DNA from: Haloferax sp. Q22 | GTDB taxonomy: Archaea > Halobacteriota > Halobacteria > Halobacteriales > Haloferacaceae | Assembly (NCBI RefSeq): GCF_001482285.1 | Contig: NZ_LOEP01000030.1 | Coordinates: 14,114 to 78,113, forward strand | DNA length: 64,000 nucleotides | Direction of reading: 5' to 3' | In this document: one piece after another, positions 1 through 64,000 of the stretch | Layout: the number at the start of each line of letters is the position of its first letter | How positions within the stretch are numbered: the first letter of the stretch is position 1 | The notes under the pieces: generated by a model | What the model was told of the DNA's origin: nothing | Database searches by the model: none | Seen by the model: the letters and a program-made list of their open reading frames with translations, nothing else | Position numbers and translations under genes: made by a program

Positions 1-430
1 TGACTGGCTATACTCCCCGTACTTCTTGACTGGGGGTTGACGAGTGGGTAGGCCAGACACCTCTTTTGATATAGCTATAGTTCATAACTATACTATCTGA
101 CTATACTAATTTCACAATCAATGCCACCCTGAATGGCGATCATAGACAAGAGCAGTTGCAGACTATAGTTGTATTTCCTACCTATACTCTTCAGTAATAG
201 CCGCTCACTATCCTACAACACTGAGCAGTTCCATGCCCAAATGAGGATCTGGAGAAGATTATCAAGTGTGTGGTCGTGCGAGATCGACGTCAAGAATAGG
301 CGTACTTTCCAGCAGCACACGTCAATCGGCCAGATTAGAGGCATCAACGGAATAGCTCAGCAGTAGCATACAAACTACAACTATACTTCATAACTATAGT
401 ATACATCTATATTTTAAAGATATAGTAATA
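1..430. repeat. AT-rich tract with eight CTATA(C/G)T repeats
   Basis: No convincing gene lies here. The heptamer CTATACT or CTATAGT occurs at 8-14, 75-81, 88-94, 101-107, 163-169, 182-188, 381-387 and 394-400, several inside a longer ATAACTATA context. This density in about 400 bases is unusual in a GC-rich haloarchaeal replicon. The spacing is irregular. It could be an iteron-like or protein-binding tract, or remnant mobile DNA. The left edge is cut by the window. Confidence 0.45.
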
Positions 431-465
431 ACTCACCTCACTGAGGAGACCCAACCAGAACCAAC

Positions 466-786
466 TCAGTTGTCGTTGACTGGGCCTTTATATTTGGATT
501 TGATTTTGTCACCCTCTCGCCACTGCCAGTAGTAGTAGCGATTGTCGTTGATCTCTTTGATCGTAATCGTCGCCTTCGTGGGGACATCATCTGGAAGGTC
601 GTCGGGCCGCTCTTTGAGTTCCCCTTCCGGTGTATCTTCCTCGCGACGAGCCGCGCGCTCCTCGTGTTCGGCCAACTCTTCGGCGTAGCGGGCAACGTCT
701 CGAAGACGGTTCGGTGATGATTCATTGAGGGCATTGACGATTTCGCTGGGGAGATTCGTCGGCGGCGTCGGTGGCTCGTCGGACAT
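466..786 (-). CDS. small hypothetical protein, DUF6788-like
   Basis: This encodes about 106 residues. The acidic, charged N-terminal half (residues 10-65) is followed by a compact C-terminal segment with KATITIKEINDNRYYYWQW and DKIKSKYKG. That C-terminal pattern resembles DUF6788, a short beta-rich domain found in haloarchaeal plasmid proteins; this is a family resemblance recalled from memory, not a search. I chose the ATG at 786 over the one at 813 because the longer form would begin inside the inverted repeat at 803-843, which looks like its control site. The function is unknown; a small nucleic-acid-binding role is only a guess. Confidence 0.7.
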   Translation of the reverse strand: MSDEPPTPPTNLPSEIVNALNESSPNRLRDVARYAEELAEHEERAARREEDTPEGELKERPDDLPDDVPTKATITIKEINDNRYYYWQWREGDKIKSKYKGPVNDN

Positions 787-802
787 CGGCTGTTGACTCG
801 TG

Positions 803-843
803 TTAACCAACAACCGACGCTAATCAAAAATTTTGTTGGTTAA
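803..843. repeat. inverted repeat TTAACCAACA / TGTTGGTTAA, site A
   Basis: TTAACCAACA (803-812) and TGTTGGTTAA (834-843) are perfect reverse complements separated by 21 bases. The spacer is AT-rich (TAATCAAAAATTT) and may hold the TATA element for the gene starting at 786. Two further copies of the same arms occur at 20437-20476 and 26863-26904. Confidence 0.8.
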
Positions 844-871
844 ATTGATGACGCCGACTTCCTGCTTCGAG

Positions 872-1096
872 CTAGGTTACAACGTGCTGCGACGCATCGT
901 CCAACATTCGGGCGCAAGCATAGACCTCCTCGTGGACAAGTAGCGCCAGTTCGTCACTCTGGGCGACAACTTCGTCGCATGAATAGTACTCTGCGAACAC
1001 GCCAGTTGAGCCATCGCTATCCTCAAGCTCGATGATTGAGGTATGCCTCAATCTCTTCGCCACAGTCAAGTCATCGACCAAGTATCGTCGAATCAC
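872..1096 (-). CDS. hypothetical protein, possibly decayed
   Basis: This frame gives 74 residues from a GTG at 1096. The C-terminal part is acidic and contains EYYSCDEVVAQSDELALLVH, which looks like genuine coding sequence. The N-terminal part is less convincing. An ATG at 1103 in another frame begins MTSDSTILGR, hits TGA, then continues CGEEIEAYLNHRA, which hints that a longer gene has suffered frameshifts. No family was recognised. Confidence 0.4.
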   Translation of the reverse strand: MIRRYLVDDLTVAKRLRHTSIIELEDSDGSTGVFAEYYSCDEVVAQSDELALLVHEEVYACARMLDDASQHVVT

Positions 1097-1192
1097 TCGT
1101 CATAGGGGATTGTGGAGACGCATGTGATACTGTTCTGTTGTAGATAGAGATGAAGCCACTTCACGAAGGAAGTAGAAAGTTGAGTACGTTCT

Positions 1193-1597
1193 TCACCCTT
1201 GTGCAGCGACCTCGGTATCGTCAGTCCCAACGCCAAGGTCGTACTCTACGTGGATATCGCTGTACCAGACGACCGGCCGCTTTGATCGGCCATCCTGCTC
1301 AAATTCGACAAGTCCGAGTTCTGCGAGGTCGTTGATAGCGTTCGAGACGTTCTTGATGTCACGATCAACGAGTCGTGCGAGCTCGCGGAGACTCTTCGGT
1401 TCTTCGCGGGCAGTAGTCCGGATAAGTTCGAGATTTTTTTCGCTCAGAACACGTGCAAGTGCAGCCTCGTCTGGAAGTGAGACGCCAGTGTGGTCATCAG
1501 TCAGTTCACCAGCGTCGGCTTTCGCTGCGGCTTCGAGTGCACGGTCGAAGAACTCGTCGTTCGATTCGACGCGGACGGTGAGTGTGTTTTCGGTCAT
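1193..1597 (-). CDS. winged-helix antitoxin of TumE-type TA module (HVO_A0114-like)
   Basis: This is a 134-residue DNA-binding protein from the ATG at 1597. A C-terminal winged helix spans about residues 55-110, with LRELARLVDRDIKNVSNAIN as the helix-turn-helix and LGLVEFEQDGRSKRP as the wing. Haloarchaeal proteins of this type (HVO_A0114 family) are regularly encoded just after a TumE/DUF6516 toxin, as here. It is expected to neutralise the toxin and repress the promoter at the 1927-1975 operators. It is homologous in layout to the gene at 60033-60500, sharing the wing pattern FE(Q/K)DGR(S/A)K(R/K)P. Confidence 0.82.
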   Translation of the reverse strand: MTENTLTVRVESNDEFFDRALEAAAKADAGELTDDHTGVSLPDEAALARVLSEKNLELIRTTAREEPKSLRELARLVDRDIKNVSNAINDLAELGLVEFEQDGRSKRPVVWYSDIHVEYDLGVGTDDTEVAAQG

Positions 1598-1631
1598 GGT
1601 TTGTTGGTTGGTGTAGATGGCCCCTACTGGT

Positions 1632-1919
1632 TTATCGGTGTGTTTCAACTTCGTCTTGGAAGCGTCGAAGTAGTGTTTCTACCCCTGGGAATGGGATTTC
1701 TTCGACGGTATCTCCCTCGTGTCGTTCGTGTACACCGTGATGGTTGTCGTAACGAACGATAGGATCGTCGCCTCCCTTCCGACCGTAGTGAAGCCCGTAT
1801 TTGACACCTTCTGGGAATTTCTCCGATTTGGGAACGCTGAGGATACGGATATGAATAATTTTGTTATCAAACTCGCGGGTGTCTTGATACAGAACTTCGA
1901 CTTCATCGGAGGGTGGCAT
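1632..1919 (-). CDS. TumE family toxin (DUF6516-like)
   Basis: This encodes 95 residues and is the first gene of the module, with the antitoxin 34 bases downstream. Diagnostic features shared with the second copy at 59744 are the N-terminal beta strand with conserved D, the FP(E/Q)G(V/L)KY segment, the RYDN motif and the H-rich stretch before a C-terminal helix. TumE proteins are small toxins of type II TA modules; the molecular target is not evident from sequence. Two inverted-repeat operators lie immediately upstream. Confidence 0.82.
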   Translation of the reverse strand: MPPSDEVEVLYQDTREFDNKIIHIRILSVPKSEKFPEGVKYGLHYGRKGGDDPIVRYDNHHGVHERHEGDTVEEIPFPGVETLLRRFQDEVETHR

Positions 1920-1926
1920 CTACGAG

Positions 1927-1975
1927 TGTTGGTATGTATGCCAACATAATAAATATGTTGGTGGCGGAACCAACA
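1927..1975. promoter_or_regulatory. paired operators of the TumE module
   Basis: Two 20-bp inverted repeats lie upstream of the toxin start at 1919: one at 1927-1946 with arms TGTTGG/CCAACA, one at 1956-1975 with arms TGTTGGT/ACCAACA. They are 29 bp centre to centre. A TATA-like AATAAATA lies between and over them, so binding would block transcription. A similar repeat precedes the second TumE module. Autoregulation by the winged-helix antitoxin is inferred. Confidence 0.65.
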
Positions 1976-2062
1976 GTATCCTTCGAAGTTTGGCATTGAA
2001 GAGTGAGTTCTCAGTTTCGGCGGGACAATATCTCAACCAGTATGGATTGACAGCAATAGTCT

Positions 2063-2143
2063 GGTACCTATCTGCCTTAGGTACTCTAGCACCTAGTTTG
2101 GCATGCTACCACACTTCATATCGGCCAGTAAATATATAATATT
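2063..2143 (+). promoter_or_regulatory. promoter and candidate operator of the secretion operon
   Basis: A strong TATA-like element (AATATATAATATT, 2131-2143) sits about 24 bases before an ATG at 2161, the usual distance for a leaderless haloarchaeal transcript. Upstream are three related half-sites: GGTACCTA (2063-2070), TAGGTAC (2078-2084) and GCACCTA (2089-2095). The last two form an 18-bp inverted repeat. A regulator site is inferred. Confidence 0.5.
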
Positions 2144-2160
2144 CCATCAATCTGGTTGAC

Positions 2161-2208
2161 ATGTACGCACCGCAAGACAATCGGTGTGGAACGATACCGA
2201 ACACATGA
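2161..2208 (+). CDS. possible 15-residue leader peptide
   Basis: An ATG at 2161, placed right for a leaderless start, opens a 15-codon frame (MYAPQDNRCGTIPNT) whose TGA overlaps the ATG of the next gene as ATGA (2205-2208). This could couple translation of the first operon gene to a leader peptide. It could equally be chance, with the downstream gene starting from GTG 2184. No homology is known. Confidence 0.25.
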   Translation: MYAPQDNRCGTIPNT

Positions 2209-2453
2209 TCTCCCGCTCAGTCACCGTCGAAGACATCGATGAGTTGTTCCTCAGGTGGAACGACCATCTCAACGCATCGGCCCTCTATCGGCAAGCCCTC
2301 CGCGACGAGATGCAACTTCGCGACGTTGAGCCGCACGAACTCCGCGCACAACTCTCCGAGGCGCGTGAGTTGGGCTACTCGCTCGATGAGATTGCAACCA
2401 TGACGAGTCGCTACGCCGACCTCCAAGCGCTCGTGTACGACCACACCGAGTGA
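2184..2453 (+). CDS. small hypothetical protein, first gene of secretion operon
   Basis: This encodes 89 residues from GTG 2184, or 82 from ATG 2205; the ATG overlaps the stop of a short upstream frame and is slightly preferred. It is predicted to be almost entirely helical and charged, with two helices around residues 15-50 and 55-85 (LRDEMQLRDVEPHELRAQL). It has no membrane segment. It ends seven bases before the next gene. A regulatory or accessory role in the secretion operon is an inference from position only. Confidence 0.6.
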   Translation: MWNDTEHMISRSVTVEDIDELFLRWNDHLNASALYRQALRDEMQLRDVEPHELRAQLSEARELGYSLDEIATMTSRYADLQALVYDHTE

Positions 2454-2457
2454 CCTC

Positions 2458-2871
2458 ATGTCTGACTCACACTCCCCTACTGACGCTCGCTCCACCGACC
2501 AGCGACGGCCCTCCCGATCCATCCTCCGACACGTCGCAATCGGAAGCGTCCTGTTCACGATCGCTGCTGTCCAGCCAGTTGCCGCACAAGACAGCGTGGT
2601 CTGCAGCGCTGAGAAATTGCCGGGGATGGTCGAGGGCTTCTTCCAGATTACGACGACACTCGGCTTCATTGGGTTAGCAGTCATCTGGCAGGCCGACTCC
2701 CTCGCTGAGATCTTCACCGCCAGCCCCGAACAGAAAAAGCGACTCAAAGTCCACAAGCGCGCAGCACTCAAATCCGCCCTCATCTTGGCGGTGCTCGGCC
2801 CGCTGTACACCGTCGTAGCGTCGATTATGGGGCTCCCACTCGGGGACTGCGTGAACCTCACTCCCTGGTAA
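2458..2871 (+). CDS. VirB2-like pilin candidate, two-TM secreted protein
   Basis: This 137-residue protein has a basic N-terminus followed by a hydrophobic signal segment ending VAAQ (about residues 28-44). The mature part has two membrane helices (about 65-80 and 105-125), separated by a short charged loop KKRLKVHKR. Small proteins with a long signal and two transmembrane helices at the start of type IV secretion operons are usually the pilin (VirB2/TrbC). Cysteines at about 50 and 131 of the mature part could pair outside the cell. The assignment rests on size, topology and operon position. Confidence 0.5.
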   Translation: MSDSHSPTDARSTDQRRPSRSILRHVAIGSVLFTIAAVQPVAAQDSVVCSAEKLPGMVEGFFQITTTLGFIGLAVIWQADSLAEIFTASPEQKKRLKVHKRAALKSALILAVLGPLYTVVASIMGLPLGDCVNLTPW

Positions 2872-2900
2872 GCGCCCCACCAATCCACCTTTGCCCTCCC

Positions 2901-4637
2901 ATGAAGCATCGAGTACCCTCCGTACTGGTAGCCGCGTTGCTCGTGTCGAGTTCCATTATCGGCCTCGCCACGGCACAGCCCCCGAGACCAGGGACTGAGA
3001 CAAACGGCCTCACGGAAAACGAGTCGGCAACGCTCTGGTCTCGCGATAGCGACCGCTACGTCAGCCAACAGGCCTACCAGCAGCAGTACGGCGACGACCG
3101 AACGGCACTCCACCAACTCGCCAACGGGACTGACATTACGTTCACGCGCCCGCCGGCGACGGCCGCAACGTGGACGCGCAACGACTTCGCTGATCTCGAC
3201 GCCGGCGGGCCCGACACGTCGACGTACCCGCCTCATGCGTCACTCGAAGATGGGACGTTCATCGACGATGCGCACGCGACGATTTTCGCAGTCACCCCAT
3301 CGACGCGTGGCCATCTCGATGCAGGTGAGACACCCCTCTATATCGCTCCTAACGGGACAGTTCGTGGCCTCGTCGATTATCGTGTTCGCGTTCCAACCGG
3401 GAACGAAACGGGCAATCAGACCGTCGACTGGGCACTCGTCTCTCACGAGATTGAGAACACCCGTCTGAAAATCGATGGCATCACCGTTGCCTCGACTGCT
3501 GGCACTCACACGCCAGAATTACAGTATCACACCACTCACTCGTGGAGCGCGAATCTCACGCTCGAAGCGACCATCTCTGTCCGCCTCAAGAAGACCGTCG
3601 AGACGACGGTTGGTGGCGAATCCGAGGCAACAGTCAACTACCGGACGGAGACACGAACCGTCTCAGATACACTCGATGCCGAGATTTACGACCTCGCGGC
3701 GTACCCCTACTACGCGCAGTACCCGAACGGGGATACTGGCGTCGCGATTTTCCAGTCCCGGCCGTGGCAGGGCTATACGCTCACCGACGATGAGACCTCC
3801 AGAGTCCGTGGTGTGTGGCGGTTCTACACCGCTCGCAACACGAACTGGGACACACTCGTTACGTCGACCGGGACGTCGACAACTACGGAACAGTCGGATG
3901 CGATTCCCGTGAGGGTTCACGCGTATCCCTCGCAGATCGGGCCGCGAGCAGAGCCCGTTCGTGATGGACCGGATATCATCGACACGTGGGGGGCTGACCG
4001 GGCGTCACCCCGTGAGACGATCGGCGAGAACGTGACTGTCGAAGTCGTCAACCAGTCGTACACGCCCACGTACGGGCTGGCCGTCCGTGCAGAGTCCGTC
4101 GACCGGGAGGCGCTTCGGGTAGGCGGGATCGTTCGCGGCGTGAATGCCACGATTGTCGACCCCCAAGTCGGGTCGGCGCGACAGCTTCGCGAGAGTAACC
4201 TCTCTGTTGAGCTCGTTTCGCAGACGACGTCGAACGCGACGCTTCGAGTTGAGTTGCGCGATAACCAGACGGGTGCGCCAATCGCGTCGAATGGGAGTGA
4301 CCGACAGTACCCGATTGGCGGGCCGTCACACAGCGGCTACATCACGGTGGGTGACCAGCGCGTTGAGACCAACGAGAGTGGCGTCGCAGTCGTCACACTG
4401 GACGAGCCGGGGATCTACACGGTCCGTTACCACCCCGGCACGTGGCTTGGCCACGACCCAGCATATGTGGGCGACACGGCCTCCGTTCGCTGGCACCCAC
4501 TCGGGACTCTCGACGGCTGGGTTGCGTTCGTATTCGAAGTCGGCTGGCAGGCAATTCCGTTCGTCGTGACGTTCTACGCCGGTCGCCGACTCCTCCGCAT
4601 GTTTGGACCGACAGATAGCGACTACCGAAACCAATGA
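2901..4637 (+). CDS. large secreted, membrane-anchored protein of secretion operon
   Basis: This protein of 578 residues has a cleavable signal peptide (residues 1-26, ending IGLATAQ). A beta-rich, acidic ectodomain of about 500 residues follows, with many N-x-S/T sites, then a C-terminal membrane helix (WVAFVFEVGWQAIPFVVTFY) and a short basic tail. Around residues 455-515 an Ig-like or carboxypeptidase-regulatory-like fold is suggested by ESGVAVVTLDEPGIYTVRYH. It lies between the pilin candidate and a lipoprotein, so it is probably a surface component or adhesin of the apparatus. No bacterial counterpart was recognised. Its last four bases overlap the next gene. Confidence 0.7.
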   Translation: MKHRVPSVLVAALLVSSSIIGLATAQPPRPGTETNGLTENESATLWSRDSDRYVSQQAYQQQYGDDRTALHQLANGTDITFTRPPATAATWTRNDFADLDAGGPDTSTYPPHASLEDGTFIDDAHATIFAVTPSTRGHLDAGETPLYIAPNGTVRGLVDYRVRVPTGNETGNQTVDWALVSHEIENTRLKIDGITVASTAGTHTPELQYHTTHSWSANLTLEATISVRLKKTVETTVGGESEATVNYRTETRTVSDTLDAEIYDLAAYPYYAQYPNGDTGVAIFQSRPWQGYTLTDDETSRVRGVWRFYTARNTNWDTLVTSTGTSTTTEQSDAIPVRVHAYPSQIGPRAEPVRDGPDIIDTWGADRASPRETIGENVTVEVVNQSYTPTYGLAVRAESVDREALRVGGIVRGVNATIVDPQVGSARQLRESNLSVELVSQTTSNATLRVELRDNQTGAPIASNGSDRQYPIGGPSHSGYITVGDQRVETNESGVAVVTLDEPGIYTVRYHPGTWLGHDPAYVGDTASVRWHPLGTLDGWVAFVFEVGWQAIPFVVTFYAGRRLLRMFGPTDSDYRNQ

Positions 4638-5476
4638 TTCCAACCGATTCACCGCTTGATAGACGTACCGTCCTTCGAACCGTTGGCGGGGCCGCGCTCG
4701 CCAGCGTTGCCGGCTGCCTCGATGGTAGCCGTAACTCGGGCACAACGACGCCCGACCAGACATCGGCGACGACCGAGCGTGCTGGTCCCCTCTCACGCAT
4801 CGCTGTTGAGGGGCAAGCCATCGTTGTGGAAGTTGATGCTGACGCACCCGTCGAACAGGTGAACCTCATTCAGCCGAATGGGGAACTCTTCGGGAGACGT
4901 GGGCTTGCCGCCGGCGCACGACAGGTTTCGTTCGAAATCGGGACTGCCTACGAGCCCGGTGAGTACCGTGTCGTCGCGTTGGATGGTGACGAAACTGTTG
5001 CTGAGGGTTCTCTCGAGATTAGCCCTCAGATTGAGATTCAGGACGTTGGGCTGTTTCGAAATGTCCCGGATAAGCCGTGGGACGAGGTCTATGGAGATAC
5101 TGAGACAGACCGTCTCAAAAACGGTGAAGCAGTAGTCACCGTGGAGAATCATGGAACAGGTCCTGACGCAGTTGTTGAATTGATATTTGCTGAAGACGTT
5201 CCAAATCCTATTTCGGACCCTCGTGGGAGTGGAATGTACGAAACTGAACAAGTCGTTGTTGCGCCGGGAGAGACAGTTGACCTGTTCAGTAACTCATTCC
5301 CATTCGGTTCAGAATCAGAGAAAGGCATGGGTTGTTCCTCTGAGGGGAACTCTGGACAATTTAGAACCATTATTGAGACCCGAGTTGATGCAGATCAAGT
5401 CTCGAAGTCGTTCGATGTGACGTACTCTGGGTCCAGCAGTATGAGTGAATGTGAGGTCACTATCACGGAGGCCTGA
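4634..5476 (+). CDS. Tat-exported lipoprotein
   Basis: This encodes 280 residues. The N-terminus carries a twin-arginine signal with lipobox: DRRTVLRTVGGAALASVAGC, with the lipid-modified Cys at about residue 28. A Thr/Ser-rich linker and a beta-rich extracellular domain follow, with Ig-like strands around residues 60-120. It overlaps the preceding gene by four bases (ATGA) and is followed closely by the VirB6-like gene. Lipoproteins in type IV secretion operons often stabilise the channel (VirB7-like). This one is far larger, so the analogy is only positional. Confidence 0.72.
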   Translation: MIPTDSPLDRRTVLRTVGGAALASVAGCLDGSRNSGTTTPDQTSATTERAGPLSRIAVEGQAIVVEVDADAPVEQVNLIQPNGELFGRRGLAAGARQVSFEIGTAYEPGEYRVVALDGDETVAEGSLEISPQIEIQDVGLFRNVPDKPWDEVYGDTETDRLKNGEAVVTVENHGTGPDAVVELIFAEDVPNPISDPRGSGMYETEQVVVAPGETVDLFSNSFPFGSESEKGMGCSSEGNSGQFRTIIETRVDADQVSKSFDVTYSGSSSMSECEVTITEA

Positions 5477-5479
5477 CTA

Positions 5480-6541
5480 ATGGTTGACTTAATCGATGTC
5501 GTACTAGAAGGGTTCAAAGACATCGTTGAGTGGATTATCTCTTCGTTCATGGAGGGTTTGCGGTCTGGATACCGAACGTTGTCTGAGGGCATGTTTGGAA
5601 CCCCGACGCCTCAGACCGATGGTGTGTTCATCTTTGGTGATCCAACCAATACGCCTTGGCCAGCGATTCACGATGGACTCATTGGTGGCGAAATAACGCT
5701 CATTGCACTCTTATTGCTCATAATGAGTGTCCAGGGCCGTCATACGATCCGAATATTCAATATCGGTAGTGCATACGAAGCACGAAAAACCAAGAAAACT
5801 GCCTGGGTCGGTGCCGTCTTGATTATCTCTTGGTACTGGATTAGTACCCTCTCACTATTCCTTATTGATGGATTCACCATCGCTCTACTGCCGGATGTCT
5901 CTTCAGTATCCACGGCGATGCTGCGCTTTCTAGGGGGTTCCATCACCAACCCGAGCTTAGGCCTGCTGTTCGCTTTTCTGGGTGGTGTTTCTATGTGGGC
6001 CCTGGAAGCGGTGTTCTACATTCGGACAATTCTCCTCTTCGTCTATCTGTATGGGATGCCGATCGCATTCGCTCTCACCTACGGAAACATCCCAGTTGTC
6101 TCGGATGTTGCAATGGGATTCGCTAAACGCTTCGTCCCGTTGGCTGTTCTTCCACTTCCAGCTGCAATAATATTCAAGGGATACGATCTCTTGTACGTTG
6201 GAGCGTCGCTAACACCTGATTCAGCGTTTCTCAGCTATCTCGTCTCTGTATCTCTTCCACTCATCTCACTCTATGTGACGTGGAAGACGTTCACGTACGC
6301 GACACCCCTCACCGCGAAGGTGATTGGTGGTGCAACGCGAGGCGCAGCCCTCGTCGGCGGCGTCGCAGCCGGCGCGTATGTCGGTGGTGCTGGCGTTGCG
6401 ACGACTGCCGCCCGCTGGGGGCCGAAAGCCGCCGCCGGCCAAGCCCTCGCCCAGCGAGCAGCCGCACAGCGTGACTCGACTGATTACAGCGACGGACTGC
6501 CATCGTACCGGCGGACCGAAAACGAACCTCGAACCCGCTAA
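5480..6541 (+). CDS. VirB6/TrbL-like polytopic membrane protein
   Basis: This 353-residue protein has about seven membrane helices between residues 70 and 270. A cytoplasm- or surface-facing N-terminal amphipathic stretch precedes them, and a Gly/Ala-rich tail (GGATRGAALVGGVAAGAYVG) follows, ending in charged residues. This topology, with a long Ala/Gly-rich C-terminal tail, is typical of VirB6/TrbL channel proteins. It sits directly before the VirB3/VirB4-like genes. AT content rises within 5480-6280 compared with the flanking genes. The role as inner channel component is inferred. Confidence 0.6.
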   Translation: MVDLIDVVLEGFKDIVEWIISSFMEGLRSGYRTLSEGMFGTPTPQTDGVFIFGDPTNTPWPAIHDGLIGGEITLIALLLLIMSVQGRHTIRIFNIGSAYEARKTKKTAWVGAVLIISWYWISTLSLFLIDGFTIALLPDVSSVSTAMLRFLGGSITNPSLGLLFAFLGGVSMWALEAVFYIRTILLFVYLYGMPIAFALTYGNIPVVSDVAMGFAKRFVPLAVLPLPAAIIFKGYDLLYVGASLTPDSAFLSYLVSVSLPLISLYVTWKTFTYATPLTAKVIGGATRGAALVGGVAAGAYVGGAGVATTAARWGPKAAAGQALAQRAAAQRDSTDYSDGLPSYRRTENEPRTR

Positions 6542-6543
6542 CT

Positions 6544-7665
6544 ATGTCGACAGATCAAGACACAGCCGCTCGGCGCATCATGGACCAGTTCGGCGAAGCG
6601 AGTCGCATCCCCTACCTCAATATCGAAGAGGGTGACGTCGGTATCCTCATCGCTCTCCCCATCTGTGGGTTGCTCCTCGCCGGCCTCACGGGCATTGAAT
6701 CACTCGCCGTCCCGCTTATCGCAAGCGGCCTCGGGATGGGCGCGGCCATCGTCTACGTCACCCCCGACCATCTGAACGCGTGGACCTGGACGAAAGACGT
6801 CTATCGATACGCCAAACGGCCCCGGATTACGCTGAGTGCGCCAGAGCACCCTGACGGCCAAACGAACGAGACCGTGCGCAACGAGGGCGGACTCGCGAAC
6901 TACACGCCATTCACACCGGACGAGCGAACCCAAGACCTCACGAATATCGAGCGAGCGTGGCCCGGCGCCGGCGCGATTCAGCGGACTGACGGCGCGATGG
7001 AGGCGTTCATCGAAATCGACCCGGGGAACATGGACTTCGCGATGGCCGACGACTGGGCCCAACTTCAGGATGCAGGCGCCGAGTTCGCCAACAAAGAACT
7101 CGACTCGAAGCTCAAATTCCACGCAACAACCCGGTCATTCCCGGTCGAACAGATCACCGAGACGATCGAGGAGCGACTCACCGACGAAGACGTCACACAG
7201 AACCCAATCTTCCGGGAACTCCTCGAGGAGTATCGGGAGACGCGGCCTAAAGAGATGCGTGACCGCGGCATTCAGCAGGTTCGATACTATATCGGCGTGG
7301 AAGTCTCGCCACTCGAAGTCTACGACCGATACCGTGACGAGGGAACGCCGGCTGAAAAGCTGACGCAGTTCCCCGTGATTGGCATTCTTTTCAACCCGTT
7401 CGTCACACGACGAGAGGACCTCTCCGACGTCGAACGGCGCGCCCAGATGTTCGAGAAGCTGGACGACCGGATCGCAGACGTCCGTTCCGAGTTCATCCAG
7501 CAGGCCTCCGGCTGGTCTGCCCACCGACTCAGCACGGTCGAGTTGTTCGTTCTGAACATGGACTTCTGGAACGGCGAGGAACACGATTTCGAGACCGAAG
7601 CAGACGTAATTCGCGAACAGCCGATTCTCGGTCGCTCACGCCGGGAGGAGGCGTTCGATGCGTAA
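6544..7665 (+). CDS. VirB3/PrgI-like membrane protein of T4SS
   Basis: This protein of 373 residues has two adjacent membrane helices near the N-terminus (about residues 35-75, GILIALPICGLLLAGLTGIE and following). A soluble alpha/beta region runs to the end. The N-terminal arrangement resembles PrgI/VirB3 subunits. The soluble part has the mixed strand-helix pattern of VirB4 N-terminal domains, as in actinobacterial SCO6880-type proteins. Its stop overlaps the start of the VirB4 gene by eight bases, so translation is coupled. It probably anchors the ATPase to the membrane. Confidence 0.6.
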   Translation: MSTDQDTAARRIMDQFGEASRIPYLNIEEGDVGILIALPICGLLLAGLTGIESLAVPLIASGLGMGAAIVYVTPDHLNAWTWTKDVYRYAKRPRITLSAPEHPDGQTNETVRNEGGLANYTPFTPDERTQDLTNIERAWPGAGAIQRTDGAMEAFIEIDPGNMDFAMADDWAQLQDAGAEFANKELDSKLKFHATTRSFPVEQITETIEERLTDEDVTQNPIFRELLEEYRETRPKEMRDRGIQQVRYYIGVEVSPLEVYDRYRDEGTPAEKLTQFPVIGILFNPFVTRREDLSDVERRAQMFEKLDDRIADVRSEFIQQASGWSAHRLSTVELFVLNMDFWNGEEHDFETEADVIREQPILGRSRREEAFDA

Positions 7666-9862
7666 CCTCCCGCTGCAGGCGAGTCGTGATATTCTCACGC
7701 AACTCACCCAGTGGGCTCAACAGCCGACATCCCCCGAAGGTGCAGCATTCTATCTGGGGACTATCGTGGTACTCGGCGTCGGCGGGACAGCCCTCTGGCA
7801 GCGGTACCGCACCGACGACGAGCCGGAAGTCGACTTTTCGGATGTCCTCGACGAGGAAACTCTCGAAGCCGGCGAGGCAGAAGGCCAACTCCTCGACGAC
7901 ATCTCGGAGTCACACAAGACGGCGACAGCACCGGCGGCAATCGAATGGGAGACGCGAGCCGCCCGTGTCGGTGAGCAATGGACGACGACGCTGTACATCG
8001 CTGATTACGCCGACTACCCGAATGACGGCTACTTGAGTGACCTCTTCGAGTTGACCGACGTCGAGTTCGACCTGACGGCGCACATTACACCGAAGAACCA
8101 GCAACGCGCGCGGAACGAACTACAGGATATTGCGGACGACCTGCAGGTCGACGCCGATTTAGAACAGAGCGTCCGGAGTGAGTACCTCCAAGAGCGAGCC
8201 AACGAGGCAGCGGCGACGTACAAGGCCGTCGAGAGTGGTGCGAGTGTGTTCGACCAAGGGCTATTCGTCACCGTCCGCGCCGACGACACGGACGACCTCC
8301 AAGACGCCGTCAGAGCAGTCAAAAGCGCGCTCCGTGACGAACCGGCGAATCTCACGCCGAAGACGGCTATCTGCCGGCAGGACCTCGCGCTCCAGTCCGC
8401 CGCCCCAATCGGCGACAACGTCTTCGGCCGGGAGTCGATTGCCCTCGGTGGCGCTGTGGGCTCGCTTCTGGCGTCGCCACACAACGCGACGATTCTCGAA
8501 GAAGGCGGCGTCGAGTTCGGAATCCACAAGGACAACCAGAGTCCGGTCGTCATCGACCCGTTCGCCCGCGATAACGGTTATGCGATGTTTACTGTCGGCG
8601 ACACCGGCTCTGGCAAATCGTTCGGTGCGAAAGAGAACTTCATCCGGTCGATCGAGCAGAGCAAGGACCGCATCGGCATCATTCTCGAACCGCTCAACAA
8701 CTGGGCGGGCGTCTCCGAAGCGCTCGATGCCAAGCGAATTACCGTCGGTGGGACGCTCGGACTAAACCCGCTCGAAATCCGCCAGACGCCCGAACACGTC
8801 CAGCGGGCGATGGGTGAAGACGCGAGTCCGTTCAACGAGAAACTCGACGACGCGATGAGCTTCCTGACGAATTTCTTCGCTCTCCGCGGTATCTCACTTG
8901 GCGACCGCCGAACGACGCTCGAACTTGGACTCAGACAGGCCTACGAGCGTCATGGCATTACTGATGATATCACGACACACGGCAACCCGAGCCCGACGAT
9001 TCGAGACATGTTGGACGTCTTCGAAGAAATGGTCGACGACCCCGAGTCGTTCGTCGTCCGGTCGGATGCGGAAGCTGAGAAACTTAGCGACGATGCGACG
9101 TGGTTGATCGATCAACTGCGGCCCTTCGAAGAAGCGGGCCGCTACGCGAACCTCGGGAAGGAATCGGAGTTCGACATCCGTGACGAGAAAGTCATCTACC
9201 TCGACCTCGCCCAGCAGGAGGGGAGCGTCGACAGCAGTACGGCGCTGACGATGCAGTTGCTCATCTCGCTCGTCTACGAGCGAGCGAAAGAGACGGACAA
9301 AGAGGTCGTGTTCGTCATCGATGAAGCGCGGTACATCATGCAGGACGCCGCGAGTCTGGCGTTCCTCGAAACAGTGTTCCGACACCACCGCCACCACGAT
9401 CTCTCGATTCGCCTCGTTACTCAGACCGTCGACGAGTTCTTCGAACACGCTGAAAGTGAGGCTATCCTCGACCAGTGTGCTGTCAAGCAGTTCCATCGCT
9501 TGGATGGGATGGACAAGGAATGGGCCGACGAGTTCGGCCTGAATCACGCCCAGATGCGGTACGTACAGGACGCGGTGCCCGGGAACGAAGACGCTGGTTT
9601 CTCCGAGGCGCTTGTCGGCGTCGACGGCGAGTGGCGCGGTATCAGAGTCGAAGCAATGCCCAAAGAGAAGGAAGTCATCGACTTTGACCCGACCGAGCAG
9701 CGCCGGGCGTCGCTGCCCGGAGCTGGTGGGTCGGCGGTCTCTGAGGATATTGAGACCTTTCGGACGGAGTTAGCGCAGCAAGCAAACGGTGAGTCACAAG
9801 ACATGCAGACTGATTCAACAGCAACTGACAACGGCCAGCTTGGAGGTACCGACGATGTCTGA
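7658..9862 (+). CDS. VirB4/TraC-type secretion ATPase
   Basis: This 734-residue protein is the motor ATPase of the apparatus. One membrane helix lies at about residues 28-45. A VirB4 N-terminal-like region follows, then a HerA/FtsK-type ATPase core with Walker A GDTGSGKS (about 313-321) and Walker B VVFVIDEARY (about 549-558). The segment after Walker B has VTQTVDEFF, matching the glutamine-containing sensor motif of VirB4/TraC ATPases. Both neighbours overlap it (8 bases each), so it is part of one translational unit with the VirB3-like and VirD4-like proteins. Confidence 0.88.
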   Translation: MRNLPLQASRDILTQLTQWAQQPTSPEGAAFYLGTIVVLGVGGTALWQRYRTDDEPEVDFSDVLDEETLEAGEAEGQLLDDISESHKTATAPAAIEWETRAARVGEQWTTTLYIADYADYPNDGYLSDLFELTDVEFDLTAHITPKNQQRARNELQDIADDLQVDADLEQSVRSEYLQERANEAAATYKAVESGASVFDQGLFVTVRADDTDDLQDAVRAVKSALRDEPANLTPKTAICRQDLALQSAAPIGDNVFGRESIALGGAVGSLLASPHNATILEEGGVEFGIHKDNQSPVVIDPFARDNGYAMFTVGDTGSGKSFGAKENFIRSIEQSKDRIGIILEPLNNWAGVSEALDAKRITVGGTLGLNPLEIRQTPEHVQRAMGEDASPFNEKLDDAMSFLTNFFALRGISLGDRRTTLELGLRQAYERHGITDDITTHGNPSPTIRDMLDVFEEMVDDPESFVVRSDAEAEKLSDDATWLIDQLRPFEEAGRYANLGKESEFDIRDEKVIYLDLAQQEGSVDSSTALTMQLLISLVYERAKETDKEVVFVIDEARYIMQDAASLAFLETVFRHHRHHDLSIRLVTQTVDEFFEHAESEAILDQCAVKQFHRLDGMDKEWADEFGLNHAQMRYVQDAVPGNEDAGFSEALVGVDGEWRGIRVEAMPKEKEVIDFDPTEQRRASLPGAGGSAVSEDIETFRTELAQQANGESQDMQTDSTATDNGQLGGTDDV

Positions 9863-12800
9863 GCGTGCGTATCTTCGCGTGACGCCCACCTCAGAGGAAC
9901 TTACTCCTCGTGGCATCCCGCAGACCCTTGAGAGTCTCCACAAATTGACCCCTGACAGCTCGGGTCTGCGGTCGAAACTCAACCCGTTTACATCCGCGAC
10001 CCCACCGCGCTTTGAGTTCCTTGCGCTTAGCACGGGACAAGATGCGCCGGTTGAGTTCTACTATGGCGCTGACGACTATCTCGGAACACTCGAAGAGCGG
10101 CTTCGGTCGATCTATCCGAAGACGTTCGACATCGAGCGTGTCGAGGTGGACGTCGCGTCGAAGCTGATTCACCCGGTCGCATTGTCTCACGAGGAATTTG
10201 TCGAGCGGTACCAGCAGGGTGACCTGCAGTATGAGTTCTCCGACGACGAACAGTATTCGGCTGCAGATGTCGACGCCGGCACAGTGCCTGACGGCGGCAC
10301 AACCACAACACGTGAGTCTGGGGATTCACCGACGGACGCTACCGACGAGATGGGTGGCAGAACGGCGGACGGACTGGTGTCGATTGGAGAGACAGTTGTC
10401 GAACTTGAAACGACTGACTCCCTCGCTGACGAGGCTTCGCCCACGTCGGTCGAGAAGCCGACAGTGACCGCAGACGGGACGATTCTCGCCCGCCCCGCGG
10501 CCGACGCCGTCTCACCACGGGGCGTGCGGTGGTGTGGGTCGGCAGTTCGGAAGCAAGACTGGATGTCGTCGTTGACACCGCTGACGGCGACGCCCGACGA
10601 GAGCACGCTGCCGGCGGTCGACGAACCGGGAGCTGTGCTTGCGTCGCTGATCGACCACCTGAATGATGCACGCGAACCGCTCGCGTTCCAAGTCGTGTTT
10701 CAGCGCCGGGAGAGCTGGCAAGCGGATGCGGAACTCCGCAAAGAGGACTTGAATGATGGACGGGATACGCTGTCGCAGAAGATCCTTGGCGACCTGCTCG
10801 ACCCCGAACTGGAGTACGAACGTCGCACCCGTGACGAGTTGAGTGACATCGTCGTCAAGCGGCTTGACGCGATTGATGCGGTCAACCCCAAGCGCTCGTA
10901 CACGACGAATATCCGGGCGATTGGTGTACCAACGAGTGAGGCTGGCCGCGACGCCCTTGATGACCGCCTGTCGTCACTCGCGCCGGTCTTTGACCCACTC
11001 GACGGCCCGTTCTACGAGATCGAAGCGGCGCGACTTCGAGACCGTGGCTTCCGACAATCGAAGAAAGAACAAAACGCGCGAGCAGCGCTCCAGCGACTCC
11101 TCTCGCGAGAGGTAACGACTGGACGTGGTAAGACCCGGCCGGAGTTGGTTCTCTGTGGGGCCGAGCTTGCGAACTTCGTGGTTGTCCCTTCGTCGGAACG
11201 ATTGACAATGGAGGGTTCTCGTGGGACGCGTGCTGAGCAACAGAGTCGGAACCCGCTTGCCCGTCCGAATCCGGATCTCATGAGCGAGTTCCGTGAGGGC
11301 ATGGCAATCGGCTACGCGCTTGATGAGACTGGTGAAGCAGAGGAGCAACCGACGCGTCTTCCTCCCGGACTGCTGCCGACACACTATGGCCGGTTTGGGA
11401 CGACTGGGGCCGGTAAGTCCAAGGCACAGATCAATGAACTCCTCTCACTCTACGAGACGACGACTGGGCCGTCGGTTCTCATCGAACCAAAGGGCGACGG
11501 CATGGCGGAGAACTACATGCGTGCGCATGCTGCGCGTTTCGGGTTGGACGACCTCAGAGAGAATGTCATTTACTTCTCTCTTCCGGACGTCCTTCCCGGG
11601 TTCTCGTTTTTTAATCTCGAACCGTCGCTCGAAAACGGGCTCCGGCGAGAAGATGCGATCCAGCGTAAGGCCGACCATTACGAGGAGATTCTAAAACTCG
11701 TTATGGGGGTTGACCGCTACGAGCGGGCGACAGTCGCGCCGGGATTGATTAAGTCGCTGATCAAAGTGTTGTTTGACGAGACGCATGGTCGCGAAAATGG
11801 CCAGTATCGCGAGTCAGCGGACTACTTCGCTCATCGGCAGTTAGAGTCTGTGCTTGACCAACTTTGGCAAGCAGGGCCACCTCAGCCAGATCTGAGTGCT
11901 GCCCCGCAATCGAGTGACGAGGCTGTCTCGCGGTCACTCCGACGACAGTTACAGGCAGACAAGACGACCTTCTCGAATGTGTTGGGTGGTGTCGGCAATC
12001 GCCTTTCAGTTATTTCGGATGACACACACCTGCGTCGAATCTTCAACAACACCGAGCCACAGTTTGATTTCCGCGATGTCATCGACGACGACACGGTGAT
12101 TCTCTTTGATCTGGGTGATCTCCGCGAGGATGCCGCTCGCGTCATGACCGGTGTGATTCTGACCAACCTCGAGGACGCCCTGAAAGAAGAGAACCAGGAT
12201 GTCGGTAAGCGGCCGGACGATTACGTGGTTAATCTCTTGATTGATGAGGCAGCGTCGGTTGCTGTTTCGGACGTCATGAATACACTACTCGAGCAAGGGC
12301 GGAGTTTCCGGCTATCAGTCGGGCTCTCGATGCAGTTCCCCGAGCAAATGAAAGCAGAAGGCGGACGGCGCGCCTACCTCAACGTTCTCAACAATATCGG
12401 GAGTCCGATTGTGGGAAAGATCAACGTTGACCGTGAGCTCGCTAGGGCGATGGCTCACGAGGAAATGGACCCAACAGCGTTCGCAAATCGGATTCGGTCA
12501 CTTCCGCGTGGTGAGTGGATTGCGAATCTTCCAAGTCCGATCTTCGGTGAGACTGGGCCGTATCCGTTCAGTCTCGCTCCGCTTCCGATTCCGGATGGGC
12601 ATCCTGAGAGCAACCGCCCTCTTACCGAGAGTGAGGAGTCTCGATTTAGTGAGACACTCAGTCGGATGCAGGGCCACGTTGACGAGACGTACGGCGTGAC
12701 CACGACTGAGGCACCGACGGCAGAACTCCCCGACAAACTCAGTACCACGCTTGACATTACCGATGGGGAACTCGACACGGCTCTTGCGAAAGTCGTTCGA

Positions 12801-14198
12801 GCGGTGCAACTTCGGCTGTCCGAACGTGAGACGAACGGCTGGGTTCCAGTCAAAACCGTTGATGATGAACTCCGCCGTCTGTGTGACGAATCGGGTGGTG
12901 ATGCCCTGACGTACGACGAACTATCGACGATTCGCCAGCGCTCTCACTTCCTTGAAACGACGGTTCATCTCGATCAAGACGAACTCGTGATTCGTCTCAC
13001 TGAAGCGGGCGAAGCGGTTGCTACCCCTGATACTGGGACAGTCCAATCTGCTGGTAGTTCGAAGCATGACGCTGCTCTCGCGCAAATCGAAGCAGAACTG
13101 ACGACCCATGGCTGTACAGTATCTGTCCTCAGCCAAGACGGGAGCGAGAAACCTGATGGGCGTGCGACGCACCCAGCGTTTGACGCTCCGTTTGCCATCG
13201 AGGTCGAGACGACAACGCCAGGGAAGCCTGCAAAAGTCCTCACGAACCTCCGCAAAGCACAGGAGGCGGGGGAAATCCCGATGTTTGTTGTTCGGGCTGG
13301 TGAGCCGGAACCCTACTGGGCAGAACGTGTCGAACAGGTGCTGTCGCCGCCGCTTCGTGAACTCCAGTCAGGGGACACGCGGTTCTATACGACTGATTCA
13401 ACGATTTCGTTCAATGGTGGAGCGAGCGAGGAGGGTGGTCTGACGGCACTTCGACCCGTGTCGCCTGAGAGCACACAGACGGTCTGGTCACGAGTCGATG
13501 GGTGCCTTGTTTTGGAAGACGGTGCTGGGGGTGAACTGCTTCGAGTTGAGTCATTAGACGAAATCTCGAAGAGTCGACTGCCTGCGGTTTACAGCTATGA
13601 TTCGGTGGCCGATGAGTACGTCGTCTACGCGGAGGGCGAGCAGTATGTCTACGACTCGAAAGAGGCGTTTACTGCTGACTGGACTAAGCTCAAGCGGCCA
13701 TTTGTCCCTGAAGTCGAACTGCCGTATCCAGGATTCAGTAGTGAGCAGTATCTCATCGTCATTCTTCGGAACGACGGTGACGCAGTAATCTATCGGGACG
13801 GCACAGTACGGCCCTTGAGTGAACTCTCGGAGCTGGATCTCGTCGCACAGCCAACCCAATCCAATACCGAAGCGGCCGAAAGAGCTGTAGCCCCCGGATC
13901 AGACGAGACTCTGGTTGATGTGTCGGAGCTTGCAGACGACCCTGATGCTGTTGTGGGCCGCTTCGCAGAGGTGTTCCTCCGTGAGACAGCCCACGGATCT
14001 GTCTCCTCTGAACGGGTTTACAACTGCTATCAGTCGTGGGTGACTGAACAGGGTCTTTCACCGGACTCAAAGCGGTGGTTCACACGCCGGCTGAGACAGC
14101 ACGTTGAGTTCGATAGTACGGTCAAGAAAGAAGGGGATGCGACAACTCGCCATTACGACGGGCTCGCCCTCACTCAGGAGGAATTGTCTAATGAATGA
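9855..14198 (+). CDS. VirD4/TraD-like coupling ATPase with C-terminal nuclease-like and winged-helix regions
   Basis: This protein has 1447 residues from the ATG at 9855, which overlaps the VirB4 stop. An N-terminal region of about 500 residues precedes the ATPase core: Walker A GTTGAGKS (about 515-522) and Walker B NLLIDEAAS (about 793-801), followed by LSMQFPEQ, a Gln-containing sensor as in TraD/TraG. Beyond the core, about residues 1085-1150 contain PDGRATHPAFDAPFAIEVE followed by KPAKVLTNLRKA. This resembles a PD-(D/E)XK nuclease fold, though a canonical Lys after the acidic pair is not obvious. Residues about 1370-1430 resemble the winged helix at the end of D5/P4-type primases (NCYQSWVTEQGLSPDSKRWF). 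Ordinary VirD4 proteins are about half this length. Confidence 0.85.
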   Translation: MSERAYLRVTPTSEELTPRGIPQTLESLHKLTPDSSGLRSKLNPFTSATPPRFEFLALSTGQDAPVEFYYGADDYLGTLEERLRSIYPKTFDIERVEVDVASKLIHPVALSHEEFVERYQQGDLQYEFSDDEQYSAADVDAGTVPDGGTTTTRESGDSPTDATDEMGGRTADGLVSIGETVVELETTDSLADEASPTSVEKPTVTADGTILARPAADAVSPRGVRWCGSAVRKQDWMSSLTPLTATPDESTLPAVDEPGAVLASLIDHLNDAREPLAFQVVFQRRESWQADAELRKEDLNDGRDTLSQKILGDLLDPELEYERRTRDELSDIVVKRLDAIDAVNPKRSYTTNIRAIGVPTSEAGRDALDDRLSSLAPVFDPLDGPFYEIEAARLRDRGFRQSKKEQNARAALQRLLSREVTTGRGKTRPELVLCGAELANFVVVPSSERLTMEGSRGTRAEQQSRNPLARPNPDLMSEFREGMAIGYALDETGEAEEQPTRLPPGLLPTHYGRFGTTGAGKSKAQINELLSLYETTTGPSVLIEPKGDGMAENYMRAHAARFGLDDLRENVIYFSLPDVLPGFSFFNLEPSLENGLRREDAIQRKADHYEEILKLVMGVDRYERATVAPGLIKSLIKVLFDETHGRENGQYRESADYFAHRQLESVLDQLWQAGPPQPDLSAAPQSSDEAVSRSLRRQLQADKTTFSNVLGGVGNRLSVISDDTHLRRIFNNTEPQFDFRDVIDDDTVILFDLGDLREDAARVMTGVILTNLEDALKEENQDVGKRPDDYVVNLLIDEAASVAVSDVMNTLLEQGRSFRLSVGLSMQFPEQMKAEGGRRAYLNVLNNIGSPIVGKINVDRELARAMAHEEMDPTAFANRIRSLPRGEWIANLPSPIFGETGPYPFSLAPLPIPDGHPESNRPLTESEESRFSETLSRMQGHVDETYGVTTTEAPTAELPDKLSTTLDITDGELDTALAKVVRAVQLRLSERETNGWVPVKTVDDELRRLCDESGGDALTYDELSTIRQRSHFLETTVHLDQDELVIRLTEAGEAVATPDTGTVQSAGSSKHDAALAQIEAELTTHGCTVSVLSQDGSEKPDGRATHPAFDAPFAIEVETTTPGKPAKVLTNLRKAQEAGEIPMFVVRAGEPEPYWAERVEQVLSPPLRELQSGDTRFYTTDSTISFNGGASEEGGLTALRPVSPESTQTVWSRVDGCLVLEDGAGGELLRVESLDEISKSRLPAVYSYDSVADEYVVYAEGEQYVYDSKEAFTADWTKLKRPFVPEVELPYPGFSSEQYLIVILRNDGDAVIYRDGTVRPLSELSELDLVAQPTQSNTEAAERAVAPGSDETLVDVSELADDPDAVVGRFAEVFLRETAHGSVSSERVYNCYQSWVTEQGLSPDSKRWFTRRLRQHVEFDSTVKKEGDATTRHYDGLALTQEELSNE

Positions 14199-14523
14199 TA
14201 CTGGTCTGTCAACGTTTGTACCCGGTCAGACGAACAACGGCCGATTCAACAAGAAATCGGCCGAAGGAGTGTTCAGACGGATGGTTACGACAGGTTACGA
14301 TAGTCTCGCCCAGAGTTACGACAGCCGTTACGATAGAATTCGGATAATAGCGGGACTGAACGGCGTATCTTGGACAGATTCGGATTGTCGGTTACGACAG
14401 AAACCGACTAGTATAGACAGGGGGGACCCCGTCGGAACTGGGCATTGTCCAAGTGAGCAGACGACACAGACATATTTGGACTCTGAAATGACTGCGAGTC
14501 AGCGAGGAACAACGAATGTGTGA
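14191..14523 (+). CDS. doubtful 110-residue frame containing the iteron array
   Basis: A frame from ATG 14191 overlaps the VirD4 stop (ATGAATGA) and the following primase start, so its position fits an operon gene. However, its middle is built from five DNA repeats of GTTACGA(C/T)AG read in more than one codon phase. The composition is low-complexity and basic, unlike the neighbours. It may be a real small DNA-binding peptide, but a mainly non-coding site is equally likely. No family was recognised. Confidence 0.3.
   Translation: MNDTGLSTFVPGQTNNGRFNKKSAEGVFRRMVTTGYDSLAQSYDSRYDRIRIIAGLNGVSWTDSDCRLRQKPTSIDRGDPVGTGHCPSEQTTQTYLDSEMTASQRGTTNV
14284..14400 (+). repeat. iteron array, five copies of GTTACGA(C/T)AG
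   Basis: Direct repeats lie at 14284-14293, 14294-14303, 14315-14324, 14327-14336 and 14391-14400. The last is embedded in TGTCGGTTACGACA, an inverted repeat. The copies fall in different codon phases, so selection seems to act on DNA rather than protein. Just downstream, 14416-14433 holds a GGGG-A-CCCC core flanked by GAC/GTC that could form a stem. The place is between the coupling ATPase and a primase gene, suggesting an origin of transfer, a replication origin or an operator. Confidence 0.7.
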
Positions 14524-15711
14524 TGAAATTGACCTCGATATAGACCAGCTGCCACCCGAACTTCGCGAGCGTGAGCAGTGGGTTTGCTGGCGGAGTGAGA
14601 TGCGAGATGACAAAGCGACGAAGGTCCCCGTCAACCCTGCAACTGGCGGCTTCGGTTCGGCAACTGATTCTGTGACATGGTCTGATCTCAATACTGCGGT
14701 TGCGGCTGTCGAGTCAGACGACGCTGATGGGATTGGGTTTGTGTTCACCGATGACGACCCGTTTGTCGGTGTGGATTTAGACGACTGTCGAGACCCCGAG
14801 ACGGGTACGATTGACGACGACGCACAGGCGATAATCACACAGCTAGATTCCTACACGGAGGTGTCGCCATCGGGAACGGGTTTCCACACCCTCGTTGTGG
14901 GTGAGCTTCCCGCAGGACGGAATCGCCGTGGAGGCGTTGAGTGCTACGATACGGCGCGCTTCTTCACAGTAACCGGTCTCACGTTGCGGGGACGCCAACA
15001 GAGATCACACGTCGACAGGATGCACTTGTCGACATCCATCGTGAATACGTCCAGTCCGATACTGCGTCGACAACGGAGCCACTGGGCTCAACACCACCCG
15101 CAGCAGCACGTGATGACGCGAGTGAGCCTGCCCTCAATGACGAGGTTGTGCTGACAAAAGCGAGGGAGGCAGCGAACGGTGAGAAGTTCGACCGGTTGTG
15201 GCGGGGGCAGACAAGTGGGTATGAGAGCCACTCGGAGGCAGATATGGCACTCTGCTGTCTACTCGCGTTCTGGACGGGTGGGAACCACCCCCAGATGGAC
15301 CGCCTCTTTCGAGATTCGGGGCTGTATCGCGAGAAATGGGACGAAGTCCACTATGCAGACGGGTCGACATACGGTGAGAAGACACTTGAACGAGCAATCC
15401 AGCAGACATCGGAGTTCTACGACCCAGATACGCAGCCTCGTGAGGACCACGAGACTACGATGGAACAGAGTGTGGGAACGCAGCCAACGCAGAACACGGC
15501 GTATCTCGCCGAAAAGAACCAGGTGTTGACTGAGCGAGTTGAAACGCTTGAGGCGACCCTCGCAGAAAAACAGGCGTACATTGAGGAGTTAGAAGCGACT
15601 GTTGACCGGCTTGAGCAGCGTGTCGAGGCAGCAGCACCGCGTGACCAGGATGAAGATCGTGACACGAAATCTGCGTCAGTGTGGGAGCGAACACGATCGT
15701 GGTTGAAATGA
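14516..15711 (+). pseudogene. NrS-1-like primase-polymerase, frameshifted
   Basis: Two overlapping frames form one protein of about 395 residues. The first (14516 to about 14980) is a prim-pol N-terminal domain with REQWVCW, VGVDLDDC (metal-binding acidic pair), SPSGTGFHTLV and YDTARFFTVTG. The second picks up at 14980 with HVAGTPTEITRR and continues into the helical domain (SHSEADMALCCLLAFWTGG, MDRLFRDSGL, REKWDEVH, YGEKTLERAI) of NrS-1-type polymerases. It ends in a coiled coil (about 15480-15640). One base is missing near 14977-14980 relative to a continuous frame. It probably primed plasmid DNA; it is either inactivated or affected by a sequencing indel. Confidence 0.8.
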
Positions 15712-15765
15712 GACCGGGTCACCGCAACATGGGCTGATAGTGAGATACTCTCGCTGACGACACGA

Positions 15766-15820
15766 CCCTGTTGAAATTCTTCGACCTTGACAGAATCCGC
15801 GTGACACAGACAGAGGGTGA
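15766..15820 (+). mobile_element. solo transposon end related to the MITE at 22039
   Basis: The sequence from CCCTGTTGAAATTCTTC through GTGACACAGACAGAGGG resembles over about 50 bases the reverse complement of the right end of the 22039-22505 element. No partner end or transposase is close by, so this looks like an abandoned end. The rest of 15712-15959 shows no gene; a TATA-like stretch lies before the MOSC gene. Confidence 0.5.
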
Positions 15821-15959
15821 GTTCAGCAAGACTTCGATGTTCGATTCAGGCGACCAGCGATGAAACAGCCGAAAGGTAGGTGTGCAATCTTCCCACAGTA
15901 TACTTTTCAAGACCACTCTCACCAGAGTCTTTATTCTGTATTAAACACACATCGCACAC

Positions 15960-16451
15960 ATGACCGGGAGTGGCACTATCGAGCGGATTTTTATCGCCCC
16001 AGAAGCCGAAGCGAAGATGGAAGAACAGACTGACGTTGAAGCAGTTGCCGGACAGGGGCTCCGAGGAGATCGCTACTTTAGCGAGATTGAGACGGGGACC
16101 TTTGTCGGGTGGGAATCAGATGAGGAACGCCACGATGGGTACGACCTCACGTTGATTGAGCAAGAGGCTGTAACAGCAATCGAACGGGAATCGGGAATCA
16201 AACTCGAACCGGGAGAACACCGACGAAACATCGAAACCCGTGATGTTGCACTCAACCACCTCGTCGGACAACGATTCCGAGTCGGTGACGCCATCTGTCG
16301 AGGGAATCGACTGTGCGAACCCTGTAATCATCTTCAACGCATCACTCAGGATGGCGTATTGCAGGCGCTAACTCACCGAGGTGGGCTCCGGGCAGATATT
16401 ATTGAAGATGGGATTATCCGCCCCGGAGATGTAATCGAACCGATCGAATAA
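15960..16451 (+). CDS. MOSC domain protein
   Basis: This 163-residue protein is a stand-alone MOSC domain, the C-terminal domain of molybdenum cofactor sulfurases. Such proteins handle sulfur on a conserved cysteine and are linked to molybdenum enzymes. Supporting motifs are the early GLRGDRYF, LTLIEQEAV, HRRNIETR and the cysteine-bearing CRGNRLCEPC with HRGGLRADI near the end. The length is typical. It is a short single-domain gene facing the PLP enzyme convergently; a functional link through sulfur metabolism is possible but only inferred. Confidence 0.88.
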   Translation: MTGSGTIERIFIAPEAEAKMEEQTDVEAVAGQGLRGDRYFSEIETGTFVGWESDEERHDGYDLTLIEQEAVTAIERESGIKLEPGEHRRNIETRDVALNHLVGQRFRVGDAICRGNRLCEPCNHLQRITQDGVLQALTHRGGLRADIIEDGIIRPGDVIEPIE

Positions 16452-16557
16452 TCCTCGTGTAGAAACCGTCCGTCTTCCCGCTTGCAGCTGCCATATCTGG
16501 CGGACAACGGTCACGCTTTCGAATCGGGACGTCAGAACGAAAAACAGAACGTGTGCG

Positions 16558-17742
16558 CTACGGTAGCGCCCTCCGGAGGTCTTCACAAAGGTCGTCAGCG
16601 TCTTCAAGGCCAACGGATACTCGAACCAACGTCTCGGGAACCTCCGCCGAATCTTCACTTCGACTGAATTCGTCTGGAAGCATTAGTGACGGTACCTCAA
16701 TAAGGCTCTCAACCCCACCGAGACTCGCTCCCGGCGTGAAAATCTCCAGTCCCTCGATAAACGCCTCAAGTTCGATGGGAGTACCATCGAACTCGAAGGA
16801 CAGCATCCCGCTGTACCCCGACATCTGCTCACTCGCAAGGTCATGTTGCGGGTGGCTCTCAAGCCCCGGATAGTAGACACGAGTGACTCGATCGTGGTTT
16901 TCGAGGAACCTGGCAACTGCCATCGCGTTCTTCTCGTGATGTTCCATCCGCGCGGGCAATGTCTTGATGCCTCGAGCAACGAGATAGCAGTCGAACGGCG
17001 ACAGCATATTCCCAAACCCAACCCGCTGTGCGAACGACAATTGCTCGAACACCCTACTGTCGTCGGTGATAACGGCACCGCCGATCGAGTCAGAATGCCC
17101 GTTAAGGTACTTGGTGGTGCTGTGAACGACAATATCGGCACCCAGTTCGAGCGGGGCCTGGTAGTACGGACTTGCAAAGGTACTGTCTACAGCGAACAGG
17201 GCAGCGTGGTCATCGGCAAGATCGGCTATCGCTTGGATATCGCACAACCTAATCAAAGGATTCGATGGTGTTTCTGCCCAGATCAGGTCAGTATCCGCGT
17301 TGACCGCATCGGCGACGTTATCGGGGTCACGAGCGTCAACGAAGTCGATGTCAACGCCGAGATGTCCGGCCATGTGTTCCGTGAGCAGTTTTTCGGTTCC
17401 GCTGTAGATGGTGTCCGAAGAGACAACATGACCTCCTGGGGGGACGAGTGACAACACCGTCGTCGATGTGGCGGCCATTCCGGAGGCGAACGCTAGTGCA
17501 TGTTCACCGCCTTCAAGGCGAGCTAACTGCTCTTCGAGGGCTGCCCGCGTCGGATTGCTCTCTCGCGAATAGTCGTGTTCATTGGCATCCTCCTCACTGG
17601 CCCACTTGAACGTTGTCGAGAGGTGGATCGGCGAGACGACGTCGTTCGTTCCATCTTTGTGAGAATGCGTCTCGGTTTCTGCTGCGCCGACGGCGGTGGT
17701 TGCGAATCGGTTCTTGCTGGACCGGTCATCGTGTCGTGTCAT
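16558..17742 (-). CDS. PLP-dependent trans-sulfuration enzyme (cystathionine gamma-synthase/lyase family)
   Basis: This protein of 394 residues has the full Cys/Met metabolism PLP fold. Motifs include YSRESNPTRAALE, HALAFASGMAA, AETPSNP, the VDSTFASP strand and the PLP lysine in VVHSTTKYLNGHSD (Lys 211). Near the C-terminus are SLGGVESLIE and RVSVGLED. Members make or cleave cystathionine, or act on O-acetylhomoserine or methionine; the reaction cannot be fixed from sequence alone. It faces the MOSC gene and has its own upstream region of about 430 bases. Confidence 0.9.
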   Translation of the reverse strand: MTRHDDRSSKNRFATTAVGAAETETHSHKDGTNDVVSPIHLSTTFKWASEEDANEHDYSRESNPTRAALEEQLARLEGGEHALAFASGMAATSTTVLSLVPPGGHVVSSDTIYSGTEKLLTEHMAGHLGVDIDFVDARDPDNVADAVNADTDLIWAETPSNPLIRLCDIQAIADLADDHAALFAVDSTFASPYYQAPLELGADIVVHSTTKYLNGHSDSIGGAVITDDSRVFEQLSFAQRVGFGNMLSPFDCYLVARGIKTLPARMEHHEKNAMAVARFLENHDRVTRVYYPGLESHPQHDLASEQMSGYSGMLSFEFDGTPIELEAFIEGLEIFTPGASLGGVESLIEVPSLMLPDEFSRSEDSAEVPETLVRVSVGLEDADDLCEDLRRALP

Positions 17743-18178
17743 AGGTTACTCACTACAAGACCCACTCGGACGGTGGACATATATCTGATACAATTGGTCA
17801 CAGTTTCGGAGTTTGGGGTCTGGTGCGTGTCTTATTTTCACGCCAACTGAATTTGATTAGGCTCTCTCCTTGTGGTTTTTTTTGAATTTAGCACGGTGAG
17901 AGAACTTTAAAAAGATTTCTGTGTGACATAAAATCAGAATCGGCAGACTGCTCCTATCTCATCGTTGTTGTGCTTGAACAGAAGGCACAACACGTCCATC
18001 CTCCGAGACTGTGAATTGGTGGTTCATAGGTGTTCTCTGTAGCGGTAGAGGGTTGTAGAGTTATAGGCGAGACTGGCCAGAGACGAACCCTGAACTAGGC
18101 ACAGGCTAGCGGTCTATAGCAAATGGTGTGCTCCCAGAAGGGAAGTCTCTTATTCACATTGGAGAGTAAACTGTAGTG
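17743..18178. other. intergenic stretch, no gene seen
   Basis: These 436 bases separate divergent genes. The part 17850-17940 is AT-rich with ACTTTAAAAAG, a plausible TATA element for the rightward transcript. Nothing else supported was seen. Confidence 0.5.
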
Positions 18179-18499
18179 ATGTATCTTGTCATGTTCCGCC
18201 TTGACCCGGGGGAGTACGATGCAGAGTTTCATGAGTTGAATGACGCGATACAAGTGGCTGCCGAGGACACAGAGGGGTATCTGAGCAAGCGGACGTGGCA
18301 TGCCTCTGAGAGTGAAGAGATTCTCGTCGTGTACTACTGGGAGTCGTTGGATGCGCTTGAGTCGTTTGGCGCAGATTCTGACCACAAAGAGGCAAAACAG
18401 CGATGGACAGAGTGGTACGATGCGTACGAAGTCACCGTTACAGAAGTCGTTGAGGCGTACGGGAGTGGGTTTGGTGACGACGCCGATCCACCCCTATAG
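18179..18499 (+). CDS. ABM-like small dimeric alpha/beta barrel protein
   Basis: This encodes about 106 residues from ATG 18179 (a GTG one codon earlier is less likely). The pattern MYLVMFRLDPG, a helix (AEFHELNDAIQVAAEDTEGY), KRTWHASESEEILVVYYWES, and a second helix ending HKEAKQRW matches the dimeric alpha/beta barrel of antibiotic-biosynthesis-monooxygenase-like proteins. It probably binds a small molecule or haem as a dimer. Substrate and role are unknown. Confidence 0.75.
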   Translation: MYLVMFRLDPGEYDAEFHELNDAIQVAAEDTEGYLSKRTWHASESEEILVVYYWESLDALESFGADSDHKEAKQRWTEWYDAYEVTVTEVVEAYGSGFGDDADPPL

Positions 18500-18568
18500 C
18501 ATCCCGAGCCGATATAACGTCCTCAAAATAGAACGGGCCAGCTGGCAGAGCACTACTCGGTGTCCTAT

Positions 18569-19054
18569 CTATCGGGGATTTTCTTTCGTCCATTCGAGGA
18601 CTTCACTCGCGTGTTCATCTGGTGGGAAGATTAGGTAGAAGACGTGCTCAATGCGTCCTTCAGAAATAACCATCGTTAACCGCTTCAGATATTCATCCCC
18701 CTCGATAGTGAAAGCCGGTAATTCAAGTTCGCTCGCCAGCTCCCATTCGGTCTCGCTGAGCATCTCGAAGGGGAGGTGCAGCCGGTCACGAGCCTCACAC
18801 TGGTACTCGGCCGTCTGCGTGGACAGGCCAAACACCTCCCCGACGCTGTTCTCGAGGAGTTCGTCGTAGTGGCTGCGGAAACCGCGTGACTCGGGAGTGC
18901 AGCCGCGGGCACCCGGAACGTCTTCCCACTCCTCCGGAATCACGTCCTTGTTGGGCCACCCCGTCAGTGGGGAGACGTAGGTCACCGTTCGACGAGGGAG
19001 GTCTTGTAGGTTGACCGTCGTGCCGTCGGTTACCGGGAACGAGACGTCGGGCAT
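18569..19054 (-). CDS. peroxiredoxin-like (AhpC/TSA family) protein
   Basis: This encodes 161 residues from the ATG at 19054. It has a thioredoxin-like fold with a peroxidatic-cysteine region VPGARGCTPESRGF (Cys 52) and a second Cys near residue 85 (AEYQCEARD), so an atypical 2-Cys peroxidase is likely. The family reduces peroxides using thiol donors. The coding-like frame continues upstream (LPDDLPVPEGDGAADHLQGTEM) to a stop near 19150 with no start codon, so the natural N-terminus may be longer and its start lost. Confidence 0.8.
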   Translation of the reverse strand: MPDVSFPVTDGTTVNLQDLPRRTVTYVSPLTGWPNKDVIPEEWEDVPGARGCTPESRGFRSHYDELLENSVGEVFGLSTQTAEYQCEARDRLHLPFEMLSETEWELASELELPAFTIEGDEYLKRLTMVISEGRIEHVFYLIFPPDEHASEVLEWTKENPR

Positions 19055-19426
19055 CTCCGTTCCCTGGAGGTGATCAGCCGCTCCATCACCTTCCGGTACT
19101 GGTAGATCGTCCGGTAGGGAGGAACCCTCCGGACATAGTTCTATTCATCTCGCCATAATTACTTAAAATTCCTCAAAAAGAATATATCCAGATTAGATTC
19201 AATAATTTCTTCTTAGCTGAATACCACCCGCTAAAATTCCGGTGGACGGCTTAGGCAAAATTTGATGGTGTAATGGCAGTGGGCAAACGTTTTATTCCGA
19301 GACACCCCACAACTGCCGGTATTTCTGATGGTGTAGGCGGAATCAAAGACACAATCACGTGCGACAAAAGCAGGACTCGGTTGTATGATAGGCGTAACCG
19401 CTACACTTTTATTTCGTATGTAGTTT
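19055..19426. other. intergenic, with remnant 5' coding of the peroxiredoxin
   Basis: The part 19055-19150 on the minus strand reads in frame into the peroxiredoxin without a start codon. The rest, 19150-19426, is AT-rich; no gene or clear terminator could be supported. Confidence 0.45.
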
Positions 19427-19750
19427 TTAATGTCCACCCGAGACAGCGTGTAGACCGACGATACCGACGACGATTACGCCGATGAATAGTAGTCGGGCGA
19501 GAGCGGCTGGTTCATCAAAGAGAATAATTCCAAGCGTTGCTGTCCCAACGGCCCCGATACCTGTCCAGACAGCGTATGCTGTCCCGATAGGGAGATCTTT
19601 GACGGCTTGAGCCAGGAGACCCATACTGATGATGAGAGCGACAATAGTACCGACTGTTGGTACTGGCTTTGAGAGTCCATCTGAATATTCGAGTCCAATT
19701 GCCCAGCCAATCTCAAACAGGCCTGCGAGTATGAGAATATACCACGACAT
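19427..19750 (-). CDS. small multidrug resistance (SMR) transporter, SugE/EmrE-like
   Basis: This 107-residue protein has four membrane helices, from ATG 19750 (MSWYILILAGLFEIGWAIGL). The glutamate in the first helix (Glu 13) is the proton/substrate-coupling residue of the SMR family. The GTAYAVWTGIGAVGTA segment of helix 3 and the LLFIGVIVVGIVGL helix 4 are characteristic. The start with a Trp-rich GLFEIGWA motif is closer to SugE/Gdx guanidinium exporters than to EmrE. It works as a dimer in the cell membrane, exchanging protons for small cations. Confidence 0.9.
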   Translation of the reverse strand: MSWYILILAGLFEIGWAIGLEYSDGLSKPVPTVGTIVALIISMGLLAQAVKDLPIGTAYAVWTGIGAVGTATLGIILFDEPAALARLLFIGVIVVGIVGLHAVSGGH

Positions 19751-20003
19751 TACATTTCTGCTTCGCTGTCCAATCTGTCTATAGCTTCTGCTATCCATTG
19801 AACGAGACCGATTCAACTACCTTGGCACGGGCGTTGGGCTGTGTACTCGCGAATCAGCATTCCTGGTCGTCTTCTTAGTCTGGAAGATATCCCCCACGGT
19901 AGGGGTGTCTGAATGAACTCCGTTAGTACGTGAACAATTGCTGTGGCTGTTTTTTATCACCCACTGAGGGGTGGAGGAGTCAGCAGCCCCCATGCAATCT
20001 ATG

Positions 20004-20423
20004 TCTTCCGACCACGAGCAACAGCGATCACGACTCTCTAGCGAGCAGGCTGAGCAACCGAGCGACGAACCGTGGGCAGATCTCGAACTGTCGCTCCCCC
20101 ACGGCAGAAGTCCAACTGGCATCGTCTCATTCATCGAGCGTGTACTCGTCGAACTTACCTACGAAGACGTCGGAGCCGAGTTCGTCTCAACGAGCGTAGC
20201 GGGCGTGAAGCGGACACAGTTCGTCGCCGTCGACGACATCGGTCAGCGGTTCAAGAAGCGGTATTTCGACGAACGTCTCGGCTGGCACGAAACGACAGTC
20301 AGCCGTGAAGCGGTTCGTGAGGAGTTGGTCAACCGACTCTCGAAGTTACCTCTTGACCGAATTGACGAGACGTCGAACACTGATCCAGATACGTTCCGCG
20401 TGGTGCCTATTCATCAGTTCTGA
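20004..20423 (+). CDS. hypothetical haloarchaeal protein, paralogue of the pseudogene at 26570
   Basis: This encodes 139 residues from ATG 20004 (MSSDHEQQRSRLS). A low-complexity acidic N-terminus precedes a compact domain (LELSLPHGRSPTGIVSFIER, VDDIGQRFKKRYFDERLGWH, VSREAVREELVNRL). It ends PDTFRVVPIHQF. The family is unknown. A decayed paralogue lies at 26570-26853. In both places the stop codon is followed within 10-15 bases by the TTAACCAA(C/T)A inverted repeat, so gene and repeat travel together. Confidence 0.65.
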   Translation, partial: SSDHEQQRSRLSSEQAEQPSDEPWADLELSLPHGRSPTGIVSFIERVLVELTYEDVGAEFVSTSVAGVKRTQFVAVDDIGQRFKKRYFDERLGWHETTVSREAVREELVNRLSKLPLDRIDETSNTDPDTFRVVPIHQF

Positions 20424-20436
20424 GCCCGCCGCATCG

Positions 20437-20476
20437 TTAACCAATACGGAACGCAGACTTCCGCGGTGTTGGTTAA
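20437..20476. repeat. inverted repeat TTAACCAATA / TGTTGGTTAA, site B
   Basis: Arms lie at 20437-20446 and 20467-20476 with a 20-base spacer. The spacer contains a nested inverted repeat, CGGAA...TTCCG, so a long hairpin could form in DNA or RNA. It starts 13 bases after the stop of the upstream gene. Confidence 0.78.
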
Positions 20477-20634
20477 CAGCGTGGCAGCGAGCGCCAACGA
20501 AACCCCTCTCGCGAAGAGTGGTGGTTCGGATGCTGTCGATGTGAGAATGAACGAAGCGGTTGTCCAAGGTCGTTTCTGAGAACTCCCAAGGGGGTCCACA
20601 GATGTTTAAGCCACCACAGAGCACTCATCTACCC

Positions 20635-20886
20635 ATGGCCACGGATCTCACTGAACGGGTGCAAGAAATCGCCGAAGCGAGGGGTATCCCCGAATCAGAG
20701 ATCCTCGAACAGGCATTGGAACGCGGCGTCGAAGATCTCTGGGTTGACCTCGTTCTCTCGAGATACATCGACGACGAAATCGACCGCGAGACCGCAATCA
20801 ACCTTGTCGGTCGAGACCGCGTCAAGCGAGCAGAGCAAGAGGTACAGGCTATCGAAGACGACGTTCGGTGGGGACTGAATGCGTGA
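20635..20886 (+). CDS. VapB/RHH-type antitoxin-like protein
   Basis: This encodes 83 residues from ATG 20635. A TTTAAG box about 28 bases upstream supports this start over ATG 20602. The N-terminal part (TERVQEIAEARGIPESEILEQALERGVEDLW) is a ribbon-helix-helix-like region. The C-terminal YIDDEIDRETAINLVGRDRVKRAEQEV is the neck typical of antitoxins paired with PIN-like DUF3368 toxins, as in the next module (YYDDEITFEQLKALVG). Only a stub of its toxin follows. Confidence 0.7.
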   Translation: MATDLTERVQEIAEARGIPESEILEQALERGVEDLWVDLVLSRYIDDEIDRETAINLVGRDRVKRAEQEVQAIEDDVRWGLNA

Positions 20887-20939
20887 TCCTCGCGGTTGCT
20901 GATGCGGGCTCTATTGTGATCACAGAGTTCGCCCCATGA
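20883..20939 (+). pseudogene. truncated PIN-like toxin stub
   Basis: A GTG at 20883 overlaps the antitoxin stop and reads VILAVADAGSIVITEFAP before TGA. The opening ADAGSIV resembles the first strand and catalytic Asp of PIN toxins (compare LIADASALV in the intact copy). The remainder is gone, so this antitoxin appears orphaned. Confidence 0.5.
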
Positions 20940-21175
20940 ACAAACCGTGTTCTTACTACTGTCTTCTCGGACATGTTTGTCCGTCGGTTCCATGAACTGG
21001 TTATCTCGAAGGACCGTTCCAGCTCTGTACCCGATGTCGGCCTAGTGGAGCGGTGACGTACTAAACGTAAGATCTCGATGCGCACCGCATTGGAAGAAAA
21101 GAATACGCGATCGGTACGTAACCCAGCGGTCCGCGTGTGGCTCACATCGTACACACGAAAACGGCTAAGTACGTT

Positions 21176-21817
21176 GGCTCACAATGTACACATCATGAGC
21201 ACCGAGAAGAAGCGCGTGCAGTTTCGGGCCCCTAATCGGCTCATCGATCGGGCGGATGCACTCGCTGCAGTCCTTGGGGAAGACCGAACAGACGTCCTCG
21301 TGACCGCGCTTCGGGAGTACCTCCAAGACGCCGCTCACGACGACACACTCGTCCAGGAGATTGCCGCCGCCTACTACGACGACGAGATTACCTTCGAGCA
21401 ACTCAAAGCGCTCGTCGGCGCCGAAGAGGCGGCCAACCTCCGCGTGTTGAAACAACAACTGGACGAGGACTTCATCGACGAGGTTGCCGGCGTATAGATG
21501 GCGCAGCTTATCGCAGACGCCTCCGCCCTCGTGAGTCTCGGGATCGTTACTGGCGACGAGCCCGATCCACTCGCACTTTGTCTTTCGCAGTACGAGGTCG
21601 TCGTCCCAACGGCGGTCATCGATGAGCTCCGTGAGATTGCCTCCTATGATGATGTCCATGGGCACGCTGCGTCCGCCGTCCTCGATCAAACGGAGTCATT
21701 CACAACACAGTCGGTCGAGCTTGATGCGGAGTTTCCGCTCGATGACGGTGAAAACGCGGCGGTCACCCTCGCAAACGAACTCGATGCTGGGCTCTTCCTC
21801 TGTGACGAGTTCAACCA
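21176..21817 (+). repeat. long direct repeat, copy 1 (second copy 38474-39116)
   Basis: About 640 bases containing the leader, the whole antitoxin gene and the first 107 codons of the PIN toxin are nearly identical to 38474-39116. Identity begins at GGCTCACAATGTACAC and ends at GAGTTCAACCA. The pair brackets about 16.7 kb. Confidence 0.85.
21195..21497 (+). CDS. ribbon-helix-helix antitoxin of VapBC-like module
   Basis: This encodes 100 residues from ATG 21195. MSTEKKRVQFRAPNRLIDRA is a ribbon-helix-helix strand-helix start. TALREYLQDAAHDD and YYDDEITFEQLKALVGAEEA follow as the toxin-binding part. Its stop abuts the toxin start (TAG-ATG). It is expected to bind and inhibit the PIN toxin and repress the shared promoter. 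A near-identical but frameshifted copy lies at 38493-38796. Confidence 0.82.
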   Translation: MSTEKKRVQFRAPNRLIDRADALAAVLGEDRTDVLVTALREYLQDAAHDDTLVQEIAAAYYDDEITFEQLKALVGAEEAANLRVLKQQLDEDFIDEVAGV

Positions 21818-22010
21818 ACTGGGTTTGATTCACGCCTCACTCGCTGATACCCGACTCGTCACGACGCCGACACTGCTCTCGGTTCTCGTTCGAACTGAAC
21901 ACCTCTCAGCTGCCGAGGCACGGTTGCTCCTCAATAAAATCAGCGACGCCCGTAGCTGGGGGGCGAACAGTTACGTGCAGCGAGCTCGCTCGTTGCTCGA
22001 AGAGCCCTAA
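21498..22010 (+). CDS. PIN-like toxin (DUF3368 type)
   Basis: This encodes 170 residues. Acidic active-site residues of the PIN RNase fold are visible: Asp 7 (LIADAS), Glu 43 (AVIDELREI) and Asp 103 (LFLCDEF). The C-terminal helices ALLNKISDAR follow, as in DUF3368 proteins (LLxxIxDxR). It likely cleaves RNA in a metal-dependent way when the antitoxin is lost. It immediately follows its antitoxin. The first 107 codons are duplicated at 38797. Confidence 0.85.
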   Translation: MAQLIADASALVSLGIVTGDEPDPLALCLSQYEVVVPTAVIDELREIASYDDVHGHAASAVLDQTESFTTQSVELDAEFPLDDGENAAVTLANELDAGLFLCDEFNQLGLIHASLADTRLVTTPTLLSVLVRTEHLSAAEARLLLNKISDARSWGANSYVQRARSLLEEP

Positions 22011-22038
22011 TTCTAGACAATTCGATTTTAACTGAAAT

Positions 22039-22505
22039 GGCTCTGTTGAAATCCTCAGCCGCTGATAGGTTACTGAGGCCGTGCTGAATACAGAGCGCGA
22101 GTCAGTCAGAGGAGGGGCACCGATATTGACCGAGATGAATCGGCCACTATAATAACAGTACCATACTTTGATACATCTTGCCTACCCACGTCTCATAGTG
22201 ATAATAAAACGAAAAGAGGACCAGATGTGGCACTTCGCAGAAAACACTCGCTGCGGATGGGCAGACCACTACGCGACACACAATCTGTTCACTTCAGAAA
22301 AACAGGTCGATTCCATATCAGAGCTTCCCTCAGACTTTTGCGGGGAATGTGAGAAACGAAGGGGTATCGATTCTAATCGCTAAGTAGTGCCATTTGACGG
22401 TTGAATCATCAATCAAAGCATGAATCGATTGCCAGTTCCCCGCTGATTACACCCTCTGACTGTGTCACACGGGTTCTATCCGGTTCCAAGGATTTCAACA
22501 GAGCC
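22039..22505. mobile_element. 467-bp MITE-like element with terminal inverted repeats and 8-bp target duplication
   Basis: GGCTCTGTTGAAATCC (22039-22054) and its exact reverse complement (22490-22505) bound the element. The flanks ACTGAAAT at 22031-22038 and 22506-22513 are identical, an 8-bp target-site duplication as made by IS6-family transposases, whose ends have a similar GGCTCTGTTGAAA sequence. There is no transposase inside, only one small gene (22225-22383). Confidence 0.88.
22225..22383 (+). CDS. 52-residue Cys-containing protein inside the MITE
   Basis: The frame from ATG 22225 reads MWHFAENTRCGWADHY and has a single CxxC (FCGECEK) near the C-terminus. An ATAATAAAA box 20 bases upstream supports leaderless expression. 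An earlier in-frame start at 22168 is not supported. It sits wholly within the 467-bp element, so it is a passenger of the element or captured host sequence. The function is unknown. Confidence 0.45.
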   Translation: MWHFAENTRCGWADHYATHNLFTSEKQVDSISELPSDFCGECEKRRGIDSNR

Positions 22506-22539
22506 ACTGAAATATATCTCTCTCGTCGAACCACGAGCG

Positions 22540-23745
22540 CTACGAGGCGAGCAACGATTCGAGCCGATCCCGAAGGGCGTCCCTGTGGACCGTCTCGGTC
22601 GCGACCTCCGTCTCGCCGGTTCCCATCTCCTTGAACCCCGTTCCGGTCGGCACGAGGACGACAGACTCATCAGCGGCGATATCGCCACGCTTCGCGAGGC
22701 GTGACACGCCGGCTAGCGTCGTCGCGGACGCCGGCTCGACGCAGAACCCGCCGTCGACGGCAAACCGGCGCTGAGCGGTCCGTATCTCGTCGTCGGTAAC
22801 GGAGACGACGGCGCCGTCAGTATCGCAAACCGCGGCGAGCGCGCGGGCGCCACTCGGTGGGTCTGGGTTACCGATCGAGTGAGTGATCGTGTCGCCGGTC
22901 TCGTCGGGCGACAGCGGTGTCGGATCCGTCTCTCCGGCCTCGAACGCCCGCGTTAGCGGGTCGGCGGTCGCGGTCTGGACGAGACACAGGCGCGGCGGCT
23001 CCTCGATCAGTCCCGCGCGCTCGAGGTCCCGGATTCCGAGCCAGACCCCCGAGGCGAATCCACCGGAGCTCGCCGGTAGCGCGATCACGTCGGGCGTCGC
23101 CGGGGCGAGCGACTCGTAGATCTCGAACAGTGCCGTTTTGTACCCGCTGATGCGGGTGGGTGCGTCGCTCACGAGCACGTCAATCGGGAGGCGCTCGGAC
23201 AGGTCGAGTGCGTCCCCGTACAGCTTCCCGTAGTCGCCGGCGACCTGTACGATGGTCGGCTCGTACTGAGCGATGAGCTCCAGCCGTACTGACGAGGTCC
23301 GCTCCGGGACGAACACGACGCATTCCCGATCGAGGCTCGCCGCGTGGGCAGCGGTGCTGACCGCCATGTTCCCGTACGAGACCGTGCCAATGACGTCGTC
23401 ACTGGTCGCGACCGTGTGAGGAACGGCCACCGCGCTCCCGCGGTCCTTGTACGCACCAGTTGGATTCTCACCCTCGTCTTTGACGAACACCCGAGCGCCC
23501 GCGGCGTCGTCGAGTCCGGAGCTCCTGACGAGGGGCGTGCCGCCTGCGGCTCGCGCAACGCCTTCGGGCCGATCGATCGGCAACAGCGCCTCGTAGCGCC
23601 ACATCCCATCCCGGTCTCGACAGTCGTCCCACGAGAATGGCGTCGGGTCCATGTCGTCCCAGAGCGGTTCCCCGCAGGCGCACCTGACTCGGGTGCCATC
23701 GTCGTAGCGCTCCCCACAACGGTAACAGCTCAACGAGAGAGACAT
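22540..23745 (-). CDS. threonine synthase family PLP enzyme
   Basis: This encodes 401 residues from ATG 23745. An N-terminal zinc ribbon (CYRCG...CACG) precedes the PLP fold type II core. The PLP lysine is in NPTGAYKDRGS (Lys 100), with GNMAVSTAAHAA and PASSGGFASG (phosphate-binding loop) following. Threonine synthase converts O-phosphohomoserine to threonine; a paralogue with a related role is possible. It is much more GC-rich than the flanking genes and carries no IS on its own, suggesting chromosomal origin. Confidence 0.85.
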   Translation of the reverse strand: MSLSLSCYRCGERYDDGTRVRCACGEPLWDDMDPTPFSWDDCRDRDGMWRYEALLPIDRPEGVARAAGGTPLVRSSGLDDAAGARVFVKDEGENPTGAYKDRGSAVAVPHTVATSDDVIGTVSYGNMAVSTAAHAASLDRECVVFVPERTSSVRLELIAQYEPTIVQVAGDYGKLYGDALDLSERLPIDVLVSDAPTRISGYKTALFEIYESLAPATPDVIALPASSGGFASGVWLGIRDLERAGLIEEPPRLCLVQTATADPLTRAFEAGETDPTPLSPDETGDTITHSIGNPDPPSGARALAAVCDTDGAVVSVTDDEIRTAQRRFAVDGGFCVEPASATTLAGVSRLAKRGDIAADESVVLVPTGTGFKEMGTGETEVATETVHRDALRDRLESLLAS

Positions 23746-23821
23746 AGCGACGCTGCGGGGGTCGGAGACATATGCGTTCGCTTGCGGTTTCGAACGCCCC
23801 GAGCCAAAACGCCCCGCCGAC

Positions 23822-23979
23822 ATGCGGGCGAGTCGAGACTTCTCACTACTGACAAGGGCTACGACTGTAACTGGCTGCGTGAAGACCTTCGCGATCTCGG
23901 TGTTCGACCGCTACTCGACCACTGCATCAACAATATTGGTGGCGAGTGTGGGAGACACGTCTGCAGACCGACTGAGTGA
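23822..23979 (+). pseudogene. transposase C-terminal fragment (IS4/IS5-type)
   Basis: A short frame reads LLTTDKGYDCNWLREDLRDL followed by GVRPLLDHC. The D-K-GYD...LR...GVRP(L/I) pattern is the second catalytic-Asp region of IS4/IS5-type haloarchaeal transposases. No ends or other parts are visible; it abuts the threonine synthase promoter region. Confidence 0.6.
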
Positions 23980-24054
23980 CTGCGACGCCGACGTTGTTTG
24001 TGTTCCTCTTGGCGGGGAAATCGATGGATACTGCTCCAGCAGCGTCGGTGTGGA

Positions 24055-24297
24055 TTAGTCGTCGGGGTGGTCGAGACCGTTCTTGAGGTCGTCGAGGTCT
24101 CGTTCGAGACGGTCGATGTGTGTCTCGAGTTCGTTCACGCTCATGAGTGCGAGCCGGAGGAACTCGTCATCACGCTCAGGCATGAGCGGAAGCTGGCTTG
24201 CGGCCGCGACTGGATCATCGGCCTCGTCGGCGCCCTTGCGGACGAGTTCATCGCGTGCGGCACGCAGTTCGCGTCGGAGGAGTTCAACATCGTCCAT
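24055..24297 (-). CDS. hypothetical helical protein
   Basis: This encodes 80 residues from ATG 24297. It is almost all helical, with heptad-like spacing in two helices (VELLRRELRAARDELV and LMSVNELETHIDRLERDLDD). It is very acidic and has no membrane segment or cysteine. It probably forms a coiled-coil dimer. It is divergent from the zinc-ribbon gene at 24509. No family was recognised. Confidence 0.65.
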   Translation of the reverse strand: MDDVELLRRELRAARDELVRKGADEADDPVAAASQLPLMPERDDEFLRLALMSVNELETHIDRLERDLDDLKNGLDHPDD

Positions 24298-24508
24298 GGT
24301 GATTGTACGTACCGGGATGAGCCCGCTACGAGCCCACAAGGGTCGAGGTCGTGCGGACCGCGTCACCGAATACGTCGTTTCCTGACCAACGGGTCCGAAC
24401 GCATGCTCGTTTCGTACCGGAGGAGCGGATACCTGTTTTCTCCCCCTGGATTGGACATGCCGTGGGCCCACCCACACGGTTTAGGCGCCTGCCAATCGAG
24501 TTTGACGT

Positions 24509-24862
24509 ATGGAATGTCCGGACTGTGGTGAGCCGTACGTCTCTCGAGAGGTCGGCCCCGGGCGGCCGCCATCGACGCCCCTTGCCAACGCAATTCTCGA
24601 TACCGAACAGGGCGAGGAAGTTGTTCTCCACCGGCAGTGTTGGACGTGTGGGTGGAGCGAGGACCGCCACATCGAGGTGGCCGCAATCGAGACGGAGCAC
24701 GGCGACCCAGAAATCGTCGACCGTCAGCAACGGCTAAGCGAACTCGTGGGGCTGCTTGAGGGAACTGAGGATACTGAGACACTCGAATCGGTCCTCCAGT
24801 ACGTCCGTCAGCAACAGTCTGAGGGCGATTCGATACCACCGTCGCTGGAGCAAGACCCGTGA
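24509..24862 (+). CDS. zinc-ribbon hypothetical protein
   Basis: This encodes 117 residues. CPDC (residues 3-6) and CWTC (residues 44-47) form a four-cysteine zinc ribbon in the N-terminal half. The C-terminal half is an acidic helical segment (RQQRLSELVGLLEG, LESVLQYVRQQQ). Proteins of this type are common in haloarchaea and probably bind nucleic acid or another protein. No specific function can be given. Confidence 0.7.
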   Translation: MECPDCGEPYVSREVGPGRPPSTPLANAILDTEQGEEVVLHRQCWTCGWSEDRHIEVAAIETEHGDPEIVDRQQRLSELVGLLEGTEDTETLESVLQYVRQQQSEGDSIPPSLEQDP

Positions 24863-24906
24863 CGGAGACTGACGCGCCCTACCCAGTCAACGAGGCGACA
24901 GGGGGC

Positions 24907-25150
24907 TCAGCCCACCCACCATTCAAAGACGTTTGAATTCATCATACACTCGTTCAACACGTTGAACATCGTCTGTACAGGGGTAGCAGATTCACCCCAC
25001 GCTAACGCCCAGGGCATTCTCCTCGAAGTTCCGTCAGACAGCTCCCGCTTGGGAGCGTTTTTCGCCCCCAGAAGGGGTGACGGAGACCACAAAATGTCCA
25101 GACGCAACACCGACAGCTCCTGTCCAACCACCGGAGTGACTGAGGCTTTA
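24907..25150 (-). pseudogene. C-terminal tail remnant of a TnpB-type transposase
   Basis: A minus-strand frame contains GAKNAPKRELSDGTSRRMPW followed by ALAWGESATPVQTM. That resembles the tail after the zinc finger of some haloarchaeal TnpB proteins, recalled from memory. No catalytic region is present. A GCTCCC-GCTT-GGGAGC hairpin followed by GTTTTT (25041-25061) lies within it. The intergenic region 24863-25177 holds nothing else. Confidence 0.4.
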
Positions 25151-25177
25151 TATGACACAGGCACGTGGGTCACGATA

Positions 25178-25660
25178 ATGAGAACCGTTGAGTCAGCAGA
25201 CATCGACGATTCCCTTCCGCTCGAGACACTTCGAGCGATTCTACAGGAGCATTCGGTGCAGTGTGCACTCCTCTTCGGTTCCTACGCCACGGAAACGACA
25301 CATCCCACGAGCGATATCGATATCGCAGTGGAACTTGAGACGACCGACCGTGAGGACCCCGCGTACAACGACGCGTTTTTCGGTCTCAGTGCGGATTTAA
25401 GCGATGCACTCGGAACGGACGACGTAGACCTCGTGGACATCCACACACTCTCACCACACGTTGCGACGTCAGTCTTCGAAGACGGAGTTCTGCTTGTCGG
25501 CGATGTGGCCCATGCCGAGGACCTCCAACGGCGAGTGACTGACACATCATCGACCGACAAATCTCCACGCGAGCGCTTCGACAGTGCACTCGCAAAGATT
25601 GATGACCATCTCGGTGGTTCTGCGGTCACAGCGACCGATGGGCATGACGATGAGCGATGA
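25178..25660 (+). CDS. mntA: MntA-type nucleotidyltransferase antitoxin
   Basis: This encodes 160 residues from ATG 25178. TTTATATG about 28-33 bases upstream supports the start. The minimal nucleotidyltransferase motif is clear: LLFGSYATETTHPTSDIDIA, with GS at 34-35 and the metal-binding Asp pair at 46 and 48. In characterised MntA/HepT pairs the antitoxin AMPylates the HepT toxin at its conserved tyrosine. It overlaps the toxin gene by ATGA, which supports the pairing. The C-terminal tail is unusually long and acidic. Confidence 0.86.
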   Translation: MRTVESADIDDSLPLETLRAILQEHSVQCALLFGSYATETTHPTSDIDIAVELETTDREDPAYNDAFFGLSADLSDALGTDDVDLVDIHTLSPHVATSVFEDGVLLVGDVAHAEDLQRRVTDTSSTDKSPRERFDSALAKIDDHLGGSAVTATDGHDDER

Positions 25661-26127
25661 CTGACGACGTGTTCCCAGCCGACCGCCTCAATCGTATTCT
25701 CGTTGCTGTTGAGACAATTGAAGAGAGTCTTGGGACACTCGCTCGCAAGCAACAGCTCACTCGAGAGGAGTACAAACACGACCCGGATACGCAAGATATC
25801 GTCGAACGCCGGTTCGTGAAAATGACAGAGGCAGCAATCGACATCGGTGAAGAACTCGTCAAACACGAGCGTGGACAGCCACCACGAAGCAATCCAGCAT
25901 CGATGCGAGCACTCGACGAAGTCGGTATTCTCTCACCAAAAACTGCTGGCCAGATGGCGCAGGGTGCCCGCTTTCGGAACGTCCTTGCGCACACGTACGG
26001 ACGAATTATCGACCACGACGTGGTCTACAACGCATTGCAAGACCTCGAACGGTACCGAACGTTCGTCGTCGAGATACGCGAATACCTCGATTCGATCGGT
26101 GCGCTTGACGTCGACGAGCAGACGTAG
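25657..26127 (+). CDS. hepT: HepT-type HEPN RNase toxin
   Basis: This all-helical protein of 156 residues has the HepT motif R-x4-H-x-Y seen as RNVLAHTY: Arg 107, His 112, Tyr 114. The HEPN fold cleaves RNA as a dimer; the Tyr is the expected target of the antitoxin's AMP transfer. The length is typical. It is the second gene of the MntA/HepT operon and starts within the antitoxin stop. Confidence 0.88.
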   Translation: MTDDVFPADRLNRILVAVETIEESLGTLARKQQLTREEYKHDPDTQDIVERRFVKMTEAAIDIGEELVKHERGQPPRSNPASMRALDEVGILSPKTAGQMAQGARFRNVLAHTYGRIIDHDVVYNALQDLERYRTFVVEIREYLDSIGALDVDEQT

Positions 26128-26205
26128 TTTATGCAGCCGTCAGTCCAGCTTGAGGGGGAGACCAACCTGATTTCGGGATCTAATGAGGGTCTTTCAGATA
26201 CAGAG

Positions 26206-26376
26206 ATGGCGTCCAGCACCGATTCCTCGGTGACGGTCGATGAAGAAGCTCGCCGACTATACGAGCGGTATCAGGCGGCTGAGACCGACGCTGACCGTCG
26301 CAAGATCGCCCTTTGAGATGGGACACTTGATGGACGCCGCCACGCAGAGATCTACGCCGCACTCGAAGACGAGTGA
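26206..26376 (+). pseudogene. small hypothetical gene with in-frame TGA
   Basis: The frame from ATG 26206 reads MASSTDSSVTVDEEARRLYE...TDADRRKIAL, meets TGA at 26314-26316, then continues DGTLDGRRHAEIYAALEDE to a second TGA at 26374. Both halves have haloarchaeal coding character, so a single stop seems to have broken a gene of about 56 codons. The family is not recognised, though an antitoxin-like helical protein is plausible from position. Confidence 0.55.
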
Positions 26377-26569
26377 GCCAACAGAATTCTTCGCACTCCC
26401 GTCGGTATCGACGGCTATTTTGAGTCCGTGAAACGCATCGACCCACCACTAATCAAGAAGACGGTGAGTGGATTGTTCAGCTGCTGGCCGATGCACTCAA
26501 GTACCGACCGGATGTATGCGCTATCGAATCGCGCTCTTATAGCGTTACCCCGTACTCCTTAGCCAGTTC

Positions 26570-26853
26570 TTGGACGTCCTCCCACTCAGGAAGTCGGGCC
26601 GGCCGCTGGGCACCGCTGGTGTGAGATCCGTCCAGAGTACGTCGACGACGTCGGCGACTAGTTCCACGGACGGCACTTCGACGACCGACTGGGCTGGCAC
26701 CAGACCACCGTCCCTCGACGAACCGTTCGCGATGAGCTCATCACCCAGCTTACGCGGCCGCCCTCGACATCGGTGGAGTGGGCTGGTGAAGGAGCAGCCA
26801 GCGAGCCAGACACGTTCGCGGTGAAGCCAGTTCGAGATCTCCGAACGCCGTAG
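26570..26853 (+). pseudogene. decayed paralogue of the gene at 20004-20423
   Basis: From 26623 the sequence reads EYVDDVGD, TAG (26659-26661), then FHGRHFDDRLGWHQTTVPRR and TVRDELITQL, ending PDTFAVKP. This matches VDDIGQRFKKRYFDERLGWH, ETTVSREAVREELVNRL and PDTFRVVP of the intact gene. Upstream, GTAGVRS in another frame matches SVAGVKR, so there is also a frameshift. As at the intact locus, the stop is followed (9 bases) by the inverted repeat. Confidence 0.8.
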
Positions 26854-26862
26854 GGGTTCGAC

Positions 26863-26904
26863 TTAACCAACATTTTCGGCCGTTACCGGCATAGTGTTGG
26901 TTAA
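26863..26904. repeat. inverted repeat TTAACCAACA / TGTTGGTTAA, site C
   Basis: Perfect 10-base arms lie at 26863-26872 and 26895-26904, with a 22-base spacer. The spacer carries a nested CGGCC...CCGGC-like repeat. It lies 9 bases after the pseudogene stop. The stretch 26905-27070 shows no gene. Confidence 0.8.
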
Positions 26905-27070
26905 TACTGGGATTGGGTCCATTCTCTCGCCCCCACCCATCACCCTACTCCTCGAATGAGTGTACCCTTGCGGCCGGGCGATCCAAGGGGGTACCGAATC
27001 TTTACGCCATGAGTTGTTTATCGGCGCCGGGAGGCGTGCAGCGCGCAACAGCGTGCGCTGCGTGACTCAC

Positions 27071-27361
27071 ATGCCTAGTCCCGATTCGCACGACGACACA
27101 AGTGCCGACCACGAACAGTTCGAGAAAGCACAGCTCGCACAGGACCGCGACGCCGGCAGCGTCGACACGGCGGACGTCGACGACATGACGGCCCGTGGCT
27201 TGGTCGACGACCTCATCGACGCGGACGTCGTCACTCCGGTCCCCGATGAGCGCATTCTGGTTCACGAACCGAGTGGCACAGCCTTCGACTCGACGACGCA
27301 GCTGGCAGTCTTCCACCGTGGCTGGACGGCCGGCCGCGACGCCGACGCGGAGGGTAAGTGA
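27071..27361 (+). CDS. hypothetical acidic protein
   Basis: This encodes 96 residues from ATG 27071. It is rich in Asp and Glu, with a charged N-terminal helix (EQFEKAQLAQDRDAGSVD). A C-terminal part has VPDERILVHEPSGTAF and FHRGWTAGRDAD. It overlaps the next gene by one base (TGATG), so the two are co-translated. No known domain was seen. Confidence 0.6.
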   Translation: MPSPDSHDDTSADHEQFEKAQLAQDRDAGSVDTADVDDMTARGLVDDLIDADVVTPVPDERILVHEPSGTAFDSTTQLAVFHRGWTAGRDADAEGK

Positions 27362-27696
27362 TGCAGCAGACCCTCGTCGGCTGTGCGTTCTGCGACGCAC
27401 CGCCCGGTACCGAAACGGGCGAGGCGCACACCTGGGGACAGGACGAACGGGTCACCCACCCGATCTGCGTTGACTGCGCGATCCAGACAGAGTCAGATCC
27501 CGACGAGCGCGACCACGTCGCCTGTGACGGGTGTGGGCTCGTCATCGATACGCTCGTGGCGCTCACCCGGTTCCGGATCGAACTCGGGCATATGGAAGGC
27601 CCGTTGCAGTTGTGCGCCCGCTGTAGTCCGGGCGGGCTCGCGACGTACTGGACACGCGATCTCGAGGAGCATCTCGTCGCGACGCCGTCGGAGTGA
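27361..27696 (+). CDS. four-CxxC zinc-binding hypothetical protein
   Basis: This encodes 111 residues from ATG 27361. Four CxxC pairs are evenly placed (CAFC, CVDC, CDGC, CARC), suggesting two zinc ribbons or treble clefs. ERVTHPICVDCA and LGHMEGPLQLCARC are the best conserved-looking parts. A similar haloarchaeal family is probably catalogued as a DUF, but I cannot name it safely. It follows the acidic gene with one-base overlap. Confidence 0.68.
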   Translation: MQQTLVGCAFCDAPPGTETGEAHTWGQDERVTHPICVDCAIQTESDPDERDHVACDGCGLVIDTLVALTRFRIELGHMEGPLQLCARCSPGGLATYWTRDLEEHLVATPSE

Positions 27697-27789
27697 CCCT
27701 CTCCGGCATCTCTGGGCGCCGAAATGTCCCTCCCATCCAAGTAACAAACATACCAAACACCTATGTTCCAACACTCCCAACAGTAGTCC

Positions 27790-28149
27790 ATGTCGAGCGG
27801 TACTATCGATATCGACGAGTTCGAAAACGCTGACGCCGACGAATTCGAGGACCGGAACGACACTGAGCGAATTGTGCTGTTTCTCGATAAGAATGACGAC
27901 CGGGCGTGGAAGGCGGCGACGATCGCCGAGCGACTCGGGTTGGACACGGACGCTGTTAGTGCGATTCTCTCTCGGCTGAAGGAACGCGGGCTCGTCCGGC
28001 ACAAGCGCCCGTACTGGGCGATCACGGATAACAAGGACCGGCTTCAGTCGGCCTACCGGCTCCACCGCCAGCACGAGGCGGCAGACGACCAATACGGTGA
28101 GGAGCGTCTTGCGGACCTCCAAACCGACGAGATGGAAGACGTACAGTGA
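27790..28149 (+). CDS. winged-helix antitoxin/regulator of PemK-like module
   Basis: This encodes 119 residues. An acidic N-terminus is followed by a MarR-like winged helix (about residues 40-85): ATIAERLGLDTDAVSAILSR as HTH and GLVRHKRPYWAIT as wing. It overlaps the next gene through GTGA (28146-28149). Pairing with a PemK-like protein suggests it is the antitoxin and autorepressor. A generic regulator is the alternative. Confidence 0.72.
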   Translation: MSSGTIDIDEFENADADEFEDRNDTERIVLFLDKNDDRAWKAATIAERLGLDTDAVSAILSRLKERGLVRHKRPYWAITDNKDRLQSAYRLHRQHEAADDQYGEERLADLQTDEMEDVQ

Positions 28150-28487
28150 CGGCGTTCGAAGAACTGGAACGCGGCGACATCGTGTGGGCGACCGATCCCC
28201 TCTCGGAGAAAGGACGTCCGATGCTCGTGCTGGGGACTCCCCAATTCCCGAACCACGGCGTGCAACTCATCACAGTCCTGATATCCACAAAGACTTACCA
28301 CGAGGAGTCAGTCACCCTTCGGGACCACGACTACGCCGGCGACCCACTCGGTGAACGCAGTCATGTCCTCCCGTGGTCGCTCGCGACCCTCAACAGTGCT
28401 GAGGACATCAAGTACTACCTGACATCGCTCGTGGACGACCGCACCGAGGATGTGGCGAGCCAAGTGATCGGCTACATATCGTCCTGA
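28146..28487 (+). CDS. PemK/MazF-like toxin
   Basis: This encodes 113 residues from GTG 28146. It opens with LERGDIVWATDPLSEKGRPM and LVLGTPQF, the conserved strand pattern of the PemK/MazF barrel (GDIVW...GRP.LV). HVLPWSLATLN and a C-terminal helix follow. MazF/PemK proteins are ribosome-independent mRNA endonucleases. Translation is coupled to the upstream winged-helix gene. Confidence 0.78.
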   Translation: MTAFEELERGDIVWATDPLSEKGRPMLVLGTPQFPNHGVQLITVLISTKTYHEESVTLRDHDYAGDPLGERSHVLPWSLATLNSAEDIKYYLTSLVDDRTEDVASQVIGYISS

Positions 28488-28627
28488 GACATTCCCGTCG
28501 TGGCAACCATTATCTCCGTCAGAACTCACTATGACGGCCGCTCTCCGGTTGGTCGCAGTACGCGACGTCAGCGGAGTGACCCAACATCATTTACTGATTC
28601 GCTGTAATCTGTAAACAAGGCCGACCC

Positions 28628-29224
28628 GTGTCACGCACCTCAAATCGCGCCGAGGGCGACATCGTCCGGGACTTCCTCTCGGTCGCGGACTTGCTGGAGG
28701 AGCCACAGCTCGCCCAGCTGTACGCGTACCTTGTCCGTGAGGGTGAAGCGACCGTCCAAGACGTGATGGACGACCTCGAACTCGCTCAGGGAACCGCCTA
28801 CAGCTACGTCAACCGACTCGTCGACACCGGCGTCGTCGACGTCACCGACGAGGAGCAGCCCCGGCGGTACGCCGCCCGTGCAATCGACCTGACCGTGACG
28901 ACGGCCGCGGGCGACCGCGAGTACACGATCACGCCGGCGCTGATCGACGCCGTCGGCCGCCGCGAGACGGACGCCGACATCGACACCTACATCGACCGTC
29001 ACGGGGTCGCTGGCCTCGCAACGGCGCTCACCTACGCGGTCGCCCGCGAACGCGGCGAGGTGACCCACCGGCTGATGGCGGAGGACCTCGACACCTCGCC
29101 GCTAGCCGCGGAGATGATCCTCCAGGCACTCCGGCCCGTCGTCCACGAATACTACGACATCGAGGAGTCAGGGGCGGGACTCGACGAGCTGGACATCGAC
29201 GGCGACGGCGCTGACGACGCGTGA
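28628..29224 (+). CDS. helix-turn-helix regulator, antitoxin partner of PIN gene
   Basis: This encodes 198 residues from GTG 28628. The winged helix is at about residues 25-85 (EATVQDVMDDLELAQGTAYS, YVNRLVDTGVVDV). A C-terminal all-helical domain follows (DTYIDRHGVAGLATALTYAV, LMAEDLDTSPLAAEMILQAL) and probably holds the toxin. The stop overlaps the GTG of the PIN gene. The module is strongly GC-rich compared with its surroundings. Confidence 0.75.
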   Translation: MSRTSNRAEGDIVRDFLSVADLLEEPQLAQLYAYLVREGEATVQDVMDDLELAQGTAYSYVNRLVDTGVVDVTDEEQPRRYAARAIDLTVTTAAGDREYTITPALIDAVGRRETDADIDTYIDRHGVAGLATALTYAVARERGEVTHRLMAEDLDTSPLAAEMILQALRPVVHEYYDIEESGAGLDELDIDGDGADDA

Positions 29225-29726
29225 GCCGGCTCCACATTGCCGACACCGGCCTGTTCGTCGCGATGGGACAGCCGTCGAACAGTCGGTATCAGGCCGTTCG
29301 GCGGTTCGCTCGCCGAAACGAAATCGCCTTCGTCCTGCCCGAACGGGTGTACGAGGGACTGACCATCGACGACCCGGACGTCGAGGAAGTGCCGATTGAC
29401 ACCGCGATCGACGAGGGCTGGCGACGATTGCGGTGCAGCTGGAGTTCTCAGAGCCTGTCGTCTCGCGGGTGATGGATGGCGTCCAGCGGTACATCGCGAA
29501 CGCAGACAACCGGCCCGCCGACGAAGTTGAGCGAGCGGACGCCGCCCTCGCTGCGCTAGCTGCCCAGCACCTCAGTTCGGGGACCGCGACTGGCGTGTAC
29601 ATCTACACGACCGATATTGCGGCTGGGGAGGCGCTGAAACCGTACTCGGGAGAGTGGTACAGTGACTCGGTGACGTTCGTGAACGGCTCCCGATTCATCG
29701 AGGACTTGGTCGCCGTCAACAGCTAA
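29221..29726 (+). pseudogene. PIN-domain toxin, frameshifted
   Basis: The first frame (GTG 29221) gives SRLHIADTGLFVAMGQPSNS, with the first PIN Asp, then FVLPERVYEGL with the Glu, and IDTAIDEGW. The second frame resumes ATIAVQLEFSEPVVSRVM and runs to FVNGSRFIEDLV, containing the remaining acidic residues (ADAALAALAA, YTTDIAAGE). One G is missing near 29419-29421 (CTGGCG for an expected CTGGGCG). The full protein would be about 168 residues. It is either inactivated or a sequencing indel. Confidence 0.78.
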
Positions 29727-29728
29727 CG

Positions 29729-30029
29729 CTATTCGGGAGCAAGGTCACGGGCGTCGAGCTCGCCGGCGAGATACTCTCCACCCTCTCGTGTGATGTCGTA
29801 GACGCCGTTTCTGAGGTGGACGAGGAGTCCATAGGTAACGAGGGTCTTGCACCGAGCGTTGATGGCGAGAAAAGCGCACACGGTTGCTGTCCACCATTTC
29901 CTTCGGGGTGTCGGGGCCGTCGTCAGCAAGATGCTTCAGAATGCGGTCATCGGCGCGAGACACCCAGTCGGCGTCAAAGCGCAGAATCGCTTCTGGTTGC
30001 GCCGACGCGATCCCGAACGTGCTATCCAA
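29729..30029 (-). pseudogene. PhiH1-repressor-like winged-helix protein, frameshifted
   Basis: From a TTG near 30029 one frame reads WVSRADDRILKHLADDGPDT and VRFSR, the start of a PhiH1-type winged helix (MSRADDRILEYL). After about 29861-29867 a second frame continues INARCKTLVTYGLLVHLRNG and VYDITREGGEYLAGELDARD, the wing and tail of that family. One extra base explains the break. Such proteins are viral or plasmid repressors. Confidence 0.72.
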
Positions 30030-30102
30030 TGTAGAAACGTATCGCTTCTGTGGGTGACTCCTAACGTTTTAAACGCTAGCCAGCTTCATAGTAAGTGTAC
30101 AG

Positions 30103-30363
30103 ATGCAATCCCCACCAACAGGCAGTTCAGGTGAATCAAGCGACCTCCTCGTTGAAATCGTCGAGACACTGGAGGCATGTGGACTCGATGACGACGCCTA
30201 TCAACTCCACGAGTACGTCGACCCCGGTGCGCTCGAACAGTTGATCGCTTCCGCCGATGAGACCATCGCTGTTCAGTTTACTGTCGAGGGGATTCCGCTC
30301 GGTGTCTCACCGGACGGTGTTGACGTCATCATCGAGGACGAATCGCAGTCCATCGGCGAATAA
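30103..30363 (+). CDS. HalOD1 output-domain protein
   Basis: This encodes 86 residues from ATG 30103. A GTTTTAAAC box about 30 bases upstream fits a leaderless start. The pattern LLVEIVETLEACGLDDDAYQ, LHEYVDPGALEQLI and VQFTVEGIPLGVSPDGVDVI matches the HalOD1 domain, a haloarchaeal output module often fused to response regulators but also found alone. The role is presumed regulatory. Confidence 0.8.
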   Translation: MQSPPTGSSGESSDLLVEIVETLEACGLDDDAYQLHEYVDPGALEQLIASADETIAVQFTVEGIPLGVSPDGVDVIIEDESQSIGE

Positions 30364-31059
30364 CGACTTACGGTTCCGAGGCAGGGATCGTTCCTAAAGG
30401 CCCTCGGCCGCTCGGCGCCCCACGACCACGTGAGACTGCGTCTCGCTTGTTCCCGTTCGCTTCGTCGCCGGCGCAGAGCGCCGGCTTCCAGCGGGACCGA
30501 AGGTCACGCACGGCTCACGAGGACGCCGCTGCGCGCCTCACCCCTGCGGTGCTTGCGGGGTCAAGAGGCGGCCAACATGGCCTCGCCCTTTCTGAGTCCA
30601 CCAGGCCTGTTGATGACCCATCAAGCGACGTGGTCGGTTGGACAGGTGTATCCGTGGCAGCCCGCCCCGCTCGCCGCTGCCGCCTTCCACGTCGCTCGCG
30701 ACGGTGCGCTGGTACGACAGCGAGCCGGTCGGCGACGGCCATCTGAAGGGGCAGTTCCGAGCGCTGAAGAACATCGTCGGCGATATGGTCGACAAAAGGG
30801 TATATTCACCCAGTCGACGGCTCACCAGTACCGCAAGCAAAAGCTCAGCGAGTGTGCCGAGACTCGACAGGAGCTATTCATTCCGACCAGAGAACCGCCC
30901 TTCGAGAAGGTGAGTCTGAACTACTCTTAGTTCGATCTGCTTCTGGCAGCTGCTGTTTTTCTGGGGCAGGTATGAGTGAGCTCCATCGTGGGCTCGTGAT
31001 TTGATGCCCAAGATGCCAGACGACGATCCATTCCATGATTGTGAGTTAGGTCCCGACAC
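30364..31059. other. non-coding or decayed stretch
   Basis: About 700 GC-rich bases without a convincing gene. Short frames (for example VRWYDSEPVGDGHLKGQFRA near 30710-30790, and QYRKQKLSECAETRQELFIP near 30830-30890) look like coding remnants in different frames. No family could be assigned. Confidence 0.45.
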
Positions 31060-31422
31060 GATTCTCGGGACACACGTTCGAAGGCGTCCTGTTCACCGAC
31101 GACACGCAGACGCCGGTGAACGTACTAACCGGCGAGACACCCGCACATTCGCGAGCGACTGTCGAGGAAGCGAAACAATTCGCTGCAAGTATCGATACGG
31201 ATACGCCACAAATCGCACTCCCACCCCTGTCGAGACGCAAATCGAGACGCAGAGCAAACCCTACACATCGGCTGCGTTCTTCCACTTCAAGCGCCTGAGT
31301 CGCTTGAGTGCCATTGCGCCTATCACGCCGCTTATGAGGCGGATGCATTCACTGTCGACTTCGATGCCAACTACAAATCGGGCGACTTGACCATTACTGT
31401 CGAACGAGCGGGTGAATCCTGA
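31060..31422 (+). pseudogene. hypothetical gene with multiple frameshifts
   Basis: Three successive frames together read like one haloarchaeal protein. The first is DDTQTPVNVLTGETPAHSRA continuing to FAASIDTDTPQIALPPL. The second is VETQIETQSKPYT. The third is GCVLPLQAPESLECHCAYHA, continuing to DFDANYKSGDLTITVERAGE and TGA at 31420. At least two indels separate them. The family is unknown. Confidence 0.5.
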
Positions 31423-31624
31423 GGCTCCTTAGCCACGAGGTGAGTCTTTTGAGCACCGGTGCTTCGAGATGTATTATCTGTTATAATAGCATTTCCACGT
31501 GGATGGAGTGAATACTCGCCGGTGTATGGCATGGTAAATCATGCATGATACTATCACTCATCATTGAGAGTGTGAATGCAAGAATTGGCTTGCCCGAACA
31601 AAAAAAGCAAGAGGAGACAAGTCG

Positions 31625-33097
31625 ATGGTAGAGTTCAAGCCCCGTTTGTTTGAAGACATTGCCCCGGAAGAGCGACCATCACTTATCGAATCGCTCGTAC
31701 CCATTGTCGGGATGGTGGTCTTTCTGAGCGTTGGTATCGTCGGATTTGGACTTGGACCACAGTTCCCCCTGCTTTGGGGCATTGCCTTCACTGGTCTGTT
31801 TGCTTGGTACCACCTCAACTGTTCGTGGGAGGCTTTGTACGACGGCATTAGTGATAGTCTCCTCATGGGGTTGCAGGCGATTCTCATTATTTTCCTCGCC
31901 TACACGCTCGTCTCCACACTAATACAAGCGGGGACCCTCCCGACACTTATGTACTACGGGGTAGAGCTACTCAGTCCTAAGATATTCCTACCACTAACTG
32001 CCATTCTCATCACAATTATTACGCTGGCAATTGGATCGTCGTGGACCGCAGTGGGTGCGCTCGGCGTTGCCTTCATCGGTATCGGTTCTGGTCTCGGTAT
32101 CCCGGCACCGATGACCGCCGGTGCTATCCTTACTGGTGCATACACTGGCGACAAGATGTCTCCCCTCTCAGATACGACAAACCTCGCTGCGGCGGTGACT
32201 GACACCGATCTCTACGACCACATTAGGGCGATGCGGCCCGGCTCCATGCTCGCGTTAGGTATCTCACTCGTACTGTACACGGTGCTCGGGTTGAGCGTCT
32301 CGGGAAGCATCCCCGAAGGACGTATCGCGGCGATTCAGACGGCTATTGAGGGCTCCTACGTTGTAACGCCGCTCGTCTTCGTTCCTCTACTCATCATTCT
32401 TGGACTTGCGGTGTATGGGATTCCAGCACTCCCGACACTCGGTGCGGGTGTCTTTGTGAGTGCACTGACATCAATCCTCGTACAGGACGTCCCATTCGCC
32501 AGCGCGTGGGATGCAGCAGTATACGGGACAGGTCCAAAAACAGGGATGGACCTCGTGAATGGATTGCTGGAGAGCGGTGGCATGGTTGATGCTGCGTGGG
32601 CCATCACCATCGTTATCGCTGCGCTCTCACTCGGTGGGATGTTGGAGCGAACTGGCATCCTCGCGGTGCTTGCACATCATCTCACCCAGTTGTGTCGCGG
32701 TGTATCGAGTACTACCAGCGTGACGGCCCTTTCAGCCATCTCGATGAACATTCTCGCAGCCGAACAGTACATCAGCATCGTCGTGCCGGGTCTGTCCCTT
32801 CGGAACCTCTACAGGGAACAGGGGTTGAAGTCGCAGAATCTCTCCCGTGCTGTTGAGGCGGCCGGGACGACGACGAGCGCACTTGTCCCTTGGACTAGTG
32901 GGGCTGTCTTTATGTCCGGAGTGCTCGGCGTCCCGACAGTCCAGTACGCACCGTACTACTTTTTCGGATTCCTTTCCCCACTAATTTTGCTATTCATGGG
33001 AACAACCGGCTGGCGAATCATGCACACTGACCAGAATGAACCTGCCAGCACCTCATCAACAGGCGATGCAACCGTGCCAGCTGTAGGTGAGGACTGA
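31625..33097 (+). CDS. nhaC: NhaC-family Na+/H+ antiporter
   Basis: This 490-residue protein has about 12 membrane helices. Typical NhaC features are the GSSWTAVGALGVAFIGIGSG segment and GAYTGDKMSPLSDTTNLAAA, whose Asp residues line the ion path. The C-terminal EAAGTTTSALVPWTSGAVFM is also typical. It exports sodium (or a related cation or malate/amino acid couple in relatives) using the proton gradient. It stands alone on the plus strand beside a Bat-type regulator on the opposite strand. Confidence 0.9.
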   Translation: MVEFKPRLFEDIAPEERPSLIESLVPIVGMVVFLSVGIVGFGLGPQFPLLWGIAFTGLFAWYHLNCSWEALYDGISDSLLMGLQAILIIFLAYTLVSTLIQAGTLPTLMYYGVELLSPKIFLPLTAILITIITLAIGSSWTAVGALGVAFIGIGSGLGIPAPMTAGAILTGAYTGDKMSPLSDTTNLAAAVTDTDLYDHIRAMRPGSMLALGISLVLYTVLGLSVSGSIPEGRIAAIQTAIEGSYVVTPLVFVPLLIILGLAVYGIPALPTLGAGVFVSALTSILVQDVPFASAWDAAVYGTGPKTGMDLVNGLLESGGMVDAAWAITIVIAALSLGGMLERTGILAVLAHHLTQLCRGVSSTTSVTALSAISMNILAAEQYISIVVPGLSLRNLYREQGLKSQNLSRAVEAAGTTTSALVPWTSGAVFMSGVLGVPTVQYAPYYFFGFLSPLILLFMGTTGWRIMHTDQNEPASTSSTGDATVPAVGED

Positions 33098-33152
33098 CGA
33101 ACACCTATCGGCGACAGACAGTTCCACTGCATCATCACGAAGCAGTATCGTT

Positions 33153-33803
33153 TCAGATATGATCTACGAGCACGTCAGTGAGCTTCTCTTCGGCGCGTCT
33201 GAGGTGGTGTTCAACCGTCCGACGACCGACTCCTATTGTATCCGCAATTTCGGTCGTCGTTGTGTTACGTGGTATCTCGTAATACCCACAGTCGTGAGCA
33301 GTGAGGAACACCTCGCGTTGGCGATCGGTAAGCGTCGGAAGATATGATTCCATCGAGAAGATGGGTGTTCCTGATTCGGCCTTCGCTAGTTCTTGTTTGG
33401 ACTCGACAACAACTGTGTAGTCGGAAGAGATATCACGATAGAATGACGAGAGGTTCGCCGGATCGAGCGCAAGCACACGAACGACCTTCATCCCATCCCG
33501 ATACTGCCACGGCGGCAAGAGTAGACAGTTGTTGGCCACGAGATACGGTTTAATGTAGTTGCCTGCTCCCTCTTCTAAACACGCTTCTGTTACAACTACT
33601 TGTCCGTCGCCGTCGTCGTCGGTAAGTCGTTCGTCTACACCAACCTCTGAGCTGACCTGAGCGATCACATCCTCTTGTCGCTCGCCGGAGACATAGAGTA
33701 AGTCACAGTGGTCATTACACCATAGCCTGATCTCCGTGTCTGTCCCCTTAGTCGACTGTGAGTACGGACTATCTCCGTCAATGTGGAACACCGCCTTGTA
33801 CAT
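33153..33803 (-). CDS. HTH-10 (Bat-type) transcriptional regulator
   Basis: This encodes 216 residues from ATG 33803, chosen because a TATTAAAAT box lies about 25 bases upstream (an ATG at 33812 is also in frame). The C-terminal domain is the haloarchaeal HTH-10: LTDRQREVFLTAHDCGYYEI, PRNTTTTEIADTIGVGRRTV, EHHLRRAEEKL. The N-terminal half is the beta-rich sensor region of bacterio-opsin-activator-like proteins. Convergent with nhaC, so not obviously its regulator. Confidence 0.86.
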   Translation of the reverse strand: MYKAVFHIDGDSPYSQSTKGTDTEIRLWCNDHCDLLYVSGERQEDVIAQVSSEVGVDERLTDDDGDGQVVVTEACLEEGAGNYIKPYLVANNCLLLPPWQYRDGMKVVRVLALDPANLSSFYRDISSDYTVVVESKQELAKAESGTPIFSMESYLPTLTDRQREVFLTAHDCGYYEIPRNTTTTEIADTIGVGRRTVEHHLRRAEEKLTDVLVDHI

Positions 33804-33808
33804 GAAGC

Positions 33809-33831
33809 CCAATTCGGAATTGGAGTATTAA
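33809..33831 (-). promoter_or_regulatory. palindromic operator over the Bat-type regulator start
   Basis: CCAATTCGGAATTGG (33809-33823) is a perfect 15-bp palindrome (central G). It lies between the TATA-like TATTAAAA and the preferred start at 33803. A protein bound here would cover the transcription start, so autoregulation is plausible. Confidence 0.55.
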
Positions 33832-34070
33832 AATGATTGTCCATGTTGAATCAATGTAGTCCCGAACCTAACTACAAAGACGTACCGTCCGAGACGAGTC
33901 CGCACGGGGTCGGAAAGAAAACACTCTTTGATGAGTGTGAGCCGACATGTGGTCCAGTCTTCCGCTCGTCTTTGTAATTAGCGGAATTAGTCCGATCTGG
34001 CTTTCTTGAAGCCCCTTTCACGTTTGTGCCCTGTTGAGGAACACGTTTTGACCGTATGCGTTGAACCTGA

Positions 34071-35192
34071 TAGTGACTAGGACGAATCTTTACTGGTCAA
34101 GTACGGCCAGATATTCGGTTCGTCGATCTTGGTGATCCCTCTCGGGATGTAGTCTTTCAGCGTCGAGAGATCCGGAACGAGTCGGTGCTTGAACCACTCC
34201 TGGAGCTGATCCCAGCAGCCTTCGACGGCGTTCAATTCGGGGAGTTTCGACGGAAAGTACCACACTTCAAGATCGTCGCCGCACACGCACGAGACCGAAC
34301 TGTCTCCGACAGTTTCGGTCTCGCGCTCTCCGCTGACGTATTCCCAGAGATCTCTCGCGTAGAAGTAGCCTGCCCGGTCCAGAAATACCACTAATTCCTC
34401 ACCGAACTCGTCGGTGAGTGCTTCTAACAGCCGTATTCCGTGCTTTCGTGTGAGGTTCTCTTCTGTCCAGCAGTAGAAGCTGTCACCGTCGTCGGTGACA
34501 GCGCCCAGCACTGTCACCGACTTCCAGGAACTCGTCGTCTCTATCGTGGGATCCGAGCCGATTGGGTACCAACCGCGCCGCTGGACGGTTCCAACGTGCT
34601 TGGTGAACTGATCGACGACAACGACGGTTTTCTCGCTCAGTTCGGGTCGTTTTTTTCGACTGTTTCTTGGAACTCGGCTTTCTCCTCGGGGTCAGCCTCG
34701 TGGTGGCGAGGCCGCGCTGTCCGCAAGAACAGCCCGGCCTCTTTCAACAGGTCGTACGCGTAGGTCTCGTGGTACTCGACGCCGTACTCCTCTTTGGCGT
34801 GGTGAAGCAGAAGCTTCGCCGACCACGCTTGCTGATCGTAGCCGAGTTCAGTCGGCGGCTGTTGCAACTGTTCAAACAGCTGGTGGCGGTCTTCGCCGTC
34901 GATCTTTGCTGGGCCTCCTGGGCGAGCAGCGTCGTAGGGAGCTTGCTCAATCGGTTGTTCCTCGAACCGATTGAGCCAGTTTTGAATCGTTCGCTCAACA
35001 ACATCGTGGCGGTCAGCCAGTGTGTCTAATTGATCACCTTGCTTGCGGCCGATCGCCGCGAGAACACGTTCTCGCGGCTTCCCTTCGTCGATTTGGTCTT
35101 TGAGCTCGTGGAGTTCTTCGAGCGTGATATCGTCCAGCCGTCCCATTACTGACTCTCTCGTCTCGACAAGCAAATAACTTCCCTAGTCACTA
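34071..35192 (-). mobile_element. IS630-family insertion sequence
   Basis: Inverted ends TAGTGACTAGG (34071-34081) and CCTAGTCACTA (35182-35192) include the TA dinucleotide that this family duplicates on insertion. Inside are the two transposase frames. About 1.12 kb, as usual for IS630. It appears complete. The flanks at 33832-34070 and 35193-35476 hold no gene. Confidence 0.85.
34077..35146 (-). CDS. IS630 transposase, two frames joined by a -1 slip
   Basis: The first frame (from ATG 35146 to stop near 34637) carries the N-terminal HTH part: MGRLDDITLEELHELKDQID and DRHDVVERTIQNWLNRF. The second frame starts around RPELSEKTVVVVDQFT and has the DDE domain: VVVVDQ, VVFLDRAGYFYA, LPELNAVEGCWDQLQEWF. 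At the overlap a canonical slippery heptamer A-AAA-AAC lies at 34649-34655 in the correct zero-frame phase. A -1 shift gives one product of about 355 residues. This suggests programmed frameshifting rather than decay. The ATG at 35173 is an alternative start. Confidence 0.82.
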
Positions 35193-35476
35193 TGAGGGGG
35201 GTAAATATCTCTCCCTGATACCAACGCCAAGAGAGTTCAATAAAACTGATATTCCAGTCAACGTTGCGTGGTCATTGTCGGAGACCATCGGGTTGACGCT
35301 CCACAAGTTTAATACGAGGACAATTGTCGGTGAGACATTCTTCACCCGATAAGTTGTTGAGTTGCTACCACAACGGACTAGTCCCATTTTCAAGCCGACC
35401 CTTTCATCGATTCCATATAAATGATGTTCCAAGTGGTGCAGTCAGAGCTACCCGAAACGATACTAAATAATGTGGT

Positions 35477-36862
35477 ATGTCAACAGAGGCAGTACAGGAG
35501 GGTGTCCCAGATAGAATACAGTCCGTAATCGATGACGTTGGAAAAGTCTCTGAGACCGGGGAGATTCCCGCACGGATACACAATGACAGGGAGATATTCG
35601 AGTTGGAACGTGACCGGGTGTTCGGGGGGGGTTGGGTGTTCATCGGCCATGAATCGGAAATTCCAGAGCCAGGCGACTACGCCAAGCGCTACATTGCCGA
35701 CAACCCCGTCATCTTCGTTCGGGACGAGAACCACGAGATACGCGTGTTGTTCGATGCCTGCCGGCATCGTGGCACTACCGTGGTGCGGGCGGAACAGGGG
35801 AATACGACCCATTTCCGGTGTCCTTACCACAACTGGACGTACAAGAATACTGGCAAACTCGTTGGTGTTCCACACAAAGAGCAATGCTACAAGGAGCTAG
35901 ACACGTGTGAATATGCTCTCCAGTCACCACCACAGGTCGACACCTATGCAGGGCTCGTTTTCGCGTGCCTCTCAGAAGACACGCCACCGCTCGCCGAATA
36001 CCTCGGTGATTTCAAATGGTATCTTGATATTGCCGTGGATTTCGCTGAGGGTGGCTTAGAGGTCGTTGGCGAGCCGATTCGCTGGGAGGCCGATACAAGC
36101 TGGAAGATTGCCGCGGACAATTTCACTGGTGATGCCTATCATGTACCTGCGGCACACAAGTCGACGATGGACCTCAACATCTTCCCCTCAGATCTAACGG
36201 CGCTTGCGGGCAACCGGACCTCTCTTGACGTGATCGATTGTAGCGGCCATTCATGTTCGTTCTCGTACTTCGAAGAGAGCCCAGGGGGGTACCCGGAGGA
36301 GATATTCACGGACGAACATCTCTCGCAGTTACAGTACAAGATCGCAAAGAACCACGTGTCCATCGTCGGCACCGTGTTCCCGAATCTCTCGTTTAACAAT
36401 ACACTGAAAAACGCTGATCCGGACAACCGGGAACTGAAAAAGTTCCTTACAATTCGGAAGTGGCAGCCGGTTGCCTCAGATAGAACTCAGATCTGGAACT
36501 GGATTCTCGTCCCGAAAAACGCCTCCGAGGAGTTCAAAAAGCAGGCCTACGATACTGGAATTACAACCTTCAGCGTCTCAGGCAATTTCGAAGTAGATGA
36601 TTTTGCTGTCTGGGACGGTATTACTGAAGCCGCAGGGAGTTCGTTCGCACGGCGAACCAATCGGCAATCGAACTACCAGATGAACATGGGAGAGATGGGC
36701 GAAGCTGAGGACATCTCCGATGAATGGGACGGGCCAGGTACCGTTATCAACTCCGCTTTCGAGGACGGTACGATGCGGACGTTCTATCAGAGTTGGTATC
36801 AAATGATGACCGGTCAGCGTATCGATGGGTCGGATACCGACTCGGAACAACGAGGTGCGTAA
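35477..36862 (+). CDS. Rieske ring-hydroxylating dioxygenase, alpha subunit
   Basis: This 461-residue protein is the catalytic subunit of an aromatic-ring dioxygenase. The Rieske 2Fe-2S ligands are Cys 95, His 97 (CRHRG), Cys 115 and His 118 (CPYHNW). The mononuclear iron site is NFTGDAYHVPAAH, with His 222 and His 227 as ligands and Asp 219 as the bridging residue. The preferred aromatic substrate cannot be read from the sequence. No ferredoxin or reductase is adjacent, so electrons must come from elsewhere. The beta subunit follows two bases downstream. Confidence 0.92.
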   Translation: MSTEAVQEGVPDRIQSVIDDVGKVSETGEIPARIHNDREIFELERDRVFGGGWVFIGHESEIPEPGDYAKRYIADNPVIFVRDENHEIRVLFDACRHRGTTVVRAEQGNTTHFRCPYHNWTYKNTGKLVGVPHKEQCYKELDTCEYALQSPPQVDTYAGLVFACLSEDTPPLAEYLGDFKWYLDIAVDFAEGGLEVVGEPIRWEADTSWKIAADNFTGDAYHVPAAHKSTMDLNIFPSDLTALAGNRTSLDVIDCSGHSCSFSYFEESPGGYPEEIFTDEHLSQLQYKIAKNHVSIVGTVFPNLSFNNTLKNADPDNRELKKFLTIRKWQPVASDRTQIWNWILVPKNASEEFKKQAYDTGITTFSVSGNFEVDDFAVWDGITEAAGSSFARRTNRQSNYQMNMGEMGEAEDISDEWDGPGTVINSAFEDGTMRTFYQSWYQMMTGQRIDGSDTDSEQRGA

Positions 36863-36863
36863 A

Positions 36864-37376
36864 ATGATGACTCATAAACTACGGCTTGATTGCGAGGAAT
36901 TCCTCTACCATGAGGCAGAATTGCTTGACGACAAGCGCCTCCACGACTGGTTTGATCTGCTTACTAACGACATCGAGTATCGCGTTCCTCGGAGGGTGAC
37001 ACGCGAGCGAGGTTCTGAGCGCTCGGAGTTCAGCGGGAAGGGCTTTCTCTACCGCGACGATCATGGGACCCTTTCGACGCGTGTTGAGCGTTTCGACAAC
37101 GACTTCGCGTGGGCTGAAAATCCCCCATCACGGACGCGTCGGTTTGTCTCAAACGTTCGAGCGAGCGAACTCCCAAACGACAACGTGGACGATGTCACCG
37201 TGAAGAGTAATCTACTACTCTACCGGAGCCAGGGAGATACTGCCAACCACGACCTTATCGTCGGGGAACGAAAGGATCGGCTCCGTCGCGTTGATGATGA
37301 ATTCAAATTAGCTGATCGGACTGTGTATCTCGACCAGACGGTCCTCGCGACCCGGAATTTGTCGTTTTTCCTCTGA
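36864..37376 (+). CDS. ring-hydroxylating dioxygenase, beta subunit
   Basis: This encodes 170 residues from ATG 36864. It has the cystatin/NTF2-like fold of small dioxygenase subunits: ECEEFLYHEAELLDDKRLHD-type start (read here as DCEEFLYHEAELLDDKRLHD), DWFDLLTNDIEYRVPRRV, and a C-terminal KLADRTVYLDQTVLATRNLS. Beta subunits build the alpha3beta3 hexamer and are structural. The ATG lies two bases after the alpha stop, so the genes are co-transcribed. Confidence 0.88.
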   Translation: MMTHKLRLDCEEFLYHEAELLDDKRLHDWFDLLTNDIEYRVPRRVTRERGSERSEFSGKGFLYRDDHGTLSTRVERFDNDFAWAENPPSRTRRFVSNVRASELPNDNVDDVTVKSNLLLYRSQGDTANHDLIVGERKDRLRRVDDEFKLADRTVYLDQTVLATRNLSFFL

Positions 37377-37391
37377 GAACGGAGTTCCATC

Positions 37392-37823
37392 ATGAACCTT
37401 ATTCCACTCACCCAACTGGATGTGAAAGGAGACTCAATAGGTCTCAATCGGATTGAAACGCCGAAGGGGGAGCGTCTCGAAATCGAAACGCCGACGTCGT
37501 CGATTCGATTGGACGCAGTTGCACTAGAGGCACTCGCTTGGCAGAACCACGACACGCTTGCCAATCTATCAGGAGCGGATGCCACTCATCGGTCACCTAT
37601 CAGAGAAGATGATTCAGCTGAACGAACCCAGCTGACAACCGTTTCGAATGAGTTTGGCTTTGTTACCGTCTACGAGATGAATACTGAATCTGGTGCCCGT
37701 ATAGTCCTCAACGCTGAAAAACAGGGCGAGGTGATTCGGCTCTTCCCTACCGAACTCGAAACTCTCGCCCAGCAGGACCATAATCTCATCACACGGTGGC
37801 TTAGAAGCGATTTAAATGATTGA
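37392..37823 (+). CDS. hypothetical protein of dioxygenase operon
   Basis: This encodes 143 residues, 15 bases after the beta subunit. Predicted mostly beta, with two similar halves ending in helix segments (VALEALAWQNHDTL and ELETLAQQDHNLI), suggesting an internal duplication. No cofactor motif or cysteine cluster is visible. Position suggests an accessory to the dioxygenase. No family was recognised. Confidence 0.65.
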   Translation: MNLIPLTQLDVKGDSIGLNRIETPKGERLEIETPTSSIRLDAVALEALAWQNHDTLANLSGADATHRSPIREDDSAERTQLTTVSNEFGFVTVYEMNTESGARIVLNAEKQGEVIRLFPTELETLAQQDHNLITRWLRSDLND

Positions 37824-38430
37824 CATCCTCCCACGCTTGAAGACGTCCCTCGAACGCAGAGCGTTCTGGTGTGCGAACGAGACGCAGAGCGTCTCGTCAA
37901 CGCGGGAATCCCGACCGCAGTTGGGATATTAGGGTTCGCGGTTAGCAACTTGTTCTCGTAGGGCGAAACGGCCCTCACTACGGTCGAACAGATGAACCGC
38001 TGGCTGTGCCAACCAGCCGTTATCTCTATCGCCGCCATCCGTGGCGAGACTCGGGAGTACCTTTTGCCGAATGTTCTCCGCACCGTTCACGTCTGCGTTC
38101 GCAACTGTGTCGTATTTCTCACACACATACAGGCCACGTTCAACGCGCTGATTATCGTCGGTGTGGCCGCACGCCGAACACGATTTCGACGTATCGCGTT
38201 CTGACACCAACTCCACGTCGATCCCTCCGGCTTCCGCCTTGTAGTCCAGTAGCGTCGTGAAGCGGTCAAACGCCCACCCATGCAAATCAAGGTTGCCGTG
38301 GTCGCCCCAATTCCGGGGTGTACCGTTCTCGTCGTCTTCTCGGATGCCGCCGAGGTCGCCAACGACAAGGGTTCCAACACCTCGTTCAACACACTCCTCC
38401 ACAATCGCAGATGTAGTGGGCCAGTTGATT
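37819..38430 (-). mobile_element. truncated IS200/IS605-type element: TnpB C-terminal part and right end
   Basis: The minus-strand frame 37929-38402 encodes the C-terminal half of TnpB: VVGDLGGIRED (a RuvC acidic region), CSACGHTDDNQRVERGLYVC and NADVNGAENIR. The zinc finger has lost its last Cys (YVCEKYD instead of the usual CEKC). The N-terminus is missing; the frame runs into a stop near 38430. Beyond the stop, 37819-37928 contains repeated stem-forming sequence (GACGCAGAGCGTCTCG) ending at the right-end CATCCTCCCACGCTTGAAG. This region in intact elements also makes the guide RNA. No TnpA is present. Confidence 0.8.
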
Positions 38431-38473
38431 GGCTACATCCTCGGCTGATACCTGCCTCGTCTGGCTCAAGTGA

Positions 38474-39116
38474 GGCTCACAATGTACACATCATGAGCAC
38501 CGAGAAGAAGCGCGTGCAGTTTCGGGCCCCCCAATCGGCTCATTGACCGGACGGATGCACTAGCCGCAGTCCTTGGGGAAGACCGAACAGACGTCCTCGT
38601 AACCGCGCTTCGGGAGTACCTCCAAGACGCTGCTCACGACGACACACTCGTCCAGGAAATTGCCGACGCCTATTACGACGACGAGATCACTTTCCAGCAA
38701 CTGAAAGCACTCGTCGGCGCCGAAGAGGCGGCAAACCTTCGCGTGTTGAAACAACAGTTAGACGAGGACTTCATCGACGAGGTCGCTGACGCATAGATGC
38801 CGCAGCTAATCGCAGACGCCTCCGCCCTCGTCAGTCTCGGGATCGTTACTGGCGACGAGCCCGATCCACTCGCACTTTGTCTCTCGCAGTACGAGGTCGT
38901 CGTCCCAACAGCGGTCATCGATGAACTCCGTGAGATTGCCTCCTACGATGACGTCCACGGGCACGCTGCGTCCGCCGTCCTCGATCAAACGGGGTCATTC
39001 ACAACACAGTCGGTCGAGCTTGATGCTGAGTTTCCGCTCGATGACGGTGAGAACGCGGCGGTCACCCTCGCAAACGAACTCGATGCTGCGCTCTTCCTCT
39101 GTGACGAGTTCAACCA
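38474..39116 (+). repeat. long direct repeat, copy 2
   Basis: Nearly identical to 21176-21817: leader, antitoxin and the first 107 codons of the PIN toxin. The left border follows the TnpB remnant and the right border is the in-frame junction with SRAP sequence. Confidence 0.85.
38493..38796 (+). pseudogene. duplicated RHH antitoxin, frameshifted
   Basis: Compared with the intact copy at 21195, a run of six C at 38526-38531 replaces CCCCT. This adds one base and turns RAPNRLID into RAPQSAH-stop. The remainder (from NRLIDRTDALAAVLG to DEVADA) is preserved in the shifted frame and ends in the same TAG-ATG junction. If the base is real, the adjacent toxin half has no antitoxin of its own. The homopolymer is also a likely place for a sequencing error. 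Confidence 0.75.
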
Positions 39117-39468
39117 GCCCTATCGAATTCACCGCGAGAACGATCCGGCGTTCGCGATGGCCGGCCTCTGGGACGTCTGGGAGGGCGACGACGAGACGAT
39201 CTCGTGCGTCACGATTCTCACGACGGAGCCGAACGACCTGATGAACTCCATCCACGACCGGATGCCGGTTATCCTTCCGCAGGACGCGGAGTCCGACTGG
39301 CTCACCGCAGACTCGGACACCCGCAAGGAACTGTGCCAGCCGTACCCGAATGACGATCTGGGTGCCTACGAGATCTCGACGCGGGTCAACAACCCCGGTA
39401 ACGACGAGCCCCAGGTCATCGAGCCACTGGACCACGAGCAATCGGGCCTCGGCGAGTTCAGTTCCTGA
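38797..39468 (+). CDS. PIN toxin N-terminal part fused in frame to C-terminal SRAP (YedK/HMCES-like) domain
   Basis: This encodes 223 residues. Residues 1-107 are almost identical to the intact PIN toxin at 21498 and keep Asp 7, Glu 43 and Asp 103. From residue 108 the sequence changes to PYRIHRENDPAFAMAGLWDV, CVTILTTEPNDLM and IHDRMPVIL, the C-terminal half of SRAP peptidase-like proteins, which shield abasic sites in single-stranded DNA. The SRAP catalytic N-terminal Cys is absent; the C-terminal His (IHDRMP) is present. The join is at 39116/39117 and keeps frame. Probably a recombination product without SRAP activity. Confidence 0.82.
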   Translation: MPQLIADASALVSLGIVTGDEPDPLALCLSQYEVVVPTAVIDELREIASYDDVHGHAASAVLDQTGSFTTQSVELDAEFPLDDGENAAVTLANELDAALFLCDEFNQPYRIHRENDPAFAMAGLWDVWEGDDETISCVTILTTEPNDLMNSIHDRMPVILPQDAESDWLTADSDTRKELCQPYPNDDLGAYEISTRVNNPGNDEPQVIEPLDHEQSGLGEFSS

Positions 39469-39486
39469 TAGCTGACGGGGTCACGG

Positions 39487-39621
39487 TCACTGCATCGGCG
39501 ACGCCGCCGCTGAATCGACGAGCGAGTACTCTCGATCTCGGATGGTACCTTCTGCCATGAGGCGGTCTTCGAGATGCTCACGCTCGGTCTTATCCAAGTG
39601 TGCCTTCCGCTGAGAGAGCAT
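39487..39621 (-). CDS. possible 44-residue protein
   Basis: The frame from ATG 39621 reads MLSQRKAHLDKTEREHLEDR, then LMAEGTIRDREYSLV. It is charged and helical with haloarchaeal coding bias, between the SRAP fragment and the HEPN-like gene. No family or promoter was recognised; it could be a gene fragment. Confidence 0.3.
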   Translation of the reverse strand: MLSQRKAHLDKTEREHLEDRLMAEGTIRDREYSLVDSAAASPMQ

Positions 39622-39656
39622 ACGTACTATGCGACGATGACCCGTCTGTTATCAGG

Positions 39657-41057
39657 CTAGCACCCATCTTGATCATCTGATTCCGTTTCAGATGGCCATG
39701 TTGGGTCCTCTGGGCGGGGAATCTCCTCTACCAAATCCTTCTCGAACTTCGAAGCTCTCCAGGCTATCACGTTCTCCTTCCGCTGGACGTACTTTTCGTC
39801 AGTATCCAGCCACCGGGCAATCTCCTCGTACCTGTGACCAGCACAGAGCAGCACCATCAACGCGAAATCGAAGCGATCGAGATTGCTCTCGTTCGCATCA
39901 GCATCAATCCGGTCGAGGAACGCCTGTGAGGCATCACCGACGAACTCCATCAGTATCTCATACAGCTCTTCGTCATCAAATCCATCAAACGTGAATCCCT
40001 CCGTGATGTTGTTCCCAGGGTCACTCTCTTCGGTATCCCAGCGAATCTCTTCGATGGTTGCTCTTTCACAGTCGTGAAGTCTCGATAGGCGCTCTGGATA
40101 CTCCTGTTCCCAAGTCGTGATTGTGTCGGCGACAGCCTCAGATTGAGCGTGTTCGATATAGGGATCACACCCTCGCTTCGCGATGACTGACTCGATGTTC
40201 TTTCCCGAGATCGTCAGTAGTACGGACGCACATCGATCAGTCTGTTCGAGGATCTGTGCGACTTCACGACGCGATTCGAGTTCGTCAAGGCCTGCACGCT
40301 TCTGCGCGTCGTGGACGAGGTTGTTTCTGCGTTCTTTGACCTCGACAAGCGATCCATGGTCACCTCCGGTCAGTATTTGGATATCACAGAGTTTCTCTAA
40401 TCGCTTCGCGTGCCCCATACTCCGAACGTGCTCTGTGATGCTGTCGAGACGAGCTTCCTCGCGAAAGAGTTCGTTGAGGACTGTTTCTGTTGTCAGCTCT
40501 TCGATGAGTGCCGAGGCGAGGAGGAGATACGAAAAGAATGACCGCTCAATGTCGCTGTCGATCTCGTCGGTGGACCGGAGTTTTTCAGCGATTTCAGCAC
40601 GCTGTTCGAGATAATACTCGAGGACGTTGTCTGAATGCCCGACGAGAGAGTTTTGGCGTTCTACGTAGGCAACTTGGAGGAGTAATTCCTTCTCGAAAGG
40701 GGTGCTCTCACTCAGCTTCTGGCACTTCTGGAGCGAACTTGTGGGGAGATGGCGAGTCAAATAATCGATGTCGTCGTAGACGAGCGGCGTATTCGTCGGA
40801 CAATTGTCTACGATTGACTGAAAGTCGTCGTTGTCAGCGAGTTCGCTGAGTGCAGCACGTATCTCGTCGACGCTAAGTTCCCGAACATCTTCTGACGCGT
40901 CTGAGTCTTCACCGACCGGAACAACGCGGTACGACGCATCTCCAACGATGACGACCGGGCCTTCCAGATCGAGAACCTGATATTCCCCGATAGGGCTCAG
41001 AGAGACTGTCTCTGCGTCTATTTCGAACGATACGTCGAGATCAGTGTCGTCGCCCAC
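39657..41057 (-). CDS. HEPN-like protein with C-terminal helix-turn-helix
   Basis: This encodes 466 residues. The middle (about 170-290) is all-helical and carries ERSFFSYLLLASALIEELTT and VKERRNNLVHD. Arg 244 and His 249 fit the R-x4-H signature of HEPN RNases. The C-terminus (about 395-440) looks like a helix-turn-helix: MVLLCAGHRYEEIARWLDTD followed by EKYVQRKENVI. The N-terminal 60 residues are beta-rich. HEPN domains act in TA and phage-defence systems, so an abortive-infection role is possible but inferred. The family was not recognised. It follows an Orc1/Cdc6 fragment on the same strand. Confidence 0.6.
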   Translation of the reverse strand: MGDDTDLDVSFEIDAETVSLSPIGEYQVLDLEGPVVIVGDASYRVVPVGEDSDASEDVRELSVDEIRAALSELADNDDFQSIVDNCPTNTPLVYDDIDYLTRHLPTSSLQKCQKLSESTPFEKELLLQVAYVERQNSLVGHSDNVLEYYLEQRAEIAEKLRSTDEIDSDIERSFFSYLLLASALIEELTTETVLNELFREEARLDSITEHVRSMGHAKRLEKLCDIQILTGGDHGSLVEVKERRNNLVHDAQKRAGLDELESRREVAQILEQTDRCASVLLTISGKNIESVIAKRGCDPYIEHAQSEAVADTITTWEQEYPERLSRLHDCERATIEEIRWDTEESDPGNNITEGFTFDGFDDEELYEILMEFVGDASQAFLDRIDADANESNLDRFDFALMVLLCAGHRYEEIARWLDTDEKYVQRKENVIAWRASKFEKDLVEEIPRPEDPTWPSETESDDQDGC

Positions 41058-41079
41058 GCGTCAAAAACTGCAAAGGGCT

Positions 41080-41202
41080 CTATTCGACTTGGGCTTCGTA
41101 CTCGTCCCAAAGCGTGTCGATGTCCGTGCCGGTCTCCTCAGAGATATGGCGCAGCAACTGCGCCCTGTTCTCGAACCGACGGAGCTGGCCCTTTGCGCTC
41201 AT
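41080..41202 (-). CDS. possible 40-residue leaderless protein
   Basis: ATG 41202 opens MSAKGQLRRFENRAQLLRHI and ends in an acidic tail. A TTTATTA box at 41227-41233 (minus strand) is about 25-30 bases upstream, which fits a leaderless gene. The same frame runs on from the Orc fragment, so it could be just the chimeric tail of that pseudogene. Confidence 0.4.
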   Translation of the reverse strand: MSAKGQLRRFENRAQLLRHISEETGTDIDTLWDEYEAQVE

Positions 41203-41664
41203 AGTAGTACATAATCGCTCCTGCAGTAATAAATCACGGGGGTGCATGCTCTCGGTCAACAAAACACGACCTACCAGTGCTATAATCACCTCATAGACGA
41301 CGCGCTGGTGTGGCGTGAGCGAGTCGAGGCTCTTCTGCTTGATCTGGGCCCGGGCATCCTCGGCGGCGTCGAGGAGAATGTCGTCGGTGATGCGCTCGTG
41401 GTTCTCGCTATCTGCCTTGCCGGCGGCCGTTCGGAGGATGCCTATTGCGAGGCGGGCGTCGCCGGCGGCCGCGTCGGCGATCCGGTAGAGCTGGTCGTCG
41501 GTGATGACGTCCTCGTCGAGCCCCCACTTCGCCCGCGCACTCAGGATGTCGTACAGCTGCTTGTCGTGGTACTTGTCCATCCGGACGTGTTCACTCGAAC
41601 GGAGCCGACTCACAAGCCGGTCGTCGACGCGCTGCAGACGATTATCAGCGACTTCGGTGTCCAC
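41203..41664 (-). pseudogene. Orc1/Cdc6 fragment
   Basis: The frame begins inside the AAA+ lid region: VDDRLVSRLRSSEHVRMDKY, LYDILSARAKWGLDEDVITD and GDARLAIGILRTAAGKAD. It continues to SLTPHQRVVYEVI, the start of the winged helix. Walker A, Walker B and sensor 1 are missing upstream, and the winged helix is replaced by unrelated sequence. It therefore cannot act as an initiator. It lies beside a GC-rich repeat tract and an OB-fold gene, so an old replication locus is possible. Confidence 0.8.
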
Positions 41665-41749
41665 CGAAGTATTCTCGAGTATCTTCCCGACTCCAGTGAG
41701 GAGTTTCGAACAGTCTGAATTCGGCTTTCGGGCTGGTCTCTCCGTTCAC

Positions 41750-42834
41750 ACTTTTTTAAGGTTGTTCACAGGTGGACCCCACGTTTCCGACGTTCTTGAC
41801 GACCGGCTAGTAGAATCAAATCACCGTCTGAACGTGTTTGGGAGGTGAGTTGTGTCGGTACGTTTGGGGGGCGACTGCTCGGGTTGCGCACGCTCCGGCG
41901 GGCAGTCCGTTCCTGCCGGGCCCGGGCGTTTCGCGCTGCCGTTGCGTCTGCGACGGACGGGGCACGGTCGCGGGGCCGGGTCGGGCCGCGTGCAGCCACC
42001 CGATACCGGTCAGCCCCGAGGGCGGGCCTGCGAGCGCTCGGCCCGCGTCCGGGCCGTGACCGAGACCGGGCCGGCTGCATCTTCACCAGCCGTTGCGTCG
42101 GCGCTCCCTCGATGCGGTCGCGCCGTCGGCCGGCTGGTTCAGACGTGGCCGCTTGCGCGGTCCGGGCGGGCTGCTCGCCGTTCGGGCGATTGCCCTCACC
42201 CCTCGTTCACCCGGGCTGCCGCGGCTACTGGGGGCTCGCCGTGCTCACCCCCATATGCCACGGTCCGGGGCTCACTCAGGGCTGGCTGTGCGGCCTGCCG
42301 GGCGTGCGCTCAAACTCGACCGCGACGAGCTGTGGGTCTGCGGGCGTCCAGCCCGCACCGGGCTGCCGCACGAGGCGTTTCCGTTGCGTCTGCGACGGAC
42401 GGGACAGGCTCGTGCGGGTCCGGGCGCGGTGCTGTTCCGGCGGGTCCTCGCTCTCTGCGGCCTCGCTGTGGCCGTATGCGACGCCGTTCACCACCGTATA
42501 CCCCCCGGCCGTGCCGCCTCGGTGCCGCGGCCGCTGCCGTTGCGTCTGTGACGGACGGACTCGGCGCGGCGCCGACCCGCGGTGACCGGCTGGGTATATG
42601 GTGGTGACCGCGCGCTCACCTCGAGGTTCACCCCCGCACTCGTCTGTGGGGGGTGCCGTCGGTGCCGCGCCGCGCCGGACAGGGTCCGGCGTGAAGGCGC
42701 GGCGCGGGCACCTCGGTGACGGCGTCATCGGTCGACGTCGGAGCCGTGGCTCGGGTAGGTTAGTTCGTGAGAATCCCGCGAGTGGAGTCGCGGGCGTTGG
42801 CGCGTCAGCGCCTTCGAAACTTGGTGAAGTTCCA
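41750..42834. other. GC-rich non-coding tract with repeats
   Basis: About 1.1 kb of very GC-rich sequence in which several frames stay open by composition alone. A 22-base repeat, CCGTTGCGTC followed by TGC or TGT and GACGGACGG, occurs at 41939-41960, 42381-42402 and 42537-42558, with a partial copy (CCGTTGCGTC) at 42090-42099. Each copy is itself an imperfect inverted repeat. It lies just upstream of the OB-fold gene. A replication, structured-RNA or regulatory role is possible. Confidence 0.55.
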
Positions 42835-43734
42835 ATGTCTAGTAACAACTCCAGTCGAAAGGTAGTTTCGGTGGCTGAACAGGCGTTCGAACACGCGGAC
42901 GAGACGGCAGTCGACGAAGACGGGTTTGAGGTCGTCGACGAGACACCGACGTTCCAGGCGACGGTGCAACAGGAGATTCAGGCAAAGGTGGATGCGAACC
43001 ACCCAGATGGGATTGCAGACACGAGCAACGAGCGGATTGACGGCGTGACGTTGGCCCAAGAAGAGCGCATTCGAGCGCGGGAAGCCGAGCTCGAACAGAT
43101 TAGTGCCCGTGCGGAACTGGGCTCGCAAGAGGGTCGTGAGGCGCGGTCGCGGGCGATTGCGGCTAAACGGAGCGCTGAGCGACGGCGGCAGTTCCAGAAG
43201 CGCGCGGCAAGTCTGAACCCGATGGCGGACCCCGACCGGGCGGATCCCCGGACGGAGCTGACCCAAGCACAGTTGGGCGCAGTGAACTCTCAGGCAACAC
43301 GGTTGGCGGAGAAGCTGGATGGCTGGTCGCGAGCGGCGATCAGTCGGCGGCTGAGTGAAGCGATGGTGAGCGGGAAAGACATGCTGTCGGCAGCTGTGAG
43401 CGTGTTCGAGGAACTCGAGGGCGCACCGGGGACGATGGTTCCGATCGGGAAACTGGAGGGTGTGTCGCGACGTGAAGTGTGCATTGAAGGGACGCTGACG
43501 ACGGTGTGGGAGTCTGAGTCGCCGGCGATTCAGCAAGTGGGGCTCCTCGAAGACGAAACTGGGCAGGTGAAGCTGACGAGTTGGAAGGCCTCGGACGTGC
43601 CGTGGATTCGTGAGGGCGAACGCGTGCGGATTCACGGGGCGGCGCGGAACTGGTACGATGGGCGCGTCTCGGTGGCGCTGACGGGGTGGACGACCGTGCA
43701 TTTCCCCGAACGCGACGCCTGGTGGGACGCCTAA
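42835..43734 (+). CDS. RPA/OB-fold single-stranded DNA-binding-like protein
   Basis: This encodes 299 residues from ATG 42835. An acidic helical N-terminal half has a charged coiled region (QEERIRAREAELEQISARAE, GREARSRAIAAKRSAERRRQ). The C-terminal OB fold spans about residues 205-290: VCIEGTLTTVWESESPAIQQ, VGLLEDETGQVKLTSWK, VRIHGAARNWYDGRVSVAL. This strand order with G-x-V-x-x-T-x-W is typical of archaeal RPA-type OB folds. It probably binds single-stranded plasmid DNA. The closely preceding GC-rich tract may be its control or origin region. Confidence 0.8.
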   Translation: MSSNNSSRKVVSVAEQAFEHADETAVDEDGFEVVDETPTFQATVQQEIQAKVDANHPDGIADTSNERIDGVTLAQEERIRAREAELEQISARAELGSQEGREARSRAIAAKRSAERRRQFQKRAASLNPMADPDRADPRTELTQAQLGAVNSQATRLAEKLDGWSRAAISRRLSEAMVSGKDMLSAAVSVFEELEGAPGTMVPIGKLEGVSRREVCIEGTLTTVWESESPAIQQVGLLEDETGQVKLTSWKASDVPWIREGERVRIHGAARNWYDGRVSVALTGWTTVHFPERDAWWDA

Positions 43735-43959
43735 CGGCGCGAGGCAGCCCTCTTTTTTGTTGGTGGCCGGGCCGACCCAGGCCCCACCGCCCCACCCTCC
43801 GCTCCGTGCTCGCTCCTACCGTCGCTGCGCGCGCAGCCACGACCGTACCCCTACTTTGCCACCTTGGCATCCACTTAGAATGGCGTATCTGGTCGATTTC
43901 AGTGGTACAGCACTTGTACGGGGGTGATAGATAGTACGTCAGCAGGGACCAAGTCGGTG

Positions 43960-44217
43960 TTAGCGCCAGATCCGCGAAACAGGGTTGGGAAAGCCGTCAG
44001 TTTGCTCAACTCCATGAAGCACACTTAAGAACGCGAATGTTAAGAAGAAATGTGGGTAACCGGGTGGTGCTTCGTCACCGCCCCCAAGTGCGTATACTGT
44101 TATCGCAATGCAACCCACAGCGATGATCCAGGACTTCCATTGATGTGCAAATGAAATCGCGATGGTAGTGTAGCGGATTTCATTCGCGTCTGTGTCTGAG
44201 GGGGTCGGTGAGTCCAT
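43960..44217 (-). CDS. small two-TM membrane protein
   Basis: This encodes 85 residues from ATG 44217. Two hydrophobic stretches (SWIIAVGCIAITVYAL and FFLTFAFLSVLHGV) are separated by a short acidic/Gly/Pro loop. The N-terminus is polar. No motif ties it to a family. It stands alone between the OB-fold gene and a TnpB remnant. The region 43735-43959 shows no gene. Confidence 0.5.
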   Translation of the reverse strand: MDSPTPSDTDANEIRYTTIAISFAHQWKSWIIAVGCIAITVYALGGGDEAPPGYPHFFLTFAFLSVLHGVEQTDGFPNPVSRIWR

Positions 44218-44269
44218 GTCGTCTACACCACGCCTACCGTGGGTTCTTTGACGTATAATACCCACCGCA

Positions 44270-44690
44270 GCGTTACAATCTGCGAAATTCGGGATCGTAC
44301 CTCTATCGCCTCTCCCAGTACGTTGAGTACAAGGCGGAGATGTTCGGCATCAAGGTTGCGCAGGTGAGTCCTGCGTACACGAGTCAGCGGTGTTCGTTGT
44401 GCGGGTTTACGCACGAGAACAATCGGCGGTCGAAACATCAGCTCGTGTGCCGGAAGTGTGAGTACGAACTGAACGCGGACTACAACGCGAGCAAGAAAAT
44501 CGCTCGCAAACTGCTCAAACGACTCCACTCGGGGCAGACGTCTTCGGGTGGAGGCGCACCCTGTTAGTGTGCGCTACCGTCAGGAACGCTGAACCTGAAT
44601 GGCATTTCCACGCCTCCGTCGAACCGACGGCGGAAGGGGAGTCCACTGACAAGCCCACGACTTCAGTCGTGGGTTACTGACGGAGCGACC
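44270..44690 (+). mobile_element. TnpB C-terminal fragment with right-end hairpin
   Basis: A frame ending at 44567 gives [31 protein letters not shown] and [20 protein letters not shown], the intact zinc finger and last RuvC region of a TnpB protein. The upstream two-thirds are absent. After the stop, CCCACGACT-TC-AGTCGTGGG (44654-44673) forms the IS605-type right-end hairpin. The stretch between, in intact elements, is the guide-RNA scaffold. No TnpA is nearby. Confidence 0.8.
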
Positions 44691-44955
44691 GACGAGAGTG
44701 AATAGGCCGGAGAAGAAATCAATAGTACGATCTAACCAGCGTACCCAGAGAACGATTGCCATGAATCTATATCAAAACCATCACCAGATCTCCATTTCCA
44801 GTTAGCAGTCAGATGCTCTGCTTCTAATATTATCCTCAACTGGGCGATGTGCTGAGAGAGTTGGGAGGTTCCGTTTATCTGAGGGTAGTTGAAGCGAGAG
44901 TCTACGTCGTTCCGAAAAGAACTTTAGATTAGCATGCGACTGTTTGGCGAGACGC

Positions 44956-45378
44956 ATGGTAAACAAAGAGTGGGACCCACAATCTATCTTTGATTTATTT
45001 GGGGACCGGTTGGCTCGACACATTCTCGTATTAACGAGTGAGCGTGCCTTCTCAGCTGACGAACTATCGAATATTTTGGAGGTGTCTCCACCAACAGTAT
45101 ACCGGCGGGTGAATGAATTAGTTGAGTATGATTTAATCACCGAGCGACAGGAAATCGATGAAGATGGACACCATTTCAAGACGTTCGAAACAACACTAAA
45201 GCGGGTCGTGTTTGAGATTGACGACGGTGGATATAATATCGATATTCAGATGCGACAAAGCCTTGTTGACCAGTTTGAGTCGTTTTGGTCGGAATTCGAA
45301 CAGTCACAGCCATCGAGCGCACTTGACCTCGAACGAAAAGCAACTGACGGGTCCGTTGACGAGACAAACCATGGTTGA
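44956..45378 (+). CDS. winged-helix (ArsR-like) transcriptional regulator
   Basis: This encodes 140 residues from ATG 44956. A typical haloarchaeal winged helix is present: IFDLFGDRLARHILVLTSER, ADELSNILEVSPPTVYRRVN, and wing LVEYDLITERQEIDEDGHHF. A C-terminal dimerisation helix follows. It overlaps the next membrane-protein gene by eight bases, a pairing often seen with DUF7521-type membrane proteins. It probably controls this two-gene operon. Confidence 0.82.
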   Translation: MVNKEWDPQSIFDLFGDRLARHILVLTSERAFSADELSNILEVSPPTVYRRVNELVEYDLITERQEIDEDGHHFKTFETTLKRVVFEIDDGGYNIDIQMRQSLVDQFESFWSEFEQSQPSSALDLERKATDGSVDETNHG

Positions 45379-45745
45379 ACCAGCTGAGTTTTGGACGTTC
45401 GCTATCGCAAATCTGGTGACTTTCGTCCTTGGCTCACTCCTAACTCTGCTGAGCTACTACGCTTACCGTCAAAACCGTCACAGACTGTCATTTCGAAATG
45501 CGACGCTCGGGTTTGGGCTTTTGACACTCGGTATGCTCGTTGAGCCGGTTTATCAACTCTGGCTCAAAGGTGATTATAATCTAACTGGTCGAGAGTTGTT
45601 AGCACTGCAAACGATTGAGGGTATCTTCCTCGGCCTTGGATTTTTAATGTTGTTTTATTCTATATATCGACACAATATCGGGCAAGGCGATACGCGACGG
45701 ACTCGGGAAGAGTTCGAGTGGTCTAACGACCGAAGTCGGTGGTGA
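45371..45745 (+). CDS. three-TM membrane protein (DUF7521-like)
   Basis: This encodes 124 residues from ATG 45371, overlapping the regulator stop. Membrane helices lie at about 8-30, 45-62 and 85-105, with YYAYRQNRHRLSFRNATLGF between the first two and a charged C-terminal tail. The pairing with an ArsR-like regulator and the Y-x-R-x-x-R loop fit the haloarchaeal DUF7521 family as I recall it. The function is unknown; perhaps a membrane sensor for its partner. Confidence 0.65.
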   Translation: MVEPAEFWTFAIANLVTFVLGSLLTLLSYYAYRQNRHRLSFRNATLGFGLLTLGMLVEPVYQLWLKGDYNLTGRELLALQTIEGIFLGLGFLMLFYSIYRHNIGQGDTRRTREEFEWSNDRSRW

Positions 45746-45809
45746 CCTTCCGTTTTTCACTCTATAGACCAACAATGTTCAGGAACGCCCTCCCTGAGTA
45801 GGTCTAAGA

Positions 45810-45998
45810 TCACTTTGAGACGACTGTTTGCGCCTTCGGGGCATTCCGCTTTACGCTTTGAATGCCACGCTTTGCACCTTGCTTTGACGCGTACCCCTCC
45901 CCTGAGTCGGCGATTATATTGCCATTTGGGACAGTGAGACGCCAGCGCCATTCTCCGGCCGTATCTTGATACAGTTCAAACCGTGAAGTGCGTGCCAT
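45810..45998 (-). CDS. HVO_2922-like / DUF1508 (YegP-type) small protein
   Basis: This encodes 62 residues: FELYQDTAGEWRWRLTVPNG, NIIADSGEGYASKQGAKRGI, QSVKRNAPKAQ. This is the single-repeat form of the DUF1508/UPF0339 fold (ARFELYxDxAGExRWRLxxxNGxIIADSGEGY). Members are small beta-alpha proteins found in tandem in bacteria (YegP); the function is unclear. The family match is strong by eye. Confidence 0.88.
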   Translation of the reverse strand: MARTSRFELYQDTAGEWRWRLTVPNGNIIADSGEGYASKQGAKRGIQSVKRNAPKAQTVVSK

Positions 45999-46135
45999 GT
46001 CTATGTCTCTCTTGGCTCGCAGTTAGCTTGTGTGCACCAGTTACGGAAGTTGAAATTCAGTAGAAGAGCTATATGACTGAACAGCTACCGAATCAACTAC
46101 AGAGACGATTGAATGATTGATACGATAGTCCTCGA

Positions 46136-46693
46136 ATGAGCGTTCTGAGCGAAAGCTTTGTCAAAGGTTCTGCGATAATCGTGCCTCTTCTAATTCTCAT
46201 TGGTCTTCTTTGGTGGGTCTATTCCGTATTGAACGCGTTATTCGCAATTGAATCGATCGAGTCACCCGCTTTACGGGGTCTCGTCACAGTAGGATTGCCA
46301 CCCCTTGTCATCCTTTCCATCGGATCGATTATGCGAACACAGATTGGGAGGGTAGTAGATCAAACTATTCATAATTGGATTAATCGCCTTCCTGTTGTCC
46401 GTGTCATCTATAACGCGGTGAAAACAACACTTGACGTACTACTAAGCCACTCAAATCGATCTCCACGAGTCGTGAGAATTACTGCGTGGAACGGTTCTCG
46501 GATGCTGGCGTTTGATACTGGGAATCGAACTGCTGATGGCCGTGTCGTCGTGTTCATCCCTGGGTCGCCAGAGGTCACTTCCGGATTCGTTGCAGAAATC
46601 CCCCCAGAGTCCCTGCTCGAGTGCGATCAGACAGTACTAACTGCATTAGTTCGCCTCCTCAGCGGTGGCTTTGCTGAACCTGACTCTGTATAA
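46136..46693 (+). CDS. DUF502 family membrane protein
   Basis: This encodes 185 residues. Two N-terminal membrane helices (about 10-33 and 46-66) precede VVDQTIHNWINRLPVVRVIY and NAVKTTLDVLLSHSN, the diagnostic region of DUF502 (I.N.IP.VR.IY...KQ). A beta-rich soluble part follows (RVVVFIPGSPEVTSGFVAEI). The family function is unknown in archaea; bacterial and plant relatives are membrane associated. It stands alone; 46694-46957 shows no gene. Confidence 0.85.
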   Translation: MSVLSESFVKGSAIIVPLLILIGLLWWVYSVLNALFAIESIESPALRGLVTVGLPPLVILSIGSIMRTQIGRVVDQTIHNWINRLPVVRVIYNAVKTTLDVLLSHSNRSPRVVRITAWNGSRMLAFDTGNRTADGRVVVFIPGSPEVTSGFVAEIPPESLLECDQTVLTALVRLLSGGFAEPDSV

Positions 46694-46957
46694 GCCACGC
46701 TTCTCTTCGTGGAGCTACTCGATAAGCCGATATCACTTCATAAACCATGTATTCAGCGTTGTAGAGCTGATTTCACCGCTTCACCGCAATCGCCCCGAAA
46801 ACGAACGTACAGGCCCCAAAACAGCTGATCTCTACGGGTGATGCGTTATCTTGTGGTTTTTGTTCGGGTATTGCATGGATACAGACATGACATCTATCAC
46901 CAGTAGAGAAGACGATTGTGTACGTGATCAAGAGATGCTCACCAGTCGAACGAAACC

Positions 46958-48337
46958 ATGATCGGACGTCTTCGCCACCCGCTCGTCGCTGTTGCCGCGG
47001 CACTCCTATTGACACTCCCATTCATCGCGTTGTTCGTCACGCACGGCTATCACCTTGACCCAGCGTCGACTTCAACAAACCCACATACGAACATTTCTCC
47101 TACTGTCGCCGTCCTTGCTGGTGGTCTCGCAATCCTCGGTGCGGCGTTCCTGCTTGCGTGGGGTGCCGAAACCGCCGAAAAAGACGTTCCCACTGCGTTC
47201 GCTATCGCAGTTCTCGCAGTTCTCGCCGTCGCACCCGAGTACGCTGTCGACGCACTGTACGCATGGAACGCTGGTGCATTCGAGGGGACCGCACGCGGAA
47301 TGGAGGCAGCCAATCTCGCCATCGCGAATATGACTGGGGCGAACCGAATTCTCATCGGCCTCGGATGGTCTGGCATCGCCCTGTTCACGATCTACCGGGC
47401 GAAACGCACCGGCGACTCAGCAGTCATCCAACGCACTGGCTTCCTCACGGACGCCGTAGCGATCGACCGTGACATCTCTCTCGAGATCACATTTCTGCTC
47501 GCAGCCACAGCGTACGCCTTTTTCATTCCGCTGGGCAACGGGATCGGAATCGTCGATACGATCGTCTTGGTCGGACTCTTCGCTCTATACATCCTCATCA
47601 TCATCCGCGGTGATATCGAGGAGACGGACGCACATATTGGGGTTCCTGCGTATTTCCAGGCCTACTCAAAGGGGCCCCGAGTCGCAGTGGTCCTCTTTTT
47701 GTTCGCGTTTTCTGGAGTGGTCATCTTCGAGGCTGTCCACCCATTCGCGTTGGGTCTCGAAGAACTCGGCACTGCCCTCGGCGTTCCACCGTTCTTCATG
47801 ATTCAGTGGCTTGCACCGCTGGCGAGTGAGAGCCCCGAACTCATCGTCGTTGCCTATCTCGTAAACAAGGCACGCTCGACCGCCGGGTTTAACGCACTCA
47901 TCTCGTCGAAACTCAATCAGTGGACACTGCTTATCGGAACCCTTGCGATCGTGTATTCTATCGCCGCCGGTCAGATTGGGACGCTTTCGTTCGATCAAAA
48001 GCAAGCTGCCGAGATCTGGATTACTGCTGCTCAGAGCCTCTTTGCGCTCGCTATTCTGCTGAATTTCGAGATCAGTATTCGTGAGGCAGTGACACTGCTT
48101 GTCCTGTTTGTCTCACAGGTCGTTGCTGAGTTCTATGTCATCCAAACGTATGCCGAGCCTGCCGCTGCAGACATTGGTCTTCTTATTTTGTACGGCTACA
48201 CTGGTGTCTATACCTTCTTTGGGATCGGGTTGTTTCTCATGCGTACGGGTAGTGTTCGTGAACTCATTGCGTACACTGTCTCTGATATTCGCACAGCCAT
48301 CAGCCGTGATGCTACGCAACCAGACAGGGCTGATTGA
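46958..48337 (+). CDS. sodium/calcium exchanger family cation antiporter
   Basis: This protein of 459 residues has about 11 membrane helices. The duplicated alpha-repeat motifs of the CaCA superfamily are visible: VLAVAPEYAVDALYAWNAG with MTGANRILIGLGWSG in the first half, and MIQWLAPLASESPELIVVAY with FNALISSKLNQWTL in the second. The acidic residues in each (E in PEY, E in SPE) are the expected ion ligands. It probably exchanges Ca2+ or Na+ for H+/Na+. The region upstream has no clear partner. Confidence 0.85.
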   Translation: MIGRLRHPLVAVAAALLLTLPFIALFVTHGYHLDPASTSTNPHTNISPTVAVLAGGLAILGAAFLLAWGAETAEKDVPTAFAIAVLAVLAVAPEYAVDALYAWNAGAFEGTARGMEAANLAIANMTGANRILIGLGWSGIALFTIYRAKRTGDSAVIQRTGFLTDAVAIDRDISLEITFLLAATAYAFFIPLGNGIGIVDTIVLVGLFALYILIIIRGDIEETDAHIGVPAYFQAYSKGPRVAVVLFLFAFSGVVIFEAVHPFALGLEELGTALGVPPFFMIQWLAPLASESPELIVVAYLVNKARSTAGFNALISSKLNQWTLLIGTLAIVYSIAAGQIGTLSFDQKQAAEIWITAAQSLFALAILLNFEISIREAVTLLVLFVSQVVAEFYVIQTYAEPAAADIGLLILYGYTGVYTFFGIGLFLMRTGSVRELIAYTVSDIRTAISRDATQPDRAD

Positions 48338-49048
48338 ACAGGAAATGTCGATAATGTGAGTATTATCTCAAGGACATGGTACACGTGAATTCGGGTGTGT
48401 CTTTACATCCTCCCCGGCGTTCACGGAGGGGATTCCCACGGCACCGCACCGCACCGCTGGGTTGTAGAGCAAAATTGAGTATAGGACGCGAATCAGTCAT
48501 TAATTCAGCACCCAATATGGGGGAATAAATCGCCACGTACAGGGAACTCACCTATCGCTCAGTACAGAAGGTTAGTCATTCAGTACCCCGTCCTTTCCGA
48601 CCTCTGCATCATTGATGATAGGTAGCACCCTCCGGCGACAGATAACAAAAATCCGCCGAGAACAGTGAGATACCAGCCGAGTTCCGGAACGAATATGGAG
48701 TTAAATCCAGCGAGCGACGAGTCGGATCGATAAGACGCACAGTATCTCAGCGTCCGGGAGGAGGACCGGGTTGATTTTCAACACGGGAGGTACGCTCCGA
48801 CTGAAATAGTTGTCACACCTCCCATCGACGAGAACCCAGTCGTGGAGCGATTGAGCGGCCATAGTTCTTCAAAAACGGAGATGGCTAAACGCTTTGTGTA
48901 TGCTCACCCCCGGCTTTAATCGTGAGCATTCGCCTACTGCCTTGAGCAGTTAGAACGGAAGTCCATACTGGAATGTCGCGCTCTTCAGGGCGTGGTAGCT
49001 GACTCGAGTTGTACTTTGACTGATGCTGGAAGCACAATGTTTGGCGTG
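48338..49048. other. gene-poor stretch with IS and gene remnants
   Basis: At 48411-48445 a minus-strand right end of an IS200/IS605-type element remains (CATCCTCCCCGGCGTTCACG and a CCTCC/GGAGG stem). At 48580-48728, minus strand, the tail of a membrane protein can be read (FVPELGWYLTVLGGFLLSVA followed by GGCYLSSM) with no start. The rest, to 49048, shows nothing supported. Confidence 0.5.
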
Positions 49049-49195
49049 TCAGAATTCGTAGCAGGCGATTTCGACCGAACCACAGTTCGGACACTTCTCT
49101 TGCTCTGGGAAGACACACGTCCCACAGTCTCGACACTCGTACAGGGTACTCTCATCGCTTCTTCTTGTTCGCCGAAGCAGCTCAAGTAATCCCAT
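49049..49195 (-). CDS. 48-residue zinc-ribbon microprotein
   Basis: From ATG 49195 the frame reads MGLLELLRRTRRSDESTLYE, then CRDCGTCVFPEQEKCPNCGS and VEIACYEF. Two CxxC knuckles (CRDC and CPNC) form one rubredoxin-like or zinc-ribbon unit, with another Cys pair member (TCVF) between. Such CPxCG microproteins are common in haloarchaea and some have regulatory roles. It lies alone, before the Lrp-type gene on the same strand. Confidence 0.75.
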   Translation of the reverse strand: MGLLELLRRTRRSDESTLYECRDCGTCVFPEQEKCPNCGSVEIACYEF

Positions 49196-49312
49196 CCGTG
49201 CTAGTGCTGGCACCCCAAAACACATTAACGTTTCTTAGAACACTACCCACTATATAAATGGCTCAATCGCTTGGTGTAGTCGCTTGTGGATTTGTTCCGC
49301 ATTTTCGCAATG

Positions 49313-50056
49313 TCACTGGCCAGTGAACGCGGTCAATGTCTCTTCAGTAACCCCGGATCGGGAATGAATAGTCACGAAATCGCTCTCCTTGATTAGGGTT
49401 TGGCCAGTTGGCGTAATGGTTCCTTCATCACGATTGATTCGTACGACCAGCACATCCGAAGGAATGAGTCCTACTTCGTTCGCTTCTTGAAGCGTTTTCC
49501 CAGCGATCGGTGCATCTTCTCTAACAAGAATTTCCACGACATCTGCATCCCCAGCCAGTCCCGCAACGCCTGTGACGGGGGACGCTAGTTTTTCATCTCG
49601 AGGACCGAATGGGGCATATGGGCGGAAATATTCTCGGTGGACTAGGTCTTCGTCGTCAATTTCAATACCGAGGGACGTAATCCCCTGTGCGATTCGGGTG
49701 AGATCATCGGTATCTGTCCCAACGACTGTAATCCGGAGATCACCTTTGCCGGACATGATCTCTCGAACATTAATTACGCCCGGCAAGTCGAGGACTCGCT
49801 GGGCCATCTCTTCGCGATCCCGGGAACCCGTACTGCAGACGTAATGGTTTGTGAGTCGTCCGCTGACTTTTTGGTAATCAATATCAGCATGATAGCCTCT
49901 GATTACACCTGCCTCTTCGAGTCGGCGGATCCGGTTCCGCACGGTCGGTGCCGAGACGTCAACTTTCTCTGCGATATCGGGTGCGGACGTGTGACGGGCT
50001 TCCTGTGACAAATAATAGAGGATCCGTTCGTCAATCGTATCGATTTGAAGAGCCAT
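49313..50056 (-). CDS. Lrp/AsnC-type regulator with C-terminal TrkA-C (RCK) domain
   Basis: This encodes 247 residues. The N-terminal Lrp HTH is DTIDERILYYLSQEARHTSA and SAPTVRNRIRRLEEAGVIRG. An AsnC-type alpha/beta ligand domain follows (VLDLPGVINVREIMSGKGDL). The C-terminal about 70 residues are a TrkA-C domain: VVEILVREDAPIAGKTLQEA, VGLIPSDVLVVRINRDEGTI and IKESDFVTIHSRSG. TrkA-C domains bind nucleotides or small ligands in K+ transporters. It is divergent from the Trk/Usp cluster and is its likely regulator. Confidence 0.9.
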   Translation of the reverse strand: MALQIDTIDERILYYLSQEARHTSAPDIAEKVDVSAPTVRNRIRRLEEAGVIRGYHADIDYQKVSGRLTNHYVCSTGSRDREEMAQRVLDLPGVINVREIMSGKGDLRITVVGTDTDDLTRIAQGITSLGIEIDDEDLVHREYFRPYAPFGPRDEKLASPVTGVAGLAGDADVVEILVREDAPIAGKTLQEANEVGLIPSDVLVVRINRDEGTITPTGQTLIKESDFVTIHSRSGVTEETLTAFTGQ

Positions 50057-50408
50057 ATTTATACTCCGAAGTAGGCACCGGTATAACTTTTAAATTACTC
50101 TTGGTATTCGTTTGGATTCGATAGGTAATCTAGTAATCAAACGAGAACTGAATAACTGAAATTGCCCTTAGCAAGGGGTAGAGACCACATATTAAGTGAT
50201 AAACGATAAGAAGGATATCCTAGATTATTTTTGGGAATCGTTTAGAAATTCGGTGAATATTTATCTCTACGGAATGTGAGAGCAAATATGACCTCGTTGT
50301 GTACTCGCGTTTCTTTGATGAGACACGAAACGCAAGTGGGGAACTTAGGAATAGATTCACTCTGTAACCCAGACGAGTTCCATATCGCTGTAAGTGGGTG
50401 TTGAGAGT
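50057..50408. promoter_or_regulatory. AT-rich divergent promoter region
   Basis: These 350 bases separate the Lrp-RCK regulator from the cation cluster. The region is much more AT-rich than its surroundings, with several TATA-like stretches (for example near 50080-50095 and 50255-50262). No clear inverted-repeat operator could be pinned down by eye. Confidence 0.45.
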
Positions 50409-50864
50409 ATGGGTGACGCAGATAATCGCGGAGTACCCCCTAATAACCTCTCTGAAGCACTTGTTCAGCAACTCAATTCGCTGGGGCTCCCTGAACTAAA
50501 ATCCGTACTTTCGTACGTGGAGCACCGTATCGAAGCGCTTCGAACCCCGATCGAAGAGGAGATTGAGGCGACGGCTGCTGGAGAGGTCCTCAAAATAGAG
50601 AACCACGGTGCATACGCGCTCGTGCGAAAACACCCTCCCAAATCGGACGGTTCCGGTGTGAGTACGGATCGTGTATCACTCTATCACGTCCGCCGAGAGC
50701 ATCGGATGGACGGGACAGACTCCTTGCATTGGGCATATCTTGGAGACGTTCATAATGCCGAGCAGCTTCGGTGTGGATCCTGTGGAGGAATCCTCGACAA
50801 GGAAGCAGCTGTCTGCCCTCATTGTGGTACTGAGAATCAGAACAATGCCGAGACGGAAGAATAA
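50409..50864 (+). CDS. zinc-ribbon protein, first gene of cation cluster
   Basis: This encodes 151 residues from ATG 50409 (a GTG at 50394 is alternative). The N-terminal helices (LSEALVQQLNSLGLPELKSV, LSYVEHRIEALRTPIEEEIE) suggest a coiled-coil oligomer. A beta-rich middle (GAYALVRKHPPKS, SLYHVRREHRMDG, HWAYLGDVH) follows. The C-terminal zinc ribbon is CGSCGG...CPHCG. It is two bases from the Usp gene and thus co-transcribed. The function is unknown. Confidence 0.7.
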   Translation: MGDADNRGVPPNNLSEALVQQLNSLGLPELKSVLSYVEHRIEALRTPIEEEIEATAAGEVLKIENHGAYALVRKHPPKSDGSGVSTDRVSLYHVRREHRMDGTDSLHWAYLGDVHNAEQLRCGSCGGILDKEAAVCPHCGTENQNNAETEE

Positions 50865-50866
50865 TC

Positions 50867-51286
50867 ATGTCAAAACCAATTACAAAACATCTCGTTGTCC
50901 CGGTTGCAAACGAAGAGGACGCACGTGAAACGGCAAGAGTACTCGATAGCTATGAATATGGACAGGTAACTGTCGTTCACGTCATCGAGAAGGGAGGGGG
51001 AGTACCAGACAAGTTACCCCTCGAACAAGCAGAACTGCGGGCTTCGGATGTATTTGGGGCGTTTCGTGGATTCATTCCGGAGGCCGACACGGAAACTGCA
51101 TACAGCAGAGATGTCGTTGCTGCGATTATCGACGTCGCAGCCGATGTGGATGCGAGTGCTATCGCATTTCACCCGCGGGGAGGGAGCCGTCTCGTTCAGT
51201 TCTTATCGGGTGATACAGCGCTCAAGCTAATCACGGATGCAGACCGTCCGGTCATTTCGCTCCCAGAACAGACTGAAAATAAATGA
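50867..51286 (+). CDS. universal stress protein (UspA) family
   Basis: This encodes 139 residues. The N-terminal strand KHLVVPVANEEDARETARVL and the later VVHVIEKGGG fit a Usp domain. The C-terminal phosphate-binding loop is reduced (FHPRGGSRLVQFLSGDTALK, compare G-x2-G-x9-G-S). Usp proteins bind ATP or AMP and often attach to transporters. Located directly before a transporter with two Usp domains, so a regulatory role for transport is likely. Confidence 0.82.
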   Translation: MSKPITKHLVVPVANEEDARETARVLDSYEYGQVTVVHVIEKGGGVPDKLPLEQAELRASDVFGAFRGFIPEADTETAYSRDVVAAIIDVAADVDASAIAFHPRGGSRLVQFLSGDTALKLITDADRPVISLPEQTENK

Positions 51287-51347
51287 ATGTTTCCTTGGTG
51301 CAAAAATGTGCAATACGGAATAACACACACGGCGGGGGAGGTTTCCT

Positions 51348-53624
51348 ATGAGTGAGGCTGAACAGGAGCTCGCCCGCGACCTCGGCTTCCTCGAGGCGTA
51401 CACCATCGGGTTGGGGACGATGATCGGTGCCGGGATTTTCGTCCTCCCGAGTATCGCTGCTGAGCAGGCAGGCCCTGCAAGTATGCTCTCGTTTTTCGCT
51501 GGGGGTCTGGTTTCGTTGTTGGCAGCTCTTTCTCTCTCGGAACTCGCAACCGGGATGCCAAAAGCTGGTGGTAGTTACTACTACGTCAATCGCGCGCTGG
51601 GACCGTTCTTTGGGAGTATCGTCGGCTGGGGGATGTGGGCCGGACTGACGTTTGCGTCGGCCTTCTACATGATTGGCTTCGGTCAGTATCTGCTTCCGGG
51701 GCTTGGACAGTATATTGGGTTCCTCGCCGGATGGGGAGACGTTGGCATCTCTATTGCGGCACTCGTGATGGCAGCCTTGTTGACTGCAGTCAACTACTAT
51801 GGGGTCAAAGAAACCGGTGCGCTCCAGAACGTCATCGTCCTCACACTTGTTGGACTTATCATCGTGTTCCTCGGGTTAGGTATCCTTAGTGGTCCAACTC
51901 TTGGTGAATTTAATCCAAACGGTTGGCCGGCCGTTGCAGCGACGATTGGGACAGTTTACGTCTCGTTCATCGGTTTTGAGGTCATTGCAACCAGTGCCGA
52001 GGAGATCAAGAATCCGAGTCGAAATCTCCCGCTCGCAATGATAGCGGCTGTAGTGACCCCGACGCTGATGTACGTTGGGGTAATGTTCGTCTCCACGGGG
52101 ACACTCTCGATCGAGGCCCTTGCTGGCTCACAGATTCCGGTTGCTGACGTGGCAACCGAATTCATGGGTTCAATCGGTGCGCTAGTGATGATTGTCGGTG
52201 CTGTCCTTGCGACTGTCTCGAGTGCGAATGCAAGTATTCTCTCGGCCGCCCGAGTTAACTTCGCGATGGGCCGAGACCGAATTCTCGTCAACTGGCTCAA
52301 CGAGGTCCATAACCGGTTTAGAACGCCGTACCGAGCGATTACAGTCACGGGAATTATCACACTCGTGTTGATCGCGATCGGTGTCGGAATTGGGACCCTC
52401 GCAGAGGTGGCCAGCTTCATGTATCTCGTGACGTACGCTCTCGTTCACGTTGCTGTCGTCGTATTACGTCGCGCGGACCCCGAGGCGTACGAGCCATCTT
52501 TCAAAATCCCAAGCGTCCTATACCCTATCGTACCCGTCTTGGGATTCGCCGCTTGCCTCGTGATTCTCATCCAGATGAGTTTCATTGTTCAGGCGATTGG
52601 CGGCGTGATCGTCGTCTTCGGGATGCTCTGGTACCTCTTTTACGCACGGGACCGAGCACTCAGCGAAAGTCTTGTTGGGGAAGCAATTGCTCCCGAACCG
52701 ACTGCGATGGTGAACGGTGAGGGACGATATCGTGTCGTTGTCCCGGTTGCGAATCCAAAGACCGAGCGTGACCTGCTGCGAATGGCTGCGGCGAGCGCAC
52801 ATGCTCATGAAAGTGAACACGCTGAGGTAATCGCGGTAAACGTCATCGAAGTCCCACGCCAAACCTCACTTTCTCAGGACCTCACCTTCGAGGAAGAACG
52901 AGTCGACCGCCAACGAGAACTACTGGACTCTGCTCGGGACATCGCCGCTGACCTCGATATCGGACTCAGGACTCGTGCGATTGTCGGCCGTAATGCTGGG
53001 TCTGTCATACTTGACGTCATCGAAGAGGAAAATGCTGATCACGTCCTGCTTGGTTGGCAAGGTACCCGAAGCAGGCGTGAGCACGTCCTTGGGTCGACGA
53101 TTGACCCCGTTATTGGACGCGCACCATGTGACGCGACGCTCGTGAAACTCGGTCCGGAAGATGGTCGCGGTGAGGGAGATGTCATGGTACTTGCTGGTGA
53201 GGGCCCCCACGCACCGGTTGCTGCCCAACGTGCTGCTGAATTCGTTGCTGCGGCTGATGAGGCATCCCTGACGCTACTCAACGTGCAGTCCCCAGAGTGC
53301 GATAGTGACGAAGAACTCTCACCAACCGAACGTGGTGAAGCAGTAATCTCCGAGTTAGCTGAACGCGCCGGAATCGAATACATGTCCTACGATGCGAAGG
53401 TGTCTGTGGCCGAGAATACTGAGCAAGCCATCATCGAAGCTGCTCAAGATTACGATACGGTTTGTGTCGGTGCGACGCGGGCGGGGACGATTTCACAGGC
53501 AGTATTCGGATCACTCCCAGAGAAAATCGGCGCAGAACTAGCTCAAACAGTCGTGATGGCACGCGGAGAAGAAGAATCGCCTATGTCAATTCGTGAAGCC
53601 CTGATGCGGAGACTGGAGGTCTAA
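51348..53624 (+). CDS. APC-superfamily permease with C-terminal tandem Usp domains
   Basis: This protein has 758 residues. Residues 1-430 form about 12 membrane helices of an amino acid/polyamine/organocation permease, with the helix-1 motif GLGTMIGAGIFVLPS. SELATGMPKAGGSYYYVNRA is also typical. Residues about 465-605 are one Usp domain (YRVVVPVANPKTERDLLRMA ... GWQGTRSRREHVLGSTIDPV). Residues about 610-745 form a second (VGATRAGTISQAVFGSLPEK). The substrate may be an amino acid or cation. It lies in a K+/cation gene cluster. Confidence 0.9.
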   Translation: MSEAEQELARDLGFLEAYTIGLGTMIGAGIFVLPSIAAEQAGPASMLSFFAGGLVSLLAALSLSELATGMPKAGGSYYYVNRALGPFFGSIVGWGMWAGLTFASAFYMIGFGQYLLPGLGQYIGFLAGWGDVGISIAALVMAALLTAVNYYGVKETGALQNVIVLTLVGLIIVFLGLGILSGPTLGEFNPNGWPAVAATIGTVYVSFIGFEVIATSAEEIKNPSRNLPLAMIAAVVTPTLMYVGVMFVSTGTLSIEALAGSQIPVADVATEFMGSIGALVMIVGAVLATVSSANASILSAARVNFAMGRDRILVNWLNEVHNRFRTPYRAITVTGIITLVLIAIGVGIGTLAEVASFMYLVTYALVHVAVVVLRRADPEAYEPSFKIPSVLYPIVPVLGFAACLVILIQMSFIVQAIGGVIVVFGMLWYLFYARDRALSESLVGEAIAPEPTAMVNGEGRYRVVVPVANPKTERDLLRMAAASAHAHESEHAEVIAVNVIEVPRQTSLSQDLTFEEERVDRQRELLDSARDIAADLDIGLRTRAIVGRNAGSVILDVIEEENADHVLLGWQGTRSRREHVLGSTIDPVIGRAPCDATLVKLGPEDGRGEGDVMVLAGEGPHAPVAAQRAAEFVAAADEASLTLLNVQSPECDSDEELSPTERGEAVISELAERAGIEYMSYDAKVSVAENTEQAIIEAAQDYDTVCVGATRAGTISQAVFGSLPEKIGAELAQTVVMARGEEESPMSIREALMRRLEV

Positions 53625-53629
53625 CCAAT

Positions 53630-54319
53630 ATGTACATTATCATAATCGGCGCTGGCGATATCGGAACACCACTTATCGACATTGCAACGCAGTCAGGCAA
53701 CGAGGTTGTTGTCATTGAACGTGACGAGGGACGTGCGAATCAAGCTGCTAACCAGTTTGATTGTTTGGTACTGCACGCCGACGCCACGACGAAAGATACG
53801 TTGATAGACGCCGGTGCTGAACGGGCTGATGCACTCATTTCGACGACAGATCAGGACGCAACGAATGTAATGACGTGTCTTCTCGCAAAAGAGTTCAAAA
53901 TCCCAGCGATACTGTCAGTCGTCCACAATCCGGAGCATATGGGGTTATTCGAACAGATTGGCGTGAACACAATGGAGAACCCCCAACAGTTGATCGCCGA
54001 CTACCTCTATCGAGCTGTCGCACGTCCAGCAATCGTTGACTACATGCGCATCGGTGAGGAAGCTGAAGTCTTCGAGATAACAGTCACAGACGGGGCACCA
54101 GTCGCAGGAAAAACACTCCAAGAAGCCGCCCAAGCTGGGCTCCTGACCGATGAAATGCTCGTTGTCGCGATCGAGCGTGACGAGAACGAACACCCCATCA
54201 CGCCTCGTGGGAATACAGTCATCAAAGTGGGAGACCTGTTGACCGTCTATTCTGGAGTTGGCGCTGACCCTGAAATCACTGATATTTTCGGCCACTATGA
54301 AGACCATGCTGATTTCTAA
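53630..54319 (+). CDS. trkA: TrkA potassium-uptake regulatory subunit
   Basis: This encodes 229 residues: a TrkA-N Rossmann domain with IIIGAGDIGTPLIDIATQSG (GxGxxG) and the acidic VVIERDEGRA that binds the NAD ribose. A TrkA-C domain follows (EVFEITVTDGAPVAGKTLQE, VVAIERDENEHPITP). It gates the TrkH channel in response to NAD(H) or ATP/ADP. It is five bases after the APC-Usp gene and 37 bases before trkH. Confidence 0.92.
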   Translation: MYIIIIGAGDIGTPLIDIATQSGNEVVVIERDEGRANQAANQFDCLVLHADATTKDTLIDAGAERADALISTTDQDATNVMTCLLAKEFKIPAILSVVHNPEHMGLFEQIGVNTMENPQQLIADYLYRAVARPAIVDYMRIGEEAEVFEITVTDGAPVAGKTLQEAAQAGLLTDEMLVVAIERDENEHPITPRGNTVIKVGDLLTVYSGVGADPEITDIFGHYEDHADF

Positions 54320-54356
54320 CACACCGTCCGTCTTGCTAAGGAGAGATAGATAAGCT

Positions 54357-55904
54357 ATGAACAGGTCCGTTGCAACAGTCGGACGAGACCTCGGGCGTAT
54401 CTTGGAAGCACTCGGTGGGCTGATGTGCGTCTCGCTTGTCGTTCCGGTCGTCTGGAGAGAGTATTATGCACTTCCCGCACTCCTCATCTCGGCAGCGGTT
54501 CCATTGGTGGCCGGTCATATCTTGTATCAAACATTCAGAGAAGCTGATGCTCCCAGTCGGCTCCACGGAATGATTGTTGCTGCATTGGGTTGGGCTTCGG
54601 TAGGTGTCTTCGGCTCGCTCCCATTTCTCCTGATTGCGTGGAGTGTTCAGCTCGGTATCCCAGGCTTTGGCCCCACTCAAACAGCGACGCTTGCAGCGTT
54701 TACTGATCCACTTAATGCTATTTTCGAGAGCATGAGTGGATTCACCGGGACTGGTCTCACCATGACAGACAATGAAGAGGTACTGCCACGCACACTTCAG
54801 TGGTGGCGAACCTTCACCGAATGGGTCGGCGGTGTCGGTGTTATCGTTTTGACGACGGCGGTTCTTTCGCGCCCTGGCAGCGGGTCGCTGACACTATATG
54901 AAAGCGAGGCTCGTTCCGAGAAGATTCACCCGAGCATCGTTTCGACCGTCCGGACCATCTGGTGGATTTTCATCTTATTCACGTTTGTCTCCATCCTCGC
55001 ACTGTGGTTGGCTGGAATGCCGATTTGGGGTGCGATCAATCACGCGATGACCGGCCTCGCGACTGGTGGCTTCTCAATTACGGACAACTCGATCGCGACC
55101 TACGACAGCGTCGCGATCGATTTCGTATTGATTCCGATTATGTTGCTGGGAAGCATCGCGTTTCCGGTCCATTACCTTATCCTTCAGGGGGACCTTCGGA
55201 ATTTCTACACTGACCTCCAGACCCGGTGGGTGTTCGGCTACATGGGTCTCGGATCTGCCCTCCTGTGGGGCTTCCTGTACTTCGGAGGGCCGTATCAGAC
55301 GCCATTTGCCGCCCTACGATACGGTCTGTTTCAGTTCGTCTCGGCGGCTACCTGTACCGGGTTTCAGACCGCTGTAGATTCGACCAACGTCGCCCTCGGG
55401 CGGTGGCCGTCGTACGCCCAACTCACAGTCACGTTTGGGATGTTCGTCGGGGGTGCAGCAGGATCTACCGCAGGAGGTATCAAGCTCATTCGCGGATTGA
55501 CGCTCTCGAAAGGAATCCGGTATTACATCGCAGATGTCTTTTATCCCGAAACTGCGGTCCGGCGACTGAACATCAATGGACGTCGACTGAATGAAAAAGA
55601 GGCCAGTCGGGAATTCATGGAGGCGGCTATTATTGTCGTTCTCTGGATTACGTTCCTTGTTGTCGGTACCTTCGTCTTGCTACTCACGCTTTCGCCTGCA
55701 GAGTACTCGCTCGCTAATGTCGTGTTTGAGGTTGCTAGTGCACAGGGGAACGTAGGGCTCTCATCGGGAATTACGGGACCTGAGTCGCTTCCCACAATTG
55801 GAAAAGTCACATTCCTCTTCAATATGTGGATCGGCCGACTCGAAATCATTCCAGTGCTTGTGATGCTCCGAACGATCTTCAAACGTGGAGGCCTATACTC
55901 ATGA
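54357..55904 (+). CDS. trkH: TrkH family potassium transporter
   Basis: This 515-residue protein is a polytopic K+ channel-like subunit with four P-loop repeats. Pore loops are visible as SMSGFTGTGLTMTDNEEVLP, AMTGLATGGFSITDNSI, SAATCTGFQTAVDSTN and ASAQGNVGLSSGITGP, each with a selectivity-filter glycine. WWRTFTEWVGGVGVIVL and VGGAAGSTAGGIKLIRGLTL are Trk/Ktr signatures. It imports K+ for osmotic balance. Its stop overlaps the start of a small membrane protein (ATGA). Confidence 0.94.
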   Translation: MNRSVATVGRDLGRILEALGGLMCVSLVVPVVWREYYALPALLISAAVPLVAGHILYQTFREADAPSRLHGMIVAALGWASVGVFGSLPFLLIAWSVQLGIPGFGPTQTATLAAFTDPLNAIFESMSGFTGTGLTMTDNEEVLPRTLQWWRTFTEWVGGVGVIVLTTAVLSRPGSGSLTLYESEARSEKIHPSIVSTVRTIWWIFILFTFVSILALWLAGMPIWGAINHAMTGLATGGFSITDNSIATYDSVAIDFVLIPIMLLGSIAFPVHYLILQGDLRNFYTDLQTRWVFGYMGLGSALLWGFLYFGGPYQTPFAALRYGLFQFVSAATCTGFQTAVDSTNVALGRWPSYAQLTVTFGMFVGGAAGSTAGGIKLIRGLTLSKGIRYYIADVFYPETAVRRLNINGRRLNEKEASREFMEAAIIVVLWITFLVVGTFVLLLTLSPAEYSLANVVFEVASAQGNVGLSSGITGPESLPTIGKVTFLFNMWIGRLEIIPVLVMLRTIFKRGGLYS

Positions 55905-56104
55905 AATTGAGAGACTTACCGGTCGTCTCCTATGTGTTTGAGGCTGGGGCAGATAACCGAGTCTTTGACTCGCTACTTCTGCTTGGGCCACTTGTTATCG
56001 GGTTGGTCGTCATCCTCGGTCGGTCATTCGTAACTGAGAGCATTGCCGTCGCGTATATTGCCGTGTTCGTGGCGTATGTTTTGTATCAGGGGTCCCGGGG
56101 GTGA
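55901..56104 (+). CDS. small two-TM membrane protein of trk operon
   Basis: This encodes 67 residues from ATG 55901, inside the trkH stop. Two hydrophobic helices (SLLLLGPLVIGLVVILG and IAVAYIAVFVAYVLYQG) follow a short polar N-terminus. Probably an accessory subunit of TrkH or the NhaP antiporter. No known family. Confidence 0.6.
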   Translation: MKLRDLPVVSYVFEAGADNRVFDSLLLLGPLVIGLVVILGRSFVTESIAVAYIAVFVAYVLYQGSRG

Positions 56105-56123
56105 CGACCCTACAAAACAACAA

Positions 56124-56533
56124 ATGGACAGTGAAATCCCCCCGCGTTCGACGCGTGCTCGTATTGTTGGAGTCCTTGAGTGGTGGCTACGGTGGTCGGC
56201 TATCTGGGGCTCCCGTGGAGTGCTCGTCAGCACTACTCTCTTTATTGGTATGTCGGGATTGGTTGGGGTCTTACAGTAGTCGAGAGCACATGGGCCCCAC
56301 CAAATTTTCTCTCGGTGACGAGAGATCCAGGGTTCTACCTGACAGGTACTCTCGTATCCTTGTTCGTCGTGCAAGCGACGGTGTCGCTCATTTTATATCA
56401 TTTTCTCACCGGTCTCGAAGATGACCGGTCGCAATTCGTCGTCTTAATGAGCTACGTCGGGCTCGGATCTGGAGCGACTGCATTACGGTTTCTTCTCCCG
56501 CCCAGCCTTGCGTTTCTGCTGAACTCGTTCTGA
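56124..56533 (+). pseudogene. membrane protein gene, probably frameshifted
   Basis: From ATG 56124 one frame reads MDSEIPPRSTRARIVGVLEW, WLRWSAIWGSRGVLVSTTLF, IGMSGLVG and then stops. A second frame carries on from about 56262 with LTVVESTWAPPNFLSVTRDP, LYHFLTGLEDDRSQFVVLMS and ending LAFLLNSF at 56533. Together they make a plausible four-TM protein. The second frame alone from GTG 56180 (117 residues) is the alternative gene call. One indel between about 56226 and 56270 would explain both halves. Confidence 0.5.
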
Positions 56534-56573
56534 TCCGACAATCATGTTTTGCAGCCCGTCTACTATTTCAATA

Positions 56574-56780
56574 ATGAACAAGCCTACGCAGCAAACTGAG
56601 CCAACCCATCGATGGATACGGCCCATCATGCTGGCAGGACTGGTCTGTATTCTGATTGGGGTAGTCATCCTTTCTTTCGCACAGAATCACACGGTACTGA
56701 CCGATGTGGGAAATCTCATCGGATATCTGGGGTTAGCTCTGTTTTTGCTCACATTTCTGGTTCGTATCTCCATTGAGTGA
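56574..56780 (+). CDS. small two-TM membrane protein
   Basis: This encodes 68 residues from ATG 56574. A polar N-terminus precedes two membrane helices (IMLAGLVCILIGVVILSFAQ and LIGYLGLALFLLTFLV). It is between the trk genes and the NhaP-like antiporter, in the same orientation. No family was recognised; perhaps an accessory of these transporters. Confidence 0.6.
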   Translation: MNKPTQQTEPTHRWIRPIMLAGLVCILIGVVILSFAQNHTVLTDVGNLIGYLGLALFLLTFLVRISIE

Positions 56781-56897
56781 TCTCCAATCCAGGTCAGTAT
56801 CACTTTGAATGGAGATACTCCGCTTGCGATCGGCTCGTTGCCAGAGTCCCCTTTTATTTAACCCTCCCATCAGTAACGTCGACTTGGTGTTTGAATC

Positions 56898-58763
56898 GTG
56901 ACTGCTGGGTCTGGGATCATTCCACTTGTAGTAATCATCCTTGGGCTCGGTGTCGTTGCTCAGATGTTAGCCGATCGGCTCTCGATACCGAGTGTTCTCT
57001 TCTTGATCCTCGCAGGCATTGCTGTTGGGCCTGAGGGTCTGAACCTAGTGGGTCTTGACTCGTTCGGTGGCCCAGAACCGCTCTCCGGTATCGTCGGCAT
57101 ATCAGTCGCGATTATCGTCTTCGAAGGAGCATTTCATCTCAAAATTGACAAACTCCAGCAAGCCCCACGTGAAGCGTTCCGACTAGTCACTATAGGCGCG
57201 CTTTTCACGTTTGTCGCTACGGCTACTGTCGTTCGATTCGCCTTAGGTGTACCATGGTCGCTCTCGTTTCTTGTCGGCGCACTCCTTATTGCAACCGGAC
57301 CAACAGTAATCACACCGATCTTAAACGTAATCTCAGTTCGCGACCAAGTCGGAGCAGCTCTCGAAACGGAAGGAATTGTGAACGACGTGACGGCCGCGAT
57401 TCTCGCCGTTGTCATCTTTGACCTTGCTGTATTGGGTGACACGGGACTTACGGCCCTCTTCGAGTCGTTCGTGGCTCGACTCGGAGTTGGCGTTCTAGTA
57501 GGGGGAGTCACAGCCGCAGTCATCTGGTATCTCCTCAAACATCTCGATTTGACGCCCTCGAATGCCGTACAGAATGCGCGGCTGGTCGTCCTCATCGGTG
57601 CAATTGCAACGTATGGTCTCGCAGAAGCAATCGCACCGGAAGCTGGAATCGCGGCTGTCGCCGCTGCAGGCCTCATCCTTGGGAATTCAGACCTTCCGCA
57701 CGAAGACGAAATTGAGGCATTCAAAGGAGATATCACACTGATTGTCCTCTCTTTCGTGTTTATCTCACTCGCGACGTTGTTATCCTTCAGCGAACTCGTT
57801 TCGCTCGGGCTGGGTGGGATACTCGTCGTCGTGGTTGTGACCCTCGTGATTCGCCCTATTGCCGTGTTGTTCTGTACCTATGGAGAGCGATTCACGTTTC
57901 GCGAGCAGTTGTTCATGAGCGCTGTTGGCCCCCGTGGAATCATTCCAGCCAGCGTTGCGACACTATTTGCACTCGAACTTCGCTCGACGAGTCCAGAGCA
58001 GGCCACTGTTCTCGTCGGGTCGGTATTTTTAGTTATACTCATGACAGTCGTTTTCGAGGGTGGTTTTGCTCGCCACATCGCACAAGCACTCAACGTACTT
58101 CCCATGCGTGTAATCATTGTTGGCGGAGGGCGCGTCGGTCGCGGCCTCGCCGAACGACTGGAGGATCGAGGTGAAAACGTCGTCATCGTCGATAAGGAAG
58201 AAGATGCCGTGGAAACAGCACGCAATGCAGGATTCAGTGCTCATCAGGGTGATGGGACTGACACTAGCGTACTCCAGGCAGCAGGAATCGAGAATGCCAA
58301 GATTGTGGCCGCGGCCACAGCGAACGATGACGCGAATCTCCTCATTGCACAGCTTACGAACACGAACTACGATGTCGAAACGGTGATCGCTCGAGTAAAC
58401 ACACCGGGCAACGTGGAAGCGTTTGAGGAACTGGGAGTCCGAGCGATTTCGGCGAACGACGCGATCGCTCACGAGATGGACAACGCCATCGAACGGCCAG
58501 CACTGTCGGAGTGGATGACAGAACTCGGCCGCTCCGGTGACGTACAGGAAATTGAGGTCACATCAGATCGATTAGTAGGGAAGTCCATCAAGGAGCTCGA
58601 TGAATACCTTCCAGATGGAGTGCTAATTGCGCTCGTCAGCCGGAGCGGTAATTCTCAAATCCCCACTCCCGAGTTAACGCTCCAACGTGGGGACCATCTT
58701 ACATTCGTTGGCCGTCGCGACGCAGTTCATGCTGCAATCGAGCGGTGTCATCCTAATCCGTGA
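56898..58763 (+). CDS. NhaP/CPA1-type cation:proton antiporter with TrkA-N and TrkA-C domains
   Basis: This 621-residue protein starts at GTG 56898. Residues 1-390 form about 12 membrane helices with LLIATGPTVITPILNVISV and EGIVNDVTAAILAVVIFDLA, the Asp-containing ion site of CPA1 antiporters. Residues about 400-520 are a Rossmann TrkA-N domain (VIIVGGGRVGRGLAERLEDR). A TrkA-C domain ends the protein (EIEVTSDRLVGKSIKELDEY). It exchanges Na+ or K+ for H+ under nucleotide control and completes the Trk cluster. Confidence 0.92.
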   Translation: MTAGSGIIPLVVIILGLGVVAQMLADRLSIPSVLFLILAGIAVGPEGLNLVGLDSFGGPEPLSGIVGISVAIIVFEGAFHLKIDKLQQAPREAFRLVTIGALFTFVATATVVRFALGVPWSLSFLVGALLIATGPTVITPILNVISVRDQVGAALETEGIVNDVTAAILAVVIFDLAVLGDTGLTALFESFVARLGVGVLVGGVTAAVIWYLLKHLDLTPSNAVQNARLVVLIGAIATYGLAEAIAPEAGIAAVAAAGLILGNSDLPHEDEIEAFKGDITLIVLSFVFISLATLLSFSELVSLGLGGILVVVVVTLVIRPIAVLFCTYGERFTFREQLFMSAVGPRGIIPASVATLFALELRSTSPEQATVLVGSVFLVILMTVVFEGGFARHIAQALNVLPMRVIIVGGGRVGRGLAERLEDRGENVVIVDKEEDAVETARNAGFSAHQGDGTDTSVLQAAGIENAKIVAAATANDDANLLIAQLTNTNYDVETVIARVNTPGNVEAFEELGVRAISANDAIAHEMDNAIERPALSEWMTELGRSGDVQEIEVTSDRLVGKSIKELDEYLPDGVLIALVSRSGNSQIPTPELTLQRGDHLTFVGRRDAVHAAIERCHPNP

Positions 58764-58850
58764 CTAAAGCCGACGTGACGGCAGGGCTGTAACCGACTTG
58801 CCCTGATCAAGTCTACCGACTGGTTACGAGCGGCGATTTTTAAGCCAACA

Positions 58851-58967
58851 GCTCTGTTGAATCCTTCAGCGTTGACATTGAGGTGAGGCGGTCTTTCCAC
58901 AGATTTCTACGGATTTGGGAACTCGGTCTTCAGTAAATCGCCAGACTGCGAGAGGGTTCAACAAAGT
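58851..58967. mobile_element. decayed insertion-sequence ends
   Basis: GCTCTGTTGAATCCTTC (58851-58867) and, inverted, GAGAGGGTTCAACAAAGTC (58950-58968) resemble the CTCTGTTGAA ends of the MITE at 22039. Matching is imperfect and no target duplication was found. The rest of 58764-59040 shows no gene. Confidence 0.4.
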
Positions 58968-59040
58968 CTGAACAATGATTTGGATCCGTGATTGCTGTAT
59001 TAGCGCTGGCTCTACTCACGGACTCGTCTCGTCGTAGCAG

Positions 59041-59325
59041 TCAGGTTGTGATCTCGCTGGTATACTGCTGTTCCCAGTCGTCGCGGGCTTCGATTTCTCG
59101 ACGACCGCGAGCGGTGATCGCGTAGACGTTCGTTCGGCGGTCCTTTTCGCCCTTGTCGAGCAGTCCCTTCTCGACGAGCGTATCGAGATTAGGATAAAGC
59201 CGGCCGTGGTGGATCTCGGTTTCGTAGTAGTCCTCGAGTTGGTCTTTGATTGCGAGTCCGTGTGGCTCATCCAAACCGACGGTGACGTACAGCAGGTCGC
59301 GTTGGAACCCGGTCAAGTCGTACAT
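59041..59325 (-). CDS. PadR-family transcriptional regulator
   Basis: This encodes 94 residues from ATG 59325; a TCTTAAAC box 20-27 bases upstream supports it. The PadR winged helix is clear: LTGFQRDLLYVTVGLDEPHG, LAIKDQLEDYYETEIHHGRL, YPNLDTLVEKGLLDKGEKDR, RTNVYAITARGRREIEA. Haloarchaeal proteins of this size often sit alone. Possible target genes are not evident. Confidence 0.88.
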   Translation of the reverse strand: MYDLTGFQRDLLYVTVGLDEPHGLAIKDQLEDYYETEIHHGRLYPNLDTLVEKGLLDKGEKDRRTNVYAITARGRREIEARDDWEQQYTSEITT

Positions 59326-59712
59326 TTTGCTGTCCGCAGCTAGTTTAAGAATACATATACGTTTGTTGGCCATCGGCCGGGTTTCAGAGTGGCCTCGCTG
59401 GACGAACGTTTATATCCGAACGTACAGCCACGACGCGGTATGCCGCCCTCCCGTGACCCGGCCGCGGAATTTCGACTGAACGAAGACGCTCGTTGGTGAG
59501 GTGCAAGTAGCATTCGGCCACGTCCTGCTGCGATTGAAAACGGGCTTGAGACGAACTTTCCCCACACGAGAGTCAAGCACCGCGTGAGACGGCGTTGAAT
59601 ACCATCCAAAGAAAGGGTACGGACGAAGTCCTATCGCTAAAAAAGCCCAAAGCGGTGCTGAGTGTACGGAATCTGTCTGTTGGGGGACGTTCCAAACGCT
59701 AACCTTTAACAT

Positions 59713-59733
59713 TGTTGGGGTTGTACCACAACA
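59713..59733. promoter_or_regulatory. operator of the second TumE module
   Basis: TGTTG (59713-59717) and CAACA (59729-59733) flank GGTTGTACC, giving a 21-bp near-palindrome 11 bases before the toxin start at 59744. It shares TGTTG/CAACA arms with the operators at 1927-1975. Confidence 0.6.
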
Positions 59734-59743
59734 TAGGAAAACG

Positions 59744-60052
59744 ATGCCTGCAAGGGTTGTGTACCGGGACGAAAACGAGAAGCCAGATGGAAGTCGGTAT
59801 GAGATGGTCGCGTGGCAGGTCCCCTCAAGCGAAGACTTCCCGCAGGGACTGAAATACAGCTTTCAGTACATGGACGCTGACGGCGACACACTCCTGCGGT
59901 ATGATAACTCGCCGTACCACTTGGATGTTGGTCGACACCACCGACATACACCCGAGGCCGACATCACGAAGTTGGAGTTCACAGGGCTGTCCGACCTAGT
60001 CAACGATTTCCAAACCGAGGTGAACGAGATCTATGAGCAACGAACCAACTGA
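59744..60052 (+). CDS. TumE family toxin (DUF6516-like), second module
   Basis: This encodes 102 residues: ARVVYRDENEKPDGSRYEMV, EDFPQGLKYSFQYMDADGDT, LLRYDNSPYHLDVGRHHRHT, and a C-terminal helix. The FP(E/Q)G(V/L)KY and RYDN segments align with the copy at 1632-1919, though overall they are distant. It overlaps its antitoxin by 20 bases, unlike the first module. The toxic target is unknown. Confidence 0.82.
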   Translation: MPARVVYRDENEKPDGSRYEMVAWQVPSSEDFPQGLKYSFQYMDADGDTLLRYDNSPYHLDVGRHHRHTPEADITKLEFTGLSDLVNDFQTEVNEIYEQRTN

Positions 60053-60500
60053 TACTGAACCGACGCACGACGAATTCACTCCCGACCCGGACGAGGTCGA
60101 GTACCCTTCGACTCTCCGTATCACATCGCTCCCAGCAGAACAGGCGCAGGCGGCGGCTCTTGAGCGGGCCGAACGGTGGGAGCAGGGTGAAGAGGTACCG
60201 CATGTCGTCAACTTCGAGGATCGGACGCGGCTCCGCCAACTGCTAACCGACCGGCGGATGGAACTCCTCGAAGAGGTGATGGAACGCCCGCCCGAGAGTA
60301 TCCGCGCACTGGCTAGTCGCTTAGAGCGCGACGTCCACGATGTGCACGACGATCTACACCTACTAGCTGAGTACGATATCGTCCACTTCGAGAAGGATGG
60401 TCGCGCAAAGAAGCCGTACGTCCCCTACGATACGGTCCGGATTGAGGTTGAGTTCGGTCTGCCGCGTGATGAGGGGTCTTCGTCGCCCGCATCAGCGTAG
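60033..60500 (+). CDS. winged-helix antitoxin of second TumE module
   Basis: This encodes 155 residues from ATG 60033. An acidic N-terminus precedes helices (AEQAQAAALERAERWEQGEE) and a winged helix: RRMELLEEVMERPPESIRAL, ASRLERDVHDVHDDLHLLAE, wing YDIVHFEKDGRAKKPYVPYD. It belongs to the same HVO_A0114-like family as the gene at 1193. It should bind the toxin and the 59713-59733 operator. Confidence 0.84.
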   Translation: MSNEPTDTEPTHDEFTPDPDEVEYPSTLRITSLPAEQAQAAALERAERWEQGEEVPHVVNFEDRTRLRQLLTDRRMELLEEVMERPPESIRALASRLERDVHDVHDDLHLLAEYDIVHFEKDGRAKKPYVPYDTVRIEVEFGLPRDEGSSSPASA

Positions 60501-61264
60501 CCGGAGATTCGCGGTTACGATTTTCTTGAACCTGTTGAAACCTTCTTGGTGCTCCCGGTGGTACAACGCTGCTGGGACGCAGATTACTGAGGACTCTTGG
60601 CGTGAACAGTTACTCTCGGACTCAGAGACGTGGGTTGTCCCGGCGATTGCGCTTCGACGAACGTCTGTCGACGCCTCGCCATCACAGCCGACATCTACCA
60701 CACCAACACGGCAACTGCTCCGCTGTCAGTCGTGTGGCGAGCAGACACCGCATCGGTTCGATTCACGCGACGGCAGTCCGCCCGCAGCGTGGGCTGGAGA
60801 GTCGGTCTGGGGGTGTTCCGTATGTCGAACACCGCAGTACGGACCTCGCCCAGACGCTTGACGTTGACATCATCGACCGTGTGGTCATCGCGAGAAATAT
60901 TGAGCGATACCAGCGGGACCCACGTATGCAAAACAAGCGGCAGTCTGATCAATGGCTGTACAACGACTGAGCAACTCAGAAGAAGTATTACCACTACTTC
61001 GGCCGACGGCCATCTCAGGGGGTACTCATCAAAATCCTCGACTACTTACCGCACGTTGTCGACATCGCGCTCAGTTCTGACCCAGGTACTATGCCTTAGA
61101 ACTGATGATCGTTGGTGTCGTCTTCATCGTACTGTTCAACAAACTGAGTAGATTCAGACCTCGCGCGCAGCGTGGTAATTTGGGAAACACCTGCCAGCAC
61201 GACGCGCTGTGTGTGCAGCTACCAAGAAAGTTATTTAGTACATGTACGAAAATATATATTCGAA
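60501..61264. pseudogene. remnants of a zinc-finger protein and other sequence
   Basis: About 760 bases without an intact gene. On the plus strand, 60706-60861 reads TRQLLRCQSCGEQTPHRFDS and WGCSVCRTPQYG, a two-CxxC zinc-finger typical of small haloarchaeal proteins, without a clear start. At 60862-60970 another frame reads DVDIIDRVVIARNIERYQRD, and 61003-61098 reads RRPSQGVLIKILDYLPHVVD. They look like decayed fragments. Confidence 0.4.
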
Positions 61265-61414
61265 ATGTATGTAAGTAGACATACTCATCTTCTACTGACT
61301 GTTGGTACCTTGCTCTTCACAGTCTATTGGGCGTACAAGGGCTCTACTCTCGTCGCAGCCGGATGGGCATTCATTACAATTTTGCATATTTTTGATTTAA
61401 TCAGAGATAGATAG
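61265..61414 (+). CDS. 49-residue membrane microprotein
   Basis: From ATG 61265 the frame reads MYVSRHTHLLLTVGTLLFTV and YWAYKGSTLVAAGWAFITIL, one or two membrane helices, ending IFDLIRDR. TATATATT (61250-61258) is only a few bases upstream, so a TATA role is doubtful. An earlier in-frame start at 61172 is possible but less likely. The function is unknown. Confidence 0.45.
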   Translation: MYVSRHTHLLLTVGTLLFTVYWAYKGSTLVAAGWAFITILHIFDLIRDR

Positions 61415-61484
61415 ACTGACAGACATGGCAACTAACTGAATGAGCAGTAATTCTTCTAAGTTTATTGGCAGAACAGCTCCACAG

Positions 61485-61892
61485 TTAGCATTCGATGTCG
61501 GCGACCTGCGCCAACTGCGGTCGTTCATCGATTGGATGGGAGTCCCAGAAATGGAATTGGAGACAGTAGTTCTCATCAAGGTTATCGACACCTAAGATGT
61601 CGACTCTCTCAGCGAAGTCCTTGACAACTCCGTGTACTGCGACCGGGGTGACATCTTTGTCTGGGGCTATCGTTACTGGCTCGTCAGCGCCCGCGTTGAC
61701 ACGATGCGATTTCCAGTCTAGCATGCCAGATTCGGTTTCGAGCGCGAGGTGGAACGTCTGCGCTCCGTCATCCGTATTCCGGAGTTCGACGTTCACCTCT
61801 TGAAGGGATCCGTCGGACGTGAACGGGGCGATACAGCCGGAGAACCCGAACAACGTGGCGGTCGCACCGAGGAGGACATTGCGGCGTTGCAC
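61485..61892 (-). CDS. Tat-type lipoprotein
   Basis: This encodes 135 residues from GTG 61892, chosen because it places RRNVLLGATATLFGFSGC, a twin-arginine lipobox signal, at the N-terminus, with a TATA-like stretch about 25 bases upstream. The mature domain is beta-rich (LQEVNVELRNTDDGAQTFHL, ALETESGMLDWKSHRV) and looks like an Ig-like or cupredoxin-type surface fold. No ligand motif was seen. Confidence 0.72.
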   Translation of the reverse strand: MQRRNVLLGATATLFGFSGCIAPFTSDGSLQEVNVELRNTDDGAQTFHLALETESGMLDWKSHRVNAGADEPVTIAPDKDVTPVAVHGVVKDFAERVDILGVDNLDENYCLQFHFWDSHPIDERPQLAQVADIEC

Positions 61893-62169
61893 GCGTCCGA
61901 CTATATCCGATATTAGTAAGTATATTATCATTTTTGAGCGGGTCGACTCTTTCAGGCGAGATATCATGCCAGGGTCCGACTTGAACCCTGAGTTCAGCAC
62001 GGCTCCAACGACTGCTAGCTCAACAGATCGAGTCCACCATCTCCCCCAGAGCAACAGTACACGTGAACACTGGTGTATGGTAATGGGTTGTGTTTGTGTG
62101 CGCCGGCGATGGGCGCCGGCGCAGGGGGTCGGACAGACTTCGACTCTTGAGCCGGCGAGGTGACGACGA

Positions 62170-62661
62170 ATGCACCAAGTAATCTACGCACTCGTGACTG
62201 CATCGACAACAGACGAAGCCCTCTCGCGAGCCGCCGACGTGTTCGATCAACTGGTGGGCGCTGTCCCCCACGCTGAGGCGGTGTTCGACTATTATGTGAC
62301 GTTCGATGACGATTCAACGACAGTCGCCGGCAGCGCCCGGTGGGGTGACCTCCCGGTTGCAGCACTCGTTGGCTCGGAGGACGGCCAAGAACTGCTTGAG
62401 CGCGGCTGGCAGGCGACCACTCGTGAGTTCGAGCGAAACCTCGAACGCGTTCGAGAGGGTGTTGACGACCTTGACGCCGCAGCGATCATGCGCGATGAGG
62501 ACCTCGTCAGGCATGCGTGCCACAATCTCGGTGCGTACCGCGGGCCGGCGGTGTACCTCTACGACGAGTTCGCTGACGGGATTCGGCATCGCGAGCGGCT
62601 TGAGCAACTCGTCGGGTCCAACGACCACCTATGGATCGTTCCCGCTGATGTCCATTACTAA
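62170..62661 (+). CDS. hypothetical haloarchaeal protein
   Basis: This encodes 163 residues from ATG 62170. It starts HQVIYALVTASTTDEALSRA, has acidic beta/alpha pattern (FDYYVTFDDDSTTVAGSARW), and a C-terminal YLYDEFADGIRHRERLEQLV. It is well coding-like, with no membrane helix. I recall similar plasmid-borne haloarchaeal proteins but cannot name the family. It faces the Orc1/Cdc6 gene convergently; 62662-62879 has no supported gene. Confidence 0.68.
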   Translation: MHQVIYALVTASTTDEALSRAADVFDQLVGAVPHAEAVFDYYVTFDDDSTTVAGSARWGDLPVAALVGSEDGQELLERGWQATTREFERNLERVREGVDDLDAAAIMRDEDLVRHACHNLGAYRGPAVYLYDEFADGIRHRERLEQLVGSNDHLWIVPADVHY

Positions 62662-62879
62662 CGACGCTGTGCCCAATGACGCCCCTGAGAGTGACGCTTT
62701 CTGATCGTGGTATCGCTGTTCGAATTGTCGCCGACGACGCGGCTGACAGCTATCGCGTCAAGTACACGTCGCTGTCCAGCGGTGTGGTGACTGACGAATG
62801 GACTGTATTCGGTGGGGCGTCGGCTACGGCGCGACGGGGAGTGAGAGTACATTTCGTCTGTCTCACCGCATGCGACGTC

Positions 62880-64000
62880 TCACTCAGATTCAACCTCTTT
62901 GCGGGCGTCGATGATTATCTGTGGGTCGAGGTCAAGCTCATACTCATAGCGGCGGCCACCTCTCTCACCATCATTCTGTTCAGACCGCTGCAAGAAGCCA
63001 AGCATATGAAGGTCAGAGAGGTGATCTTGAATACTCTTTAGCGTCGTAAGAGGTTCTGAACCCCACTCTTTCGTGACTTGCTCGTAGTACGTTTTAATCT
63101 CCTTCGAGCGGGCGGGAGTCTTTTTCTTCTGTTCGAGATGTGCAATTGTTTCAAGAATATACTGTGCATGGTCCGTCTGATCACGGACTCGGTTACTCAA
63201 CCGCCCACGTTGAACGAGTTCTTTCGCGCTCTCTATGTGGTTGTCTTCTACTTTCTCGTCTTCATTTTTTTCGGCGACCTTTGCACCGACTCGGAGAAGG
63301 TCAATCGCCTGTCGCGCATTTCCCATATCCTTTGCAGAGATTGCAGACGCCATGGCGATAGCAGATCGATCACACGCGCCGTCAACGAACGCTCGGTCAG
63401 CGCGGTCACGGAGAATCGTTTGCAGTTCGTCCGCATTGTATGGGCTGAACGAGATCTCGTTTTCCATCAGCGTGTCTTTGACCTTCGACGAAAGTGACTG
63501 TCTAAACGTGTAGTTGTTGCTAATCCCGATAACACCAACCTGAGAGTTCGTGATATGCCCGTTGGATGAGGCCCGTGGGAGCTCATAGAGGAGTGTGTTC
63601 ACATCGTCGAGGTGATCAATCTCATCGAACACCAAGAAGTGCGTCCCACCGACTCGGTCGAGTTGCCGGTAGAGTTCTTCGAACGCGTCGCTAGTCCCGA
63701 GACCACGCTTTGGAAACTCACTCGCGTTTTCTGGGAGCAAACTATTCACAAGCTGCCTAACGACTACGAACAACGTCTTGCCGTTGCAATTTAACTCGTG
63801 AATGTAGAGGTCGTCTGCTTGTTCTCGCTCCTCTGCTTCCGCTTTGAGAGCGTTCATCATGTACGTCGTAACAGCCGTTTTTCCGAGGCCGGCTTTCCCG
63901 TAGAGCATGATGTTCTCGGGAGCCCTCCCGAATAGGACATCCTGCAAGGCGTATCGGTATTCTTCGATCTCTTCGTCTCGTTCGAGAATTTCTTCTGGTT
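62880..64000 (-). CDS. orc: Orc1/Cdc6 replication initiator, N-terminus beyond the window
   Basis: The frame covers at least 373 residues and runs off the right edge (PEEILERDEEIEEYRYALQD just inside). AAA+ motifs are complete: Walker A MLYGKAGLGKTAV, Walker B FLVFDEIDHL, sensor 1 VGVIGISNN, and the lid with GNARQAIDLLRVGAKVAE. A C-terminal winged helix follows (EPLTTLKSIQDHLSDLHMLG). Orc1/Cdc6 binds origin repeats and loads the MCM helicase. As a plasmid initiator its origin is usually next to the gene, probably just outside this window. The intact sister of the fragment at 41203. Confidence 0.93.
   Translation of the reverse strand, partial: PEEILERDEEIEEYRYALQDVLFGRAPENIMLYGKAGLGKTAVTTYMMNALKAEAEEREQADDLYIHELNCNGKTLFVVVRQLVNSLLPENASEFPKRGLGTSDAFEELYRQLDRVGGTHFLVFDEIDHLDDVNTLLYELPRASSNGHITNSQVGVIGISNNYTFRQSLSSKVKDTLMENEISFSPYNADELQTILRDRADRAFVDGACDRSAIAMASAISAKDMGNARQAIDLLRVGAKVAEKNEDEKVEDNHIESAKELVQRGRLSNRVRDQTDHAQYILETIAHLEQKKKTPARSKEIKTYYEQVTKEWGSEPLTTLKSIQDHLSDLHMLGFLQRSEQNDGERGGRRYEYELDLDPQIIIDARKEVESE

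Follow-up and report, generated by a model that had tools for sequence, protein, structure and literature searches.

A haloarchaeal plasmid-borne type IV secretion operon whose VirD4-type coupling ATPase carries a candidate DNA-processing tail beside a repeat array

An eight-gene transfer operon and its plasmid setting

The window analyzed here is a 64,000-nucleotide stretch of Haloferax sp. Q22 DNA (bases 14114-78113 of the 105-kb contig C24). Eight genes in the order A-B-C-D-E-F-virB4-virD4 lie head to tail at 2184-14198, overlapping or nearly touching each other, and are followed by a repeat array, a short conserved core and a primase gene (Table 1). The single overlapping run of transfer genes described in the original prediction was thus confirmed. 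The survey of gene order that had been proposed along with it recovered the same order at dozens of haloarchaeal loci.

Table 1. Features of the transfer region (window coordinates; VirD4 residues are numbered from 9849, 1449 codons)
Feature	Coordinates	Strand	Description
Gene A	2184..2453	+	89 aa, first gene of the operon; position conserved in 38 of 80 loci
Gene B	2458..2871	+	137 aa; signal peptide (..PVAAQ), VirB2/TedC-like pilin topology (alignment, hydropathy)
Gene C	2901..4637	+	578 aa; large beta-rich ectodomain between a signal peptide and a C-terminal membrane helix
Gene D	4634..5476	+	280 aa, Tat-type lipoprotein (RRTVLRT...ASVAGC)
Gene E	5480..6541	+	VirB6/TrbL-like channel protein (TrbL_3, PF19590, 1.5e-133)
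Gene F	6544..7665	+	373 aa; cytosolic part behind two N-terminal membrane helices; VirB3-like only in its position
Gene G (virB4)	7658..9862	+	VirB4-type ATPase, 734 aa
Gene H (virD4)	9849..14198	+	VirD4-type coupling ATPase with long C-terminal tail; likely ATG 9855
First tail winged helix	12729..13028	+	MarR/ORC-like fold by structure comparison (Z 8-9); model residues 45-144
PD-(D/E)XK-like core	13059..13295	+	alpha-beta-beta-beta-alpha-beta, model residues 155-233; D1103, E1118, E1120
Swappable C-terminal specificity domain (putative)	13716..14195	+	contains RFX-type winged helix 13932-14180 (model residues 446-528)
Repeat array	14284..14400	+	five GTTACGA[C/T]AG at 14284, 14294, 14315, 14327, 14391
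Conserved core	14404..14435	+	CCGACTAGTATAGACAGGGGGGACCCCGTCGG, outer bases self-complementary
Primase gene	14516..15711	+	NrS-1-like primase-polymerase (PF22763, 5.6e-32), frame-broken in the window

The predicted gene labels fared differently. Those of the VirB6-like and VirB4 genes were upheld by the PF19590 match of gene E and by the matches of gene G to several NCBIfam VirB4 models (best 5e-36, under the equivalog cut-offs) and to the solved VirB4 structure 4ag5 in the PDB (2.3e-08). The VirD4-like label of gene H draws partial support: the best Pfam model, T4SS-DNA_transf, matched weakly (19.2 bits, cut-off 20.1), and close relatives are named conjugal transfer or T4SS DNA-transfer proteins at NCBI. 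Gene B, predicted to be pilin-like, has a signal peptide and two membrane helices joined by a basic loop, which is a VirB2-like topology; the PDB sequence search gave no match to support the pilin label. The VirB3 label of gene F goes back to its position and its two membrane helices. It was set aside, since neither a profile nor a PDB match was found.

Genes C and D are each kept in 60 loci, gene C at 37-99% identity. The structural model of gene C is poor (pLDDT 55), with parts resembling Ig/FnIII domains. A fusexin identity of its ectodomain was considered but gained no support: besides the poor model, the gene C profile gave no PDB sequence match, and no fusexin was among the listed fold matches. 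A repeat search upstream of the operon revealed nothing notable. In many loci, the exonuclease VII genes xseA/xseB adjoin the operon just upstream (for example, at 31287-32524 of locus L048), and xseA was seen beside the operon in 27 of 80 loci.

The operon region matched a Haloferax lucentense plasmid and H. alexandrinus plasmid pBNX82-4 with 93% and 91% DNA identity, respectively, each over two thirds of the query. The upstream ParA, Orc1/Cdc6, and further backbone genes also matched pBNX82-4. Carried on a Haloferax plasmid backbone, the eight genes encode what looks like a transfer machine of the VirB4/VirB6/VirD4 kind. Six complete T4SS plasmids have in common the operon, Orc1, ParA, a TFIIB-like gene, an OB-fold DNA-binding protein and a 115-aa protein. 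Both the OB-fold protein and an ArdC-like single-stranded DNA-binding/M78 protein form part of the backbone shared by such plasmids (coordinates 42598-43734 in the window and 1504-2433 in L005), and the ArdC-like genes hint at DNA entry in single-stranded form. The window also contains an antitoxin-like and PIN-domain gene pair (21078-22010) and a second PIN-like copy (38797-39468), joined to other sequence at 38797.

The VirB6-like family has three copies in this genome, on contigs C17, C24 and C34. The third VirB-type gene copy (13074-19717 of locus L008, C34) is more divergent and has no adjacent virD4. Across Halobacteria, PF19590 is present in 194 of 391 genomes and 64 of 86 genera, and since this channel family occurs in about half of the sampled haloarchaeal genomes, a plasmid typing scheme could be built on it. 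The window VirB4 matched 280 PLSDB plasmids, including pNRC200-type plasmids of Halobacterium. Almost all VirD4-bearing PLSDB records (178 of 179) are labeled non-mobilizable by MOB-suite, presumably because they contain no relaxase visible to this tool.

The VirD4 tail, the repeat array, and their joint exchange

VirD4 consists of an N-terminal domain, an ATPase core, and a tail of 533 residues. In the AlphaFold model of the tail (pLDDT 77), a winged helix comes first, then a PD-(D/E)XK-like nuclease core and finally a winged helix of RFX type. The modeled nuclease core resembles the type IIS restriction enzyme PaqCI (Z 8.8 over 130 residues, rmsd 4.4) and, in Foldseek, Cdn1 (E 0.0098); Foldseek gave no nuclease match at E 0.001 or better. 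In the model, the acidic residues are located on the second and third strands of the core, and the motif is ExE rather than the usual ExK. The pattern PD-x14-ExE was invariant in 42 of 42 type-1 tails (defined below; 37-94% identical to the window), with P-D at tail positions 186-187, E202 and E204 invariant and K213 (K1129) nearly so. The C-terminal winged helix matched RFX-type DNA-binding domains with Z scores of 11.8 and 11.4. The VirD4 tail thus probably holds a PD-(D/E)XK-like fold with an acidic active site, as modeled, the fold matches being weak. A precedent for relaxases of the PD-(D/E)XK type is the MOBC family (PMC6499999, PMC12857230).

Directly after virD4 lies the repeat array, followed by the conserved core and the primase gene. 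The predicted repeats after the operon are real: the window has five 10-bp copies versus 0.21 expected, a number reached in 0 of 100 shuffles, and GTTACGA[C/T]AG is absent elsewhere in the window and in the rest of the contig. Other loci carry other repeats in the same place (TTACGGCA, TTCCACCC, GTCCAGGC, GGTCAGGG), which we grouped into classes post hoc, after inspecting the data. In the group of the window, the five copies have one orientation and lie at -118, -108, -87, -75 and -11 relative to the core. The corresponding positions and orientations are about -176+, -117+, -99-, -69- and -11+ in class I outside the Haloferax group and -179+, -109+, -90-, -61- and -12+ in class II. Repeat positions relative to the core are thus fixed across genera. 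Of 37 intergenic regions examined, 36 contain the core (consensus AAAACCRACTAGTATAGAACGGGGGGTCCCCGTYGG). At one of its self-complementary pairs, 16 distinct sequences have A-T and 7 have G-C. We consider the repeats a candidate binding array of the RFX-type domain and a candidate transfer site, and the core a candidate nick or primase site.

Comparison of related loci linked the repeats to the end of VirD4. Four pairs of loci with different repeat classes were compared (L080/L083, L095/L154, L092/L096, and L111/L114). From the ATPase through the first winged helix to the nuclease core, the VirD4 proteins are mostly 90-100% identical in the first three pairs and 72-95% identical in L111/L114. 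Identity drops to 9-60% only beyond residue about 1280, in the RFX-type domain. The partial correlation with repeat class was at most 0.06 in every earlier VirD4 segment and +0.56 to +0.77 in all later segments. At the DNA level, the divergent block extended in the four comparisons from about -420 to about +280/+300 around the virD4 stop codon, and ahead of the primase gene identity was back at about 90% (85% for L111/L114). Two control pairs of the same class showed neither a divergent dip nor breakpoints. Clusters of winged helices, derived purely from their sequences, coincided with repeat classes, except for L115 and L096, both of class IV, which were split apart. The VirB4 of L114 is just 37% identical to that of the window, yet this locus has the repeats and the nearest winged helix of the class II group.

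Because the winged helix adjoins the repeats, one recombination event can move both. When only well-supported tree branches were counted, three independent class I/II swaps were found, which is not significant (p 0.25). On the other hand, breakpoints recur, the five-site layout is fixed, and the repeats are kept even where the winged helices have diverged to about 43% identity; together, these observations argue for a functional pairing. Recognition of the repeat site by VirD4 is thus well supported by comparative sequence data.

A second, larger exchange unit was detected in a survey of 80 loci from named genomes. Type 1 VirD4, to which the window belongs, is followed by an NrS-1-like primase-polymerase; type 2 VirD4 has a PriS-like primase together with a primase-associated protein in this place (29 of 29). 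The 80 loci included none with mixed types. On a tree of gene F and VirB4, the type changes six to seven times, and the motor half of VirD4 switches together with the primase type in 6 of 6 independent pairs (p 0.031). Between Haloferax loci of different type, the operon and the first 450 VirD4 residues are mostly more than 90% identical, and VirD4 identity, starting shortly ahead of the Walker A motif, is down to 28-70%. Type-2 tails contain an invariant D-x14-E-x-E with the same spacing as in type 1. However, the tail profiles of the two types aligned over just 37 columns at their start and not over the nuclease-like regions, leaving a common origin of these regions unsupported. In type-2 loci, neither the region behind the primase genes nor that preceding the operon held a consistent repeat array, and the block itself contained no swap cassette. 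The primase predicted to follow the operon was recovered as a profile match with a broken reading frame. Close relatives have the gene intact, among them L078 with a homologue of 396 aa, and the break in the window may be an assembly error.

The relaxase question and the proposed DNA processing

The original prediction that the operon lacks a recognizable relaxase held: Pfam and NCBIfam profile searches detected no known relaxase in it, and on six complete sister plasmids nothing exceeded the cut-offs of PF03432, PF25227 (Rep-Arvir, a Rep_trans/MOBT-like family; PMC13107129), PF13814 (a MOBC-related profile), PF08751, PF03389, PF07514 or PF01076. A scan for HUH motifs found none conserved in the core genes of the six T4SS plasmids, and VirD4 is the only core gene product that resembles a nuclease. 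The same search extended to the whole genome revealed a single MobA/VirD2-type relaxase on another contig, C7. There, a NikA-like protein, the relaxase, and a TrwB-type coupling protein are encoded in a row on the minus strand (17055-19938 of locus L055). The relaxase has 188 aa and the motif HRDTDHPHAQV, and the 51-kb contig also carries ParA. This cassette might be a mobilizable element that could borrow a T4SS of the window type. PF03432 relaxases were found in 28 of the 391 genomes, and a relaxase was noted earlier on Haloarcula plasmids (PMC6333295). Thus, relaxases exist in haloarchaea, are rare and here reside on other elements. Contig C45 (L158) additionally encodes a Rep-Arvir (DUF7845) rolling-circle initiator (E 4e-122).

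Archaeal conjugative plasmids without relaxases have already been reported (PMC9905601, PMC12857230), and reviews call their DNA preparation unsolved (PMC12857230, PMC9905601). The absence of a relaxase is therefore a known archaeal puzzle and not new in itself. This qualifies the prediction of a conjugation-like machine without a recognizable relaxase, a description that otherwise fits the operon and the six sister plasmids. The DNA-processing step, which had been called open, is less so, because the coupling protein carries a candidate domain for it. Likewise, the suggestion that the machine has its own chemistry gains content from the modeled nuclease-like core and winged helices and from the co-swapped repeats in or near VirD4. 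As far as the literature examined shows, such a tail with a matched repeat array is undescribed.

We propose that this is a plasmid-borne conjugative T4SS whose coupling ATPase carries its own DNA-processing module, which reads and may cut the transfer site; we regard the chances for and against this model as about even. Through its C-terminal RFX-type winged helix, VirD4 would bind the five repeats beside its own gene, so that the hexameric motor is loaded onto the plasmid that encodes it. The PD-(D/E)XK-like domain may then nick or cut at or near the conserved core. As in the protein family, the motor would feed the strand into the VirB4/VirB6 channel, and the adjacent primase, linked to VirD4 in the cassette, might synthesize the complementary strand in the donor or recipient. 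More tentatively, haloarchaea in general may conjugate without a separate relaxase, with VirD4 reading repeats, cutting, and working with the primase, and with cassette exchange setting specificity. The candidates for relaxase-free DNA preparation come down to one protein, three residues and a 150-bp site, and in Haloferax, a genetically tractable host, the unsolved question becomes directly testable. If pairs of winged helix and repeat set specificity, archaeal genetics could gain from them a loading system that can be retargeted.

A primase-polymerase gene directly follows the array, and repeats and core could instead be a replication origin or primase operator, with the RFX-type domain starting replication or regulating the primase. 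This domain is akin to the winged helix of D5-type primase-helicases (the VirD4 tail matches Pox_D5, 4e-05), and the bottom strand of the core agrees with the NrS-1 primase site TTTGGTTA at 6 of 8 positions (PMC8718748). However, the domain is part of a coupling ATPase in a transfer operon and not of a helicase or repressor, and the plasmid itself encodes an Orc1/Cdc6 initiator that is conserved in the six sisters. We consider an origin or operator rather unlikely. The tail might also merely anchor DNA that is prepared by something else: a relaxase acting in trans from another element, one of a novel family, or an Mre11-Rad50-NurA-HerA end-processing machine. The NikA/MobA/TrwB cassette on C7 would suit the trans version, and HerA-NurA has been proposed to produce single-stranded DNA in archaea (PMC9905601). 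An Mre11/Rad50/NurA/HerA-like cluster is indeed encoded about 12 kb before the T4SS operon on the sister plasmid pBNX82-4 (9992-17588 of L042). Yet PF03432 is far rarer than the channel gene (28 versus 194 of the 391 genomes), VirD4 stands alone as nuclease-like among the core genes, and end-processing genes vary between plasmids. A connection of conjugation with plasmid-borne Mre11-Rad50-NurA-HerA or AddAB-like genes was considered and set aside, as these genes look like replaceable cargo. Processing by such other factors thus appears improbable.

Even less probable, in our judgment, is that the machine serves to take up DNA, to secrete proteins or to load plasmids into vesicles rather than to conjugate. 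Archaeal Ced and Ted systems import DNA (PMC9905601), and haloarchaeal plasmid vesicles use a VirB4-like ATPase (PMC10818511); however, Ced and Ted are chromosomal and described without VirD4, whereas the full VirB2-like/VirB6/VirB4/VirD4 set on integrase/ParA/Orc1 plasmids fits plasmid export.

Comparison with known systems

The proposed reading of a cis site by VirD4 is closest in logic to Streptomyces TraB/clt, which also uses a hexameric FtsK/HerA-superfamily motor with a C-terminal winged helix. In TraB, this winged helix reads short (8-bp) repeats in a cis site (PMC3583192, PMC5365140), and on pWTY27 the clt site adjoins the tra gene (PMC3583192), just as the haloarchaeal array (repeats of the 7-10 bp type) adjoins the motor gene. 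In contrast to the haloarchaeal system, with its full VirB-type operon and nuclease-like domain, TraB dispenses with both a T4SS channel and a nuclease domain. MOBC relaxases such as pAD1 TraX and CloDF13 MobC have the PD-(D/E)XK-type active site predicted here for the VirD4 tail, and the site bound by TraX consists of five direct repeats at some distance from nic (PMC12857230). However, MOBC is a separate protein, whereas the haloarchaeal nuclease-like domain is part of the coupling ATPase.

Among archaea, the conjugative plasmids of the Sulfolobus pNOB8 group and Thermococcus pT33-3 likewise encode VirB4/VirD4 and no recognizable relaxase (PMC12857230). The haloarchaeal operon goes beyond this set in having genes for VirB6-like, pilin-like and ectodomain proteins, and its VirD4 has the tail of nuclease-like and winged-helix domains. 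Haloarchaeal integrated mobile elements with the fusexin gene fsx1 also carry VirB4 and TraG/VirD4 genes (PMC9259645), but the ectodomain protein encoded by gene C has no fusexin among its sequence matches. In the transjugation of Thermus ICETh1 (TdtA, NurA-like, Tth111II), a DNA pump and a nuclease or restriction enzyme replace the relaxase (PMC5365140). Pump and nuclease are separate genes there, without a T4SS operon, whereas haloarchaeal VirD4 appears to combine both in one protein.
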